From Porticoccaceae bacterium (GTDB lineage Bacteria > Pseudomonadota > Gammaproteobacteria > Pseudomonadales > Porticoccaceae), in NCBI GenBank assembly GCA_029242085.1, contig JAQWUP010000036.1, positions 16,973 through 80,972 of the forward strand: a stretch of DNA of 64,000 nucleotides, in the 5' to 3' direction. Positions 1 to 64,000 of the stretch are shown piece after piece. The position numbers and the translations under genes are program-made. Under the pieces are notes generated by a model, which ran no database searches, was not told the origin of the DNA, and saw nothing but the letters and a program-made list of their open reading frames with translations. Positions within the stretch are counted from its first letter, which is position 1. Each line of letters begins with the position of its first letter.

Positions 1-89
1 TTATGGGTGAAAGAGACCGGCCCTAAAGTGTTATCTTCATGTTAACCATGCTACCTTTTCAAGACTTTTAAAAGGTATGGAGGACTGTG

Positions 90-1754
90 ATGGGTGACGC
101 TATTGATGATATAAAGCGGATTATCGGTACCGCATATCGCCTGCTAATTATCACGTTTAGCCTAGTTGGCTTCATCTCCATCACTGGGTGTAATGAAGCG
201 CCTTCCCGACCCAATGATGCCCCCAAACGTCCCCATGTGATATTGGTCATGGCCGATGATATGGGCTGGGCTCAGACCAGCTTTTATGGCCACCCACTCA
301 TAAAAACTCCCAACCTGGATACTATGGCAGAAAGTGGGCTGCGAATGGATCGTTTCTATGCGGGTTCACCGAGTTGTACGCCCACTCGAGCGACTGTACT
401 TACGGGCCGAACAAACGACCGGACGGGGGCATTTCGTGTTGGAAGTTATCTAAACAAACAAGAGAAGGTGATTTCAACGGCGTTCAAAGAGGCGGGCTAT
501 AAGACTGGCCACTTTGGTAAATGGCACCTCAATCGGGTGGGCACGGAAGAAGCGCTCAAGCATCATCCCCTCCCCGCCGATGATCCGCATAATCCAGGCG
601 AGTTCGGTTTTGACTATTGGCTAAGCAAAACCTCTGGTTGGGATTTAGACCCCGAACTCAGCCGCAATGGGGATCGAGAGCAGTTTGAAGGTGAAGGTTC
701 AGTGGTCATTGTCGACGAGGCACTGAAATTTATCGCCCGTGAGGCATCCGATAACACGCCTGTCTTTGTTGTCATATGGTACTCGGCTCCGCACGGGCCG
801 TGGGCGGCGTCGGACGAAGATATAGCCCCGTTTTTGGGTAAAGTCGATCGCACCTCAGCTCACGCTCATGGAGAGATTGTTGCCATAGATCGGTCCATCG
901 GAAATCTAAGACAAGGCCTCAAAGATCTGGGTATTGCAGATGATACATTGATCTGGTTTACCAGCGATAACGGCGGATCGCCCAACCTCGATGTTCGGGT
1001 ATGGGCCTCTGAAGACCCATTTGGGGGCGCTGGGGGACATGGTATGGAATTAGAATACCCATCTAACTGCAGTGATCAAATCGATCCCGATCTAACAAGT
1101 TTTGAGGCCCGAGAACTGCACGGTTGCATTAGGGGTTTAGACCCAGACAGTACCGGCCACCTGCGCGGATTCAAGAAAGATTTCTATGAAGGCGGGCTGC
1201 GCGTTCCTACGATTATTGAGTGGCCAGCAAACATTGCTCCCAGAGTGACAAATTTTCCATCGGGTACGGTAGATATCTTCCCGACATTGATCGATGTCGC
1301 GGGACTCGACCCCAATTCAATTAACAAAGTCCATGATGGAATCTCCTTATCTGGGGTGTTTCAGAAAGAGTCAGGAAAGCGCGAACAACCCTTGGGGTTT
1401 AGGGCTAATGGGGGGCTGGCGTGGCTGGACAACGATTGGAAACTGTTAAGAAACGTCGATTATGACGGTAAAAAGTTTATTACCACCCCCTATGAGCTGT
1501 ATAACCTAATCGGTGATCCCAGTGAGGAAAATAACCTAATCTATTTGCACCCCGATATCGCTGAGCGCATGAAAAATGAGTATGCGGCGTGGAGCCTGTC
1601 AGTCAGCAGAAGTGCGTTTGGCGAGGATTATCCAGAGGGTGAGGTACTCCCATCAGGACGCGAACTGACCCCGAGAATTGAGAGGGATCGCGAGAAGAAT
1701 CAAATGGTGTGGCGCGAGGAAATAAAGCGATCAGAAATAACGGTGTTACCCTAA
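90..1754 (+). CDS. Sulfatase (arylsulfatase-like), predicted lipoprotein
   Basis: N-terminal hydrophobic segment with lipobox-like ITGC; HVILVMADDMGW metal-binding start; Cys-type sulfatase signature CTPTRATVLTGR; GKWHL and TSDNGG motifs. GTG at 87 or ATG at 90. Confidence 0.93.
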   Translation: MGDAIDDIKRIIGTAYRLLIITFSLVGFISITGCNEAPSRPNDAPKRPHVILVMADDMGWAQTSFYGHPLIKTPNLDTMAESGLRMDRFYAGSPSCTPTRATVLTGRTNDRTGAFRVGSYLNKQEKVISTAFKEAGYKTGHFGKWHLNRVGTEEALKHHPLPADDPHNPGEFGFDYWLSKTSGWDLDPELSRNGDREQFEGEGSVVIVDEALKFIAREASDNTPVFVVIWYSAPHGPWAASDEDIAPFLGKVDRTSAHAHGEIVAIDRSIGNLRQGLKDLGIADDTLIWFTSDNGGSPNLDVRVWASEDPFGGAGGHGMELEYPSNCSDQIDPDLTSFEARELHGCIRGLDPDSTGHLRGFKKDFYEGGLRVPTIIEWPANIAPRVTNFPSGTVDIFPTLIDVAGLDPNSINKVHDGISLSGVFQKESGKREQPLGFRANGGLAWLDNDWKLLRNVDYDGKKFITTPYELYNLIGDPSEENNLIYLHPDIAERMKNEYAAWSLSVSRSAFGEDYPEGEVLPSGRELTPRIERDREKNQMVWREEIKRSEITVLP

Positions 1755-1899
1755 TGAGTCAAGATGTTGTCGGTAACTATGCATTTGGGGACTCAGAGCG
1801 GCTGCCGCTGAAGCTAGGTTCACCAGTGCTATGTAACCTGTTATTCTGTTTCAGCGGGTTGTAGTCAATTGCCACTCACGGGACGAATCATACTCTCCC

Positions 1900-3175
1900 G
1901 CGGTGAGGCAAGCATATCCCAACAATCTTTATTGGGGCGATATCCATCTACGCACGTACCTGTCCTCGGACGCCTACCCAATGTGCACCCCAATCATACT
2001 GGACGGGACATATAGGTTCGCCAGTAGCGAAAAAATTCACTCCGAAGGCTAATATGCCCAACTATCGGTGTCGCTTGATCTCATCAAGGTGGCTGATCAC
2101 GCCGAAAATATGGGCGTATTCCCTAAAATTGCCGCCGGAGATCCCGCGTTAATCAAAACAGACGCGGGTAAACCGGTTCTCGCTTCAATAAAGCAGCTTC
2201 CTTTAGTCGAGGAAGCGCGCGTGTCTCCGACAGAAGCCAAATATCAGATCGCCAGCGATAAACTGCTAGGCGGCAAAGCACTCAAAAGTACCCGTTTTTC
2301 TCTAAGCGAGGACTTTTAAAAGGATACCTGGCACGACGTCATAGACAGCGCTGAAAGGCACAATAATCCGTGGCACTTCACAACCTTTGCCGGCTACGAA
2401 TACAGCAGTGGCAACCTGCTTCGTAACGTTCTTTTTCTTGGCGGACCGAACTATACCGAATAGATCATTCCCTTTTCGGCTTTCGACAGTGGCAATCCCG
2501 AAGATCTGTGGACTTTTTTAGAAATATATCGCAAAACCACCGGAAGCGATGTCATTTCAATACCACACAACAGCAATCTCAGCCGCAGTAATATGTATAA
2601 AACCACAACATTTAATGGTTGAAAAATAACCACTCAATACGCAAAAATTCAGGCCTCGATTGAGCCTGTGACGGAACTAACGCAGATTAAAGGCGACAGC
2701 GAAGCGCACCCCTCTATTTTTCCAGAGGACGATTTTTTACGGCATGAAAAAGTTTGGTGGGACATAATAATGAAGTTTTCAAAGGACAAAAATGGTCTCC
2801 AAGAAATAGATCAAGCTAAACAATCATTCGCTCGCAGTGCGCTTAAAGCAGGCCTCGCACTTGAGGCATAAGTGCGAGGCCAACTCGTTCAAGTTTGGTA
2901 TGCTCGGTTCGACTGATTCACACATAGACTTAACGATCGCAACTGAATCGAATTTCTGTGGCAAGGTGGCTATGGATCGGCCTAATCCCCATCGCGCAAA
3001 CCGGTCTGCAATTTATTCCGCCGCAGGTTACGCGGCGGTTTGGGCGAGCGAAAACACGGGAGGTTATTTTTGCAGTCTTTAAACTCTGGTAGGTCAATGC
3101 CACGACGGGCCCGCGCATTAGGCAGCGGTTTTTTGGCGGCTGTTTTTTTGTTTCGGCTCGCGACTTTATTTAACT
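1900..3175 (+). pseudogene. Degraded DUF3604-family gene
   Basis: Conserved segments remain in order across broken frames: NLYWGDIHLRTYLSSDAY, LIKVADHAENMG, FTTFAGYEYSSGNLLRNVLF, ITQIKGDSEAHPS-like, FKFGMLGSTDSH, AAGYAAVWASENT, ATTGPRIRQRFFGG. In-frame stops at 2050 (TAA), 2317 (TAA), 2461 (TAG) and ~2620 (TGA), plus frameshifts near 2865 and 3055. Confidence 0.85.
2851..2881. repeat. Perfect 12-bp inverted repeat (GGCCTCGCACTT-7nt-AAGTGCGAGGCC)
   Basis: Direct reading of 2851-2862 against 2870-2881. Confidence 0.95.
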
Positions 3176-3349
3176 AAAAAACATCTATCAAATAATATGA
3201 TACTCACATTCGCCCAAAATATATGCGGTTGCAACAGCCGATGTCCATGCTGTTTATGTATCATTTTAAGTTTTGGGTGATAGTTCAAAAGTGTGATCAA
3301 ACTGCTAAGTGACAGCCAGAATAAAAAGGGCATAATTGTCATTCAAGTA

Positions 3350-4138
3350 ATGATAAGAGAAATAGTGGTGTCGAGATTTGATCTTCAAGATAGGGTAATT
3401 ATAGTCACCGGTGCCTCGGGTGGTATCGGGACAGAAATCTCACGGGAGTGTGCCAGCGCGGGTGCCAAAGTGGTGTTGGCAGGACGCACGGAAAAAACAC
3501 TAGTTGCCTTATCCAATGATCTTAATGGCGCGGACAGTTTTGTTGTAAGTACCGACGTAACTGATCCTGAATCAGTCAAGAATTTGATCGTATCGACTGT
3601 GAAAAAATTTGGCCGCGTTGATGTCATCATCAACAATGTAGGTGGCAGCGCTACCATGTGTGAGCCTGAGGAGACGCCTTATGATGTGTGGTCACGAATG
3701 ATTGATGTCAATCTAAGTTCAACATTTTACTGCTGCATTGAAGCGGGTAAGCAGATGATCAAACAAAAGTCGGGCAAGATTATCAATATTTCGTCGACCG
3801 CCGGTACTAAGGGAAATCCCGGCATGTTGCACTATTCTGCAGCAAAAGCAGGTGTCTTGAGTCTGACTAATAATCTTGCCTTCAAGTGGGCTGAGCACAA
3901 TATCAATGTGAATGCCGTCGTTCCCGGGCTTATAGCGACACCTAATATGATTAAGTGGGGAGTTATACCGGCTGACGTCGATGAAGATGGCAACCATGTG
4001 CCCCGATTAACCCGTCCTCCAGGGCCTGCTGATGTAGCGCATCTCTGCCGATTTCTGGCCTCTGAGGCCGCTGATCTGATTACAGGCGAGGCAATTCCTG
4101 TTCGCTCTTGGGAAAAAGCTGATCGTTTCTGGATTTAG
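3350..4138 (+). CDS. SDR family oxidoreductase
   Basis: VTGASGGIGTEI, NNVGG, YSAAKAG (YxxxK) motifs. ORF opens at 3293; ATG 3350 or GTG 3368 are more plausible starts. Confidence 0.9.
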   Translation: MIREIVVSRFDLQDRVIIVTGASGGIGTEISRECASAGAKVVLAGRTEKTLVALSNDLNGADSFVVSTDVTDPESVKNLIVSTVKKFGRVDVIINNVGGSATMCEPEETPYDVWSRMIDVNLSSTFYCCIEAGKQMIKQKSGKIINISSTAGTKGNPGMLHYSAAKAGVLSLTNNLAFKWAEHNINVNAVVPGLIATPNMIKWGVIPADVDEDGNHVPRLTRPPGPADVAHLCRFLASEAADLITGEAIPVRSWEKADRFWI

Positions 4139-4193
4139 CAGAGCATTTCTAAGGTTAAAGAGTAGACCCTCACAAAACAACAAAGGATATACC

Positions 4194-7001
4194 GTGTACA
4201 TAAGCAACATTAAAACAACTGATGATTCTCTAGAGCGCATTGGTGGGAAAGGCCGCTCTCTGGCGCGAATGACTTGTGCCAGGTTTAATGTGCCAGGAGG
4301 ATTTTTGGTGACCGCCGATGCCTACAGAACATTTATTGCCGAGAATAACCTTCTCTCAACCATTGTCGATAGAGCTCAGCCCACTCTTAAGGAAGACTAT
4401 CCTGTCTTCGACACCTGTGCAGAGCAAATTTCCGCACTAATTTTGAGCGCGCCGATGAGTGGCACTATTGTCGAACAAATCAAAGCAGCCTACAGTGGCT
4501 TAGAGGATGCTAGTCTTCCGGTTGCTGTCCGATCTTCAGCAAACGCAGAGGATCTTCCAGACTTTTCATTTGCTGGACAACAGGAGACCTACCTCAATGT
4601 TCGCGGCGAGGATGCGGTTGTCAGGGCGGTTCAAAAATGCTGGGCTTCTCTGTGGACAGCCCAAGCAATCAGTTATCGCCATAATAATGGTATAGCGCAA
4701 GACAAGGTCGCTATGGCGGTAGTGGTCCAAACGATGGTGCCTTCTGAAGTATCTGGCATTCTGTTTACGGCAAATCCAACCTCTGGTGAGCGATCGGAAA
4801 TAATTATTAATGCCAGTTATGGGCTTGGAGAGGCAGTTGTTAGCGGTCAAGTGACGCCGGACACATATATCGTCCAACGACCTGATCTCAGTGTTAAAGA
4901 GTCTGTGTTGGGGCCTAAGGAGCAGAAAATTGTTTACGATGGGGAGCAGGGTATTCGCATTGAAGACGTGTCAGAAAATGAACGGCACCATTCATCGTTG
5001 AGTGACACAATGATCAAGGAATTGTGTAAAACCGCCATTGAGATAGAAGGCTTATACAATGGGTTGCCGCAAGATATAGAGTGGGCTTTTTGCGATGGGA
5101 AATTACATTTACTCCAATCGCGTCCAATCACTAACCTGCCTGTCCAACCCATTGATGTTGAGTGGGCGCCGACATTACCTGCCAAATGTGTTAGCCGCCG
5201 GCAAATTGCAGAGAATATGCCGGATCCAATTTCGCCGTTATTTGAAGATCTTTATCTGACTCAGGGGCTAGAGGCACCGCGTGAGAAAAGTCTTATGGTG
5301 GGTGGAGGGGCGATGTTTGTTACTGTGAATGGCTATGCTTATCAGCGATTTGACTGGCCAGCTATCCACAGCAACCTGGAAGCTCGACGAGAGCGAAATA
5401 AAGATCCGCAGGCCGTATCGGAACAAGACATAGAAGCCGCAGAGTATGCGGCATTCAAAGGTGATTTACTTAAACTAAAAGATAGCTTGGCGGATGCGGC
5501 TGCGGGGGATGTTGATCTACTTCGCAATGATATGACTGAGACCGATCGCGTTGTCTTTGACCAGTGGTATGGTGAACAAACGGACGCGAACATCAACTCT
5601 CGTATCTCTATGCCAGAAAGTGAAAATCCCACCTATGTCGCATTCAGTAACACTAAACAAAACGATGCGCAGTTAAAGTATTGGTATGAAAAAACTTTAC
5701 CAAGACTCGAGAACGTTGCAGATAAATGGCTAAAATTAGACGTTGCCAGTGCCTCCGATGAAGAGTTGTTTGACGGCATTTGCGAGCTGGCGATCGAGGA
5801 AGGTCGTTATTGGTCGGATGACTCTAGTCATACCTTTGGTGTCGCCAAGTCGACTGATGATCAACTCCAGTGTTTTTTGCAAGAGACGCTGCCAGACCAC
5901 AATTTTATCAGTGGTCAGTTTCTCACTGGTATTGAATCAAAAACTATGCAGTCCAATGCAGACCTTTTTAAAATCGCAGAGATGTTGCGGTCAGATAAAA
6001 ACTTGATGTACACAGTATTAGTCGTACCCTCGGCCTACCTGTTGCAAGCACTAAAAGATCACGAAAAAGGCGCAGATGTGGTTGCTGCTATTGAGCAATA
6101 TCTCAAGCAGTACGGACATCAGGGTTACAGTATGGACTTTATCGAGCCAACACAGATTGAGGATCCATCGGCACTATTCGCTTCATTAAAAGGAATGGTT
6201 CGGGATAGAAATTACCATCCTAAAAATCAAGGGAAAAAAACTGCGGAGATTCGTGCTGCCAAGTATGAGGAAGTTTCACAATTACTCTCAGGTATTGAAT
6301 ACTGGCAGTTCCGGTTTAGATTGTGGTTAGCGCGCAAGTATAACTTTATTCGTGAGGAAGTCGCGTTTCGATTTGGTTATACCTGGTCAATCTTGCGCCC
6401 GATGGCCTATGAGCTCAATCGACGCCTGATGGAAGCAGAAATACTGGCCGACAAGAATGATATTTTTTTCCTCACTAGTGCTGAGATTAAGCGGGCGATA
6501 GAGGCCAAGGCAAGCAACCAAAAGCCAGACAACTTCCGCGAGCTTGCCGCACAACGGTACCAACTGCGCGAGGCGAGAAAACGCCATCATCCACCGGGTA
6601 CATTGCCCGCAGAGGTTGCCAGCATAGGAGCGGTTTCGTTTAAAGAAACTCAGATTAAAAACGACGAATCGAGCAATATTATGCAAGGTTTCGCAGTGAG
6701 TTCTGGGGTTGTGACCGCCAAGGCAAGTGTGATCTTAGGTCCTTCAGAATTCGATAAAATGGTGCCCGGAGGCATTCTTGTCAGTCCACTGACAACCCCA
6801 GCCTGGACCCAGCTTTTTGCGAATTGTGCTGGCTTGGTCACCGATGTCGGCAGCATTCTTGCGCACGGATCCATTGTGGCGCGCGAATACGGCATACCCG
6901 CGGTTTTGGGTGTGGGCAATGGCACCAAGCGTATCCGCCACGGGCAGACAATAACAATTAATGGTGATCTGGGGACGGTTTTTATCCACGAGGATGAATA
7001 A
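4194..7001 (+). CDS. PEP-utilising enzyme / PEP synthase-like protein (rifampicin phosphotransferase-like architecture)
   Basis: N-terminal PPDK/PEPS ATP-binding domain (GGKGRSLARM, VAVRSSANAEDLPDFSFAGQQETYLNV, IEWAFCDGKLHLLQSRP) and C-terminal mobile His domain (TPAWTQLFANCAGLVTDVGSILAHGSIVAREYGIPAVLG). Confidence 0.88.
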   Translation: MYISNIKTTDDSLERIGGKGRSLARMTCARFNVPGGFLVTADAYRTFIAENNLLSTIVDRAQPTLKEDYPVFDTCAEQISALILSAPMSGTIVEQIKAAYSGLEDASLPVAVRSSANAEDLPDFSFAGQQETYLNVRGEDAVVRAVQKCWASLWTAQAISYRHNNGIAQDKVAMAVVVQTMVPSEVSGILFTANPTSGERSEIIINASYGLGEAVVSGQVTPDTYIVQRPDLSVKESVLGPKEQKIVYDGEQGIRIEDVSENERHHSSLSDTMIKELCKTAIEIEGLYNGLPQDIEWAFCDGKLHLLQSRPITNLPVQPIDVEWAPTLPAKCVSRRQIAENMPDPISPLFEDLYLTQGLEAPREKSLMVGGGAMFVTVNGYAYQRFDWPAIHSNLEARRERNKDPQAVSEQDIEAAEYAAFKGDLLKLKDSLADAAAGDVDLLRNDMTETDRVVFDQWYGEQTDANINSRISMPESENPTYVAFSNTKQNDAQLKYWYEKTLPRLENVADKWLKLDVASASDEELFDGICELAIEEGRYWSDDSSHTFGVAKSTDDQLQCFLQETLPDHNFISGQFLTGIESKTMQSNADLFKIAEMLRSDKNLMYTVLVVPSAYLLQALKDHEKGADVVAAIEQYLKQYGHQGYSMDFIEPTQIEDPSALFASLKGMVRDRNYHPKNQGKKTAEIRAAKYEEVSQLLSGIEYWQFRFRLWLARKYNFIREEVAFRFGYTWSILRPMAYELNRRLMEAEILADKNDIFFLTSAEIKRAIEAKASNQKPDNFRELAAQRYQLREARKRHHPPGTLPAEVASIGAVSFKETQIKNDESSNIMQGFAVSSGVVTAKASVILGPSEFDKMVPGGILVSPLTTPAWTQLFANCAGLVTDVGSILAHGSIVAREYGIPAVLGVGNGTKRIRHGQTITINGDLGTVFIHEDE

Positions 7002-7183
7002 TTCGTCAGTGTAAATCAGCCACTTTCCAACAGAAGATGGCTGTACTTTTAGCCTTTGAAAAAGGATCTTTATATCTATTTGCCGCTCTCATTTTAGTGG
7101 TGAAGCCCGGTATCCAGTGCATTGAAAAGCATTGAAGGCATTAGAGTAGGTGCCTCACACTAACAGTTAACTAGGAGAGAATA

Positions 7184-8371
7184 ATGTCAGTTTTCGGGAA
7201 GGATGAGTTGGCCATGCGAAAATTCGCTTCGAGCATGCCCTTACCAGAATTCGAAGAAACGCACTTCGTTATACCGAAGCCACTAAGTCAGGCGAAGGTG
7301 GCGATAGTCACAACCGCCGGTCTCCATAGACAAGGCACGTCAGGATTTGAAATCGGTGACAGCGATTTTCATTATGAAACCTTGGCGAGGCATACCAGAG
7401 ATCTGCAACTCGGACATCACAGTGTCAATTTTGATCGAGGCGGTTTTGCCGCCGATCTCAATGTTGTATACCCCATTGATCGCCTTGAGGAACTTGCTAC
7501 AGCCGGCGTCATTGGTGAAGTGGCGGGAAATCACTATGCCTTTGCCGGAAACCAGTCAGCAACGGTCTCTGAGATTCGCCTGGACTCAGGGCCGCATTGT
7601 GCTAAAGAAATGCTCGCCGAGAATGTGGAAGTTGTGATTATCACTGGTACCTGTCCTCTTTGCCCGCGCACTGTTTGCACCCTCGCACATGTTTTTGAGG
7701 CCGCAGGCCTTGCTACTATCGTCATCACCCGAGCGAGAGAGGTTGCTGAGCGCATGAGAGTTCCGCGGGCCCTCCACACTGTTTTCCCACCAGGTCTGTC
7801 ACTGGGCAAGCCAAGGGACAAAGCATTTCAGATCGAGGTTTTAACAGCCGCCTTCAAATTATTGGAAGCGCCGCAAGGCCCAGTGATTAACGAATTTCCT
7901 ATTAGTATTAGCGCTACGGACAGCGAACCACTGACCTGTCCTCTTCCACCGCAAATGAATCCGAAACTGCACCCTGCCGTTGATGAAGCTGAAGCCCTTA
8001 GATCTGCCTATTACCGTGCTTACGAGCGCACTAAAAGAACGTCTGTGGGCATGCAAATTAGTGCTGAGGAAATACCGCAAGCGTTAGAGAAGTTTGCAAA
8101 AATAGCGGCAGGCGAGCACTGGGCGGAGGTCGGATTTCTCAATGAGTCAATCGCTGAAGTTATGTATGGAACCGTTCACGATATACGGACTTATTACGAG
8201 GAATTGGCCTGTGAACTCGCAGATGGCCCCATTGGTCCCTGGACCACGGAGCAATGGTTTTACGATAACACCAAAGCCGGTCAAACCATTCTGCAGGCCA
8301 GACGTGTCATGCGAGATAGCGAAGCCGATCAATCCCTGTGGTTTGGATTGGCCACAGCAGGCAGAGAATAA
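7184..8371 (+). CDS. GrdB/PrdB-like (glycine/sarcosine/betaine/proline reductase component B family) protein, Cys form
   Basis: HSVNFDRGGFAADLNVVYPIDRLEELA, IGEVAGNHYAFAG, VVIITGTCPLCPRTVCTLAHVFEAAGLATIVI resemble this family; no in-frame TGA. Confidence 0.75.
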   Translation: MSVFGKDELAMRKFASSMPLPEFEETHFVIPKPLSQAKVAIVTTAGLHRQGTSGFEIGDSDFHYETLARHTRDLQLGHHSVNFDRGGFAADLNVVYPIDRLEELATAGVIGEVAGNHYAFAGNQSATVSEIRLDSGPHCAKEMLAENVEVVIITGTCPLCPRTVCTLAHVFEAAGLATIVITRAREVAERMRVPRALHTVFPPGLSLGKPRDKAFQIEVLTAAFKLLEAPQGPVINEFPISISATDSEPLTCPLPPQMNPKLHPAVDEAEALRSAYYRAYERTKRTSVGMQISAEEIPQALEKFAKIAAGEHWAEVGFLNESIAEVMYGTVHDIRTYYEELACELADGPIGPWTTEQWFYDNTKAGQTILQARRVMRDSEADQSLWFGLATAGRE

Positions 8372-8485
8372 AAAATTGGAGGGTCAGATGAAATTTTTTC
8401 TGTTAACTGGGATCAGATCGATCCCTTTCAGTTTAACGGACACTTTAATTAGTGGGTAATACAGAGCCTTGTCCAATACGAGGTC

Positions 8486-8520
8486 GGTCTGGTGAGTGAT
8501 GTCGGCAGTATTCTTGCACA
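8486..8520 (+). pseudogene. Short remnant resembling the PEP-utilising mobile-domain coding sequence
   Basis: Encodes GLVSDVGSILAQ; about 28/35 nt identical by hand alignment to 6831-6865 (GLVTDVGSILAH). Confidence 0.5.
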
Positions 8521-8562
8521 AGAGTCGTTTTGTATCTGAATGTTTGAGTAAAGGTCAGTGAA

Positions 8563-10269
8563 ATGTTTAGAGTGATAAAAAGTCGTGCCGAGGCCATCGC
8601 TACAGTCTGTGCGCAGGGGCAGCCCTACGAATTGCAGGAATTAGCTGTCATCGGATATCGTCATAGAGTCTTTGTGAACGCACCGCAAACGCTGCTCGAT
8701 CTGTATCGGGACAACCTCAGTGATATGGACTTTATTGTCTACGAAGAGCAACGCTTGAGCTTTAACGAAGTCTACCTGCAGGCCAGTATGCTGGCGGCTG
8801 CCATGGTTACTGATTTAGGCATTGAAAAAGGGGACCGGGTTGCAATCAGTATGCGCAACTATCCCGAGTGGATTATCGCCTTCTATGCGGCGACCTCGAT
8901 TGGCGCCATCGCCGTCGCCTTCAATGCCCTGTGGAGTAGCGGCGACCTAGCCGATGGCATTCTAGATGCCACACCAAAACTTATCATTGTCGATCAGGAG
9001 AGACTCGACTGTCTGGGTCAGTGCGAGGGGTTGCCGGCTGCGCTACAAATAATGAGAACCCGGGCTGTGCCAAATGTTCAGATCACCTCTCTGGACTGGA
9101 GCGATGTCTTACGGGAACAGAGGGGCGCTGCGATGCCCACAGTTGATGTGGATCCGGATGATCATGCAACGATTCTCTATACCTCGGGATCGACGGGATC
9201 TCCCAAAGGTGTATTGTCCTCTCATCGCGCGATTATAAACGCTCTGTTATCCTGGGAACTGGATGAATGCCTGCTCGCCGAAATGGGTATTCACAGCCCC
9301 GTTAAGTTAGATTTTCAGAAGGGAATGTTGCTTGCCATTCCACTGTTCCATGTGTCGGGGCTGTTGGTCAGTTGCCTGATGTCTCTGCGTGCCCAGCGAA
9401 AACTTGGCTGTCTTTACAAATGGGACACGGAGGCCGCACTGGCCTTAATCGAGCGAGAGCGTTTGACCGTTTGTTCAGCCCCTTCGGCGATCACTGGCGA
9501 TATTATCTCGGCCGGTCTTCGCAGCGCGCGCGATTTATCTAGCTTGCGGATTATCGGTGGTGGCGGAATGCATCGCGCACCGGAGCAGGTAAAAGCCATT
9601 GGCGGGTTCAGCGATCTTCTACAGCCACATACCGGATGGGGTATGACAGAGACCAATGGGCTGGGTGTAGGTATATTTGGTAATGATTACCTGACGCGCC
9701 CGGAAAGCAGTGGGCGGTGCTCTGCGGTGCTGGATATTCGCGTTGTCGATAAGGCGGGAGACGAACTTCCGTACGGTGAAAAAGGTGAGTTGCAAATTCG
9801 TGGGACCACTCTGTTTAGCGGCTACTGGAATCAAACTGAGGCGACGATCCAAGCATTTGACGGCGAATGGTTTAGAACCGGTGACAGAGCGACTATCGAT
9901 GAAGAGGGCTTTGTCTATATCAATGGTCGATTTAAAGAGCTTATTATCCGTGGCGGTGAGAACATTGGTTGCGGCACTGTAGAGGACGCAATCCTCGAAC
10001 ACCCAGACGTTATCGAAGCCTCAGCATACGGCGTGCCAGACGGTCGACTCGGCGAGGAAGTAGGCGTCACGCTCTATGTGGACAAAGAGATTAGCGGCGA
10101 TCAGTTACGTGAATTTCTCAGCGACAAGCTGGCCGTGTTTGAAGTGCCTCGCTATATACTGCAGCAACATATGCCGTTGATCCGTGGCGATACCGAAAAG
10201 ATTCAACGACGACAAATCAAACTAGAAGCCCTGGAGTTACTGGGGTTTAGCGCAGCACAAGATGATTGA
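8563..10269 (+). CDS. Class I adenylate-forming enzyme / acyl-CoA synthetase
   Basis: ILYTSGSTGSPKGVLSSH, GWGMTETNG, YWNQTEATIQAFDGEWFRTGD, GRFKELIIRGGENI motifs. Confidence 0.92.
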   Translation: MFRVIKSRAEAIATVCAQGQPYELQELAVIGYRHRVFVNAPQTLLDLYRDNLSDMDFIVYEEQRLSFNEVYLQASMLAAAMVTDLGIEKGDRVAISMRNYPEWIIAFYAATSIGAIAVAFNALWSSGDLADGILDATPKLIIVDQERLDCLGQCEGLPAALQIMRTRAVPNVQITSLDWSDVLREQRGAAMPTVDVDPDDHATILYTSGSTGSPKGVLSSHRAIINALLSWELDECLLAEMGIHSPVKLDFQKGMLLAIPLFHVSGLLVSCLMSLRAQRKLGCLYKWDTEAALALIERERLTVCSAPSAITGDIISAGLRSARDLSSLRIIGGGGMHRAPEQVKAIGGFSDLLQPHTGWGMTETNGLGVGIFGNDYLTRPESSGRCSAVLDIRVVDKAGDELPYGEKGELQIRGTTLFSGYWNQTEATIQAFDGEWFRTGDRATIDEEGFVYINGRFKELIIRGGENIGCGTVEDAILEHPDVIEASAYGVPDGRLGEEVGVTLYVDKEISGDQLREFLSDKLAVFEVPRYILQQHMPLIRGDTEKIQRRQIKLEALELLGFSAAQDD

Positions 10270-11491
10270 GGAGCAGGCTATTTCTGATACTACCCCCAAT
10301 GCACGTCCCCTCGAGGGCATGAAGATACTTGAACTCGGTCAGATTCTGGCGGGGGCGTTTACCACTACCATGCTGGGGTATTTTGGTGCCGAAGTGATCA
10401 AGGTCGAGCCACCGGGCGAGGGCGATCCGATCCGCAATTGGCGTACCGTCAAAGATGGGACGTCACTCTGGTGGTGGAGTCTTGCCCGCAATAAGCAATC
10501 CATCACCATCAATCTCAAGTTGCGAGAGGGCCAGCAGTTGGTCCGACAGCTGTGTGAACAGTGCGATGTTTTAATTGAAAACTTCCGTCCGGGCCAGATG
10601 GAAAAATGGGGTTTGGGCCCGGCAGAAATAAAACAGATAAATCCCAGCCTGATCTACACCCGCATCTCCGGGTATGGCCAAACCGGTCCCTATTCGAGCT
10701 ACCCCGGCTTTGCCTCAGTCTGTGAGGGCTTTGGTGGCTTTCGCTATGTCAATGGCGAGCCCGGTGAGATTCCGGTTCGACCCAACCTCAGTCTGGGCGA
10801 TACGCTGGCCGGTCTTCACGCTGCACTGGGAGTGTGCATGGCCTATATTCGCTGTTTGCAGCAGGGTCAGGGCAAGGGTCAGGTGGTCGACGTCTCGATA
10901 TTTGAATCTGTGTTTAATATGCTCGAAGCGGTGGTGCCGGAATATTCGGGTGTCGGTAAAGTGCGTGAGCCCTCGGGGAGCACCATCAAGGGAATCGTTC
11001 CGTCAAATACTTATCGCTGTGAGGATGAAAAACTCATTATTATCGGTGCCAATACCAAAGGCATGTTTGAACGGCTGATGCGCTTGGTCGGGCGAGATGA
11101 TTTTGCCGATGACCCGCGTCTGGCGACTAATTCTGGGCGGGTTACCCATGAAGAGGCAATCGATAAGGCGATAGCCGATTGGGCTGCGACAGTGCCGTTA
11201 AAAGACGCACTGGCGATGTTGCAAGAGCAAGCGGTTGCCGCTGGACCGATTTTAAATGTGGAGGATATGTTTGCTGATCCACACTATCAGGCGCGAGGTG
11301 CCTTTGAGGAAGTTTCGGTAAATGGCGAAATATTGCATATACCTTCTATTGCCCCCAGGCTGGAGGAGACCCCGGGGCGAACTGATAGGCCCGGTCCGCA
11401 ACTCGGTGAGCATACTGATCAGATATTCAAAGCCCTGTTGGGCCTGGACGATAAAGCCTTGGCGCGATTGCGGGATTTGGGCGCCATCTAG
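10262..11491 (+). CDS. CaiB/BaiF family (type III) CoA-transferase
   Basis: LEGMKILELGQILAGAFTTTMLGYFGAEVIKVEPPGEGDPIRNW, ARNKQSITINLK, LIENFRPGQMEKWGL. Start overlaps the upstream stop by 8 nt. Confidence 0.93.
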   Translation: MIEEQAISDTTPNARPLEGMKILELGQILAGAFTTTMLGYFGAEVIKVEPPGEGDPIRNWRTVKDGTSLWWWSLARNKQSITINLKLREGQQLVRQLCEQCDVLIENFRPGQMEKWGLGPAEIKQINPSLIYTRISGYGQTGPYSSYPGFASVCEGFGGFRYVNGEPGEIPVRPNLSLGDTLAGLHAALGVCMAYIRCLQQGQGKGQVVDVSIFESVFNMLEAVVPEYSGVGKVREPSGSTIKGIVPSNTYRCEDEKLIIIGANTKGMFERLMRLVGRDDFADDPRLATNSGRVTHEEAIDKAIADWAATVPLKDALAMLQEQAVAAGPILNVEDMFADPHYQARGAFEEVSVNGEILHIPSIAPRLEETPGRTDRPGPQLGEHTDQIFKALLGLDDKALARLRDLGAI

Positions 11492-11596
11492 GCTGGCTAG
11501 CATAAGGCAAGAGATATAACCGACAATCCTTAAACAAGAGGAGGCAAATGTTGTCAGTAGAGAGCACCCAGCGCGCTTTATTTAGCAGAACGGTAG

Positions 11597-12265
11597 ATGC
11601 CGATCCACTACGTCAGTAATTCGACTGCCGCTTTGGAAGTGGCCGCCATTGCAGAAAAACGGGGAGTTCAAGCCCGGATCTACAAAGCTGATATCGGTGA
11701 TCAGAAGCAGTGCTATAGACTCGCAGATGAGGTTGTTAGAGAGTTCGAGCAGCTAGATATTTTGATTAACAACGCCGGACTCGGTTCAACGTCAATTCAA
11801 CGACCTTCCATCAGCGATGCGACTGATGCACAGTGGGATCAACTGATGTCAGTCAACTTCTGGGGCCCGGTTTGGCTGTGTCGTGTTCTGGTACCTCATA
11901 TGCGTCGCGCACCACGCAGTGACGTCATCGTGATGTCAAGCATCGCAACCAAGGTGCTGTCATCGGGTTTTGGTGTCTATGCGGTCAGCAAAACTGCACT
12001 GGAGGCCATGGCGCATACCCTGGCCCGTGAAGAAAAGCCCAATGGTATGCGCGTCAATATTATTGCCCCTGGCTTGGTCGACACCGATATGGGGCAGTCA
12101 GTGGTAGCGGCCACCGGCCGCGGCAGCAATCTGCGCGATGCAGATGCAAATTCGCCATTTGGTTTCGTCTGCACGCCCGCTGATATTGCTGCGACGGCCC
12201 TATACCTATGTTCAGAGGATGGGCGTTATATTACAAATCAGAGAATCCAAGTATCGGGTGACTAG
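11597..12265 (+). CDS. SDR family protein, apparently lacking the N-terminal nucleotide-binding segment
   Basis: INNAGLG, SSIATKVLSSGFGVYAVSKTALE, IAPGLVDTDM present; the ORF starts after the expected TGxxxGIG motif. Confidence 0.7.
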   Translation: MPIHYVSNSTAALEVAAIAEKRGVQARIYKADIGDQKQCYRLADEVVREFEQLDILINNAGLGSTSIQRPSISDATDAQWDQLMSVNFWGPVWLCRVLVPHMRRAPRSDVIVMSSIATKVLSSGFGVYAVSKTALEAMAHTLAREEKPNGMRVNIIAPGLVDTDMGQSVVAATGRGSNLRDADANSPFGFVCTPADIAATALYLCSEDGRYITNQRIQVSGD

Positions 12266-12370
12266 CAAATAGGATAACCGGAGCGTGGCCCTGGGCCAGA
12301 GGAAATAATAGGGAGAGGGAACAGGGACCAGGGACCAAGTCAATAATGATGCATGGTGAATAATGGTTGC

Positions 12371-13750
12371 TCACAGTAACGTTTGTTGACGCCATTTACC
12401 CCAGCGATAATAGGTAAAGGTGAGCAGTGCAGCGCTTAATGTGGCGACTGGAAAGCTCCACCAAATCGCAGCGGCACCAAGTTTGGTCTGCATAAAATAG
12501 GCGAAGGGAAGCCTCACTCCCCACATTGTCAGGGCAAAAATAATCACCGATGGCAGCATCACGCCATTGGCGCGAATAATACCGAACAACCCATAGGATA
12601 TCGCAATCATTGGCCAAGCCCACAGTACGACAGCATTAACGTCCAACGCTGCCTGGAGTGCCTCGCTACCCTCTTGCAGAAATAGTGTAAGCAGCAGCTT
12701 GCCAGATGAATAAACCACAACCGCCATAGAGGTTGTGCTTAAAACGGCCAACATACACCCCTGGAGTGCAATTCTATCGATGCGACCCCACTGATTAGCG
12801 CCAATATTTTGGGCGGCCATTGTTGACATAGAGCCCGCAATAGCAAAGGTGGGTAGCATTACATAGCCCCATAGTTGAGCGGCCGCCGCGAAGCCGGAGG
12901 CGATGATTACTCCCTGGGCATTAACGATTGATAACAGCACGAAATAGGCGCCGTGAATAGCCCAAGTCTCCGCACCAGAGGGAATCGCGCGTTTCGCTAA
13001 CTGCCACAGCAGCGATTTGTTGGGACGCAGATAGTGCAAACTCTCTCTGCGCAATGCCAGAGGTAAATTCTTCCGATAGATGTAGATGTACATAGCAACC
13101 AAAGCCACGGTATTGGCAATCCAACCACTCATTGCCGCCCCAGCGATACCAAAGCGTGGTAGGCCGAATACACCGGTGAGCAGCAACGGTGTAAGTGCAA
13201 AGCCGAGAACAATCCATATGATTGAGAAAATAAAGGGCGTCCTAGCGTCGCCCGCGCTGCGGAGCAGCATCGTAGAGAAGATAAATACAAATAGTGTGGG
13301 CAATGAAAGGGAGAAAATCTGAAAGTAGATAATCGCATTTTCTCGTATTTCTTCGGGCATCTGCAGAAAGTCAATGACGGATTCAACGAAGAGGAAGCAT
13401 ACGATTGTGGTAAGCATACCCGCGGCGATGGCAAAGCTGATGGCGGAGCCGACGACTTTGCGTGCAGTTTCTATATCGGCAGCGCCAATTGCCTGACCTA
13501 CAAAAATGCCGGCGGCAATACCAAAGCCTGACACAAAGGCCATGAATATTCCCAACAGAACATTGGCATTGACCACAGCGACTAATTCGCTAGGACCCAA
13601 TACCAGGCTCACCCATGCGGCATTCCATGAGCCGGTAATATTGTGCAGTGTGAGTGTGACTAAAAGTGGCCAGGAAAAGCGCAATAGCGTAACAGCAATC
13701 GGGCCTTGAGTTAGGCCGTTATCAGAATTTTTTACTACTTCATTTATCAT
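12371..13750 (-). CDS. MATE family efflux transporter
   Basis: 12-TM-like hydrophobic protein: PIAVTLLRFSWPLLVTLTLHNITGSWNAAWVSLVLGPSELVAV, MLLRSAGDARTPF, GQAIGAAD, AAQNIGA. Confidence 0.88.
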   Translation of the reverse strand: MINEVVKNSDNGLTQGPIAVTLLRFSWPLLVTLTLHNITGSWNAAWVSLVLGPSELVAVVNANVLLGIFMAFVSGFGIAAGIFVGQAIGAADIETARKVVGSAISFAIAAGMLTTIVCFLFVESVIDFLQMPEEIRENAIIYFQIFSLSLPTLFVFIFSTMLLRSAGDARTPFIFSIIWIVLGFALTPLLLTGVFGLPRFGIAGAAMSGWIANTVALVAMYIYIYRKNLPLALRRESLHYLRPNKSLLWQLAKRAIPSGAETWAIHGAYFVLLSIVNAQGVIIASGFAAAAQLWGYVMLPTFAIAGSMSTMAAQNIGANQWGRIDRIALQGCMLAVLSTTSMAVVVYSSGKLLLTLFLQEGSEALQAALDVNAVVLWAWPMIAISYGLFGIIRANGVMLPSVIIFALTMWGVRLPFAYFMQTKLGAAAIWWSFPVATLSAALLTFTYYRWGKWRQQTLL

Positions 13751-13874
13751 CTGAGCTCTCTTGTTATCAGGGAATGGAGTTTTCTGAAAAGCGCGCTATG
13801 AGAGTATCCTGATTATGGTACTTTTACTTATATCTGTCTTCAGGTTCAGATCAGCGTACTGCCTTTCGACAGTT

Positions 13875-14663
13875 TTACTGACCAGTCTCTCTGGCGGCGT
13901 GTATTTGTTTGAGCAATAACAGCGTATTCAGTGATTTATCCATAACAAATTGAGGACACTGGCTAAGTCCTGCTACCACGCAACGATGAACTGCCCCATC
14001 TCCGAAATCAAATAGCGCGCCGCCGGTTGTGGTACCCATTGCCGCGGCAGCGCTCATCGCTGAAAGGGTCTGGGGCTTCTTTTTAGTGCCAAAACTGAGG
14101 GTCACAGCCTGTGTGGTATACAGGGGGTTTAAATCGGATTGCACCATAACAACGTCGCCGATGGCGCCCGTACCTATGAGCATTTGGGTATATTCAACTG
14201 CGGGAAAGAAGCGAGTCCAGACAGCGGCCTGAAGCATCAGCTTATGTTTTTTTGCGGTGGCGTACATTTCCTCGGCATCAGTGACGCTCTGTGCGAGTTC
14301 TTTTTCGCATAGAAGATGTTTTCCGACATTTAACGCCAGCACGCAGTGCTCTTTATGTAGATTATCGGGTGTGGCAATATAAACAATATTGATATCCAAG
14401 CTTGCAAACATCTCTGGTTAGTTATTATAAAATTTCTCAATCCTATGTAGCCGAGTAAAGTCATTGGCCTTTTTCATAGAGCGGGAGGTAACGGCTGCGA
14501 GTGTCGCGCCTTGACAGACGTTTAAGACCTCAACCCACTGTCGCGAAATAGTACCTGTTCCGAAGATTCCCTAGCGCAGGAGAAACGAACTGTCCTCCGC
14601 TTTGGTTAAACTCAGACGGATATCTCGCGGGGTTTGTGGCAGTAGGTTGGCGTTATTGTTCAT
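13875..14663 (-). pseudogene. Gfo/Idh/MocA-family oxidoreductase with two in-frame nonsense codons
   Basis: Continuous frame from ATG at 14663: ...FLLR*GIFGTGTISRQW...VTSRSMKKANDFTRLHRIEKFYNN*PEMFASLDINIVYIATPDNLHKEHCVLAL...GKHLLCEKE. TAG at 14573-14571 and TAA at 14420-14418. The C-terminal half looks internally shortened. Confidence 0.85.
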
Positions 14664-14681
14664 TATTATTTTCTCAAAGCC

Positions 14682-15557
14682 TTACACTAAATGGTTTTTG
14701 GCCATCTGCTCGGCAACCCGCCAGAGTTTTTTGCCCATTGCACGGTCATTTACAAATTTTAAATGAGTGGTATCGATGGGATTGCATACTTCGAAAAAGA
14801 CGCCACTCATATCCCCGACATCAGGGCTGGTTGCAACATAGACCTGTGTTGCAGCTCCCTGCGCTGTCGTCAATAAGTTCTCGGAATAATCCTTGATGGA
14901 CTGCCTGACCTCATCGGGTGCGGCATGAGCAATGTTGCTAAAAACACTACCGGGATGTACGGCGTTTGATGTCAATCCGGTTCCCATTAGTCGATCTGCA
15001 AGCTCAAAGGCAAACAAGACATTTGCCAATTTTGAGCGACCGTAGGCTGCAGGAGCATCATAGTGCCCCTCGCCGCGCAGGTTATCGAAGTCAATGCCCT
15101 CCGGTGGCGGCCCCTTTTGCTCTTTATAGGCACTGTTGCTAGCCACGTGCACGATACGTGCACTGTTTTTTTGTAGCATCGATGGCAGTAAATTGTTTAC
15201 CAAAACAAAGTGGCCGAGAAAATTGGTAAAAAATACCGTCTCGATCCCGGATACTAATTCAAGGTCGCCAAAATGATCTCTGCCAGCATTGAGAATAACG
15301 ATATCTGGCGAGAGACCCAGTGCATTGACGCTCGATGCACAGCGGTTGACCGACGCCAAGTCAGTCAACTCGAGAGCCAACGGCGTAATCTGCCCCTGTA
15401 TGCCGCGACTGGCATTTTCGACTTTGGCCACCGTGCGTCCAGTCGCTAACACGTGAGCACCTCGCTGCGCTAGGACACGCATGGTTTCGCTACCAATACC
15501 ATTGGTACAGCCAGTGACCAGCGCGACTCTACCGGAGAGATCCAGCCCTTCAGTCAC
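14682..15557 (-). CDS. SDR family oxidoreductase (retinol dehydrogenase-like)
   Basis: VALVTGCTNGIGSET, LNAGRD, AAYGRSKLANVLFAFELADRL, SNAVHPGSV. Confidence 0.9.
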   Translation of the reverse strand: MTEGLDLSGRVALVTGCTNGIGSETMRVLAQRGAHVLATGRTVAKVENASRGIQGQITPLALELTDLASVNRCASSVNALGLSPDIVILNAGRDHFGDLELVSGIETVFFTNFLGHFVLVNNLLPSMLQKNSARIVHVASNSAYKEQKGPPPEGIDFDNLRGEGHYDAPAAYGRSKLANVLFAFELADRLMGTGLTSNAVHPGSVFSNIAHAAPDEVRQSIKDYSENLLTTAQGAATQVYVATSPDVGDMSGVFFEVCNPIDTTHLKFVNDRAMGKKLWRVAEQMAKNHLV

Positions 15558-15638
15558 CTCATGAGCCGTGGTATGTTTGCTGTAATGGTTTAGTTTATGT
15601 ATACGGCTTTTATTTATAGGATTGCTGTGCTCTTTGGG

Positions 15639-17087
15639 CTACAAGCCCCATAGTTGGCGATGTTGCTGATCTGGGTCAGAGATTATTTTTAATGTCTGAT
15701 CGATCATCAGACAGTCGCGCGATGCTGTATTATAAACTGGCCAGTGTTCAAACCCGTTGCCATTGGGTTGGCCGGCTTTACAAAATTGAATAATTCTCGA
15801 TACCCACTGCTCGGCCACTTTCTTGACTATGGGATCATGGGGGTCGTGGAAGGTGAGCGCATGGCTGTCTGGTGCGGCAATCGTATTAAAGGTAAACGCC
15901 ATCTCCGATGCGTGGGATGCACCGTAATTTTTAAACCGGGGCAGGTTGGCTGGTAGATCGAATCGGTAGAGCCATCCTCCGGGCCCTGCGATGGTTGTCA
16001 GCTCCGCCGCTTTAAGCACGCTGCGCCTGAACATATCGTTCCAGACCAGCTCATGAAACCTGCCAGGAGACGCCTGTGGATAGCTCTGTCGCAGCGCGGC
16101 AAGGTAATCATCGGGTGTGCCGCCACACAGCATTTCACCGGCGAGCGAGCAATTGAACGCTGCATAGTGATCTTGCGCGATATCCAGACCCCGAGTATAT
16201 AAGGTGCCCTCATTTAGATTGCTTCCGGTTAGCAGTGGTACGCCGTGGTTGCCGCGGTATTGGATGGCGTCAAATGTCGGACGAGTAACAACCGTGCCAT
16301 CCACGGTGATTCGGTATCGCAGTCCGAGATCAACGATCTCCTGTGCAGTCATAGTCAGTAGAGTTGGCATTACATCAGCGCGCTTGACGGCCAGTTTCTC
16401 GGCGAGCTTTTCGCTCTGATCCCGAGCTGGAAAGTAGGCGCAGGTAGCACTGTTAGCTATTGCCTTGTGAAACAGGCCGTCTGCACTCGGGGCACCCAAT
16501 AAAGCGAGTACTTTTGTCGCACCGGAGGACTGCCCAGCCAGAGTGATATTTTGCGGATCACCACCGTATTCATCAATATTATTACGCACCCACTGTAGAG
16601 CGAGAATAATATCGCGAAGCCCGTTGCAGGCAGAGCCATGATAGGCTTCACCATGGCTTGAAAGATCCAAAAATCCTAGCGTTCCAACCCGAAAGTTGAG
16701 GGACACGACGACCATATCACCCTGCCTGGAAAGTACCCGGGTATCGTATTCGTTGGCAGAGCCCCCGACAAAACCACCGCCGTGAATCCAGACCATCACC
16801 GGCCTTAGCGACCCTGTTAGCGCAGGAGTGGTGATATTAAGAAACAGGCAATCCTCATTCGGCTCACCGGGTACATAACTGCGAAGCGAGAGTGCCCCTG
16901 AATTTTGCATAGAGCGGTTTGGGTAGTGAACCGCATCAAAAACGTCCTGCCATCCACAGGCTTTGACAGGCGCTAGAAATCGCTGTGAGCCAGTTGGTGG
17001 CGCGCCGTATCGCAGGCCAAGAAACGATTTAACCCCCTCGCTCTCTAAGCCGCGTATCCTTCCAAGACGAGTCGTTATGGCACGCAT
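15639..17087 (-). CDS. Type B carboxylesterase / carboxylesterase family
   Basis: GLRYGAPPTGSQRF, EDCLFLNITTP, PVMVWIHGGGFVGGSA, LALQWVRNNIDEYGGDPQNITLAGQSSGA. Confidence 0.92.
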   Translation of the reverse strand: MRAITTRLGRIRGLESEGVKSFLGLRYGAPPTGSQRFLAPVKACGWQDVFDAVHYPNRSMQNSGALSLRSYVPGEPNEDCLFLNITTPALTGSLRPVMVWIHGGGFVGGSANEYDTRVLSRQGDMVVVSLNFRVGTLGFLDLSSHGEAYHGSACNGLRDIILALQWVRNNIDEYGGDPQNITLAGQSSGATKVLALLGAPSADGLFHKAIANSATCAYFPARDQSEKLAEKLAVKRADVMPTLLTMTAQEIVDLGLRYRITVDGTVVTRPTFDAIQYRGNHGVPLLTGSNLNEGTLYTRGLDIAQDHYAAFNCSLAGEMLCGGTPDDYLAALRQSYPQASPGRFHELVWNDMFRRSVLKAAELTTIAGPGGWLYRFDLPANLPRFKNYGASHASEMAFTFNTIAAPDSHALTFHDPHDPIVKKVAEQWVSRIIQFCKAGQPNGNGFEHWPVYNTASRDCLMIDQTLKIISDPDQQHRQLWGL

Positions 17088-17611
17088 CCGCTAACCCCTG
17101 CTAGACCGTGGGGCAAAGTTGACAGACCTGACAGCTGAGAGCGGCATAGGCACCAAGACAGCCACCATAACAGCGAACGCATTGATTGAGATCTGGCGAA
17201 GCGAAGCATTCATAGTAAGTATACTGCCACTGACCGTGTCGCAGGGACAGCCAGTAATCTGTTTGGCGTCCATCAGCGAACCATCATTCACCCAAAAAAG
17301 TCGGCCAAACAGCGGTGACAAGCACCATTTGTGGCGATACAGGTTGTCTTGTCAGATGGGTTTTTAAGTGAGCACCCGTCTAGTATCAGTCGAGCATTAG
17401 CGCCGCGTCAGATCACTGAAAAGCAGGTAATCCGCTACCCATATGAGCATAAAGAGCGATGGTGAGAACTGTTGGCTAGATTTGATCTGCCTGCCTGTTT
17501 TTATATATTTCACCACAACCAATGGCGTCAATTCTACTACAATAGTCGCGCTAGTTCCTGCAAGTTGTTTATTGTAGTGTTTCCTAGCGTGAAAAATATG
17601 AGAGGTGTTTT

Positions 17612-18892
17612 GTGATTAAATTGGGAATTTTGGCCGACGATTTGACTGGCGGTATGATGGTGGCGAGTCTACTCGAACGCGAGGGCGTTGAATGTCCGTT
17701 AGTCAGTTCAGTTGATGCCCTAGCCGATATCTCGCCGACTGCCACTGCGGTGGTGGTGGCCCGCAAAGTACGGTTGGTCGATGCCTCCACCGCCGTTGAG
17801 GAGGCACAGCAAACAGTATCGGCACTCCTACAACTGGGCTGCAAGCGGTTTTATTATAAATATTGCGCCACCTTTGACTCCACTGAAAAGGGTAATATCG
17901 GGCCGATTGCCGAAGCAATGTCAGAGGCGCTTGGCGCCAGTCGGACCTTGTTTTGTCCGGCCTTTCCGGAGCATACCGTAACAGTATTTCAGGGCATGAT
18001 GTTTATTGGTAGCACACCACTGGGCCAATCATTTAAGCAATTCGATCCCGTTACGCCCATGCTAAACTCCAATCTTGTCGATGTACTGCAGTCTCAGACC
18101 GACGACTCAGTAGGTTTGTTGTCACACAATCTCCTGCAGCGCGGAAGGGAAGCATTTGAGTCATATATTACGCAACCCAGTGCTGCAAAATTCTACATTG
18201 CAGATGCAGCTGATGATAATGATCTCGAACGCATCGCAGAGTACGTTAAAGACTGGCCGCTCACCACTGGTGCAGATGCACTGCCGATTTTTCTTGCTCG
18301 GGCTTGGCAAGCAGAAAAACAGTCTAGAACAAGACGCAAGCCCAAAAGCCTGTTACCAGCAAGCCCCGGATTTGAGGCCTTTATTGCGGGTAGTTGTGCT
18401 AGTGCAACACTCAAGCAATTAGAGCAATTTGAGATTCGTCATCCGGTGTTTAAGATTGATCTGCTCGCCGCTGTTAAAGACCCAGATTATGTTGCCAGTG
18501 TTTTGCGCTGGGCCAAGCAGGAGCTATGCAATCAGCCGATAGCCATTACATCCTCTGCAGATGCTGAGGAACTAAAGCGCAGCCAAAGCGTGCTCGGTCG
18601 AGAGGGCGCTTCCGATTTGGCCGATTGCCTTTTGGGTCAGGTCGCTGAGGGCCTTTTTGATCTCGGGGTACGCAAATTTGTTGTGGCAGGGGGTGAGACC
18701 TCAGGTCAGGTGATCAATGCCTTGGGAATCAAAAAAGTCGAGGTATCTAGGTTTGATGAGCTCGGCGGTGGCTACTGCCATCAGGGCGGTGAGGATCCTG
18801 TCTCGTTTGTCTTAAAAGCGGGAATGCTGGGGCGCCCAGATTTTTGTTTTACGGCGTTCGAACGCATGCGTCTTGCCGAGACAAGCAGTTAA
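17612..18892 (+). CDS. Four-carbon acid sugar kinase family (DUF1537/OtnK-like)
   Basis: LGILADDLTGGMMVASLLEREG, KYCATFDSTEKGNIGPIAEAM, FCPAFPEHTVTVFQGMMFIG, VAGGETSGQVINALGI. Confidence 0.9.
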   Translation: MIKLGILADDLTGGMMVASLLEREGVECPLVSSVDALADISPTATAVVVARKVRLVDASTAVEEAQQTVSALLQLGCKRFYYKYCATFDSTEKGNIGPIAEAMSEALGASRTLFCPAFPEHTVTVFQGMMFIGSTPLGQSFKQFDPVTPMLNSNLVDVLQSQTDDSVGLLSHNLLQRGREAFESYITQPSAAKFYIADAADDNDLERIAEYVKDWPLTTGADALPIFLARAWQAEKQSRTRRKPKSLLPASPGFEAFIAGSCASATLKQLEQFEIRHPVFKIDLLAAVKDPDYVASVLRWAKQELCNQPIAITSSADAEELKRSQSVLGREGASDLADCLLGQVAEGLFDLGVRKFVVAGGETSGQVINALGIKKVEVSRFDELGGGYCHQGGEDPVSFVLKAGMLGRPDFCFTAFERMRLAETSS

Positions 18893-18912
18893 AGCTTCTG
18901 TTGAATGATGTT

Positions 18913-19522
18913 ATGAAACGATTTTACAAAATAACACTTTGGTTGATGATAAGAGTAACTGTTTTGCTGGGTATGATTACACTGGTTGGCTCAAAAATTT
19001 TTAGCACTATGTTCTCTCCCGAGCATTGGTTTGGAGATAAGCCTGTGCTAGCGGCCCCAGATTACAACCTCAGAGCGCACTGGGCGGCCTGACCGGATAG
19101 TGCCAGCCCTGCAGAGCGACTGCCCGAAGGCGTCATCTCAGTTGAGCCGTCTCAACGCAAGGCCGCAGCATTTTTCTTGCACCCGATGACCTTCGGCAGC
19201 AAGGAGCATTTGGTACACCCGATGGATGATCAGCGAGCTGCAGAAACATATTGGCGCCCTGCCAAACACCACCGAGGCCGGTGCACAATTAGATCGTTCT
19301 ATGGGTGATTTGATTGACGACACCGTCCGCACGTTCTGTCAAAATTTGGGTGACAGAAACTGGCTAATAGTCAATGGTGACCGCGGCGAAAGATTAAAAA
19401 ATAAGGGATTCTGGTCGGTATTTTTACGGAATCTACACGGTAGTGACTACAGTTTGTTCTGGGCAAATATCCGTCAGAATGCCATGGGCCGCACTGAGGT
19501 CTTGATCAATGCGTCGCAGTAG
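18913..19522 (+). pseudogene. Degraded DUF3089-like gene
   Basis: APDYNLRAHWAA*PDSASPAERLPEG...AAAFFLHPMTFGS then, in the +1 frame, DYSLFWANIRQNAMGRTEVLI. In-frame TGA at 19090-19092, frameshift, and missing middle. Confidence 0.6.
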
Positions 19523-19592
19523 ATTGACAGAGTGGCGGTATGGTGGGCAAGGAGAGAGCGAACAAACAGCAAGCATACAAACGGAGAGCCAA

Positions 19593-19617
19593 CCAAGAAC
19601 GAGCACCTTGGCTTTTT
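19593..19617 (+). terminator. Possible intrinsic terminator
   Basis: CCAAG-9nt-CTTGG stem followed by CTTTTTATT; short stem. Confidence 0.35.
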
Positions 19618-19739
19618 ATTCTCGAATATTCTGAATCTTTGCAGAGACAAAGCGCTGGGTTAGACAGTCACTAAGCCACCTAATAGGCACTAATTTTAAC
19701 GGCTAATTGTGGCTAAAAACTTTCACTAAACACGTTTTG

Positions 19740-20717
19740 CTAGGAGACAGGTACGTCTGTTACCCACACCTCCGGTGAAGAAAGCCACGTTTTATCCTTG
19801 GCGGTGCGGCCATCCCAACCACCGGCCACATACAGTCGGCCATCAATGATACGTGATGCGGGTGATGAAATGGGTTTGGGGAGCTTGCAGGTGTACTCCC
19901 ATTCGCCACCTTCAGTCAGCGTTAAAATATGTGAGCAGAAAGTCTTCGTACCACCGTCGGGAGTCCAGTGCCCACCCACCATCCAGATTCTGTCCTGATG
20001 AACAAAGGTGGCTCCCTCTGAGTGTGAATGGGCTATCGGTAAATCGGGGCCGTTGCGCCAGCTATCGGTTACCGGATCATAAATATCGGTACGTCGTTGA
20101 TCGAGTTGTTGCGAATCGTGATTAAATTGGCCACCGATGGCATAAATTTGATTGTTAAGTACCGCAACGGATAGTTGATTACGACCCACCTTAAGCGGTG
20201 CCCTGTGGGTCCATTCTGCCTTACCGGTCTTATCCCAGGCATCAAGATCAAAAGCCCAATGATCCGTTGAGTCGGTGTCACGGTCTTCCTCCAGCCCGGA
20301 AATATAGTGCAGATTATTGCCGATCCTGGCGAGGCCGCCACCCGCTCGCTTGCTCGGTAGTAGTGGCGCCGCAGTGTAGCGGTCTTGTTTGGGGTCGAAG
20401 TGCCAGACTTCGGCGATGATATGCTCGCTCACCGTTTGCCCGTCACCGGGCCTATCTTTCATTCCCCCAGCAAACCAGAAGCCGCTGGAACCCGCGACCA
20501 AATTGACATGTGAAATCTTACTCGGCAGGTTCTGCAGCACCGTCCATGATTGATCGTTGGGGTCGAACATCTGTAATCGATCACTGGATTTGACCGTATC
20601 TAAATAACCACCCAGAACATACAGTTTACCTTCTAGTTTCACGCTGGCAGGTTCCCAGCTACCATAGGGCATATCGGCTAGCTGTTGCCAGGTTACATCA
20701 TGCACGGGTTGGTTCAC
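19740..20717 (-). CDS. Kelch repeat-containing protein
   Basis: Repeated LYVLGGY / NQIYAIGGQ / RIWMVGG / RLYVAGGWDG blades. GTG start at 20717, 10 nt after the upstream SDR, preferred to the longer ORF. Confidence 0.85.
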   Translation of the reverse strand: MNQPVHDVTWQQLADMPYGSWEPASVKLEGKLYVLGGYLDTVKSSDRLQMFDPNDQSWTVLQNLPSKISHVNLVAGSSGFWFAGGMKDRPGDGQTVSEHIIAEVWHFDPKQDRYTAAPLLPSKRAGGGLARIGNNLHYISGLEEDRDTDSTDHWAFDLDAWDKTGKAEWTHRAPLKVGRNQLSVAVLNNQIYAIGGQFNHDSQQLDQRRTDIYDPVTDSWRNGPDLPIAHSHSEGATFVHQDRIWMVGGHWTPDGGTKTFCSHILTLTEGGEWEYTCKLPKPISSPASRIIDGRLYVAGGWDGRTAKDKTWLSSPEVWVTDVPVS

Positions 20718-20727
20718 GTGATATTCC

Positions 20728-21513
20728 TTAAAATTGTCGATCGAGCGCCGCCAATAGGTCAGCGCAGCGTTGCTCAAGCATCTTGCGAGTATGGGTACCG
20801 TCGCAAAAGATATAAAATTCATCGGTTAATATGGCATTCATCACCTGTTGCCCGACTGTATCGGCCGGCACTGCCATATCAGCGATCAGGGTACTGATTT
20901 TTTCATCAACTTTTTGTTGCAGGTTCTGAATAATCGGGGTGTCGACAACATGGGGACACAGCACAGAGACACCAATATGAGTGCCAGCCAGATCATTGCG
21001 TAAATATTCAGACAGGCCAACCAGGGCGAATTTACTGCTACCGTAAGCCGATTGATGTCCATGACCCTGGATCCCGCTAAATGACGAGGTGTTGACGATA
21101 TGCCCCGCTTCACCATGCTCGAGCATACCGGGCAGGAACTGATTGATACCGTTGAGGGGGCCGTAGAAGTTGACTTCCATAACACCGCGCCACTTTTTGT
21201 CCGTGGTATCGAGAATCTTATCACCGCCGCCGATGCCGGCATTGTTGCAAAGTACATGTAGTGCACCGAAAGATTGTTCAATGCGCGCTGCGGCCTGTTT
21301 TAGCGAGTCGCGATTGGTTGAGTCGATCGCTAAGGCTATTACATTGTCGGTGATCGCCCTGAGCTCGGCCTCTGCGACTGGCAGCTGGTGTTTTTGTATA
21401 TCGCTGATGACTACGTTCATACCGGCTTTTGCGAATGTTCTCGCCATGCCGAGACCGATACCGCCCGCGGCACCGGTGATAAAGGCCGTTTTGTTCTTTA
21501 AAGTCTCCATCAA
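20728..21513 (-). CDS. SDR family oxidoreductase
   Basis: TAFITGAAGGIGLGMARTF, LCNNAGIGG, SAYGSSKFALVGLSEYLR. Confidence 0.92.
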   Translation of the reverse strand: MMETLKNKTAFITGAAGGIGLGMARTFAKAGMNVVISDIQKHQLPVAEAELRAITDNVIALAIDSTNRDSLKQAAARIEQSFGALHVLCNNAGIGGGDKILDTTDKKWRGVMEVNFYGPLNGINQFLPGMLEHGEAGHIVNTSSFSGIQGHGHQSAYGSSKFALVGLSEYLRNDLAGTHIGVSVLCPHVVDTPIIQNLQQKVDEKISTLIADMAVPADTVGQQVMNAILTDEFYIFCDGTHTRKMLEQRCADLLAALDRQF

Positions 21514-22619
21514 ATATCAGTCACTTTGTTATGTTCAATAAGGTCGAAGTCGATTTCATAACCCAGCCCGGGACTTGTTGGCGCATGCACCATGCCATGT
21601 TTATCCACCTTGATATCCTCGATCAGGCCATGCTTTTGCGCGGTGTCCGGCAGCAGCACTTCAAACAGCTCTGAATTGGGCAGGGCCATCAGCAAGTTCA
21701 GGTTGGCGACATTGTTGAGCGAGTTTCCACCGTGGTGAATCTCATAATTCATTTGAAAGGTCTCGGCGGTGTGGGCGGTTTTTAGACAGGAGGTGAGGCC
21801 ACCTTTGAGCGCCGGGTCACCGCGCAGATAGTCGGTAGCTCTGTGCAGCAACCATGGCGCATAGGTGGTGGGGCCATTAGCTGGCAATTCGGTTGCCATC
21901 AGAGGGATTTTAAGTACCTGTTTTAGTTTTTCGTAACCGTAGATATCATCCCACTTAAGGGGATCCTCAAACCAGTAAAAACCAAGTTCCTCTATTACCT
22001 GACCGACCCGAAGCGCATCGGGATAGTCGTAGGACCAAGTGGAATCGAGCATTAAGCGAAAGTCATCGCCGACTGCTTCTCTTACCGCTTTACAAATACT
22101 GATATCCTCAGCTGCTATGCCGGGGGGGTGCATTTTATAGGCGTGCCAGCCAGCCTCTTTGTACTTGAGCGCGTATTCGACGTACTCCTCGGCAGAGCCT
22201 AAAATCTGAGAGCTCGCGTAGGCGGGAGCCGACTCTCGAAAGGTACCCATGATTTTATGCACCGGGACACCTGCCGCTTTGCCAGCCAAATCCCAGAGTG
22301 CAACATCAACTGCGCCAATCACTCTCATGCTGCCGCCGGAAGCCCATCTGGCCATTTTTTGCCAGATCAATTCGCGGTCAAACGGGTCTCTACCTACAAG
22401 TAGTGGCTTATATCGCTCTACAAGCGTTGCGCCATCTCTGCCGATAGGGCTATAGGCAGAACCGAGAAATGCGTGCCCCTCAATACCTTCATCAGTCAGG
22501 ATCCTGACTAATCCCATCTGAGAGTTGTGAGCTTTATCGGCTTTGAAGTCGCGCAAGTATTGAACTGGAGGGATATCCTTCCAGTTCCAGATCGTGATTT
22601 TGACATCTGTTATTTTCAA
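21510..22619 (-). CDS. Enolase superfamily protein (mandelate racemase/muconate lactonizing enzyme-like)
   Basis: KITDVKITIWNWKDIPPVQ, VDVALWDLAGKAAGVPVHKIMG, AYKMHPPG, DSTWSYDYPDALRVGQVIEELGFYWFEDPL. TTG start at 22619 after an AGAGGGA-like RBS, preferred to ORF start 22907. Confidence 0.9.
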   Translation of the reverse strand: MKITDVKITIWNWKDIPPVQYLRDFKADKAHNSQMGLVRILTDEGIEGHAFLGSAYSPIGRDGATLVERYKPLLVGRDPFDRELIWQKMARWASGGSMRVIGAVDVALWDLAGKAAGVPVHKIMGTFRESAPAYASSQILGSAEEYVEYALKYKEAGWHAYKMHPPGIAAEDISICKAVREAVGDDFRLMLDSTWSYDYPDALRVGQVIEELGFYWFEDPLKWDDIYGYEKLKQVLKIPLMATELPANGPTTYAPWLLHRATDYLRGDPALKGGLTSCLKTAHTAETFQMNYEIHHGGNSLNNVANLNLLMALPNSELFEVLLPDTAQKHGLIEDIKVDKHGMVHAPTSPGLGYEIDFDLIEHNKVTDI

Positions 22620-22764
22620 CGTTGTTCCCTCTGTTGGATTAATAATTTCATGATAAGCATTTTTTATGCGTTTAATAACAACGACCAGATGTTCCTTTTG
22701 ATGCGTAAAATTACCTTCACTGAGAGTAATCTCAGGTTCAAAATTGGTCAATAAAGATAGAATA

Positions 22765-22807
22765 CCTTTCACCCATAAAGAGGGGTTTAAATTTATGGGT
22801 GAAAAGG
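22765..22807. promoter_or_regulatory. Inverted-repeat putative operator CCTTTCACCCATAAA-12nt-TTTATGGGTGAAAAGG
   Basis: 13-bp perfect arms 22767-22779 / 22792-22804, in the gap between divergent genes 22619(-) and 22943(+). Confidence 0.8.
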
Positions 22808-22942
22808 AGCGTACCAGATCTATTCTGGGTCGCTTGATTAGTGTTAACTTATACAAAAAGTAACGAGAGGAATCAGTCGCAATATAAATTCTTAAGAGGG
22901 CTACCAATTATTTGTGGCGACTGCGATAGATTGCCTCAGGAA

Positions 22943-24550
22943 ATGAGTATTATGAATCATCAGGAATCAGAGGCAACCAAGCTAGACGATGCGCAGATAC
23001 GCCGTTTTATTTGTGATGGCATATTAGTGCTCGACAGTGCCGTAGACGGTGCTATCCATCAAACGATCCGCCACAAACTTGAATGGGTCAACAAGAACGA
23101 CAGGCGCATCGAGGGCAATATTATGCCCCGGGTACCTGAGCTTCAAACAGTGCTGGATTCTCCAGTCATAAAGGGCGCTCTGCAAAGTCTGCTCGGCGAT
23201 GATTTCTTTTTTCATCCCCATAGGATGATGGTGCCGAGCGAGCCGCTGCCCCCAGAGCAACGCGATATGGAGTTGCGAGGTAACGAGGATGGACCGCCTA
23301 TGGGCGAGGGGTCGATGGCCTATTCCTACTGGCATAAAGATACCTATATTCCTCTGGGGCAGGCGCGATACCATGCGCCGTACCGTCTGTTTCTGTTCTA
23401 TTTTCCTCAGGACACCCCGGTCGAAATGGGTCCGACAAGGGTCATTCCTGGCTCCCAATATCAGGATGATATCAGTGTCGAGGATCACGCCTATGGCATC
23501 GTGCCAGAGGGCATAAAAGCGGGAAGTTGTATGCTCGCCGCTTTTGATATCAATCACGCCGGCATGAGTAATCTTGCCGATCAGACGCGCTATATGGTCA
23601 AGTTTAACTTTTTGCGCACAAGTCTTCCTGAGCAGCCCTCCTGGAATGGCGGATCGGGCGCATGGCAAACCCCCAGTGAGCTATTAGGCCGCTATTCACA
23701 TCCGCAGTTGTGGTCGACGATGTGGGATTGGATGCGCGGTCATCCCCGCTTAGATATACTACCTGCCAAGGATATCGCGCTGCATATTTCACACTTGAAT
23801 AGTCCCGATCAGCCTCTGCGATTGGACGCGATCTATTCGCTCGCAGCGATGGGCCAAGCGGCGCTTACACCGCTCCTGGAAAGTCTCGCGAGTACACAGG
23901 GGCAGGGTAGAATCGATCCCCCCTACACACAAAATGAAGACGGTTCCTACTCCGCCAATACGGCGAACTCATCAGAGAGGCGATGGACCGAGGGCGGCTA
24001 TACCTTTCAAGATGAAGCTTACGCGCTGGGGTGTTTGGGCGAGCTCGCGATTGATCCCCTGCGCCAGCTACTCACTTCCGAAGACCCCTGGATAGTTATC
24101 AACGCCGCATTTGCTCTCGGCCAAATAGGTCATCAAGCAGCCCGGGCAGTAGAAGATCTTGCCGCGCTGCTAGACAGTGATGATCACAGAGTTGTGCGGG
24201 CTCTTTTGGAATCGATTTCCTGCATTGGTAGGAACACCAAAGCGGCGTTACCGGGAATCGAAAAAATATTACGAACCGACCGAGAAATCTGGCGGCAGGA
24301 TTTTGATCTACCTTATCTTGTCGGTGACCAGATACACTTCAATGCTGTATTTGCCTTGCTCTCATCAGATCTACCGATTACAGCGATGGAAGGCCTTCTG
24401 CTGGAGTTGTTAGCGCCACCGGCCAAGCGAAATTTTGTGCAGGCAATAGCACTTGAGATATTGCTACGTCACGATAGCGTAGCGGGCCTGCGTGGCGCGC
24501 TTGGATACCTTCAGGCACATTGTTGGGATGATACCGAGATGCCGGCCTAA
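22943..24550 (+). CDS. Phytanoyl-CoA dioxygenase (PhyH)-like domain fused to C-terminal HEAT repeats
   Basis: SYWHKDTYIPLG, MGPTRVIPGSQY, INHAGMSNLADQTRYMVKFNF (PhyH-like); LRLDAIYSLAAMGQAALTPLL, WIVINAAFALGQIGHQAARAVEDLAALL, HRVVRALLESISCIGRNTKAALPGIEKIL (HEAT). Confidence 0.85.
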   Translation: MSIMNHQESEATKLDDAQIRRFICDGILVLDSAVDGAIHQTIRHKLEWVNKNDRRIEGNIMPRVPELQTVLDSPVIKGALQSLLGDDFFFHPHRMMVPSEPLPPEQRDMELRGNEDGPPMGEGSMAYSYWHKDTYIPLGQARYHAPYRLFLFYFPQDTPVEMGPTRVIPGSQYQDDISVEDHAYGIVPEGIKAGSCMLAAFDINHAGMSNLADQTRYMVKFNFLRTSLPEQPSWNGGSGAWQTPSELLGRYSHPQLWSTMWDWMRGHPRLDILPAKDIALHISHLNSPDQPLRLDAIYSLAAMGQAALTPLLESLASTQGQGRIDPPYTQNEDGSYSANTANSSERRWTEGGYTFQDEAYALGCLGELAIDPLRQLLTSEDPWIVINAAFALGQIGHQAARAVEDLAALLDSDDHRVVRALLESISCIGRNTKAALPGIEKILRTDREIWRQDFDLPYLVGDQIHFNAVFALLSSDLPITAMEGLLLELLAPPAKRNFVQAIALEILLRHDSVAGLRGALGYLQAHCWDDTEMPA

Positions 24551-24704
24551 TACTTTCCGTTAAAAAGCATCTTAGGACCAAGAGTATTTTTACAGGTGCC
24601 GGTGCCACGGCGATTCAAGCGCTGGCTGCGCTTCTCTATTAGCACCTCTCTAGCATCGTTTTTTATCAGCGCTGTCTGCCGGCTTTCTTGGAAAGGGCAA
24701 TAGA

Positions 24705-25670
24705 TTATTTATCCGTTCCCAGCAGAAATTCCAATGGAATGTGCAGTCGATCCCGCCATGCACTGGGTAGGTGGGATGCCCCCGGAAATTTACGGGTTAC
24801 CCAGTCAATATCCTCTTGGTAACCCTTTGACTGCATGATCTTATCCATAACTTGCTGATAGGGTTCATAGCCGGCATCCAGGGATTCAGTACCAAAATCG
24901 AAATAGAGACGGTTAGAACCCGCCTCTGGCCAGTGATTTTGGTACCACTCAAGTACCGCACCCTGCGCGTCGCCCCAGTGAGTCGACATGCAGGCTGCAC
25001 CGCCAAAAACATCAGAGTATTCAGAGATCGCGTAGGAAGAGATCAAGCCGCCCATACTGGAGCCCATCATAAACGTGTTCTCTTGCTCCGGTCTGGTTTG
25101 ATAGGTTTTGTCAATATAGGGCTTAAGCTCCTCGACAATAAACTTAAGGTAATTGTCAGAATTAAGGCGCTCGTATTTCAAGTCTGAGTTGTTGGCTTCT
25201 AGAAGCCGGCCCACTTCCTCGGTGATGGGCTTTTGCGGCATATATTCATTTCTTCGCCGGCCTTTATTGGGCAGCATCCAGGGTGCGACGACGATCGCGG
25301 CTCTGATGTTTTGCTCCCGAATCATGCGTGGCATAATGAGATCGACATTCCAATTCCACGGCGTCCATTTGTACCAAGAGTGAGACCCTAAAAATAAAAA
25401 TTGGCCATCGTTCATGTACACAACCGGATAACGTTCTGATGATAAGGGGTCGTAACCTTCGGGAAGCCACACTTCAACCGGGCGGGGTACAACAAACTCA
25501 GATGGAAAATCATCATAGTGAACGACGGAGCCAGTCCCACCATGATGGAGGACTTTCCTGGCGATGATTACAGATGCAATGACTGCTACAAAAAATAGCA
25601 GCGCTACTCCTGATGTTATCATTATAAAAATGTCCTCAACCGCGGATACTCTTGAGTGTGATGAATCCAC
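24705..25670 (-). CDS. Alpha/beta hydrolase, putative esterase (Fes/esterase D-like), membrane-anchored
   Basis: N-terminal TM; VEVWLPEGYDPLSSERYPVVYMNDGQ; TFMMGSSMGGLISSYAISEYSDVFGGAACMSTHWG. Confidence 0.87.
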   Translation of the reverse strand: MDSSHSRVSAVEDIFIMITSGVALLFFVAVIASVIIARKVLHHGGTGSVVHYDDFPSEFVVPRPVEVWLPEGYDPLSSERYPVVYMNDGQFLFLGSHSWYKWTPWNWNVDLIMPRMIREQNIRAAIVVAPWMLPNKGRRRNEYMPQKPITEEVGRLLEANNSDLKYERLNSDNYLKFIVEELKPYIDKTYQTRPEQENTFMMGSSMGGLISSYAISEYSDVFGGAACMSTHWGDAQGAVLEWYQNHWPEAGSNRLYFDFGTESLDAGYEPYQQVMDKIMQSKGYQEDIDWVTRKFPGASHLPSAWRDRLHIPLEFLLGTDK

Positions 25671-26005
25671 TTTAAGCCGTCAACCAAACTGCGCTCACGC
25701 TTGGGTCTATTCACCCATTATTGCTGGTGTTAAAGGCCTGTTGCCTAACTATAAATTAGGCCTAATCAAGCTTAGCAGAGCCTTAAGAAAGCGCAGCGAT
25801 GCGAAAAATTTGGGTGGCTTTTGATGATCAAAGCTGACCGACATAACTGACTTCTTATATAATCGCATTGTGCGTTTGATGGCTTAGGTGGCAGTTGTGG
25901 CAGTGAGGTCTGGCGACTTGTGGATTGGCTGTTCTTTTCGCGGGAAAAAATCTATCTGCACTGGTAGGGCGCGCAATTGAAAAAAACATCATGGTTGGAT
26001 CGATT

Positions 26006-27193
26006 ATGGTAGACAATTTTTTTAACCCCAGACAGGTTTTCACAACAAAAGATGAAACTCCGCCACGGGTGCTGAATGCGCCGCAGAAATATATTCAGGG
26101 AGCCGGCGTTCTCAACCATGTTGGACACTATATTGACAGTCTTATGCAGGTAGAACGCGCGGCCATTTTTGCCACGCGGCGCGGGCTTGCGACTCAGGGC
26201 GCTCAAATCGCCCAAAGCCTGCGGGCTCAATCCACCGATGTGGTTAGTGCGCAGTTCAATGGAGAGTGCTCACAAGCTGAAATCGCGGCGCATTTTGGCG
26301 CGCTTGCCGATAAGCAACTCGATTGCCTTATCGCGGTAGGCGGTGGAAAACTGGTCGATGCTGGTAAGTGTATCGCCCATCGGCTCAATGTGCCGGTCAT
26401 CGTTGTACCGACACTGGCCAGCACCGATGCACCCACCTCGGCACTGTCAGTTGTCTACAAACCGGAGGGTACCGCAGAGTCTGTGGAATTTTTCCCACAG
26501 AACCCGACCATGGTGATTGTTGATACCGATGTGATCGTCAGTGCGCCCGAACGTTATTTTGTCGCGGGAATGGGCGATGCGATGGCGACCTGGTATGAGA
26601 CTAAAGTGTGTCTCAACAACCCCGCTGCTCGCAACTCTATGGGTGCCCTGCCTACTCTGGCTTCCTGTGCAGTGGCAGAGATGTGTGCCCAAACACTTTT
26701 TGAATTCGGCGAGACGGCAGCGGCGTCGGTGCTGGTGAACCAGAACAATGCCGCGGTGGACAAAGTCGTCGAGGCTAATACGCTGCTCAGCGGTATTGGC
26801 TTTGAGAGTGGCGGCCTTGCTCTGGCCCATGCGATCGCGCTTGCCTATCCAGAGATAGATATTATCCATGATCGCTATCTGCATGGAGAGATGGTGGCAA
26901 TGGGCACCTTGGCGCAGCTCGCCATGGAGGATTCAGTCGATGCTGAACGCGTCACTCGATTTTTTGCTCGGGTTGGGCTGCCAGTACACTTCGGCCAAAT
27001 TTCCCTCGAAGCCGATAAAGGTAACGTTATGAATACACTAATCGAGGCGACTCTGGCAAGACCAATTGCTCACAATATGCCGATGTCAGTCACCGGTTCT
27101 TCCCTGCGCGAGGCGTTATTTAAGGCGCATAAACTGGGGCTGGAAGTTTCGGTTGATGAAGGCGATAAGGCCTACGCCAGACTGCATACTTAA
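26006..27193 (+). CDS. Iron-containing alcohol dehydrogenase, glycerol dehydrogenase-like
   Basis: PQKYIQGAGVLNHVGHYI, LIAVGGGKLVDAGKCIAHRLNVPVIVVPTLASTDAPTSALSVVY, GMGDAMATWYETK, GGLALAHAIALA. ORF opens at 25925; ATG 26006 preferred. Confidence 0.9.
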   Translation: MVDNFFNPRQVFTTKDETPPRVLNAPQKYIQGAGVLNHVGHYIDSLMQVERAAIFATRRGLATQGAQIAQSLRAQSTDVVSAQFNGECSQAEIAAHFGALADKQLDCLIAVGGGKLVDAGKCIAHRLNVPVIVVPTLASTDAPTSALSVVYKPEGTAESVEFFPQNPTMVIVDTDVIVSAPERYFVAGMGDAMATWYETKVCLNNPAARNSMGALPTLASCAVAEMCAQTLFEFGETAAASVLVNQNNAAVDKVVEANTLLSGIGFESGGLALAHAIALAYPEIDIIHDRYLHGEMVAMGTLAQLAMEDSVDAERVTRFFARVGLPVHFGQISLEADKGNVMNTLIEATLARPIAHNMPMSVTGSSLREALFKAHKLGLEVSVDEGDKAYARLHT

Positions 27194-27252
27194 TCACTGA
27201 TCAATACGCTCGGTCATTGGGGGGATTTGGGTGTGCTTAGATTTACAGGCGC

Positions 27253-28641
27253 TTATGAGCGCCAGCTCCCAGACACCTTCTGATACACCCTAAGGGTCCG
27301 CTCTGCTAGTTCCGTCATGCTAATTTCTTGAAAGCCGATGACGCTGGGCCTGACTGTGTCATTGAGCGGTGTCACAAGGCTGGAATGTAGGGAGGCAGAC
27401 CCACACATTGCACCGACAATGGACCCGCAGGTAGCGCCATTGCAGTCCGTGTCCCAACCGCCCTCAACGGAATGACAAATCGACTGATGAAAGTCCATAT
27501 TGCCAAAGATCATTGAGCCGATAACGACGAGCGCATTGTTGACTGTGTGGACACCGTTTAAATCGCCGTAGTGCACTTCCAACCAATCCATATAAGCTTC
27601 AAAATCATCGCAATGACTGGCCTGAGCCACTGCTGCCAGAGACGCTTCTGCCAGTTTACAATTCACGGGTATCTCCGACAACCCGATATGGACTAACTCG
27701 ATGGCATCCGTGACAACAAAGGATGCCGCAATAATCGCCGCAAACATCATCTCGCCATAAATTCCATTGCCAGTATGGGTCCAGCAGGCATCGCGGTAGG
27801 CAAACTCCGCCGCCAGTTCGGGATTTCCTGCACAGGCGTAGCCCCAACCATCCGCGCGAATTTGCGCGCCGATCCATTCGCGATAGGGGTTTCTATTGGT
27901 GCGAGTATATTCGGGTGTCACCCAATCGGATGCCGCGATCCTGGGCACCGCATTGTTGTAGTTGAGAATGGCTTGCGTTTCGGCCGTACAGATTGCATTG
28001 TAGGGGAGGCAGGCGTTCCAAGTTGCGGCCACGTTGCGCCACTTAAAATCGGGGCCGTATTCTTCGAGGACGCGTAGCGCGATCAGCGTGTAGTGGATAT
28101 CGTCATCAGGCTCCATAAAGGAGATTTGTTCGCGTTGCGACAGCGGACAGCTCAACTGCAGGTCATCACCCGCATCGACACCACTAAAATAGTCGTTTAG
28201 CGGCCAGTCATTGCGATTTTGCAGATAGGTTCTAATCGCCTTGCGCCCAATCATTCCCTGCTGACCGCGAATACCCATGTTTTCCACGGGTTTGCCCAGG
28301 GCACAGCCCGCTGCACGACCGATCCATGCACCATGGAATTTGTCGAGTAAATCAGACTCAGTCGGTGTGCCGAGTTGTCGTGGTCCCGCCGGGCGAGCCA
28401 CGCGAATGCCATGCAGATCATTGGGTTGAGCATAGGTAAATTGAGGATCGGCAGGTAATTTATCTATGACCATGAAAAGGTCGTCAATCGCCGCAAAGTC
28501 CATCTCATCCCTGTCGCTGTCCATAGCGGTTACTTGATCCTTTAGCGTATCTGGGACCAAAAATCCCTCGTATTCTTTTTGAACTAATTCAGCTTTGGCT
28601 AAGCCTAGAGGCGTGTCCCACCCTGTAAAGATCATTTGCAA
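27253..28641 (-). CDS. ADP-ribosylglycohydrolase family protein
   Basis: DKFHGAWIGRAAGCALGKPVE, MEPDDDIHYTLIALRVLEEYG, GGWDTDCNGATCGSIVGAMCG. Confidence 0.88.
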   Translation of the reverse strand: MQMIFTGWDTPLGLAKAELVQKEYEGFLVPDTLKDQVTAMDSDRDEMDFAAIDDLFMVIDKLPADPQFTYAQPNDLHGIRVARPAGPRQLGTPTESDLLDKFHGAWIGRAAGCALGKPVENMGIRGQQGMIGRKAIRTYLQNRNDWPLNDYFSGVDAGDDLQLSCPLSQREQISFMEPDDDIHYTLIALRVLEEYGPDFKWRNVAATWNACLPYNAICTAETQAILNYNNAVPRIAASDWVTPEYTRTNRNPYREWIGAQIRADGWGYACAGNPELAAEFAYRDACWTHTGNGIYGEMMFAAIIAASFVVTDAIELVHIGLSEIPVNCKLAEASLAAVAQASHCDDFEAYMDWLEVHYGDLNGVHTVNNALVVIGSMIFGNMDFHQSICHSVEGGWDTDCNGATCGSIVGAMCGSASLHSSLVTPLNDTVRPSVIGFQEISMTELAERTLRVYQKVSGSWRS

Positions 28642-28928
28642 GCTCCAGAATTTTAATGTTTATAAAAGTATGCCGTCGGCGACCCTTGGAAAATTTAATC
28701 AGGAAGACTATGTCCAAATTGCAGCTGACATTTTTACGACTTTGACCTCATTTATAACACGATCTAAAGTTTGACTTGGTAAATGGGGGATTTGCAAAAG
28801 AATCCTGTTGACACCCAATTTATTCAGCCAAACAATATGTAAAACACAACAGCAATTTCAGTATCCTTTCACAGCGTCCTGAAGGCAAATTTTGAGTAAA
28901 CCATATTCACCCAAATAAGGGTTTCACA

Positions 28929-29687
28929 ATGAAAATTCGACAAATCGCATTGGTCGCCAACGACATAGCATTGGCCAAAGAGACGCTGTTTACACTGCTC
29001 GGCATAAAAGAAGCGCATGTAGACCCAAAAATTATTTCTTTTGGATTGCAAAATGTCGTCATGGCGTTAGGTGACACTTTTTTGGAAGTGGTCTCTCCGG
29101 TGACAAAGGGCACCACTGCAGGCCGGCTCATAGAGCGCCGGAACGGCGACGGGGGTTATATGGTCATTGTTCAGGTTGACGACTTGGTTGAGGAGAGGGC
29201 ACGCCTAGCTGAAACATCTATTCGTATTATTTGGCAGACTGACTCAGAGCGAGCAAAGGCCATACATCTGCACCCCAAGGACGTGCCGGGGGCAATCGCT
29301 TCTTTGGACCAGATGGTCCCGCCAGAAGCCTGGTACTGGGCTGGCACTGAATGGCAGCAGCACAGGGCGCAATGGGTCGCTGATATTTGTGCTGCAGAAA
29401 TTCAATCGGATGATCCAAGTACGACCGCTGAGCAGTGGTCGCTGGCCTATGGACACCCAGTTATCAGCCGGTCGGGAGTACCGACTCTGGTACTGGGAAC
29501 CAGTGAAGTTCGGTTTGTGCCGCTGATGGATCAACGCGGCCCGGGCTTGCGATCGATCGATGTGAACGCCATCGATCTAGCCGCTGTGTTAGAAGCCGCC
29601 GACCAACAAAAATTGCCACGTCAGGGAAATGCAATTAATGTCTGCGGCATCACCATTAATGTCGTAGAAAATGGGTGCATTTGTTAG
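28929..29687 (+). CDS. VOC/glyoxalase-like domain protein
   Basis: MKIRQIALVANDIALAKETLFTLLGI, VVMALGDTFLEVVSPV, AGRLIERRNGDGGYMVIVQVDDL. Confidence 0.82.
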   Translation: MKIRQIALVANDIALAKETLFTLLGIKEAHVDPKIISFGLQNVVMALGDTFLEVVSPVTKGTTAGRLIERRNGDGGYMVIVQVDDLVEERARLAETSIRIIWQTDSERAKAIHLHPKDVPGAIASLDQMVPPEAWYWAGTEWQQHRAQWVADICAAEIQSDDPSTTAEQWSLAYGHPVISRSGVPTLVLGTSEVRFVPLMDQRGPGLRSIDVNAIDLAAVLEAADQQKLPRQGNAINVCGITINVVENGCIC

Positions 29688-29752
29688 GCGGCCGGTTCGA
29701 GACTTTAAATATTAGCGATATACTCGGTCCGAACTAACAACCCCTAGAGATA

Positions 29753-30583
29753 ATGATTATGTCTTTTGAAATCGACACCGGTACCGACCACCTTTTAGCA
29801 ACTTTGAATGATGGCATCTTAACGCTAACGTTGAATCGACCAGAGGCGCGCAACGCGCTGTCTAGAGAATTACTCGGTGCTCTCTCTGAGCAACTCGAGG
29901 TAGCTGAGCAAAATGTCGATGTTCGCTGTATTGTGATTACCGGCGCAGGGACCGCATTCTGTGCAGGTGGTGATGTTAAAAATATGGCTGAACGCAATAA
30001 AACCGGTCGTGACTCAACGCTTGATGAAGCGATTCACCGACAGCGCGTGACTCAACGTGCTACCGCTGGGCGCCTCTACAAGGTTCCCAAGCCAACTCTT
30101 GCTGTTATTCCGGGCGCCGCCGCGGGTGCAGGACTCTCTATAGCTCTTGCCTGTGATATGCGAATGATGTCTAGCAAAGCATTCTTAACCACGGCCTTCG
30201 CCAATGTCGGGTTTTCGGGTGATTATGGTGGCACCCTGTTTATGTCGCAGTTGATTGGTACCTCCAAGACACGAGAGTTGTATTTCTTATCTGAAAGGGT
30301 AAATGCCGAGCAATCCCTGGCACTTGGCCTGACAAACTGGGTGGTAGAGCCGGATGATCTGCAGGCTAAAGCAGCTGAAATCGCCAATCGTTTAGCTAGC
30401 GGGCCGAGTGTAGCGTTTCGCTATATGAAAGAAAATATTAATCGGGCCCACGCGTCGGGCGATGTTGATGACTGCTTGGATCTCGAGGCAACTCACCATG
30501 TCCATTGTGCTGCCACGGAAGACCATAAAAATGCAGTCAAAGCTTTCGTAGAAAAGCGAAACCCGGAATTTAAAGGTCTATGA
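29753..30583 (+). CDS. Enoyl-CoA hydratase/isomerase family protein
   Basis: LTLNRPEARNALSRELL, VITGAGTAFCAGGDVKNM, VIPGAAAGAGLSIALACDMRM. Confidence 0.92.
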   Translation: MIMSFEIDTGTDHLLATLNDGILTLTLNRPEARNALSRELLGALSEQLEVAEQNVDVRCIVITGAGTAFCAGGDVKNMAERNKTGRDSTLDEAIHRQRVTQRATAGRLYKVPKPTLAVIPGAAAGAGLSIALACDMRMMSSKAFLTTAFANVGFSGDYGGTLFMSQLIGTSKTRELYFLSERVNAEQSLALGLTNWVVEPDDLQAKAAEIANRLASGPSVAFRYMKENINRAHASGDVDDCLDLEATHHVHCAATEDHKNAVKAFVEKRNPEFKGL

Positions 30584-32094
30584 AAATCTTCGATAGAACA
30601 AGCGCAGAGCAAATATCCGCTGACAAACAGGAGCAAGAGGGCATCCGTCAGCGCAAGATATCCCTGCGAACTAAATTGTTGTTTGCATCTGGAACAGCGC
30701 AAGAGGCGACGATTACTGCTGGTGGTATCGTTACCGTCATCTATTACAACCAAGTGCTTGGGGTATCGCCCTACTTAACCGGCCTGGCATTTATGCTCGC
30801 TATGTTTTTTGATGCCGTTTCAGACCCCTTGATCGGCACGCTCTCCGATCGGTTAAAAAGTCGATTTGGGCGACGACATCCGTTTATGATTGCTTCGACA
30901 GTACCCTTGGCACTCGGTTTTTATTTTCTCTACCAGCCCCTATCTGGGCTCACTGAAACCGGTCTTTTTATCTGGCTGACTGTGTTTTCAATAGTCTTGA
31001 GGACTGGTCAAACCCTGTATTTGATACCCCACGATGCGCTGGGTGCTGAGTTGACTGATGATTATGATGAACGGTCGTCTATCTTTGGTTACAACGGCGT
31101 GTTACAGATGATTCTTTCGATGATTTTCGCCGGACTGCTCTACTATTTCATCTTTCCAACGACGCCGGAGTACCAAAATGGTTTGATGAACGAGCCGCGA
31201 TACTTTCTGCTGGCAACGGTCGGCACGGTGACCATTATTTTTTCTGTGTTGGTCTGCACTCTGGGCACCATGGACCAGATACCGTTTCTACACAAGGTAG
31301 ATTTTAGTTCAAAATTTATTATCAAGGGATATCTTGGCGAGATAGCCAAGTTATTGAGAAATCCCTCCTACGTAGCTGTGTGTGTCAGCATGATGACGCT
31401 GTTTATTGCATTGGGGATCATCAATATCGTCACGCCCTACGCCTACCTGTATGTTTTTGAGCTCAAGACAGAAGACTTATTTTGGATGGGGATTGCCAAA
31501 CTCCCCGGTGTATTTATTGCGATACCGCTGTTGGCAATTGTAAGTAAAAGGCTAGAAAAAAAGGCTATCTGGATATACACCAACATATTTATGGTGATGA
31601 CGGTTGCGACGCCCTATATATTTAAGATGGCGGACGTTTTTCCGGCACAGGGCTCAGGCTTCGATCTGCTTTTTCTAGTGTCGGGTGTCTTTTTTGGTTT
31701 TTTGTTTTTCCCGATGGCAAGTATCGTGATTGACTCACAACTCAGTGATATTGCCGACGACCATGAATATCGAACTGGCGCACGCTCCGAAGGTGTGGTT
31801 TTTTCGGTTCGAAGTTTTTGCTACAAAGCAACCGGGGGAGTTGGTGGTCTGCTAGCTGGCTTTGGTTTGGAAATCATCAATTTCCCAGACAATGCTGAAG
31901 TAGGTAATCTGGCACCGGACACTCTGATGGGCTTGTTGTTTATGTGTGGTCCGCTCTACTTGGTCGTCTCTGGTCTGGGTATTTTCTGTATGTACTTTTA
32001 TGCATTAGATCGAAAACGTCATGCCCAGTTACTGACTGAGCTTAAAGAACGACGCGTCGCGGTTTCCAACCAAAGAGCAGATTACTCCAAATGA
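30580..32094 (+). CDS. MFS transporter, glycoside-pentoside-hexuronide (GPH) cation symporter-like
   Basis: FDAVSDPLIGTLSDRLKSRFGRRHPFMIASTVPLALGFY, PHDALGAELTDDYDERSSIFGYN; multiple TM segments. Confidence 0.9.
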   Translation: MKIFDRTSAEQISADKQEQEGIRQRKISLRTKLLFASGTAQEATITAGGIVTVIYYNQVLGVSPYLTGLAFMLAMFFDAVSDPLIGTLSDRLKSRFGRRHPFMIASTVPLALGFYFLYQPLSGLTETGLFIWLTVFSIVLRTGQTLYLIPHDALGAELTDDYDERSSIFGYNGVLQMILSMIFAGLLYYFIFPTTPEYQNGLMNEPRYFLLATVGTVTIIFSVLVCTLGTMDQIPFLHKVDFSSKFIIKGYLGEIAKLLRNPSYVAVCVSMMTLFIALGIINIVTPYAYLYVFELKTEDLFWMGIAKLPGVFIAIPLLAIVSKRLEKKAIWIYTNIFMVMTVATPYIFKMADVFPAQGSGFDLLFLVSGVFFGFLFFPMASIVIDSQLSDIADDHEYRTGARSEGVVFSVRSFCYKATGGVGGLLAGFGLEIINFPDNAEVGNLAPDTLMGLLFMCGPLYLVVSGLGIFCMYFYALDRKRHAQLLTELKERRVAVSNQRADYSK

Positions 32095-33818
32095 TGGTCA
32101 ATTCGGTAAAACAAGCGTTCAATAATGCTGTTGAGGTTGTTGCAACCTCTGAGGCGTTATTTGAGCTGGAACAGCGTGAAATACGTGGGGTTGAATTTAC
32201 GACCTTTCGCAATGGCCCCAAGACGCTGCGCGATATTTTGGAATTTTGCAAAAATCATCAAGACGCAGATTTTATCGTGTATGAAAACGAACGTTACAGC
32301 TACGCTGACTTCTATCGGATCACCTCGTTGGTCGCTCTACGCCTGACTCAGCATTATGGCGTCAAGCAGGGGGATAGGGTGGCCCTAGTGATGCGCAATT
32401 CTCCCGAGTATCCGATCTTGTTTATGGCCCTAGCATCTATTGGAGCTCTCGCTGTCTGTATGAATAGCTGGTGGACGTCGGAAGAGCTTGAATACGGGTT
32501 TACCGACAGCGCTGCAAAACTTGTTTTTGCCGATGCCGGTCAGGCGAAAAAACTAGTGCCTTTTGCTGGTCGGCTGGGCCTGCAATCCGTGGTTGTGCGC
32601 GGTGAAGCCGGCGAGAGAGATGCTGACTTCTGGCGACTGATAGGGGTGCCTTCAGATGTCCAACTGCCCAGTGCAGATGTGGAGCCGGATGACGATTTTG
32701 CGATTATGTATACCTCTGGATCCTCCGGTTTTCCCAAAGGCGTCGTTTTGACGCACCGCGGTGCAATTTCTACTATTCAATCTTGGTTGTTTGGTCTGAA
32801 GGTCTCCGCCAGACTTGGCTGGTCACCGGCACCGATGATCGATAAGAACGGAGAGTCATTTCAACCCTGTTCACTGGTAACCGTGCCTTTCTTTCATGTG
32901 TCAGGAACACATCCCGGCATCCTTATGTCGATTTGGCTGGGTATGAAAATGGTGATTTGCCATAAATGGGACCCTGAAAAAGCGGTCGCACTGATTGAAC
33001 GCGAACAGGTCACACGATTTGCAGGTGTACCAACCATGTCAATGGAGCTGATCAACGCAGCCGTCTCAATGGGGGTCACGTTAGACTCGATCCGTAATAT
33101 CGATGCTGGCGGTGCAGGCCGACCTGTAGATCAAGTGGCGACGATTGCAAAAGCGGTACCCCATGCACTGGTCGGCACCGGCTGGGGCATGACGGAAACC
33201 AACGGGATGGGTATCGGTCTTCGCGGAGAGGAATTTTTGGCAAACCCGGGCGTCGCCGGCCGTCTGCAAGCACCGTTGCCGCAGATTAAAATTGTCGATG
33301 AAAATGGCCGAGAGGTGGCAACCGGGAAGGTGGGCGAGCTGGTATTTAAGTGCGTTTCTAATATGCGCTGCTATCTCAATCAACCTGAAGCAACAGCAGA
33401 CGTTCTGCGCAGTGGTTGGCTATATACTGGCGATATGGCTTTTATCGACGATGATGATCTGGTGACTATTGTCGATCGCAAGAAAGATATGATTATCCGC
33501 GGCGGTGAAAATATTTCCTGTGCTGAAGTGCACGCGGCACTGCACGCGCACCCAAGTGTGCTTGAAGCAGCGGTCTTTTCTATACCGGATGAAAGACTCG
33601 GTGAGGCGGTGGGTGCCTGTGTCTATTTGCGTGACGACGATACCGTATCTGAAGCTGAGCTGGTGCAAGCGATGGCACCTCTTATTGCCCGTTACAAACT
33701 GCCCAGCAAGATCTGGTTTCACGAGGGACAACTACCTCGAGTCGGCACAGAAAAAATCGATAAATTAGCGCTGCGCAATAAGTGTTTAAATCTCAGCTTG
33801 GACAAGAGTGATGGTTAA
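32091..33818 (+). CDS. Class I adenylate-forming enzyme / acyl-CoA synthetase
   Basis: IMYTSGSSGFPKGVVLTHRG, GTGWGMTETNGMG, GWLYTGDMAFIDDDDLVTIVDRKKDMIIRGGENI. Confidence 0.92.
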   Translation: MMVNSVKQAFNNAVEVVATSEALFELEQREIRGVEFTTFRNGPKTLRDILEFCKNHQDADFIVYENERYSYADFYRITSLVALRLTQHYGVKQGDRVALVMRNSPEYPILFMALASIGALAVCMNSWWTSEELEYGFTDSAAKLVFADAGQAKKLVPFAGRLGLQSVVVRGEAGERDADFWRLIGVPSDVQLPSADVEPDDDFAIMYTSGSSGFPKGVVLTHRGAISTIQSWLFGLKVSARLGWSPAPMIDKNGESFQPCSLVTVPFFHVSGTHPGILMSIWLGMKMVICHKWDPEKAVALIEREQVTRFAGVPTMSMELINAAVSMGVTLDSIRNIDAGGAGRPVDQVATIAKAVPHALVGTGWGMTETNGMGIGLRGEEFLANPGVAGRLQAPLPQIKIVDENGREVATGKVGELVFKCVSNMRCYLNQPEATADVLRSGWLYTGDMAFIDDDDLVTIVDRKKDMIIRGGENISCAEVHAALHAHPSVLEAAVFSIPDERLGEAVGACVYLRDDDTVSEAELVQAMAPLIARYKLPSKIWFHEGQLPRVGTEKIDKLALRNKCLNLSLDKSDG

Positions 33819-33821
33819 AGA

Positions 33822-34874
33822 ATGAGCACCGGAGATATTCAGGGCTATGACGTACCTGCTGTTGAGCAATGGATAAAGGCACATATACCTAGCCTGACGC
33901 CACCCTTCGATTGGGTTCAACTCGAGGGTGGCCATTCAAATTTGACTTATTTATTGCAGGATCAAAAAGGTTTAAAGGCGGTTGTTCGGCGTCCGCCACT
34001 AGGTAGATTACTTCCCAAAGCTCACGATATGTCCAGAGAGTGGGCATTTATCTCATCGCTGGCTCCAACTGGCTTTCCAGTGCCAGCGGCTCTGGGATTT
34101 TGTGAGGATACCGAGATCACCGGTGCCTGGTTTTATGTCATGGGATTCAAGCAGGGTCGCCCGCTTCACTCGAGAGACGAGACCGAGGTTTGGGTGTCAC
34201 GGGACCAACGTGTAACTCTGGCCCATTCGTTTATCGATACGCTAGCGGATCTTCATACTTTCGACCCAGATACAATCGGTCTAGGTACCCTAGCCAAAAA
34301 AGAGGGCTATGTGGCGCGTCAGATTAAGACTTGGTATCGATCTTGGGAAGCATCCATTGAGCCGGCCAAATACGATGATCCGCGGGCCCATGATCTGAGA
34401 AGCTATTACTTGGATAACACCCCAGCGCAGATCAGAGCGAGTGTGGTCCACGGCGACTACGGTTTTCACAACTGCCTGATTGGCAGTGATGCAACCGTGA
34501 CCGCGGTGGTTGACTGGGAAATCGGCACGCTGGGCGACCCGCTGGCAGATCTCGGTTATTCACTTAAAAGTTGGCCTGAATCTGCCGCCGATATTGCCAG
34601 AACTCCAGATGCCCCGATGGCTGCTGAGGGCCTGCCATTTCGCTGGGAATTGGCCCAACGCTATGCCGAAAGAACCGGCTTATCTGTTCGTGATCTGGAC
34701 TTTTATATCAGTATCAATCACTGGAAAGGCGCGGCAATTATACATGGCGTTTATGCACGCTATCTGGCCGGTCAAAAAAGCACTGAGGGAATCGATCTGG
34801 ATCTGCTGAGGTCGCGTATCACCCTGTCTCTGGATAGGGCCGAAGAGGCTTTAAGTCGTTTCATCGGGTCGTAA
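33822..34874 (+). CDS. Phosphotransferase family protein (APH/ACAD10-11 kinase-like, LvaA-like)
   Basis: LEGGHSNLTYLLQD, VVRRPPLGRLLPKAHDMSREWAFISSL, VHGDYGFHNCLIG, AVVDWEIGTLGDPLADLGY. Confidence 0.88.
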   Translation: MSTGDIQGYDVPAVEQWIKAHIPSLTPPFDWVQLEGGHSNLTYLLQDQKGLKAVVRRPPLGRLLPKAHDMSREWAFISSLAPTGFPVPAALGFCEDTEITGAWFYVMGFKQGRPLHSRDETEVWVSRDQRVTLAHSFIDTLADLHTFDPDTIGLGTLAKKEGYVARQIKTWYRSWEASIEPAKYDDPRAHDLRSYYLDNTPAQIRASVVHGDYGFHNCLIGSDATVTAVVDWEIGTLGDPLADLGYSLKSWPESAADIARTPDAPMAAEGLPFRWELAQRYAERTGLSVRDLDFYISINHWKGAAIIHGVYARYLAGQKSTEGIDLDLLRSRITLSLDRAEEALSRFIGS

Positions 34875-35030
34875 TCTGAACGATACAAAGAGGGGTATTG
34901 AGATGGTTCGCGAATCGATATTACATCAACTGGTGATAGATTGCCCTGCGATGACGGTGATCGCAGAGGTTCGTAATCATCCGGTTTGGCAGTCTTATTT
35001 CGCCAGTGAACTGCGTCGGCGAGGATAAAT

Positions 35031-35924
35031 ATGCTTCCATCAATTATTTGTTTTGGTTCGCTGAATATCGATCATGTCTACCTTGTGCCGCATTTCGCCG
35101 AGCCTGGAGAAACCCTTTCCAGCCACGATTATCAGCAGTTTGTCGGTGGCAAGGGGCTGAATCAGTCGATTGCTCTGGCCCGCGCCGGTGTCGATGTATC
35201 CCATGCGGGTTGTATTGGTAGAGAGGGTGCGGTATTACGACAAACACTCAGGGACAACGGTGTTGCCGTCGAACATGTGATTGAAATAGACGCGCCTAGC
35301 GGTCATGCCATTATTCAGGTGAATGCTGCGGGCGAAAATTGCATTACCCTCCACGGTGGCGCCAACCAATGCGTTGACTTGGATTTTATATCCCGAGTGT
35401 TGTACCCGGTCGGTCAAGGTGATTGGTTGTTGCTTCAAAATGAGATCAATAATATCGCCGCGATCATTGATTGCGCGTCGCAACGACAAATGATGATTGC
35501 CTTTAATCCGGCACCCATGTCGGAGCAGGTCGTACAGTACCCCCTGGAGAAAGTCGATCTGTTAATTCTCAATCAGACGGAGGCCGCTACAATGACCCGA
35601 CACCAGAGAGTCGACGATATCCTCGGGCACTTGCGGCACCACTATCCCGGAATTAAAGTGCTGCTCACCCTGGGTCAGGAAGGCGCTCTATATCAGGATG
35701 CTGAGCAGACCATCAAGGTCGATGCAAGCCCTGCTGAGGCGGCGGATACCACGGCGGCAGGAGATACTTTTATAGGCTATTTTATCGCTGATTTATGCCG
35801 CGGCAGTACCATACAGCAATGTATGGAGATCGCCGCACGTGCCGCGGCCAAATGTGTTGAGCGCCCCGGTGCTGCCAACTCTATCCCGTATCGCACGGAG
35901 ATTGAGGCTCCCAGAAAACAATAG
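35031..35924 (+). CDS. PfkB family carbohydrate kinase (ribokinase-like)
   Basis: PGETLSSHDYQQFVGGKGLNQSIALARAGVDVSHAGCIG; DTTAAGDTFIGYFIADL. Confidence 0.92.
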   Translation: MLPSIICFGSLNIDHVYLVPHFAEPGETLSSHDYQQFVGGKGLNQSIALARAGVDVSHAGCIGREGAVLRQTLRDNGVAVEHVIEIDAPSGHAIIQVNAAGENCITLHGGANQCVDLDFISRVLYPVGQGDWLLLQNEINNIAAIIDCASQRQMMIAFNPAPMSEQVVQYPLEKVDLLILNQTEAATMTRHQRVDDILGHLRHHYPGIKVLLTLGQEGALYQDAEQTIKVDASPAEAADTTAAGDTFIGYFIADLCRGSTIQQCMEIAARAAAKCVERPGAANSIPYRTEIEAPRKQ

Positions 35925-35970
35925 TTACCCGGCCCTTTCTCAGGTTGCCCTATTCAAAGGAGACGAGTTA

Positions 35971-37473
35971 ATGACGATACAAAGTTGGTCTTGGATCTTT
36001 TTTATTATCTACACCATGGGCATGCTGGCGCTAGGACTGTGGGCCAGTCGGCGGGTGAAACACGCGGACGATTATGCCGTAGCACGTCAATCCTATGGCC
36101 CCGTCACTCTCGCATTGGCCTTTGCCGCCACCGGTGCATCCGGTGCCACATTTCTGGGTTTGCCCGGACTCGCCTACTCAAATGGCGTATCAGTTATGTG
36201 GTATGCGTTCTGCTACCCCGTGGGGATTTATCTGGGTATTTTGATCTGCCTGCGTGCGGTAACCCAGTCGGGCAATGCCTTCGGCAGTCGCTCGATTCCG
36301 GAATTTTTAGGTGATCGCTACGGCTCCGACCGCATACGAATTATTGCGGCTTTGATGTCGCTGACCTTGTTCTTTTATCTGGCCGGTCAACTGGTGGCTG
36401 GCTTGGTGATGTTTGAGTCTCTGCTGGGCTTGTCCCAGGGGACTGCACTGGTTATCACGGTCAGTGTTTTAATGTTGTATGTGACCCTCGGTGGGGCACA
36501 TGCGGATATTTTGACTGATAGTGTTCAGGGCGCCGTTATGCTGGTGATTGCCGCCGGTGTCGCGGTGCTATTTGTCGTCGGCTTTGGCGTCGCTGGCGGG
36601 TTGCCGGGAATGATACAGATTCTTGGTGAAATAAACCCGGATAACCTGAGTGTGTTTCATCCGCGAGCACAGATCGTCGGCTCGCCATGGGCTGTGACCG
36701 CCATTATTGTTGCGCATATTCCATTTGGTATGATGCCGCATATAGGTAACAAGCTCTGGGCACTGCGAGATGACTCAGCGCGTCGCCGTTTTCTGATACT
36801 GGCGTTTATTTCAGCGATGGTGCTGCCGGCCATGGCTCTCGGTGGCTTGCTGGCGCGGGTGCACTTGGGCGACAGCTTGCTTGATGAAGGTGCTAATCAG
36901 GTGATTCCTGAGTTATTTGCCAAACTGTTTCCCAGCTGGTTGGCGGGATTGTTGGGTATTGCGGTGTTGTGCGCCGTTATGTCTACGGCGGACGGGTTGG
37001 TAGTTTCGTCGGCACAGGTGGTGGCCAATGATTTATACCGCTGCTCATTGGCAAAATATTGGTCTCCACAGCTCGCGGAGGATGCACTCGATAAACGAGT
37101 ACTTCTGATCAGCCGCTGGGCAACTGTCGCGGTGCTTCTGATCAGTGCCGGTCTGGCGTGGATGTTGTTGAACGTAAATATAGCGCTTTTGGTCTGGATG
37201 GGTATCGGTGGTATCACATCGGCCATGGCTGGGCCACTGATTATAGGCAGTCTGTGGAATGGTGTGACTGAGAAGGGCGCTCTATCTGGCATGCTGACAG
37301 GGTTTATTTGCTTTTCGCTGCTGCACACCCAATCGATACCTGTGAATTGGCTGCTAGAGCAAGGGCCCAACCCCTTCGCCTGCGCGGCGCTCTCAAGTCT
37401 ATCTGGGGTTGCCGTGACAATCCTTATTTCGCAGGTCGCATCTCCACCGCAAGAGCGGCTCAGGGCTTTCTGA
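35971..37473 (+). CDS. Sodium:solute symporter family protein
   Basis: MTIQSWSWIFFIIYTMGMLALGLWASRRVKHADDYAVARQSYGP, GSRSIPEFLGDRYGSDRIR, CAVMSTADGLVVSSAQVVANDLYR. ORF opens at 35839; ATG 35971 preceded by AAAGGAG. Confidence 0.92.
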   Translation: MTIQSWSWIFFIIYTMGMLALGLWASRRVKHADDYAVARQSYGPVTLALAFAATGASGATFLGLPGLAYSNGVSVMWYAFCYPVGIYLGILICLRAVTQSGNAFGSRSIPEFLGDRYGSDRIRIIAALMSLTLFFYLAGQLVAGLVMFESLLGLSQGTALVITVSVLMLYVTLGGAHADILTDSVQGAVMLVIAAGVAVLFVVGFGVAGGLPGMIQILGEINPDNLSVFHPRAQIVGSPWAVTAIIVAHIPFGMMPHIGNKLWALRDDSARRRFLILAFISAMVLPAMALGGLLARVHLGDSLLDEGANQVIPELFAKLFPSWLAGLLGIAVLCAVMSTADGLVVSSAQVVANDLYRCSLAKYWSPQLAEDALDKRVLLISRWATVAVLLISAGLAWMLLNVNIALLVWMGIGGITSAMAGPLIIGSLWNGVTEKGALSGMLTGFICFSLLHTQSIPVNWLLEQGPNPFACAALSSLSGVAVTILISQVASPPQERLRAF

Positions 37474-37554
37474 GAGATGATCGGGAGCAGCTGTGGATCA
37501 ATTAAACGAAATCTGGTTATTCGCGATAAAGCACTCCCGAGTCCGCTGCAGACG

Positions 37555-38271
37555 TTATCGGTAAGTGACTAGAGATTCACTGTGGTAGTCCGGCCTGCAC
37601 TGGAGAAAAGAATAATCATTAAAGCTCGATAGAGATACCTTTTTTCGATTGTATAAAAGGCGTGTAATTGAGGCGTTAATAACTGGTTCATAAAAGTGGT
37701 AGGCGAAGCTACCGTCGAGGCCTAGCACTTGGCTGACAATAGTGGCAATGGTGCCGCCGGATGTGAATAAGCCGATATTTTTACCGCTGCCCTCGCGTCT
37801 GATTAAATCTTGCATGGCCGCTTTGACCTGATCTGAATAGTTGTCCCAGGTTTGCATAGCAGGTATATCGTGGTCACCGGATACCCACAATTGAAATACC
37901 TGTTCCAGAACTTTTTGGTAGCTCTTACTATCGGTTTTGGCCTTTTCCACTAGCCCCGCTGTGGGTGGATTACGCCTGATCAGCTGTGGCAATAAAAACT
38001 TGAACTGTTCATCATTTTTGATCTCGTTTAACCGCGGATCATTGTGAAATGGAATACCCGCAGGTTGGCTCGCAGTGGCGATTTCAGCCGTTTGACGCTG
38101 TCGTTTAAGGGTGCCGCTATACACCGCATCCAGCCTGATACCGCTGTCTGAAAAATAGTCGCTTAAAACTTGCGCCTGACAGCAACCGAGTTGCGAGAGC
38201 TGGTCGTAATCGGCGGAACCAAAGGACGCCTGACCGTGTCGGATTAAAAAAATAGAAGCTATATCCAGCAC
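37555..38271 (-). CDS. Histidine phosphatase (phosphoglycerate mutase-like) family protein
   Basis: IFLIRHGQASFGSADYDQLSQLGCCQAQVL (RHG), VYSGTLKRQRQTAEIA, FTSGGTIATIV. Confidence 0.9.
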   Translation of the reverse strand: MLDIASIFLIRHGQASFGSADYDQLSQLGCCQAQVLSDYFSDSGIRLDAVYSGTLKRQRQTAEIATASQPAGIPFHNDPRLNEIKNDEQFKFLLPQLIRRNPPTAGLVEKAKTDSKSYQKVLEQVFQLWVSGDHDIPAMQTWDNYSDQVKAAMQDLIRREGSGKNIGLFTSGGTIATIVSQVLGLDGSFAYHFYEPVINASITRLLYNRKKVSLSSFNDYSFLQCRPDYHSESLVTYR

Positions 38272-38365
38272 TCCTGAATGTAATACGTTGAGCGATTAGA
38301 GATGGCAGTTTGCACGATATTTGTGCCAATTTTGACTCGACTGCTAGACAGCCAAGCCACAGGCA

Positions 38366-39133
38366 CTAGCGTTTGGAAAACCCCGAAACCCGTTGTGCGG
38401 TGTCTGCAATCTCGTAGTCGGTGGCCAGCTCGTACTGGACACCATCCTCTACGGAGCCAGTTAGCCAATGCTGGTAGAGATCCTTGAAGGCGGCAACTGA
38501 GCCCTCGCTGTTTTCGGCAACTTTGTCGGTTATCTCTTTTACTTTGGCATCTAGTTCGTCGCGAGGCACGGCGTAGTTCGCTAGGCCCCACTCGGCAGCC
38601 TGCACGCCGGTGAATGTGCCCGCGGTAAAAGAGAGCTCTCTGGCCTTGCGCACGCCGACGGCGGATGGCAGTCGAGCGCTCATGGCCCAAGTCGGCCGCA
38701 GACCCCATTTAGCATGGGTATCACCAAATTTGGATTCATTCGCAACCACCAGAAAATCAAGCGACAGGGCCAGCTCTAGAGCCCCGGTGAAACAAAAGCC
38801 ATTGATCTTTCCGATTACCGGCTTAGGCGCATTTTCGATGGTCTTGATCAAGTCCTGAGCTGGCAGGTCGACCACTTCACCAACGTAGCCCTTGGAGATA
38901 TTCCGATCGTCCATCTCTTTCAGATCGAGACCGGCGCAAAACGCGCGGCCCTCGCCTGTTATCACTATCGAGCGAACCTGAGAATCATCGACAGCCGTTT
39001 TGATTGCACGATGAATCTCATTCATCATCACCACCGTCAGAGCGTTCATAGCCTCAGGCCGGTTTAACGTGATCGTTGCCGTAGTATCGGCAGTCTCATA
39101 TTTAATCTGCTTATAAGCCATAATTGTCACCAC
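38366..39133 (-). CDS. Enoyl-CoA hydratase/isomerase family protein
   Basis: ITLNRPEAMNALTVVMMNE, VITGEGRAFCAGLDLKEM, GKINGFCFTGALELALSLDFLV. Confidence 0.92.
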   Translation of the reverse strand: MVTIMAYKQIKYETADTTATITLNRPEAMNALTVVMMNEIHRAIKTAVDDSQVRSIVITGEGRAFCAGLDLKEMDDRNISKGYVGEVVDLPAQDLIKTIENAPKPVIGKINGFCFTGALELALSLDFLVVANESKFGDTHAKWGLRPTWAMSARLPSAVGVRKARELSFTAGTFTGVQAAEWGLANYAVPRDELDAKVKEITDKVAENSEGSVAAFKDLYQHWLTGSVEDGVQYELATDYEIADTAQRVSGFSKR

Positions 39134-39175
39134 TGGGAATCAGGTTGCTAAACTTCAGGTGTCTAAACTCTCGAC

Positions 39176-40423
39176 CTACCAAAGGTCATACTTGCGGACT
39201 TCGTTACGGCCTACCACCATATGATGTACCTCATCCGGGCCGTCGGCAAAGCGCAGGGTACGCTGTTGTGCATACATATGGGCCAGTGGCGTCCACTGAG
39301 AAGTGCCGGTCGCACCGTGCATTTGAATCGCATCGTCGATAATTTTACAGACTTTTTCAGGAACCATGGCTTTGATAGCACTGACATAGACACGCGCCTC
39401 TTTATTGCCCAGCACATCCATTGCCTTAGCCGCCTGTAATACCATCAGGCGACAGGCGTCAATTTCAATGCGAGCGCGGGACACAACCTCCAGATTCTTG
39501 CCCAGCTTGACGAGTTGCTTGCCGAATGCAGTGCGCGAACTAGCGCGTTTAACCGCTAGTTCGAGTGCAACTTCAGCTTGCCCGATAGCTCTCATACAGT
39601 GGTGGATACGACCAGGACCGAGGCGTACTTGGGAAATTTCAAAGCCGCGTCCTTCGCCCAATAAAATATTCGACTTGGGCACTCGAACATTATTGAAGCG
39701 AAGATGCATATGTCCGTGAGGTGCTCCGGGATCACCAAACACATGCATGGGTCCTAGAATTTCAACGCCGGGCGTATCCATAGGAATTAAGATCTGTGAC
39801 TGCTGACGGAATGTCTCTGCATCTGGACTGGTTTTTACCATGGTGATCAGCACCTTGCAGCGAGGATCTCCCGCGCCGGAGATATAATATTTCTGACCAT
39901 TGATTACCCAGTCGTCCCCATCTAGCACCGCAGAGGTCTGAATGTTGGTGGCATCGGAGGAAGCGACATCGGGCTCAGTCATAGCATAGGCCGAGCGAAT
40001 CTTTCCATCTAGTAGAGGCTTCAACCACTGCTCTTTCTGTTCAGGTGTGCCAACTCTTTCCAATACTTCCATATTACCTGTATCAGGTGCCGCGCAATTG
40101 AGTGTTTGTGAAGCCAGCGGGTTTCTACCCAACTCAACAGCTATATAGGCATAGTCGAGGTTGCTCAGACCTTCGCCAGTCTCAGCATTCGGTAGAAAGA
40201 AGTTCCACAGGCCGGCATCTCTTGCTTTTTGCTTGGCCTGCTCAACCAATTCAAGCTGTCTGGGATGATAGCTCCAAGGGTCGTCATTACTTTTTCTCAA
40301 CTCGTGGTATTCGTCTGCCCATGGGATAACGTTTTCAGCAATATGTTTTTTTACTGCTGCCAAAAGGGGTTGTGCTTTTTTGGACATGGATAAATTGAAT
40401 AGTTCTGGGTGAATGTCAGTCAT
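39176..40423 (-). CDS. Acyl-CoA dehydrogenase, ACAD10/11-like
   Basis: YAMTEPDVASSDATNIQT, VINGQKYYISGAGDPRCK, IHHCMRAIGQAEVALELAVKRASSRTAFGK, IQMHGATGTSQWTPLAHMYAQQRTLRFADGPDEVHHMVVGRNE. Confidence 0.93.
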   Translation of the reverse strand: MTDIHPELFNLSMSKKAQPLLAAVKKHIAENVIPWADEYHELRKSNDDPWSYHPRQLELVEQAKQKARDAGLWNFFLPNAETGEGLSNLDYAYIAVELGRNPLASQTLNCAAPDTGNMEVLERVGTPEQKEQWLKPLLDGKIRSAYAMTEPDVASSDATNIQTSAVLDGDDWVINGQKYYISGAGDPRCKVLITMVKTSPDAETFRQQSQILIPMDTPGVEILGPMHVFGDPGAPHGHMHLRFNNVRVPKSNILLGEGRGFEISQVRLGPGRIHHCMRAIGQAEVALELAVKRASSRTAFGKQLVKLGKNLEVVSRARIEIDACRLMVLQAAKAMDVLGNKEARVYVSAIKAMVPEKVCKIIDDAIQMHGATGTSQWTPLAHMYAQQRTLRFADGPDEVHHMVVGRNEVRKYDLW

Positions 40424-40633
40424 GGGTTTCTCTCGATTTTCAGCAAATGATATATGATTGGAGTACGAGCAGATGATATCTGATCAAAACATTAAAGCGT
40501 ACAGATGAACCTTGGCAACTCCCCCATTTTAACTGAGCCAGCTTGCGCGTTGTTGATATCGTTAATGACTGGTTTTGGATGTGATTTTTTGCCTAAGGAA
40601 CCAACACATAAAATGAAAAGGAGGGACAATATA

Positions 40634-41410
40634 ATGGCAGATATATTTGATATTAGCGGTCGAGTCGCCATTGTCACGGGCGGGTCCCGCGGTATAGGAA
40701 AAATGATTGCAACAGAATTCGTGCGGCGTGGTGTGCGCACTTATATTACCTCTCGTAAGGCTGAGCAGTGCAACGAAACCGCAGCGGAGTTATCCGCGTT
40801 TGGAGAATGTGTTGCCTTTCCCCACGATCTGTCAAATTTGAAAGAGATTAAATCTTTTGTCAGCAAAATTTCAGAACACGAAAGCAAGATTGATATCCTA
40901 GTTAACAATGCGGGTGCATCGTGGGGAGCACCGTTCGATGAGTTTCCAGAATCCGGTTGGGACAAGGTTATGGATATTAATGTCAAATCTTTGTTTTTCC
41001 TCACTCAGCAGTTGGCACCCTTGATGCGTGCTGCAGCCAGCTCAGATAAGCCCGCTAAGGTTATCAATATCGCTTCGACAGATGGCCTCTCGAATTCTCG
41101 CATTGAAACCTACTCGTATTCCGCCAGTAAAGCAGCTGTGATCCATCTCACCCGTCGTTTGGCCAACCGCTTAGCTGAAGATAATATTCGAGTAAACGCG
41201 ATTGCCCCCGGTGCCTTTGCCAGTAATATGAATATTTGGGCCAGAGACAACCCCGAGGGCGTTGCTCCGAGAATCCCCGCTAAGCGCATTGGGCAGCCAG
41301 CTGATATAGCAGGAACAGCCGTCTACATGTGTTCACGCGCTGGCGATTTTCTTCTGGGTGCCACTATACCGCTAGATGGTGGAACTGTTTACGGGACGCT
41401 TCAGGGCTAG
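40634..41410 (+). CDS. SDR family oxidoreductase
   Basis: ISGRVAIVTGGSRGIGKMIA, VNNAGASWGAP, YSYSASKAAVIHLTRRLA. ATG 40634 after AAAGGAGGG-like RBS. Confidence 0.93.
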   Translation: MADIFDISGRVAIVTGGSRGIGKMIATEFVRRGVRTYITSRKAEQCNETAAELSAFGECVAFPHDLSNLKEIKSFVSKISEHESKIDILVNNAGASWGAPFDEFPESGWDKVMDINVKSLFFLTQQLAPLMRAAASSDKPAKVINIASTDGLSNSRIETYSYSASKAAVIHLTRRLANRLAEDNIRVNAIAPGAFASNMNIWARDNPEGVAPRIPAKRIGQPADIAGTAVYMCSRAGDFLLGATIPLDGGTVYGTLQG

Positions 41411-41591
41411 AGAGATTCAGTGTGGACATATTATGTCTACTTAAGAGATGTTCTCGAAACCCATGCCAAAGTCTCCTGTTGTGATAATGAATTTGTTAAC
41501 AGGGCAAAAGTTTTACGATTGTTGCCAAGTTTGAGAGCTAAATCTAAAAATCAAATATTGAAAAAAAATATCAATGTTTTGGAGTTAAATT

Positions 41592-43688
41592 ATGCAGGGC
41601 AAAATAGAAAAACGGGGTTCCATTGGCATTATTTGGATTGATAATCCGCCGGTCAATGCGATCTCTCACGCCGTTCGTGAAGGACTTGTTTCATCGGTAG
41701 AGGCGATAGCAGCGGACGAGAGTATCAATGCGGTGGTGCTGGCCTGCCGCGGACGAACCTTTATGGCTGGTGCTGATATTACTGAGTTTGGTAGTGGGCA
41801 TAAGCCTCCGTCCTTGAGTGCAGTGGTCGATGTGATCAGTGCGAGCCCGAAGATTATTGTAGCGGCCTTGTTCGGCACTACCTTTGGCGGCGGGTTGGAA
41901 GTCGCGCTGGGGTGTGACTATCGCATTGCCTTACCAACGGCAAAAATTGGCTTGCCAGAAGTTAAACTCGGTATTATCCCTGGTGCCCAGGGAACGCAGC
42001 GGTTGCCCAGGCTTTCGGGCGTTGAATTTGCATTGAAGATGATGACCACGGGTGACCCCGTATCGGCGACGAAGGCACAAAGTGTCGGTGTCATAGATCG
42101 CCTGATTGAAGGCGATATTGTCGAGGGTGCCGTTGCCTTCGCAGAAGAGCTGCTGGCGAATAATGCCCCTTTGAGAAAAATACAGGAAATGGTGATCGAC
42201 CCCAAAGAGTATCACGACGAGTATTTCGATACGTTTCGCCAGACGATTGCACGAAAAACACGGGGCATGAATGCACCAGAGTGCGCCGTCCGAGCCGTGC
42301 AAGCAGCGGTTAATTTGCCGTTTAAAGAAGGTGTGGCATTTGAACGCAAGATGACGCGTGAATGTGTTGCTGATCCTCAGTCAAAGGCGTTGCAATACGT
42401 CTTTTTTGCCGAACGTCAGGCCACCAAAGTGCCGGGACTGCCCAAGGACATTGAACTGACCGCGGTCAATGCTGTAGGTATCATTGGTGCTGGCACCATG
42501 GGTGGCGGTATCGCCATGAACTTCGCCAATGTCGGTATTCCAGTTACGCTCCTCGAAATGAGCCAGGACGCATTGAAAAAGGGGTTGAGCACCATTCGCA
42601 AAAATTATGAGGCTACGGCTAAGAAAGGCCGTATAACCGGCGCGCAGGTCGAAGAGCGCATGGCTCTGCTCAAAGGTAGCACCGAGTATGGCGATCTGGT
42701 CGATATGGATCTGGTGATAGAAGCGGTGTTCGAGAAGATGGATATCAAGAAGCAGGTTTTTAAGACCTTGAGCGGTATAGTGAGACCCGACACAATTTTA
42801 GCGAGTAACACCTCCTATTTGGATATCGATGAAATAGCGACTGTCGTCGATAGACCAGAGAGGATGCTGGGTATGCACTTTTTCTCACCTGCAAATATCA
42901 TGCGGATGCTGGAAATTGTCCGTGCAGAAAAAACTGCTCCGGAAATTTTGGCAACCGTGCTAAAGCTGGGTAAGCGCATCAACAAGGTCGGTGCTGTAGC
43001 GGGTGTCTGTTATGGGTTTATCGGCAATCGTATGCTGCGCGGTTACAGCCACGAAGCGAATATGCTGGTTCTTGAGGGTGCGGCGCCGGAAAAGATCGAT
43101 AGTGTGCTGTACCACTTCGGAATGCCCATGGGGGTTATTGCAATGGGTGATATGGCCGGTCTCGATATTGGCTATTATATGCGTCAAAACCTCAATGAGG
43201 GTGACTACGACGTGCGCACTTCCTTTGTTTATGATGCGCTGGTCGAGATGGGGCGCTACGGTCAAAAGACCGGTGCCGGCGTCTATGACTATGAGCCGGG
43301 CAACCGCGACCCGATCCCCTCGCCGATTACGCAAAAACTGATTAAGCAAGCCGCCGAAAAATTTGGTATCGAGCAGCGCGAGATCAGTGATGAAGAAATC
43401 GTCGAGCGCTGCTTTCTCTCGCTGTTCAATATTGGCTGTCATGTGTTGGAAGAGGGGATGGCCTATCGCGCCTCGGATATTGATATTGTCTATATCAATG
43501 GCTATGGCTTTCCGGCATGGCGCGGTGGCCCAATGTATTGGGCAGAACATACCATCGGTCTCGAGGCTGCTCTGAATCGAATCAATCAATTCGCTGATCG
43601 GTATGGTAGAGAGAACTGGACACCGGCTCCCATGCTTGAGCGCCTAGTTGCGGAGGGTGGAAGTCTTCGAGATATTCAGAATGATTAA
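41592..43688 (+). CDS. 3-hydroxyacyl-CoA dehydrogenase / enoyl-CoA hydratase fusion (FadB/FadJ-like)
   Basis: N-terminal crotonase (MAGADITEF, GLPEVKLGIIPGAQGTQRLPRL) plus C-terminal HAD (VGIIGAGTMGGGIAMNFANVGIPVTLLE, ASNTSYLDIDEIA, GMHFFSPANIMRMLEIVR). Confidence 0.94.
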   Translation: MQGKIEKRGSIGIIWIDNPPVNAISHAVREGLVSSVEAIAADESINAVVLACRGRTFMAGADITEFGSGHKPPSLSAVVDVISASPKIIVAALFGTTFGGGLEVALGCDYRIALPTAKIGLPEVKLGIIPGAQGTQRLPRLSGVEFALKMMTTGDPVSATKAQSVGVIDRLIEGDIVEGAVAFAEELLANNAPLRKIQEMVIDPKEYHDEYFDTFRQTIARKTRGMNAPECAVRAVQAAVNLPFKEGVAFERKMTRECVADPQSKALQYVFFAERQATKVPGLPKDIELTAVNAVGIIGAGTMGGGIAMNFANVGIPVTLLEMSQDALKKGLSTIRKNYEATAKKGRITGAQVEERMALLKGSTEYGDLVDMDLVIEAVFEKMDIKKQVFKTLSGIVRPDTILASNTSYLDIDEIATVVDRPERMLGMHFFSPANIMRMLEIVRAEKTAPEILATVLKLGKRINKVGAVAGVCYGFIGNRMLRGYSHEANMLVLEGAAPEKIDSVLYHFGMPMGVIAMGDMAGLDIGYYMRQNLNEGDYDVRTSFVYDALVEMGRYGQKTGAGVYDYEPGNRDPIPSPITQKLIKQAAEKFGIEQREISDEEIVERCFLSLFNIGCHVLEEGMAYRASDIDIVYINGYGFPAWRGGPMYWAEHTIGLEAALNRINQFADRYGRENWTPAPMLERLVAEGGSLRDIQND

Positions 43689-43969
43689 CAGCCGACCGGA
43701 CCAAGCAACAAGCTTACGAGTCTTTCATAACTGCAACACTCTGCTTGGCGCGGCGATTGTGACACAGATGAGATGCGTGGGAGGTATTGTCATTAGGCGC
43801 TTCATAAAAAAGTTTACACAATAATGCAATTCAGGCAGGCAATTCCTGTCAAGTAAAAATGGGGGGATTCTCAACCAATGCCGTTGACTTACATCGCGAT
43901 TTTGTGAGATTTTTTAATCTGATATTAATAATTCAAAGTCTGCAATTCGGTTTGCTCTAAGGAGAAAAA

Positions 43970-45439
43970 ATGAAAAATTCTAATAAATTCTATATAAATG
44001 GAGAATGGGTGTCTCCATCGACAACTGAAAGCCTCGATGTAATAAATCCAGCTACCGCCGAGGTCATCGGTTCTGTTGCTATGGGCGGTAAAGCAGATGT
44101 CGATAATGCTGTGGCCGCCGCTAAAGAAGCATTTAAAACCTTCTCGAAAACCTCTACACAAGAGCGCTCAGAATTGCTCGGGCGCATTGTTGAGGCGTAT
44201 AAGAATAGAATGGGCGAGATTGCAGTGACTGTTTCGGAAGAAATGGGTGCGCCGATGAGTCTTGCCAATGCGGCGCAGGCACCGGCGGGTCTCGGCCATC
44301 TGATGTTCGCTCAAAAAGCTCTTGAGGGTTTTGAGTTTTCGCAGGACAAAGGCAGCTCGCATGTGGTGCGAGAGCCGGTCGGTGTCTGTGGAATGATCAC
44401 ACCCTGGAATTGGCCGGTAAATCAAATTACCGCAAAAGTTGGACCGGCCATTGCAGCGGGCTGCACAATGGTGCTTAAACCATCTGAAATTGCACCTTTT
44501 AATGCGATTATTTTTGCCGAAATTATGCATGAGGCGGGTACGCCTCCCGGTGTCTTTAATCTGGTTAATGGAGACGGACCCAATGTCGGTGTTGCGATGT
44601 CGGGCCACCCTGATATCGATATGATGTCCTTCACTGGTTCCACGCGTGCCGGTATTTCTGTCGCACAGGAGTCGGCTTATACCGTAAAACGTGTCGCCCA
44701 AGAGCTCGGTGGTAAGTCTGCCAATATCATCCTCGATGATGCTGACTTTGAGACTGTTGTCGCCAGAGATACGATAGGTATGTGCATGAATACAGGCCAG
44801 AGTTGTAATGCTCCGTCCCGGATGCTGGTACCGGCAAGTCGAATGGACGAAGCGGCGGCGATTGCCAAAGCTGCGGCGGAAAATATCATGGTAGGTGATC
44901 CCAGAGATGAAGCCATTCAAGTTGGCCCGTTGGTGTCAGAATTGCAGTTTGGGAAAGTACAGGCGCTAATACAAAAAGGCATTGACGAAGGCGCCAAGCT
45001 TGAAACTGGTGGTGTCGGTAGGCCGGATGGTCTGGATCGTGGTTATTTCGTCAAACCTACGATTTTCTCAAATGTGACCAATGATATGAGCATTGCTCAG
45101 GAAGAAATCTTTGGTCCGGTGCTGTCCATAATTGGCTACAACGACGATGATCACGCAGTCGAGATTGCCAATGACACCGTGTACGGGCTTTCGGCTTATG
45201 TAAGCTCTAATGACCTTGATCGGGCAAAAATCATTGCTGCGCAACTTCGTGCGGGTAATGTCCATATAAATGGCGCTAATCTTGACATAAATGCACCGTT
45301 TGGCGGCTATAAACAATCGGGAAATGGCCGTGAGTTTAGCGAGTGGGGTATGGAAGAATTTCTCGAGACAAAGGCAATTTTGGGTTATACACCGCCTAAA
45401 CAGCAAGCTGCTAAATCGGGAAAACTGGTCGATTTTTAG
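43970..45439 (+). CDS. Aldehyde dehydrogenase family protein
   Basis: FYINGEWVSPSTTESLDVINPAT, GMITPWNWPVNQITAKVGPAIAAGCTMVLKPSE, SFTGSTRAG, QELGGKSANIILDDAD, FGGYKQSGNGREFSEWGMEEFLETKAI. Confidence 0.94.
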   Translation: MKNSNKFYINGEWVSPSTTESLDVINPATAEVIGSVAMGGKADVDNAVAAAKEAFKTFSKTSTQERSELLGRIVEAYKNRMGEIAVTVSEEMGAPMSLANAAQAPAGLGHLMFAQKALEGFEFSQDKGSSHVVREPVGVCGMITPWNWPVNQITAKVGPAIAAGCTMVLKPSEIAPFNAIIFAEIMHEAGTPPGVFNLVNGDGPNVGVAMSGHPDIDMMSFTGSTRAGISVAQESAYTVKRVAQELGGKSANIILDDADFETVVARDTIGMCMNTGQSCNAPSRMLVPASRMDEAAAIAKAAAENIMVGDPRDEAIQVGPLVSELQFGKVQALIQKGIDEGAKLETGGVGRPDGLDRGYFVKPTIFSNVTNDMSIAQEEIFGPVLSIIGYNDDDHAVEIANDTVYGLSAYVSSNDLDRAKIIAAQLRAGNVHINGANLDINAPFGGYKQSGNGREFSEWGMEEFLETKAILGYTPPKQQAAKSGKLVDF

Positions 45440-45655
45440 TAAGATATACTGGCCGAGTAATGGCGTGCTCTGGCCCGGGCAATAACATTTGGGTGCGTCA
45501 TTAGGCACGGCTAGTTGAACTCTTCCTTGCGCTGATAAGGATACAGGTGGCGCGCTCTTTCGGCGCCATTGTCATAGACCCTTTAATTAACAAATGTATT
45601 AAATCTCTGATCATTTCCATGATTAAAGTTTTTAGACGTACTGGGAGAGATTACG

Positions 45656-46042
45656 ATGTCTACCTATTTAACCGCCACTGGCATCGCGGTCAGCGACCTC
45701 GAGGCTTCAACCAAGTTTTATACGGAGATGCTCGGAATGACCGTGTATCGAACCATTACGCTGGACACGATGGTTGAAAATATCCTAGGGTTTGAGGGTG
45801 TGCGCGGAACAGCTATTTTGTTGATGCAGTATAATGATAACCGAAACAGTCAAGATCTTCCTACCAAGTTGGTATTTAATGTTCCCGACGTGAGAGCCAT
45901 CATCAATGCCGCTAGAATCGCTGGCGTGGCTATTTATAAAGAAGCCACAGAGCATGAATCTATGGGTGGTGCCACTATTGGTTTTATAAAAGACCCAGAT
46001 GGTTATTTAATTGAGTTGATGCAAAAGCCAGTTAAAAAGTAA
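45656..46042 (+). CDS. VOC/glyoxalase family protein
   Basis: TATGIAVSDLEASTKFYTEMLGMTV, GGATIGFIKDPDGYLIELMQ. Confidence 0.88.
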   Translation: MSTYLTATGIAVSDLEASTKFYTEMLGMTVYRTITLDTMVENILGFEGVRGTAILLMQYNDNRNSQDLPTKLVFNVPDVRAIINAARIAGVAIYKEATEHESMGGATIGFIKDPDGYLIELMQKPVKK

Positions 46043-46090
46043 TCCTAGCTGGCTTAGTCATGCCTGTTAAATGAACTTACCAGTGATTAG

Positions 46091-47272
46091 CTAGGTCACT
46101 TCAAACAGTGACGCAGCACCCTGTCCACCACCGATGCACATGGTACAAACCACATAGCGGGCACCACGCCGTTTGCCCTCTATCAGCGCGTGGCCAACCA
46201 TACGTGCGCCAGACATCCCGTAAGGATGGCCAATGGATACCGCGCCACCATTTACATTGAGTCGGTCATTGGGAATGCCCAGAGTATCTCGGCAGTAGAT
46301 GACCTGGACGGCAAAGGCTTCGTTGAGTTCCCAGAGATCAATATCGTGCATTTGCAAGCCGGCCAATTTGAGGAGTTTGGGGACCGCATAGATCGGGCCT
46401 ATGCCCATTTCATCGGGTTCGCATCCGGCTACAGCTGTGGTTCGATAAATCCCCAATGGCTGCAGCCCAGATTTTTCGGCCATAACGGAGCTCATCACCA
46501 CGCAAGCGGAAGCGCCATCAGACAATTGGCTGGCATTGCCGGCGGTAATAACGCCATTCTCACGCACCGATTTTAGCCCTGCCAACCCTTCCAATGTTGT
46601 CTCGGGTCGATTGCCTTGATCTTTTTCCAGTAAAAAAGGTTGGTACGTCGTCTCGCCGGTTTCACGATTCTGAACAGCGATTTCCGATGGGAGAGGCACA
46701 ATCTCGTCGTCCAACTTGCCTGCTGCTTGCGCCGCTGCGGTGCGTTGTTGACTCTGCAGCGCGTATTCATCCTGCCTTTCGCGGCTGATGCCATAGCGTT
46801 TAGAGACAACCTCGGCGGTATCGATCATAGGGAGATACATATCTTTGTGTAGGGCGACTAGCTCCGGTGATATGGCACGATGCAAGTTCATATTTTCATT
46901 TTGCACCAGGCTGATGGACTCCAAGCCACCCGCCACTGCGATATCCATTTCACCGGCTAAAATTGATTTGGCGGCAGTGGCGATGGCCATCATTCCAGAG
47001 GAGCACTGGCGATCAACGGTCATTGCCGCGGTCGATGTAGGCAAACCAGCGGCCAACGCACATTGACGAGCCACGTTTTTGCCCTGAGTACCCTGAGGCA
47101 TTGAGCAACCCATGTAGGTATCTCCGACCGCATCGAGCGGAATGCCGGCTCGAGCGACTGCATGCTTTATAGCATGGCCACCGAGAGTGGGGGAGGTTGT
47201 ATTGTTAAAGGCTCCGCGGTAGGCACGGCCGATAGGGGTTCTTGCTGTTGATACAATAACGGCATCACGCAT
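46091..47272 (-). CDS. Acetyl-CoA C-acyltransferase (thiolase)
   Basis: [79 protein letters not shown]. Confidence 0.94.
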
Positions 47273-47317
47273 TTTAGGGTTCTCCGTGGGTGAAATTCTA
47301 GTGTGTGCGCTCTAATA

Positions 47318-48457
47318 TCAGTAGCCAGAGAGCTCTGCGTAGCGATTTAAGTGGTAACGGTGATCACCAAAGAGCATTTGCGCGATTCGCGCCCGTTTAA
47401 TAAAGAACCCTATATCAAACTCATCGGTCATTCCGATACCGCCATGCATTTGTATGGATTCATTGGTGGCGAGCTGTGCTACCTTGCAGGCTTTTACCTT
47501 AGAGGCGCTGGCTATCACACTGGCGTTCCCGGCTGAGTCGTCGAGGGAGCGCAGAGCTGCTAAAACGGTGGACTTGCAAAGCTCTATATCACTCCACAGG
47601 GTAGCTGCACGATGCTGCAGAGCCTGAAAAGAACCAATATTGACGCCAAACTGCTTGCGTTCTTTTAGATATCGCACAGTTCTTTGCAGGCATTCACTGG
47701 CAACACCCAACAGCTCGGCCGATAAATGGATATTGGCAATATTAAGCGCAGCGGTCAGCGGCACCAGACCTTGATCGAGAGTACCGATAAGCTGATCTTT
47801 GCCCACAGTGACATCGCTGAACTGAATATTCGCAGTAATGCGGCTGTCCATCATTAGGGTGCCACTCACTTCGATACCGGGGGTGTCGCGGGGTATCAAA
47901 AACAGAGAGATCCCCCCACTGTCCCCGGGCCTGCCCGCGCTGCGGGCAGACACAATAAGTTGATCAGCTATCTGCCCATCGACGACCATCGATTTGCCGC
48001 CATTTAGTATAAAGCCGCCAGTCGATTTGGTGACCGATGCAGCAATATTTAAAGGATCGGGCCTCGGTGTCTCATCCAGCGCTAGTGCCAGCGTCAAATT
48101 GCCCATGGCGATCTCAGGGAGCCACTGCGCTCTCTGCTGTTCACTGCCTGCCTCGAGCAGTATCGAAACGCCGAGGACCGCTGTTGCAAACATGGGAGAA
48201 TTGGCCAGGTTGTTGCCGGTTTGCTCCATAAGTTGCCCCATCGCTACATGACTAGAGCCAAGCCCACCATACTGTTCTGGAATTAACAGACTGGGCCAGC
48301 CGAGCTCAATCATTTGTTGCCATAGGTTCTGCGAATATCCGACGGGATTATTGGTGTCGCGTATTTCCCTAAGCAGACTGGGACCTGCATTGTCAGTGAG
48401 AAAGCTTTGCGCCGACTCACGAACCATTTGTTCTTCTTCATTCAATATTAGTTGCAT
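47318..48457 (-). CDS. Acyl-CoA dehydrogenase family protein
   Basis: ELGWPSLLIPEQYGGLGSSHVAMGQLMEQTG, LKERKQFGVNIGSFQALQHRAATLWSDIE, IQMHGGIGMTDEFDIGFFIKRAR. Confidence 0.92.
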   Translation of the reverse strand: MQLILNEEEQMVRESAQSFLTDNAGPSLLREIRDTNNPVGYSQNLWQQMIELGWPSLLIPEQYGGLGSSHVAMGQLMEQTGNNLANSPMFATAVLGVSILLEAGSEQQRAQWLPEIAMGNLTLALALDETPRPDPLNIAASVTKSTGGFILNGGKSMVVDGQIADQLIVSARSAGRPGDSGGISLFLIPRDTPGIEVSGTLMMDSRITANIQFSDVTVGKDQLIGTLDQGLVPLTAALNIANIHLSAELLGVASECLQRTVRYLKERKQFGVNIGSFQALQHRAATLWSDIELCKSTVLAALRSLDDSAGNASVIASASKVKACKVAQLATNESIQMHGGIGMTDEFDIGFFIKRARIAQMLFGDHRYHLNRYAELSGY

Positions 48458-48459
48458 GA

Positions 48460-49611
48460 TTAACCCAGCCCTAAAATACGTTTGGCGATGATGTTGAGTT
48501 GTACCTCTGAGGTGCCACCCTCAATGGTGTTACCTTTTGAGCGCAACCATAACCGTGCCTCAGAATCCTGACTCCAGCTCATGGCATTAAAGCCCTCACT
48601 GGCGATCAACAACTCCCGTCTCCGCTGGTTGAGTTGAGTGCCATAGAGCTTGAGCATGGCTGATGAATTGCCGACGCTGGCTACGGCTGTTTCATCTCTG
48701 ACGCGCTCGATAGTGAGTTGATGAGATTGGAAGTCGATCTCCCATTCGGCCAGTTCTGCGCGCAACACGGAGTCTTTTAGGTGCCCATCTTTTGTGCCGA
48801 TGGATTCTACAGCGCGCTGGGCGACGGTTTTTTCGGCGGGCACATTACCGATTCGGCCAAGCATTTCACGCTCGTGAGTCAATAGATATTTCGCAATAGC
48901 CCATCCGTTATTGATTTCGCCTACCACCTGGTCTTTGTCGACGCGAACATTATCGAGGAACGTTTCGCAGAAGGGCGAGCGACCAGAGATAAGCTGGATC
49001 GGCCGCACGGTGACACCTGGGGACTTCATATCAAACAACACTAGGCTAATGCCGCCATGTTTTGCGGTGGTGTTAGTTTTGACCAAACAAAACATCCAGT
49101 CCGATTTATCTGCATAGCTAGTCCAAACTTTTTGCCCGTTGATCACAAAGTAGTCACCCCTATCCTCAGCATTGGCTTGTAGCCCAGCCAGATCTGAGCC
49201 GGCATTGGGTTCACTGTAACCTTGACACCAGCGGATCTCCCCACGGATGATGCCTGGTAAGTGCTGCTGCTTGAGGGCCTCTGTTCCAAACTCTAGTATT
49301 GCCGGACCGATCATCTCAGTTCCCATGCTGGCCAGCGGAGCCCGTGCAGTGATAGCGGCCAGTTCTTCTTTGAGTACTTTTGCCTGATCCTTGCTTAGAC
49401 CACCGCCACCGTATGTCTTGGGGAAGGTAGGTGCCGTCCAGCCTCTATCAGCCATTCGCGTTAGCCATAGTTTCTGATCATCACTGGAAAACACATAGTC
49501 GCGACCACCCCAGCACTTCTCACTCTCAGGCATATAGGTCCGCATACTGGCGGGACAATTTTCTTCAAGCCATCGACGGGTATCCTCTCTAAATGTCATT
49601 AAATCTGACAC
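48460..49611 (-). CDS. Acyl-CoA dehydrogenase family protein
   Basis: GWTAPTFPKTYGGGGLSKDQAKV, WCQGYSEPNAGSDLAGLQ, VINGQKVWTSYADKSDW, EGGTSEVQLNIIAKRILGLG. Confidence 0.93.
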   Translation of the reverse strand: MSDLMTFREDTRRWLEENCPASMRTYMPESEKCWGGRDYVFSSDDQKLWLTRMADRGWTAPTFPKTYGGGGLSKDQAKVLKEELAAITARAPLASMGTEMIGPAILEFGTEALKQQHLPGIIRGEIRWCQGYSEPNAGSDLAGLQANAEDRGDYFVINGQKVWTSYADKSDWMFCLVKTNTTAKHGGISLVLFDMKSPGVTVRPIQLISGRSPFCETFLDNVRVDKDQVVGEINNGWAIAKYLLTHEREMLGRIGNVPAEKTVAQRAVESIGTKDGHLKDSVLRAELAEWEIDFQSHQLTIERVRDETAVASVGNSSAMLKLYGTQLNQRRRELLIASEGFNAMSWSQDSEARLWLRSKGNTIEGGTSEVQLNIIAKRILGLG

Positions 49612-49934
49612 AGTATCTCCTCTCCGAAGGTTTTAACGATTGGAAAGTAAGTTAGCAGAAAAAGATACTAAGGGCCGAATTTATGATGAGTTTTGAGGTG
49701 ACAATTTCACCCAAAACGCGTCCTTCATATAACGGGTGACGCATTACTTGCACTGGTTCTTTAAGCAACTAATTAGCTTTTTAGTGCGGATGTTATGTCT
49801 GCACGAGACAGAAGATATTTGTGAATAAAAAATGGGTGCTTTTCCTTGGCAATGTTGGGAGGTTTTTGACTGATCCGTTAAGATGAGACACTCGGAAATC
49901 AAGGAGATTGGGCCCAGTCTTACGGTTTTTACCT

Positions 49935-50948
49935 ATGAATATGCTAATACAAGAAAATCGACAAGTTCTTATTAAGTCTTTACCGCAAGGTAAACTGGAG
50001 ACAGGTAATTTTTATATCGAATCTGTCAAAGTGCCAGTTGTGGGTGAGGGTCAAGTACTGGTGAAGACAGCCGCCTTCTCAATCTCGGCGGGTACTCGAG
50101 CTGGTTTGCAGGGTAGCGCAAGTTACGCGGGTGGGCCCTCTGCCGGTAATGTTATGAATGGTAGCGGTATTGGTCAGGTTGTTTTAAGCCGCTGCGAAGC
50201 TATCCCGGTTGGCCATTGGGTTAAAGCATCGACGGGCTGGCAGGATTACTCGGTGCATAATGGCGCAGACACAGAGATTATTCCGCATGGCTATGACCCA
50301 GTCTCCTATCTTGGACCTCTGGGAATCAATGGTCTGACAGCCTATTTTGGACTTGTTGACGTCGGTCAACCCCGTGAGGGTGATACTGTTTTGGTGTCCG
50401 CTGCTGCCGGATCAGTGGGTCATTTAGCCGGACAAATAGCCAAAATTAACGGTGCGCACGTCATCGGTGTCTGTGGCAGTGATGCCAAGAGAAATATTCT
50501 GGTTTCTGAGTTAGGGTTTGATGCGGCGGTCAATTACAGGGATGACGACTTTCGTCAAAAATTAAAGATTGCCACGCCGAATGGCGTGGATGTGTACTTT
50601 GATAATACTGGGGGCATGATTTTGGGATCTGCCCTGTTCCGCATGAATATCGGTGGCCGTATTGCTTGCTGTGGCGTTGTCTCGCAATATGATACTGATC
50701 GACCAGCACCGAGTCCCAAGGGGATCCCTGGATTACTTATCAACAAGCGCGTCACGATGCGGGGTTTTCTGATTTATGATTATGCTGATCGGTTTGCCGA
50801 GGGACGTGAGACATTGCACAAGTGGATATCCAGCGGTGAGTTAAAAAGTTTTACCGATAGAGTGCAGGGGCTTGAGTCTGCTCCAGGGGCACTTGTCAAC
50901 TTGCTCGCTGGTGGCAACATTGGAACTCGAATTGTTGATCTGAATTAA
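49935..50948 (+). CDS. Medium-chain NADP-dependent oxidoreductase (prostaglandin reductase/CurA-like)
   Basis: SYLGPLGINGLTAYFGLVDVGQPREGDTVLVSAAAGSVGHLAGQIAKINGAHVIG, VDVYFDNTGGMIL, RVTMRGFLIYDY. ATG 49935 preferred to 49908. Confidence 0.92.
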   Translation: MNMLIQENRQVLIKSLPQGKLETGNFYIESVKVPVVGEGQVLVKTAAFSISAGTRAGLQGSASYAGGPSAGNVMNGSGIGQVVLSRCEAIPVGHWVKASTGWQDYSVHNGADTEIIPHGYDPVSYLGPLGINGLTAYFGLVDVGQPREGDTVLVSAAAGSVGHLAGQIAKINGAHVIGVCGSDAKRNILVSELGFDAAVNYRDDDFRQKLKIATPNGVDVYFDNTGGMILGSALFRMNIGGRIACCGVVSQYDTDRPAPSPKGIPGLLINKRVTMRGFLIYDYADRFAEGRETLHKWISSGELKSFTDRVQGLESAPGALVNLLAGGNIGTRIVDLN

Positions 50949-50971
50949 ATTTAATTGATTGTCAAGAAATT

Positions 50972-52411
50972 ATGAAAAAAATAAAGCGAAATTTTATTGC
51001 CGGAGAGTGGCTGGATGGCGCCAGCGCTGAAGATAATATCAATCCTTCAGATACGTCGGATATTATTGGCGAGTATGCGCATGCCAGTGTCGCTCAGACT
51101 GAGCAGGCGATCGATGCCGCGTATCAAGCCGCGTCGGTCTGGAAGAATTCGTCGATTCAGTATCGCAGTGATATGTTGGACAATATCGGCAGTGAAATAC
51201 TGCGTCGCAGGGAGGAGATAGGTGAGCTGGTATCTCGCGAAGAAGGTAAAACACGAGTCGAAGGTATTGGTGAGGCGACGCGAGCGGGTCAGGTTTTTAA
51301 ATTTTTTGCCGGAGAGGCACTGCGCCCGGGTGGAGAGTTTATTGATTCGGTTCGATCTGGTCTAGACGTCTCTGTCACCCGCTTCCCAGTGGGGGTTGTG
51401 GGTCTAATTCTGCCGTGGAATTTCCCAATTGCTATTCCTGCATGGAAAGTGGCACCTGCACTGGCCTATGGTAATGCTGTGGTGTTCAAACCCGCTGAAC
51501 TGGTTCCTGCCACCGCCCACTTGATGACCGAGATAATTGTCAATGCGGGCGTCCCCGATGGGGTTTTCAATCTTGTTATGGGTAGTGGCACGGAGGTGGG
51601 CGCAACCATAGTCAATCACTCCATGGTTGATGCTATCAGTTTCACCGGTTCTGTCCGCACAGGTCGTAACGTTGCGGCGGCGGCGGTGTCTCGTATGGCC
51701 AAGGTGCAGCTTGAAATGGGCGGTAAAAACCCCCTGATTGTGTTGGATGACGCCGACCTGCCCACGGCGGTTGAATGTGCTGTCAACGGCGCCTACTTTT
51801 CTACCGGGCAGCGCTGTACGGCGTCAAGCCGTCTAATCGTTACCGAGGGTATCCACGATAAATTTATAGCGGCTGTCAGCGAGCGCTTGGCAAATTTGAC
51901 TGTCGATCATGCACTCAAAGCAGGCACTGATATTGGTCCCGTGGTCGATCAACGTCAGTTGCAGCAAAATCTCGATTACATCCAGATTGGTATTAACGAA
52001 GGTGCCAATCTGGTGTGGGGTGGCGAGCAAGTATCTCGTGATACACATGGCTTCTTTATGACGCCGGCGCTGTTCACTGAGTCGAACAATAATATGCGAA
52101 TTAATCGCGAAGAGGTGTTTGGTCCTGTGGCTACGGTTATTCGAGTCAAGGACTATGACGAGGCCCTGGCAACTGCTAATGACACTGAGTTTGGTTTGTC
52201 ATCCGGTATTGTGACGACGTCCCTGAAGTATTCGAGCCATTTCAAGCGGCATATTCAGTCTGGTGTCGCATCTGTCAACGTGCCTACAGCCGGTGTTGAT
52301 TACCATGTTCCCTTCGGAGGTATCAAGAGTTCCAGTTATGGTTCGCGGGAGCAGGGGAGCTATGCAAAGGAGTTCTACACTACAGTAAAGACTGCTTATA
52401 CACTGCCCTAA
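50972..52411 (+). CDS. Aldehyde dehydrogenase family protein
   Basis: RNFIAGEWLDGASAEDNINPSD, LILPWNFPIAIPAWKVAPALAYGNAVVFKPAE, SFTGSVRTGR, LEMGGKNPLIVLDDADL, STGQRCTASSR. Confidence 0.94.
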   Translation: MKKIKRNFIAGEWLDGASAEDNINPSDTSDIIGEYAHASVAQTEQAIDAAYQAASVWKNSSIQYRSDMLDNIGSEILRRREEIGELVSREEGKTRVEGIGEATRAGQVFKFFAGEALRPGGEFIDSVRSGLDVSVTRFPVGVVGLILPWNFPIAIPAWKVAPALAYGNAVVFKPAELVPATAHLMTEIIVNAGVPDGVFNLVMGSGTEVGATIVNHSMVDAISFTGSVRTGRNVAAAAVSRMAKVQLEMGGKNPLIVLDDADLPTAVECAVNGAYFSTGQRCTASSRLIVTEGIHDKFIAAVSERLANLTVDHALKAGTDIGPVVDQRQLQQNLDYIQIGINEGANLVWGGEQVSRDTHGFFMTPALFTESNNNMRINREEVFGPVATVIRVKDYDEALATANDTEFGLSSGIVTTSLKYSSHFKRHIQSGVASVNVPTAGVDYHVPFGGIKSSSYGSREQGSYAKEFYTTVKTAYTLP

Positions 52412-52512
52412 GACTCTGTTTAGAAGAGATTTTTTTGGTTTCGGTACCACACAGATTGCAAAATGTTAATTCAGAATAGATGTCATCGAACGGGTATGGT
52501 GCGGCCGACTCA

Positions 52513-53625
52513 TTAGCTACTCGGCGACCTGAGGGATAGTTTGAACTGATCGTACTCTGATCGGCTCTCAAAAACTTGGCTATCATTCCATAGTACTTGC
52601 CAATCACCTGCGGCCTCAGGCCACAAAAATACCTGGCCCCAAATCAGACGGTTATCCATATCGATCCCCGGATTTTCCTCAGAACCATCTCCCGAAATAC
52701 GCAGGAGTTGCTCGGGGCTCAGCAGATCTTCGGTCGCGGCCAATAAATTTTCGTGTATTCGCTTTGGTGTTGTCGACATTGCCACGTAACCGCCACTGCC
52801 ATTCTCTCTTTGGGCTGCCCAGCTCAATGCGATCCGTGCAGGCGAAACACCGAGCTCCGAGGCGAGGTCGCAAAGCGTAGCATTATCGAGGTCGCTTAGA
52901 TGTTCGTCGAACCGATCCCGAGCCGGGCGATTTGGTGATCCTAATGACATATAACCGGTGCACAGGATGTTTTCCGATTCAAACTGTCGGCGAAGTGCGG
53001 TCTGCTGCATAAGAGGGTGCATTTCCATTTGATTACATGAAGGCCGTTCTGTTATTCCCACATCACGGAGCAACAAGTTCATGCAGGTTGCGGTATGATT
53101 TGAGGTTCCAATATCGACTATCTTTCCTGCTCTTTTGGCTTTGCATAGTTCTTCCCATGTCTCCATAAACTCCTCATGGATATAGGGAACTGCATCGGAA
53201 CTCCGAAATTCGGTACCTGCGCCATGGATATGTGCATTCGGCCAGGGCCAATGGTTCAGATACATATCAATTTGGTCAATGCCGAGTGCTGTCAGTGTCC
53301 CCTCCAATGCCGGCAAAACATCTTTGGGGTTCATATGACCGTTCCAAAGTTTGCCAGTAATGAAGAGATCCTCCACCGATGATATATACCCAAGACGCAT
53401 CGATTGTTTTATTGCAGCGCCGATCAGTGCCTCATTTTCGTATGCACGAGCTGTATCTAAGTGGCGCCAACCCAATCGAATGGCCTCTAAAGTAGCCTGA
53501 TACATGTGCTCTTGCGCCCAATCTGAATGGAATGTCCCAAATGCGGCGACGGGCATGGCAACGCCACTGTTCAGTCTAATCTTGCGAACGGATTCCGGAT
53601 CAATAAGTTGTAGAGAGTTATCCAT
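52513..53625 (-). CDS. Aldo/keto reductase family protein
   Basis: NSGVAMPVAAFGTFH, GWRHLDTARAYENEALIGAAI, ITGKLWNGHM, IDMYLNHWPWP, IGTSNHTATCMNLLL. Confidence 0.88.
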   Translation of the reverse strand: MDNSLQLIDPESVRKIRLNSGVAMPVAAFGTFHSDWAQEHMYQATLEAIRLGWRHLDTARAYENEALIGAAIKQSMRLGYISSVEDLFITGKLWNGHMNPKDVLPALEGTLTALGIDQIDMYLNHWPWPNAHIHGAGTEFRSSDAVPYIHEEFMETWEELCKAKRAGKIVDIGTSNHTATCMNLLLRDVGITERPSCNQMEMHPLMQQTALRRQFESENILCTGYMSLGSPNRPARDRFDEHLSDLDNATLCDLASELGVSPARIALSWAAQRENGSGGYVAMSTTPKRIHENLLAATEDLLSPEQLLRISGDGSEENPGIDMDNRLIWGQVFLWPEAAGDWQVLWNDSQVFESRSEYDQFKLSLRSPSS

Positions 53626-53647
53626 TAACTTGCTTTACTCCGTATGC

Positions 53648-54676
53648 TTATAACTGACTATCCAAATCGATAAACACTTTCATCGATTCAGAGGCTCGTT
53701 GGTCAATAAATTCATAAGCGGATTGAAATTCCTCTAGGGTGAAGTGCTCCGACTCCAAGGGAGTGGTCTTTACGTCTCCCGCTACCAAGCTCTCCACCGC
53801 CTGCTGATAATCATTGTGGTGATACATCATTGTGCCAATTATATTTAATTCACTCTCGCAAACTACCGCCATATCGACTTGCGGCTTTTGGTCAAACACC
53901 GCCACAATCAACACAGTTCCGCCTTTATTAACAGAACTAATGGCAGCATCTAGGCTTAATTGTGCGCCCGCACAATCGAAAACAATATCAAGGCCCTCAG
54001 ATCCAAAAACACTGTCCGCAGCCTTCGATAGGTGGTCGACCTCTGGATTAAAAACATGCTCTAGGCCGCAGGCTCGGGCAACGCCAAGCCGAGTCTCTGA
54101 AACGTCACCAATTAGTACTTTGGCGCCTTTAGCTTGCGCCATTTGACCAACAAAATTTCCGATTGTGCCAGCGCCGATAACCGCGATATTGGCTCCTCGT
54201 AAGAGACCGGCCCTCGACGTTGAATGGCTCGCTACCGCAAGTGGCTCGATGAATGCGCCTTGTTCTAATGTAAAAGACTCTGGCAAAACAATGACTTTAT
54301 CGATTTCAGTAACGAAATAGTCTTGAGCGCATCCTGGTGCCTGAAAACCTCTAACTTTTAGATTATCACAAAGGTGCCAGTTGCCACGACGGCATGGCAC
54401 GCATTCGCCACACACCTCCTGAGGTAGTGCAGTCACCAGTTGGCCCACACAGATGTCGGTTACGTCGGCACCAATTTTAGAGACAATGCCACAATACTCA
54501 TGACCCTGAATCACTGGGTAAGAAGTAAATGGATGTGCGCCATGCCAAACATGCACGTCACTACCACAGATACCGATGCGCTTTACATTAATCTGAACCT
54601 GATTAGAATTTGGTTCAGGAACCTCAGCTTCAACAATTTTTACCACGCCGGGCGCGGTCATTACAGCCTGTCTCAA
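53648..54676 (-). CDS. Zinc-dependent alcohol dehydrogenase (MDR; sorbitol/threonine dehydrogenase-like)
   Basis: GICGSDVHVWHGAHPFTSYPVIQGHEYCGIV, LPQEVCGECVPCRRGNWHLCDNLKVRG, IAVIGAGTIGNFVGQMAQAKGAKVLIGD. Confidence 0.92.
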   Translation of the reverse strand: MRQAVMTAPGVVKIVEAEVPEPNSNQVQINVKRIGICGSDVHVWHGAHPFTSYPVIQGHEYCGIVSKIGADVTDICVGQLVTALPQEVCGECVPCRRGNWHLCDNLKVRGFQAPGCAQDYFVTEIDKVIVLPESFTLEQGAFIEPLAVASHSTSRAGLLRGANIAVIGAGTIGNFVGQMAQAKGAKVLIGDVSETRLGVARACGLEHVFNPEVDHLSKAADSVFGSEGLDIVFDCAGAQLSLDAAISSVNKGGTVLIVAVFDQKPQVDMAVVCESELNIIGTMMYHHNDYQQAVESLVAGDVKTTPLESEHFTLEEFQSAYEFIDQRASESMKVFIDLDSQL

Positions 54677-54767
54677 AGCTCACTCCTATAACCTGATGTA
54701 GCCAAAAACCTGAAAACGTAATCACAGTAACATTGACACTGTATTAATATTAAATTGTACAAAGCCA

Positions 54768-55655
54768 CTAACCCCCAATCCAGTCAGGTAGCTTTGGAGT
54801 AGCGCCTCTCTGTGAGCAGACAAAGGACGACACTTCAGTTGCAAAATTCGCGATCTCTGTAAGGGATTGGTTTTTTAGCAACCCTATGATGAGTGCGGCG
54901 GTAAAGGCATCACCTGCCCCAACAGTGTCTACAACAGTTGTTGGTACACTAGGTGCATTGACAATTTCACTATGATTTATTAAAACGGCGCCCGCTGTAC
55001 CTTGTGTTAGAGCGATACAGCTGATTTGATAATCCTCTTGGAGCCTTTTCAATACATCGATACTATCCCCCGAGATTGGGATAACTTTAGCGATAACACA
55101 CAATTCGTCTTCATTTAGCTTTAAGACATTAGCTAACTTGAGTGATTGAATCAGAGTGTCAGGTTCGTAAAATGGCGCTCTCAGATTCATATCAAACACC
55201 TTAAGGGCATTTGCTGAGGTCGCACCGACAAATTCTTGAATGGTTTTACGGCTAGTATTTCCACGTTGAGCTAGGCTACCAAAGCATATCGCATCAACGT
55301 CAGCGGCGAGGTCATGCCAGCATTCAGACCAAACAATATTATCCCACGCAGAATTGTTAGAAATATTGAACAATGGTTGACCCGAATCGTCTAGCTGTAC
55401 GGTGACAGTGCCGGTGGGGGCGTCGGTTATTTGCAACTCAGAGACATTGACATGTCGTTGTTTTAAAAAATTAATGGCATCGCGTCCACGCTGATCATCG
55501 CCTAATGCACTCACCAGCTTCACGGAGCCAGAAGGGCCTAATAAGCCAGCGGCTGTGCAGGCTATGTTGGCTGGCGCGCCACCAAAATGATCGCCATCTG
55601 GAAAAAGATCCCAGAGCACTTCGCCCAATCCAATGATCCTAAAATATGGTGTCAT
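54768..55655 (-). CDS. PfkB family carbohydrate kinase (fructokinase-like)
   Basis: IGLGEVLWDLFPDGDHFGGAPANIACTAAGL, MNLRAPFYEPDTL, VDTVGAGDAFTAALIIGLL. Confidence 0.92.
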   Translation of the reverse strand: MTPYFRIIGLGEVLWDLFPDGDHFGGAPANIACTAAGLLGPSGSVKLVSALGDDQRGRDAINFLKQRHVNVSELQITDAPTGTVTVQLDDSGQPLFNISNNSAWDNIVWSECWHDLAADVDAICFGSLAQRGNTSRKTIQEFVGATSANALKVFDMNLRAPFYEPDTLIQSLKLANVLKLNEDELCVIAKVIPISGDSIDVLKRLQEDYQISCIALTQGTAGAVLINHSEIVNAPSVPTTVVDTVGAGDAFTAALIIGLLKNQSLTEIANFATEVSSFVCSQRGATPKLPDWIGG

Positions 55656-56013
55656 TCGGCTCTACTTTTAAAATAAGCTTCGATAGGACTTTACTACAAG
55701 TGACTTGGCAACTCAGTCAAACTTTCAGTCACTGTACTAGAATTCGGTAACGATGCTCAATACCATCTCACTTAGACACAACAGAGAGTTAACAAAACCT
55801 CCCTCCGTCTCGGATAAACTTCAATCACGAAACTCTGCTGATATTATTGGTGACCGTCAATCAAGCTGCCAATACTAAACTAAATACTCCCCCAAATTTT
55901 ATCGAAAACGTTGGCGGCGACGAAATAGTTTCAAAAAAAATCTTGACCCTGCACTTACTCGGCAGTTTCTGCGTAAACAAGTAGCTCTATAAATAACCCA
56001 ATGTTTCCTTCAA

Positions 56014-59000
56014 TTATGGTCTCATAGCTGTGATACGAGCTTTTGCGTTGACCGAACTTTGCTTGATGTCCTCACCAATGCAATACAGTGCGGGCACCAC
56101 TAGCAAGGTGATAAAGAACGCGAACAACACGCCAAACGCCAGCGCTAGTCCAGCTGGTTTTAAAAATTGCGCATCGATAGAGCTCTCGGCCATGAGTGGC
56201 ATCAGCCCTACAAAGGTGGTAACCGAAGTCAGCAAAATCGGTCGGAAGCGCTGCACTGCTGATTCGACTACCGAGTCCAGCGCCGAGTATCCTTGTGTTC
56301 GCATCGTTCCTATGCGGTCTACCAAGACGAGGTTGTCGTTGACAACCACGCCAGCGGCTGCGCCGATGCCAAAATAGGAGTACATCGATACCGACATATC
56401 AAATAAAAGGTGTCCGAAAATAGCGCCGGCAAAAGAAAAGGGGATGGCGGTCATCACCAGCAGGGGTAAAAAATAGGACCCAAAGGCGATTGCGATCAGA
56501 GCGTACATAGAAAACAGAGCGATCGCATACAGCGTCCTAATTTCATCAAAAAATTCCTCTTCTTTTTCCAAGCGTCCGCTTTTATTGACCAACAGTCCAT
56601 GGTGGCGGGCCGCTAAGTCGTCAAGGAAATTGTCATTGATGTCGTCGTCGATATCGCTCGCACGCTCGTCATCGACCCGAGCAGAGATACGTACCATACG
56701 CATTCCATCACGTCGCTTGATGCTCTGCACGCCGCTGGCGAGGCTTATATCGACCACCGACATCAGCGGCAATTCACGGCCGTTATTGGTTCGAACTCTA
56801 AAACTGCTGAGGCTTTTCAGGTTACTGCGCAGTTCTTTCGGGTACCTGACCATTACTTTGGTATCACCATACTCTCGCGGTAGCCTCTGAACTTCTTCAC
56901 CGTAGTACGCCTGGCGAACTTGGTAGGATATCTCAGCTAGAGTGACGCCAAGTTTTTCAGCCCCTGGCAGGAGCGCTAGATGCAATTCATCCACCTCACC
57001 GCGAAGGTTGTCGCGCGTAAAAAAGGTGCCCTCATAACTATTTAGGCGAGCTTGCAGCTCTTTACTGGCGGCGCGCAACACCGCCATATCTGGATGGCGC
57101 ATTAAATAACTGAGTTGAGGGTCGTCATCGCTCAAGTTATATCGAAATTGGATGCGATCCGCCTCGGGCAACTCGCCGACTAACTCACGAAGACGTTCTG
57201 CTACCTCTGAGGTAGATAGGTCTCGTGTCTCTGGCGGTACCAACTTGACCCCAGCAAATACATTGCCACGCTGTACCACGCTAAACCACCCCTCGATCAA
57301 TTTACCGGAAAGGCTGTTTTCCGAGGTCATTGATTCCAGATCGTTGCTCAATTGCAGTTCTGCGGCTTCGAGTTTCTGAATCACGTCCAGCGATCGCGCA
57401 AAGGGTGTTCCGGTGGGCAGGTCGATATCAATCCAGATTTGCTCACCCTCTACCTCGGGGGTAAAGCTTGATGCGACCCAGCCATTATTGAATATGCCTA
57501 GGCTGATTAGCAATAAGGCCACAAAGCTCGCCACTGTGGCGTAGCGATTTTCTAGAATGTCTCCGACCCAGTGACGATAGCGGGTGTCCGCGAAACTGGA
57601 GATTGATAGGGCTATGTTGTTTTGTAATGTCGCAAGGCGCCCGAGCTGTGTTGGGTGTCGGGGGCGCAGTTTTCTCAGGTGCGTTGGAAGAATGAAAAAT
57701 GCCTCGATCAGTGAAATGCACAATGCCACGGTGATCACGATAGAAAGTTGCTGGGTTAACTGTGCAGTAGCTCCAGATAAAAAGAACCAAGGGGCAAATA
57801 CGATCATTGTGGTGAGAACCGCAAAAATAACCGGCTTTGCAACCAGTGCAGCGCCCTCAATAGCGCCTTCTGTGCCACCACCCAATCGCTGAGTCTGTTC
57901 GTGAATACTCTCGCCAACTACGATCGCATCATCAACAACAATACCCAATACCAACAAAAAGCCGAAGGTCGATATGATGTTGAGCGATACGCTAGTCGGC
58001 GGCAGTAACGCAAAGGTACCCACAAATGCGATGCCGATACCTACCGTCACCCAGAGCGCTACCGCTGGCCTAAGGGTTAAAATAAGCAACAAAAAGACCA
58101 AACCCAGGCCGAGGTAAGCAGACTTTCCGATGGTCGCCATTCGAGCCTTGTAGATGTCCGCATCGTCCTGCCACAGGGTCAAACTTAAGCCTGTCGGTAG
58201 GGTAGTCTCGCGCTCTTCCATCCACGCACGCACTGTGTCTGATATTTTGACCACTTGCATATTGTCGGTGCTCTTAACTTGAATTATGCCAGCCCGCTCG
58301 CCAGCTATTCTGGCGATAACATCGTTATCCTCGAAACCATCGATCACGCGTGCCACATCGCCCACGCGAATTCTACTGCCGTCGGGGTTTTGGATGATGA
58401 CAATCTGTTGGAAATCAACTTCTGTATCCGCCAAGTTCCGCGCTCTGAGTCGCACATCGCCGGTTTCTGTTCGCACTCGGCCGGACGAGAGATTAATAGA
58501 ATTGTTGCGAATCGCGCTCGCTACCTGCGAAAAACTGACGGCGTAGCGCTGCATGGAGCTTTCTGATAACTCAATCGTAACCTGCTCGCGATTCTCAAAC
58601 ATTACATTAACGATGGATACGTAGGGCAACGCGGCGATTTCGTTGCGCAGGTCATGAGTCAACCTAGACAGAGCCCGCTCGGACATATCTCCATGCACCG
58701 CAATCGACATAATGTCCGGGCGAAAGATACGGTGCTGGACGGAGGGGGGCTCGATATCTCTGGGCAAAGAATTGACGCCGTCAACCGCGTTTTTGACTTC
58801 ATTGATAAAGGTTTCGATATCGACACCGAGTTTACTTTCTACGTCTATATCCGCTAACCCTTCTGATGCCGTCGCCCAGACTCGCTTGATCGAGCCGATA
58901 TTTTTCAATGCCTCCTCAATTCGAAATACAACCTGTTCTTCAATCTCTTGAGGTGCGGCGCCGGGCCAGACGACGGAAATATTAGCTATATCGGGTTCAA

Positions 59001-59121
59001 AGTGTGGGAATGCTTCACGCTCGACCGCTAAAAACCCCAATCCGCCCGACAGCAAGATCCCTACCATCAGTAAATTACCAGCGACGGGATTGCACGCCCA
59101 CCAACCAATTATTGAGCGCAT
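56014..59121 (-). CDS. RND family efflux transporter permease (AcrB/hydrophobe-like)
   Basis: GIVVDDAIVVGESIHEQTQRL, SYFGIGAAAGVVVNDNLVLVDRIGTMRTQGYSALDSVVESAVQRFRPILLTSVTTFVGLMPL; two TM halves with periplasmic loops. Confidence 0.94.
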   Translation of the reverse strand: MRSIIGWWACNPVAGNLLMVGILLSGGLGFLAVEREAFPHFEPDIANISVVWPGAAPQEIEEQVVFRIEEALKNIGSIKRVWATASEGLADIDVESKLGVDIETFINEVKNAVDGVNSLPRDIEPPSVQHRIFRPDIMSIAVHGDMSERALSRLTHDLRNEIAALPYVSIVNVMFENREQVTIELSESSMQRYAVSFSQVASAIRNNSINLSSGRVRTETGDVRLRARNLADTEVDFQQIVIIQNPDGSRIRVGDVARVIDGFEDNDVIARIAGERAGIIQVKSTDNMQVVKISDTVRAWMEERETTLPTGLSLTLWQDDADIYKARMATIGKSAYLGLGLVFLLLILTLRPAVALWVTVGIGIAFVGTFALLPPTSVSLNIISTFGFLLVLGIVVDDAIVVGESIHEQTQRLGGGTEGAIEGAALVAKPVIFAVLTTMIVFAPWFFLSGATAQLTQQLSIVITVALCISLIEAFFILPTHLRKLRPRHPTQLGRLATLQNNIALSISSFADTRYRHWVGDILENRYATVASFVALLLISLGIFNNGWVASSFTPEVEGEQIWIDIDLPTGTPFARSLDVIQKLEAAELQLSNDLESMTSENSLSGKLIEGWFSVVQRGNVFAGVKLVPPETRDLSTSEVAERLRELVGELPEADRIQFRYNLSDDDPQLSYLMRHPDMAVLRAASKELQARLNSYEGTFFTRDNLRGEVDELHLALLPGAEKLGVTLAEISYQVRQAYYGEEVQRLPREYGDTKVMVRYPKELRSNLKSLSSFRVRTNNGRELPLMSVVDISLASGVQSIKRRDGMRMVRISARVDDERASDIDDDINDNFLDDLAARHHGLLVNKSGRLEKEEEFFDEIRTLYAIALFSMYALIAIAFGSYFLPLLVMTAIPFSFAGAIFGHLLFDMSVSMYSYFGIGAAAGVVVNDNLVLVDRIGTMRTQGYSALDSVVESAVQRFRPILLTSVTTFVGLMPLMAESSIDAQFLKPAGLALAFGVLFAFFITLLVVPALYCIGEDIKQSSVNAKARITAMRP

Positions 59122-59124
59122 ACC

Positions 59125-60333
59125 CTAAGCCCCTGAGGTGTTAGATGCATCTTCACGCCGCATGGATGACTTATCTTGCTCGATTATTTCTAGCGGCATG
59201 CCTTCGGTCGCATTACGGATCGACGAGCGTATGACGAGCTCTCCGACCTCTAGTCCTGCGCTTATAACAACTTCGGAATCGCTAATATAGGCGATTTCAA
59301 CGGGTCTTATTTCCAATGTATTATCATTACTTAGAACGTACACCAAGCTACCTGCTCGCAGTGCAGAGCGTGAGATAACTAGGACATTTTCAAGCGTGGG
59401 GCCAGCGATTTTTGCACTAACAAATAATCCCACAGCCAGCGGCATACCTATTTTTGATGCGCCCTGGCCATAAGGGTCTAGGACCTGAGCAGTACCAAAC
59501 AGCATGCGGGTCGAAGGGTCTACGGTAGCGTCTAGTCGCTGTAGGCTGCCGAGCCACCGATGTTGACGATTGGCTAATATGGAGGTGATGCTGACTAACG
59601 GCGCATTATCAGCATCGGCGATAAAACCAACAGGCAGATCCAGCGTGGCGATCTGTGCATCGTTTAGTGGCAGGCGTATCTCTACTATGTCGTCGGCAAA
59701 GGCTTGACCGATCAGAGTCCCCGGCGTCACGTATTGTCCGAGTGCAACTGCGGTGTCGACGATACGGCCATTGAATGGCAGGCTGACTTGCGTCCGTGCA
59801 AGGTTTAGGCGCGCTTGTGTGAGTTCCGCGTTGGCTGCTCTTAAGTTTGCTTGGGCTTGAGCGACCTGTGGCTTTCTCAGTGCCAAGTCAGGGGCCTTGG
59901 TTTCGTTGCGCAATTGGTACCGTGCGACATCAGCGTCGGCATTGGCCTGCAGAACCAAAACCTCAGCGCTTGCTTGCCGTGCCTCGGCTGCTCTGACCGC
60001 GGCGTAGTAGTCAGACTGCTCAATCGATATCAATGGCATGCCCGGTTTAACTTTGCCTCCCTCGATAAATTCGCTGGATACTGAGGTCACTATGCCGGTC
60101 ACCTGCGCAATGATATCTACCTGCGTTTTGGCCCTCACTTCCCCTTGTGTGGACACCGATGAATGGACTTTGGCATACTTTACCCTCTCTATAAAAACGC
60201 TGATGGGTCTGCGTGTTTCATCAGACTTTTGCGGCAGGGGCTTTAGTTCGGTAAGAAGTTGATAGGCTCCCAATCCTGCTACGATAATCATAATTGGGAG
60301 TGAGATTTTTTTGTTTATTCGATCCACAAACAT
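59125..60333 (-). CDS. RND efflux periplasmic adaptor (HlyD/membrane fusion) subunit
   Basis: N-terminal TM; STQGEVRAKTQVDIIAQVTGIVTSVSSEFIEGGKVKPGMPLISIEQSDY; LARTQVSLPFNGRIVDTAVALGQYVTPGTLIGQ. Adjacent to the RND pump. Confidence 0.93.
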   Translation of the reverse strand: MFVDRINKKISLPIMIIVAGLGAYQLLTELKPLPQKSDETRRPISVFIERVKYAKVHSSVSTQGEVRAKTQVDIIAQVTGIVTSVSSEFIEGGKVKPGMPLISIEQSDYYAAVRAAEARQASAEVLVLQANADADVARYQLRNETKAPDLALRKPQVAQAQANLRAANAELTQARLNLARTQVSLPFNGRIVDTAVALGQYVTPGTLIGQAFADDIVEIRLPLNDAQIATLDLPVGFIADADNAPLVSITSILANRQHRWLGSLQRLDATVDPSTRMLFGTAQVLDPYGQGASKIGMPLAVGLFVSAKIAGPTLENVLVISRSALRAGSLVYVLSNDNTLEIRPVEIAYISDSEVVISAGLEVGELVIRSSIRNATEGMPLEIIEQDKSSMRREDASNTSGA

Positions 60334-60593
60334 TGTCCAGGCCAGAAAAGCGAAATTATTTTAAGTAGCAGTAAGACGGCACTGTGACATTAGTCTTTAT
60401 TACCAGTGCCCCTCGCTTCATCGGTATATTTTAAAATTCTAAGCGTGAGTATATAGACTTATAGCTTTTTTTTGCATATGAAACTTCCGGCTGCAATGCG
60501 TTATTTGTCTGTTCATCGAGAAATTCTACCCCATTTTTTCCCAAATTTTGCTGTTACCGTACAGTGGGTTCTATCGACACTTACTAAGCCGAG

Positions 60594-61472
60594 ATGTTTG
60601 GCGTCGTCGATTCCTCAGTGGTTGCAGCGCTATTGCATAAGGCGATTGGTGACCAATTAACCTGCGTATTTGTTGACAATGGTTTGCTGTGCAAAAACGA
60701 AGGCGATATGTTGATGGAAATGTTCGCCAAAAATATGGGTGTAAAAGTCATTCGCGCCAATGCTCAAGACAAGTTCTTAAATGGCCTGGTCGGTGTTAGC
60801 GACCCAGAGGCCAAGCGCAAAGTGATCGGCAATACCTTTATTGAAATCTTCGATGAAGAGTCAAACAAAATTAAGAATGTAAACTTCTTGGCCCAGGGCA
60901 CCATCTATCCGGATGTTATCGAATCTGCGGCCTCTAAAACCGGCAAAGCCCATGTCATTAAGTCTCACCACAATGTGGGCGGCTTACCCGATGATATGGC
61001 GCTGGAGTTGGTTGAGCCACTGCGCGAACTATTTAAAGATGAAGTGCGCAAGATCGGAGTTGAACTGGGCCTGCCCTACGATATGGTTTACCGTCACCCG
61101 TTCCCGGGTCCGGGCCTTGGTGTGCGTATTCTCGGTGAAGTTAAAAAAGAGTATGCCGATATTCTGCGCGAAGCCGATGCTATCTTTATCGAAGAGCTGC
61201 ACAACTCCGGCTGGTACCACAAAACCAGTCAGGCCTTTGCCGTATTCCTGCCCATTAAGTCTGTGGGTGTAGTGGGCGATGCCCGTCGCTATGAATGGGT
61301 GATTGCTCTGCGTGCAGTGGAGACCATCGACTTTATGACGGCTCGCTGGGCGCATCTGCCCTATGAGCTTTTAGAGAAAGTGTCCAATCGTATTATTAAT
61401 GAGATTACTGAAGTTTCTCGCGTTACCTATGATGTTTCCAGCAAGCCGCCGGCGACTATCGAGTGGGAGTAG
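60594..61472 (+). pseudogene. guaA: 5'-truncated GMP synthase (C-terminal ATP-PPase/dimerisation part only)
   Basis: [34 protein letters not shown]..., [45 protein letters not shown] intact at the C-terminus; no glutaminase domain upstream; P-loop SGGVDSS reads FGVVDSS at the ORF start. Confidence 0.85.
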
Positions 61473-61532
61473 TCGGGTAGGTGTAACCCATTGATTTATA
61501 TAGAGTTGGGAGTTACAAACTTGTTACAAACC

Positions 61533-61554
61533 ACCCCTAAAACAGGGGTTTTTT
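61533..61554 (+). terminator. Rho-independent terminator downstream of the guaA fragment
   Basis: ACCCCT-AAAAC-AGGGGT followed by a T run. Confidence 0.8.
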
Positions 61555-61616
61555 ATCAGCAAAGTTACAGCTGTTTGCGATTACTGCATTTCATAAGTAG
61601 CAGTTGCAGATTTTCG

Positions 61617-63266
61617 CTAGCACCAGTGAAACAAAATTTGTTTAGTTTCAGCGGATTTCTGCGCCAGCTCGCGGGCTTTCTCTCCAAACAGTTCTTCTAC
61701 CATGTCCCGGCGAATCTTCATGGTTGGGGTAAGCACATTATTATCTATAGACCAAGGCTCTGCAGATATCATCACAGCCCCAATCCTCGCATGCTTTTCC
61801 ACTTCAATATCGACAGCCTTAACTCGTTCCAGAAGAGCAGCTTCCACCACGTCTCTGGATTGTTCAAGTGCTATGGCACTGAGCACACAGGTCATTGTTG
61901 TTTTAGAGTAGCCCCTGCCCAGAAGGCATAATTGTTCAGTATAGGGGTTCTCGGCGAAGATGTTTTCTATTGGAGTTGGTGCTACAAATTTACCCTGAAT
62001 GGTTTTAAAGTAATCTTTGACTCGCCCGGTAATATAGTAAAATCCATCTTCATCTATTCGTACTTTATCCCCAGTATGAACCCATCCATCGACAAAGGTC
62101 TCAGCGGTTTTATCTGGCATATTGTAGTAGCCCGGAGAGCAGCCTAGGGCTTTTACCAGAAGCTCATCGTCCTCAGTCACACGGACTTCAATACCGCTGG
62201 TTGGTTTGCCGATTGAACCAATGCGCCGCTCCTCTTTGCGAGACACAATGGGCCCCATGCATTCCGTTTGCCCAAAGCCTTCCATCAGGCAGATGCCAAA
62301 GCGGTCATACCAGTGAATCAGAGCTGGAGGTGTGGGTGCGGCGGCCGTCAGCAGATACTCAGCCTGATCCAGGCCAAGCTTCTCGCGAATCATTTTTCCT
62401 ACGGCCTCGGCATCTGCTTCAAGGGCTGCATCCACCGCATCCTGCGACCCAAACTGAGCAATAATACCCTGTTGCAGTTGCTCCCAGACTCGCGGTGGAC
62501 CAAACATAAAGCCTGGGCGGCAGAGGGGCAGATCGCGTAGCAGGGTGCCAAGGTTTTCATTGAAGTGGACTTCACCGCAGTTGACCAGAGAGCTGCCCTC
62601 TACTACCTGTCTTTCAGCGATGTGTGCCAGTGGAAGATAGGAAAAGAATCTTGCACCTACTTTCATGGAGAACGTGCTGCTAAAGCGCGCGATTGGAATC
62701 AGATTAGAACTGTGGGTCTGCATGACCCCTTTGGGTGCTCCAGTGGTTCCCGAAGTAAACACCAGAGATACCAGATCATCGGCCTGACACTGATAAGCGG
62801 GCATACTGCCCCTAAAGGGGCCCGCTAGATCTTCCCAGCGCAAATGCTCCTCAGCAAGTTCGACGCCGGGCAGAGCAATCAGAAGAATACCTTCAGGCAG
62901 TACACGCCGCACCTGATCCCAATTCTCTGTCTCGCCAACAAACAGCACCTTCATCTCGGTAAAGTTCATTACATAGTCAGCAGTTTCGCTTGACGCGGTA
63001 GTGAACATGGGCACTACCACATGGCCGGCGGCGCAGGCGCCTAGGTCGGCAAAATACCAGTGGGCACGGTTGCGTGATAGCAGTCCGATACGATGTCCAG
63101 TGGTCTCAAAGCGAGATTCGAGCCAGCAGGCAATAGCATTGATTTCAGTGTGAGCCTGATGCCAACTCCAGTCAGTATCTGCATCTCCGTTTCGCTCGCG
63201 CAGCCATACTTGATTGGGATACTGACTATTCCATTGGTTAAGGTAATCTGTGTAGGTGGAAAGCAT
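61617..63266 (-). CDS. AMP-dependent synthetase/ligase (long-chain fatty-acid-CoA ligase-like)
   Basis: LVFTSGTTGAPKGVMQTHSS, SYLPLAHIAERQV, EGFGQTECMGPIV, GWVHTGDKVRIDEDGFYYITGRVKDYFKTIQGKFVAPTPIEN. Confidence 0.93.
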   Translation of the reverse strand: MLSTYTDYLNQWNSQYPNQVWLRERNGDADTDWSWHQAHTEINAIACWLESRFETTGHRIGLLSRNRAHWYFADLGACAAGHVVVPMFTTASSETADYVMNFTEMKVLFVGETENWDQVRRVLPEGILLIALPGVELAEEHLRWEDLAGPFRGSMPAYQCQADDLVSLVFTSGTTGAPKGVMQTHSSNLIPIARFSSTFSMKVGARFFSYLPLAHIAERQVVEGSSLVNCGEVHFNENLGTLLRDLPLCRPGFMFGPPRVWEQLQQGIIAQFGSQDAVDAALEADAEAVGKMIREKLGLDQAEYLLTAAAPTPPALIHWYDRFGICLMEGFGQTECMGPIVSRKEERRIGSIGKPTSGIEVRVTEDDELLVKALGCSPGYYNMPDKTAETFVDGWVHTGDKVRIDEDGFYYITGRVKDYFKTIQGKFVAPTPIENIFAENPYTEQLCLLGRGYSKTTMTCVLSAIALEQSRDVVEAALLERVKAVDIEVEKHARIGAVMISAEPWSIDNNVLTPTMKIRRDMVEELFGEKARELAQKSAETKQILFHWC

Positions 63267-63321
63267 AATAGTTACTCAGTTATATTAATGTTTTTTAAAC
63301 CCTGCCTGGATTTATTAGCAC

Positions 63322-64000
63322 CTAACCCTCCAGTTTTAGGGGTAAGCTTCTCAACCGCGTTCCGGTTGCCGCGAATATGGCATTGGCAACGGCCGCCGCA
63401 ATAGGGGGTAAACCCGGCTCGCCAACACCTGTAGGTGCCTCATCGCTGTCGATGATAACTACGTCTATTTCAGGGGATTCATTGATGCGCAGGGCCGGAT
63501 AATCATGGAAGTTACTTTGCTGGATGACGCCATTTTTCAATGTAATTTCGCCATACAACGCGGCACTTAATCCATCAATAATGCCACTTTCCATTTGCGC
63601 TTTTACAATGTCTGGATTAATAGCTAGGCCACAGTCAATTGCGCATACAACTTTATGGACAAAAAGCTGATTGTCGACAACTGATACTTCGGCAACCTGT
63701 GCGACAAATGAACTGAAGGACTCGTGGACTGCCACGCCCTGATAATGGCCTTTGGGCAAGGATTTATTCCAGGCTGATTTTTTAGCAACCACTTTTAATA
63801 CGTTAGCCAATTTAGGGTTGTTTTTTAAATGCTTAAGGCGAAACTCAACGCCGTCTTGATTTTGAAGGGCCGCGATTTCGTCCATCATGCTTTCTTTAAA
63901 GAACCCACTATAAGAATGGCCAACACTGCGCCAAGCGCCAACAGGCAGGCCAGGATCTGCGGTGACATGATCAGAGGATTTGTTGGGCGCTTCATAGTCT
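63322..64000 (-). CDS. Xanthine dehydrogenase / isoquinoline 1-oxidoreductase-type molybdopterin-binding subunit, C-terminal part (runs off window)
   Basis: Frame stays open past the listed M to the window edge: DYEAPNKSSDHVTADPGLPVGAWRSVGHSYSGFFKESMMDEIAAL...; VHKVVCAIDCGLAINPDIVKAQMESGIIDGLSAALYGEITLKNG; GVGEPGLPPIAAAVANAIFAATGTRLRSLPL. Confidence 0.88.
   Translation of the reverse strand, partial: DYEAPNKSSDHVTADPGLPVGAWRSVGHSYSGFFKESMMDEIAALQNQDGVEFRLKHLKNNPKLANVLKVVAKKSAWNKSLPKGHYQGVAVHESFSSFVAQVAEVSVVDNQLFVHKVVCAIDCGLAINPDIVKAQMESGIIDGLSAALYGEITLKNGVIQQSNFHDYPALRINESPEIDVVIIDSDEAPTGVGEPGLPPIAAAVANAIFAATGTRLRSLPLKLEG

Follow-up and report, generated by a model that had tools for sequence, protein, structure and literature searches.

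The gene at positions 7184-8371 of the window, by which we mean the whole 64,000-nucleotide stretch of DNA analyzed here, codes for a protein that, judged by its sequence, belongs to the GrdB/PrdB superfamily and is neither PrdB nor GrdB. An ancestral selenocysteine (Sec) was replaced by Cys157 (UPLC to CPLC) a single time, in a SAR92-related clade, and the SECIS hairpin decayed. The long PrdB-like protein is stand-alone, with no pyruvoyl-forming partner detected, and its gene is linked with a catabolic island in several lineages, though not universally. Taken jointly, the identity of the protein and its Sec-to-Cys history are close to certain. The explanation that best covers the whole, and that we hold at roughly even chances, is a stand-alone thiol/selenol enzyme that would catalyze a C-X cleavage step in the catabolism of sugar-acid/acyl conjugates. 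The gene and its catalytic region comprise the following features.

7184-8371 (+), Cys-form long stand-alone PrdB-like protein, 395 aa; catalytic domain ~30-240, helical C-terminal extension ~260-390
7652-7654 (+), TGT codon of Cys157; TGA (Sec) here in 76/80 nearest relatives and in PrdB
7661-7663 (+), TGC codon of Cys160, second Cys of UxxC/CxxC, invariant in the 46- and 49-sequence alignments
7666-7682 (+), decayed bacterial SECIS stem; 3/6 pairs remain versus 5-6/6 in 76/76 Sec relatives

Family assignment and integrity of the gene

The open reading frame runs uninterrupted over 395 aa on the forward strand of the window sequence and is preceded by a plausible ribosome site (AGGAGAG, 7173-7179). 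Pfam GRDB (PF07355) matches residues 9-156 with 43.6 bits, which is above the gathering score of 22 bits used for membership of the GRDB superfamily, and the match ends at T156, immediately before Cys157. NCBIfam PrdB (TIGR04483) was also matched (E = 3e-34), with 118.3 bits against an equivalog cutoff of 300, and the GrdB-type model TIGR01918 gave 52.1 bits, under its subfamily cutoff of 65.45. On the TIGR04483 scale, two real PrdBs scored 406 and 310 bits, and members of the long clade ~110-118 bits. HMM comparison thus bears out the resemblance to GrdB/PrdB noted in a preliminary description of this DNA, and the curated cutoffs, together with the partner searches described below, rule out a true PrdB or GrdB.

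The gene is present in a single copy in the window's genome (a 2.19-Mb MAG, 82.7% complete), and an 88%-identical ortholog occurs in 'SAR92 bacterium MED-G29', of the same genus, which marks the window as DNA of a SAR92-type gammaproteobacterium. It is under purifying selection, with a dN/dS of 0.078 between the window gene and its same-genus ortholog; this value and the full-length frame rule out a frameshifted or dead gene. Decoding of Sec from a stop within the window's own gene is ruled out as well, there being no in-frame TGA in 7184-8368.

Architecture and predicted structure

Proteins of the long clade measure ~380-395 aa and consist of a PrdB-like domain followed by a C-terminal extension that is not present in PrdB. 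The window protein shares this length and C-terminal domain, and also the U/C-P-x-C motif and the 41-88% identity by which the clade was delimited. A model predicted from 46 sequences reached a pLDDT of 93.3 and a pTM of 0.91 (an earlier AlphaFold model, built from 14 sequences, had a pLDDT of 79). It places the CxxC between a predicted strand (150-154) and a predicted helix (160-173), and the C-terminal part, residues 264-389, is helical. A fold search of a PDB copy with both AlphaFold models yielded no significant match, nor did PDB sequence searches with the window protein, two profiles and one real PrdB; the C-terminal domain matched nothing known. This confidently predicted fold is thus without a solved relative among the entries of that PDB copy.

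The 46-row alignment takes in distant long and short relatives, and the residues invariant in all rows are D91, P97, C157, C160, E172, G175, T178, R195, P202, G204, G208, D212 and Q216. Both cysteines are also unchanged throughout the 49-sequence alignment.

Cys157 occupies the Sec position

In the TGTCPLC motif, Cys157 aligns exactly with Sec, and Cys160 with the second Cys of UxxC. The aligned Sec is that of TAGUGTC in the PrdBs of Ligilactobacillus salivarius and Peptoclostridium acidaminophilum, and that of TGTUPLC or TPVUPLC in homologs with an in-frame TGA. The preliminary description had placed the CxxC near the expected Sec motif, and the alignment makes this correspondence exact; the window protein thus has, as expected of PrdB, a Sec/Cys residue at the catalytic position within a UxxC-type pair. 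Threonine, a candidate for the Sec-position residue according to the GrdB motif UGTCTRC, was rejected, since Cys157 itself aligns with Sec.

A scan for relatives, with one genome per species, returned 288 proteins. Among the best 80 of these 288, an in-frame TGA is found at the Cys157 site in 76 and Cys in four. The relatives come from Pseudomonadota, Binatota, Actinomycetota (Acidimicrobiia), Chloroflexota, Myxococcota and Dormibacterota, some of these labels being coarse. All 76 TGA forms carry a SECIS-type hairpin 14 nt downstream of the first TGA base, with 6/6 stem pairs in 70 sequences and 5/6 in six, whereas 3.2 of 6 pairs would be expected if identical peptides were encoded with the codon usage of the respective gene. 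One stem pair covaries: 64 sequences have T-A and 11 have C-G. In what is a compensatory change, an Arg codon tracks the choice of Thr or Val, ten codons after the TGA triplet region. The TGAs of the 76 relatives are Sec codons.

The long-clade combination of Sec at position 157 with a downstream SECIS is absent from the window, which has a TGT codon and a broken hairpin; pair 17-27 of the hairpin is gone in 5/5 Cys forms. In a maximum-likelihood tree, the window protein and the four other Cys forms make up one clade (support 100/99), whose sister is the Sec form L050 of the SAR92 cluster (99/91), and the surrounding branches are Sec. The Cys codon is TGT, one base away from TGA, in all five. 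This is a single replacement amid Sec forms (76/80 nearest relatives) and does not mark a separate non-Sec branch, so that any repurposing, as suggested in the preliminary description, would be older and common to the whole Sec family.

No tRNA-Sec scored above cutoff in four of the five Cys-form genomes (the window's genome G000, MED-G29 and those of L088 and L047). The fifth, that of L046, retains tRNA-Sec, and the Sec-to-Cys swap may thus precede the loss of the Sec machinery. SelB above cutoff together with tRNA-Sec is missing in three Cys genomes and found in most Sec-form genomes; in one search set, tRNA-Sec was detected in 22 of 26 Sec-form genomes.

Two further observations concern the distribution of the Sec machinery. 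Another genome of the window's genus (G163, 97% complete) has SelB and tRNA-Sec and no PrdB-like gene, the Sec trait being patchy in the genus. At loci L039 (G246:C59) and L044 (G021:C2), the PrdB-like Sec gene directly adjoins selA-selB homologs; at G246:C59 a tRNA-Sec also lies nearby, and another contig carries a further selB and tRNA-Sec. The arrangement at these two loci looks as if the selenoprotein moved together with its own decoding machinery.

No partner subunits detected

D-proline and glycine reductases require a pyruvoyl-forming subunit of the PF09338 family. No PF09338 (PrdA/GrdE) match was obtained in 12 genomes around the window, its own (82.7% complete) among them, or in 27 from the wider family, which include complete chromosomes (e.g. 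G255); the two sets overlap by one or two genomes, making ~37 in all. The same search detects PrdA/GrdE-type genes in two records known to carry them. GrdA (PF04723) was likewise without a match in 12 genomes including the window's, in a search run without a positive control. Most of the genomes are incomplete MAGs, which weakens these absences. For PF09338, the lack of partner subunits mentioned in the preliminary description extends from the window to the ~37 genomes searched (0 matches, with a positive control), and it suggests that the family probably does an undescribed thiol/selenol-based job.

Immediate neighbors in the window

The genes closest to the PrdB-like gene are the following.

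3293-4138 (+), SDR oxidoreductase, retained in the same genus
4194-7001 (+), PEP-utilizing enzyme (PPDK_N and mobile His domain); near the PrdB-like gene in the same-genus genome, L064 and L048
8563-10269 (+), AMP-binding acyl-CoA ligase
10262-11491 (+), CaiB-type CoA-transferase; a second genus has a 68-70% identical copy at ~5 kb from its PrdB-like gene
11597-12265 (+), SDR oxidoreductase

Family matches confirmed the PEP-utilizing enzyme, AMP-binding ligase, CaiB and two SDRs that had been named as neighbors. The linkage suggested for them held in part: the run SDR - PEP-utilizing enzyme - PrdB-like - ligase - CaiB - SDR is kept within the genus, the PEP-utilizing enzyme recurs in two further lineages and CaiB (~70% identity) in one, but the run as such is not kept elsewhere, and the direct neighbors of the 80 best relatives (of 288) are very mixed. 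Conservation of the immediate neighborhood as originally proposed was therefore rejected, the run being kept only in the same-genus genome. When all 64 kb of the window were compared with the other loci, in turn, a reading of 'no conserved context' was overturned.

The PEP-utilizing enzyme at 4194-7001 has ATP-grasp and mobile His domains and no recognized PEP/pyruvate-binding domain, a set that recalls rifampin phosphotransferase- or PigC/RedH-type enzymes.

A catabolic island at the scale of the window

Window genes up to ~45 kb away from the PrdB-like gene have homologs next to it at other loci; they are listed here together with a 3-oxo-tetronate kinase-like gene of the window.

87-1754 (+), sulfatase; 58% homolog near the PrdB-like gene in L064
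15639-17087 (-), carboxylesterase; L055 and L064 have homologs near their PrdB-like genes
17612-18892 (+), 3-oxo-tetronate kinase-like protein (346.7 bits versus a cutoff of 350)
19740-20822 (-), Kelch-repeat protein; L046 and L055 have homologs co-directional with their PrdB-like genes
20728-21513 (-), SDR; L046, L055 and L048 have homologs beside their PrdB-like genes
21510-22907 (-), enolase-superfamily sugar-acid dehydratase-like protein; L046 and L055 have homologs beside their PrdB-like genes
25925-27193 (+), glycerol-dehydrogenase-type Fe-ADH; L055 and L064 have homologs near their PrdB-like genes
27253-28641 (-), ADP-ribosylglycohydrolase-family hydrolase; 71% homolog in the L046 run
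28929-37473 (+), unknown protein - ECH - GPH symporter - AMP ligase - APH - SSF symporter; same order, ending in the PrdB-like gene, in L047
43970-45439 (+), aldehyde dehydrogenase; L050 and L088 have a 74-75% homolog near their PrdB-like genes
50972-52411 (+), homolog (68-71%) of an aldehyde dehydrogenase that L050 and L088 have near their PrdB-like genes

The genes that recur beside the PrdB-like gene at 45-75% identity encode the sugar-acid dehydratase, Kelch protein, SDR, Fe-ADH and PEP-utilizing enzyme, as well as the SSF, APH, ADP-ribosylglycohydrolase-like and CaiB proteins, and recurrence was seen in five other lineages besides the same-genus locus. Six window genes are shared by each of L046 and L047, six by L055, four by L064, four by L050/L088 and three by L048. 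Three or more are shared at eight PrdB-like loci, versus one match in two and two matches in none of 24 control stretches of 8-20 kb, a small set taken from the same or related genomes, mostly the same. At the 45% threshold, 14 of 23 close PrdB-like loci share zero window genes.

In L046/L047 (Cys forms) the genes form one co-directional run, ECH - GPH symporter - AMP ligase - APH - SSF - PrdB-like - ADP-ribosylglycohydrolase-like - MR_MLE sugar-acid dehydratase-like - SDR - Kelch - GFO/IDH. The run of L055 (Sec form) starts with the PrdB-like gene and continues SDR - Kelch - Fe-ADH - MR_MLE. L048 has several copies of the PEP-utilizing enzyme near its PrdB-like gene, in addition to those of L064 and the window's genus. 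Family models point to sugar acids and polyols (arabinonate/galactarate dehydratase-like; glycerol-dehydrogenase subfamily, above cutoff; 3-oxo-tetronate kinase-like, just under cutoff), and the window also encodes two AMP ligases, CaiB, three acyl-CoA dehydrogenases, ECH/3HCDH and a thiolase. Of the CoA-ester catabolic run initially described, the catabolic character stands, while gene content is as much that of sugar-acid as of CoA-ester breakdown.

Other features of these loci are recorded here as separate observations. At 13875-14657 (-), the window has a broken GFO/IDH/MocA gene, which contains two in-frame stops and lacks the middle part of its intact 360-aa homolog in L046. On a complete chromosome (G255:C1, ~417-452 kb, L139-L141), several paralogs of the PEP-utilizing enzyme (PPDK_N and mobile domain; four by clustering) lie within ~40 kb around one PrdB-like Sec gene. 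Fe(II)/2-oxoglutarate dioxygenase (PhyH/TauD) genes adjoin or lie near PrdB-like Sec genes of several lineages, at L056, L059, L063, L066, L073, L077, L078, L040 and L041. In five Chloroflexota genomes (L096, L097, L101, L102, L105), the PrdB-like Sec gene is preceded, at a distance of 69-131 bp, by a fused biotin carboxylase/carboxyltransferase gene of ~1136-1211 aa and has a convergent acyl-CoA dehydrogenase gene on its other side.

Proposed function and alternatives

The long PrdB-like protein is likely a redox-active CxxC enzyme. That its reaction is reductive C-X cleavage, for which we infer both chemistry and substrate, falls somewhat short of an even chance; cleavage of C-N or C-S bonds, as earlier proposed, is plausible and unproven. 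In glycine and D-proline reductases, GrdB/PrdB chemistry consists in the attack of a selenolate on carbon (PMC10298544). C-F cleavage has been proposed for a GrdB relative whose partner does not have the cysteines needed to form the pyruvoyl group (PMC10838667); together, these precedents make a C-X mechanism possible.

In such a mechanism, the substrate would be held by the catalytic and C-terminal domains, and Cys157 (Sec in relatives) would attack its carbon, or a heteroatom attached to carbon, with release of the leaving group by C-N, C-S, C-O or C-halogen cleavage. Cys160 could then resolve the adduct, forming a disulfide and freeing Cys157, and the disulfide would be reduced by thioredoxin or a small thiol. 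The reaction would need no pyruvoyl Schiff base, unlike those of D-proline and glycine reductases, and may represent one step in the breakdown of sugar-acid/acyl conjugates. The hosts of the long PrdB-like clade are probably aerobic. We tentatively raise the possibility that the clade is a new class of stand-alone (seleno)enzymes of mostly marine, probably aerobic bacteria, which would perform pyruvoyl-free reductive C-X cleavage and has been recorded as proline reductase.

The main rival, in itself unlikely, is a general thiol oxidoreductase or peroxidase acting on disulfides, peroxides or sulfoxides, whose link to the island would reflect protection of the pathway. A UxxC/CxxC at the start of a helix, as in the predicted model, is the usual redox motif (motif table in PMC1088965); outside the five linked lineages neighborhoods are mixed, and in L051 the PrdB-like gene has a thioredoxin-like DsbH protein as neighbor. 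However, fold and sequence are those of GrdB/PrdB, where Sec attacks carbon, and are unlike thioredoxin or peroxiredoxin, many invariant residues lie outside the motif, and the linkage of one catabolic gene set in five lineages exceeds the needs of a housekeeping reductase.

Two other readings are more improbable than this, both to the same degree. In the first, the ancestral chemistry is gone from the Cys clade and the protein is non-redox, with either a metal or a substrate thiol bound at the former Sec site. Metal binding is indeed frequent for CxxC motifs, and the Cys form arose where the Sec machinery is mostly missing, but both Cys and all surrounding residues are retained under a dN/dS of 0.078, and Cys forms share gene partners with Sec forms (L046 versus L055). 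In the second, the association is due to chance, a mobile gene having landed accidentally in unrelated catabolic islands; gene position and partners do vary between genera, against which stand the eight loci with three or more shared genes and the near-empty controls (2 of 24 with one match, 0 with two). A true D-proline/glycine-type reductase component, with a pyruvoyl partner too diverged or located in unassembled DNA, is very improbable: PrdB is the best family model and the genomes are draft MAGs, but PF09338 is absent in all searched genomes including complete chromosomes (G255) with a positive control, scores are ~110-118 bits versus a cutoff of 300 and 310-406 for real PrdBs, and length and C-terminal domain differ.

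Comparison with known systems

The stand-alone enzyme that we favor shares with PrdB (TIGR04483) the superfamily and the span of the catalytic domain (~29-30% identity, from residue 1/30 to 233), the Sec of TAGUGTC aligning with Cys157 and its second Cys with Cys160. It differs in length, PrdB having ~240 aa versus 395 aa and an extra C-terminal helical domain in the window protein, in the replacement of Sec by Cys, in its score (118 bits versus a cutoff of 300) and in lacking the PrdA pyruvoyl partner. GrdB, GrdF and GrdH (PF07355, TIGR01917/01918), the proteins B of glycine, sarcosine and betaine reductase, are related to it through the Pfam GRDB match above gathering score. Unlike them, the window protein is without the N-terminal ~190 residues, stays under the TIGR01918 cutoff, has no GrdA/GrdE that could be found, and carries T163 where the GrdB motif UxxCxxC has its third Cys (PMC13188914).

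The monofluoroacetate reductive defluorinase FarB/FarE of Synergistota (PMC10838667) resembles it in being built on a GrdB-type Sec protein with a proposed C-X attack that does without a pyruvoyl Schiff base. FarB is, however, GrdB-type and not PrdB-type, has a GrdE-like partner (FarE), is anaerobic and, as described, does not have the CxxC that the window protein keeps.

Sec-to-Cys replacements were rare in a 2006 survey, which counted 15 events in four families and did not list proline reductase (PMC1794560). The Cys clade offers a dated, single-base example with a decayed SECIS, that is, a natural experiment, and its matched Sec and Cys orthologs (~72% identity) are good material for the question of why Sec is needed.

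Openly licensed literature on SAR92/SAR202 selenoproteins and on PrdB-like proteins outside anaerobes held no account of the long clade, the missing partner or the island. Marine 'PrdB' selenoproteins with UxxC were cataloged as proline reductase subunits in surveys of the Sargasso Sea and GOS, whose relevant passages report 42 Sec forms for the former and 235 Sec and 110 Cys forms for the latter, among the most abundant selenoproteins of ocean metagenomes (PMC1088965, PMC2398784). These proteins probably include the long clade; the same passages make no mention of a missing pyruvoyl partner, a long architecture, an island link or a Sec-to-Cys history. Being without a pyruvoyl partner, the long marine forms are not D-proline reductase as known. 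The evidence says that they are a distinct enzyme, linked in several lineages to a recognizable catabolic gene set, and this link makes its function testable.
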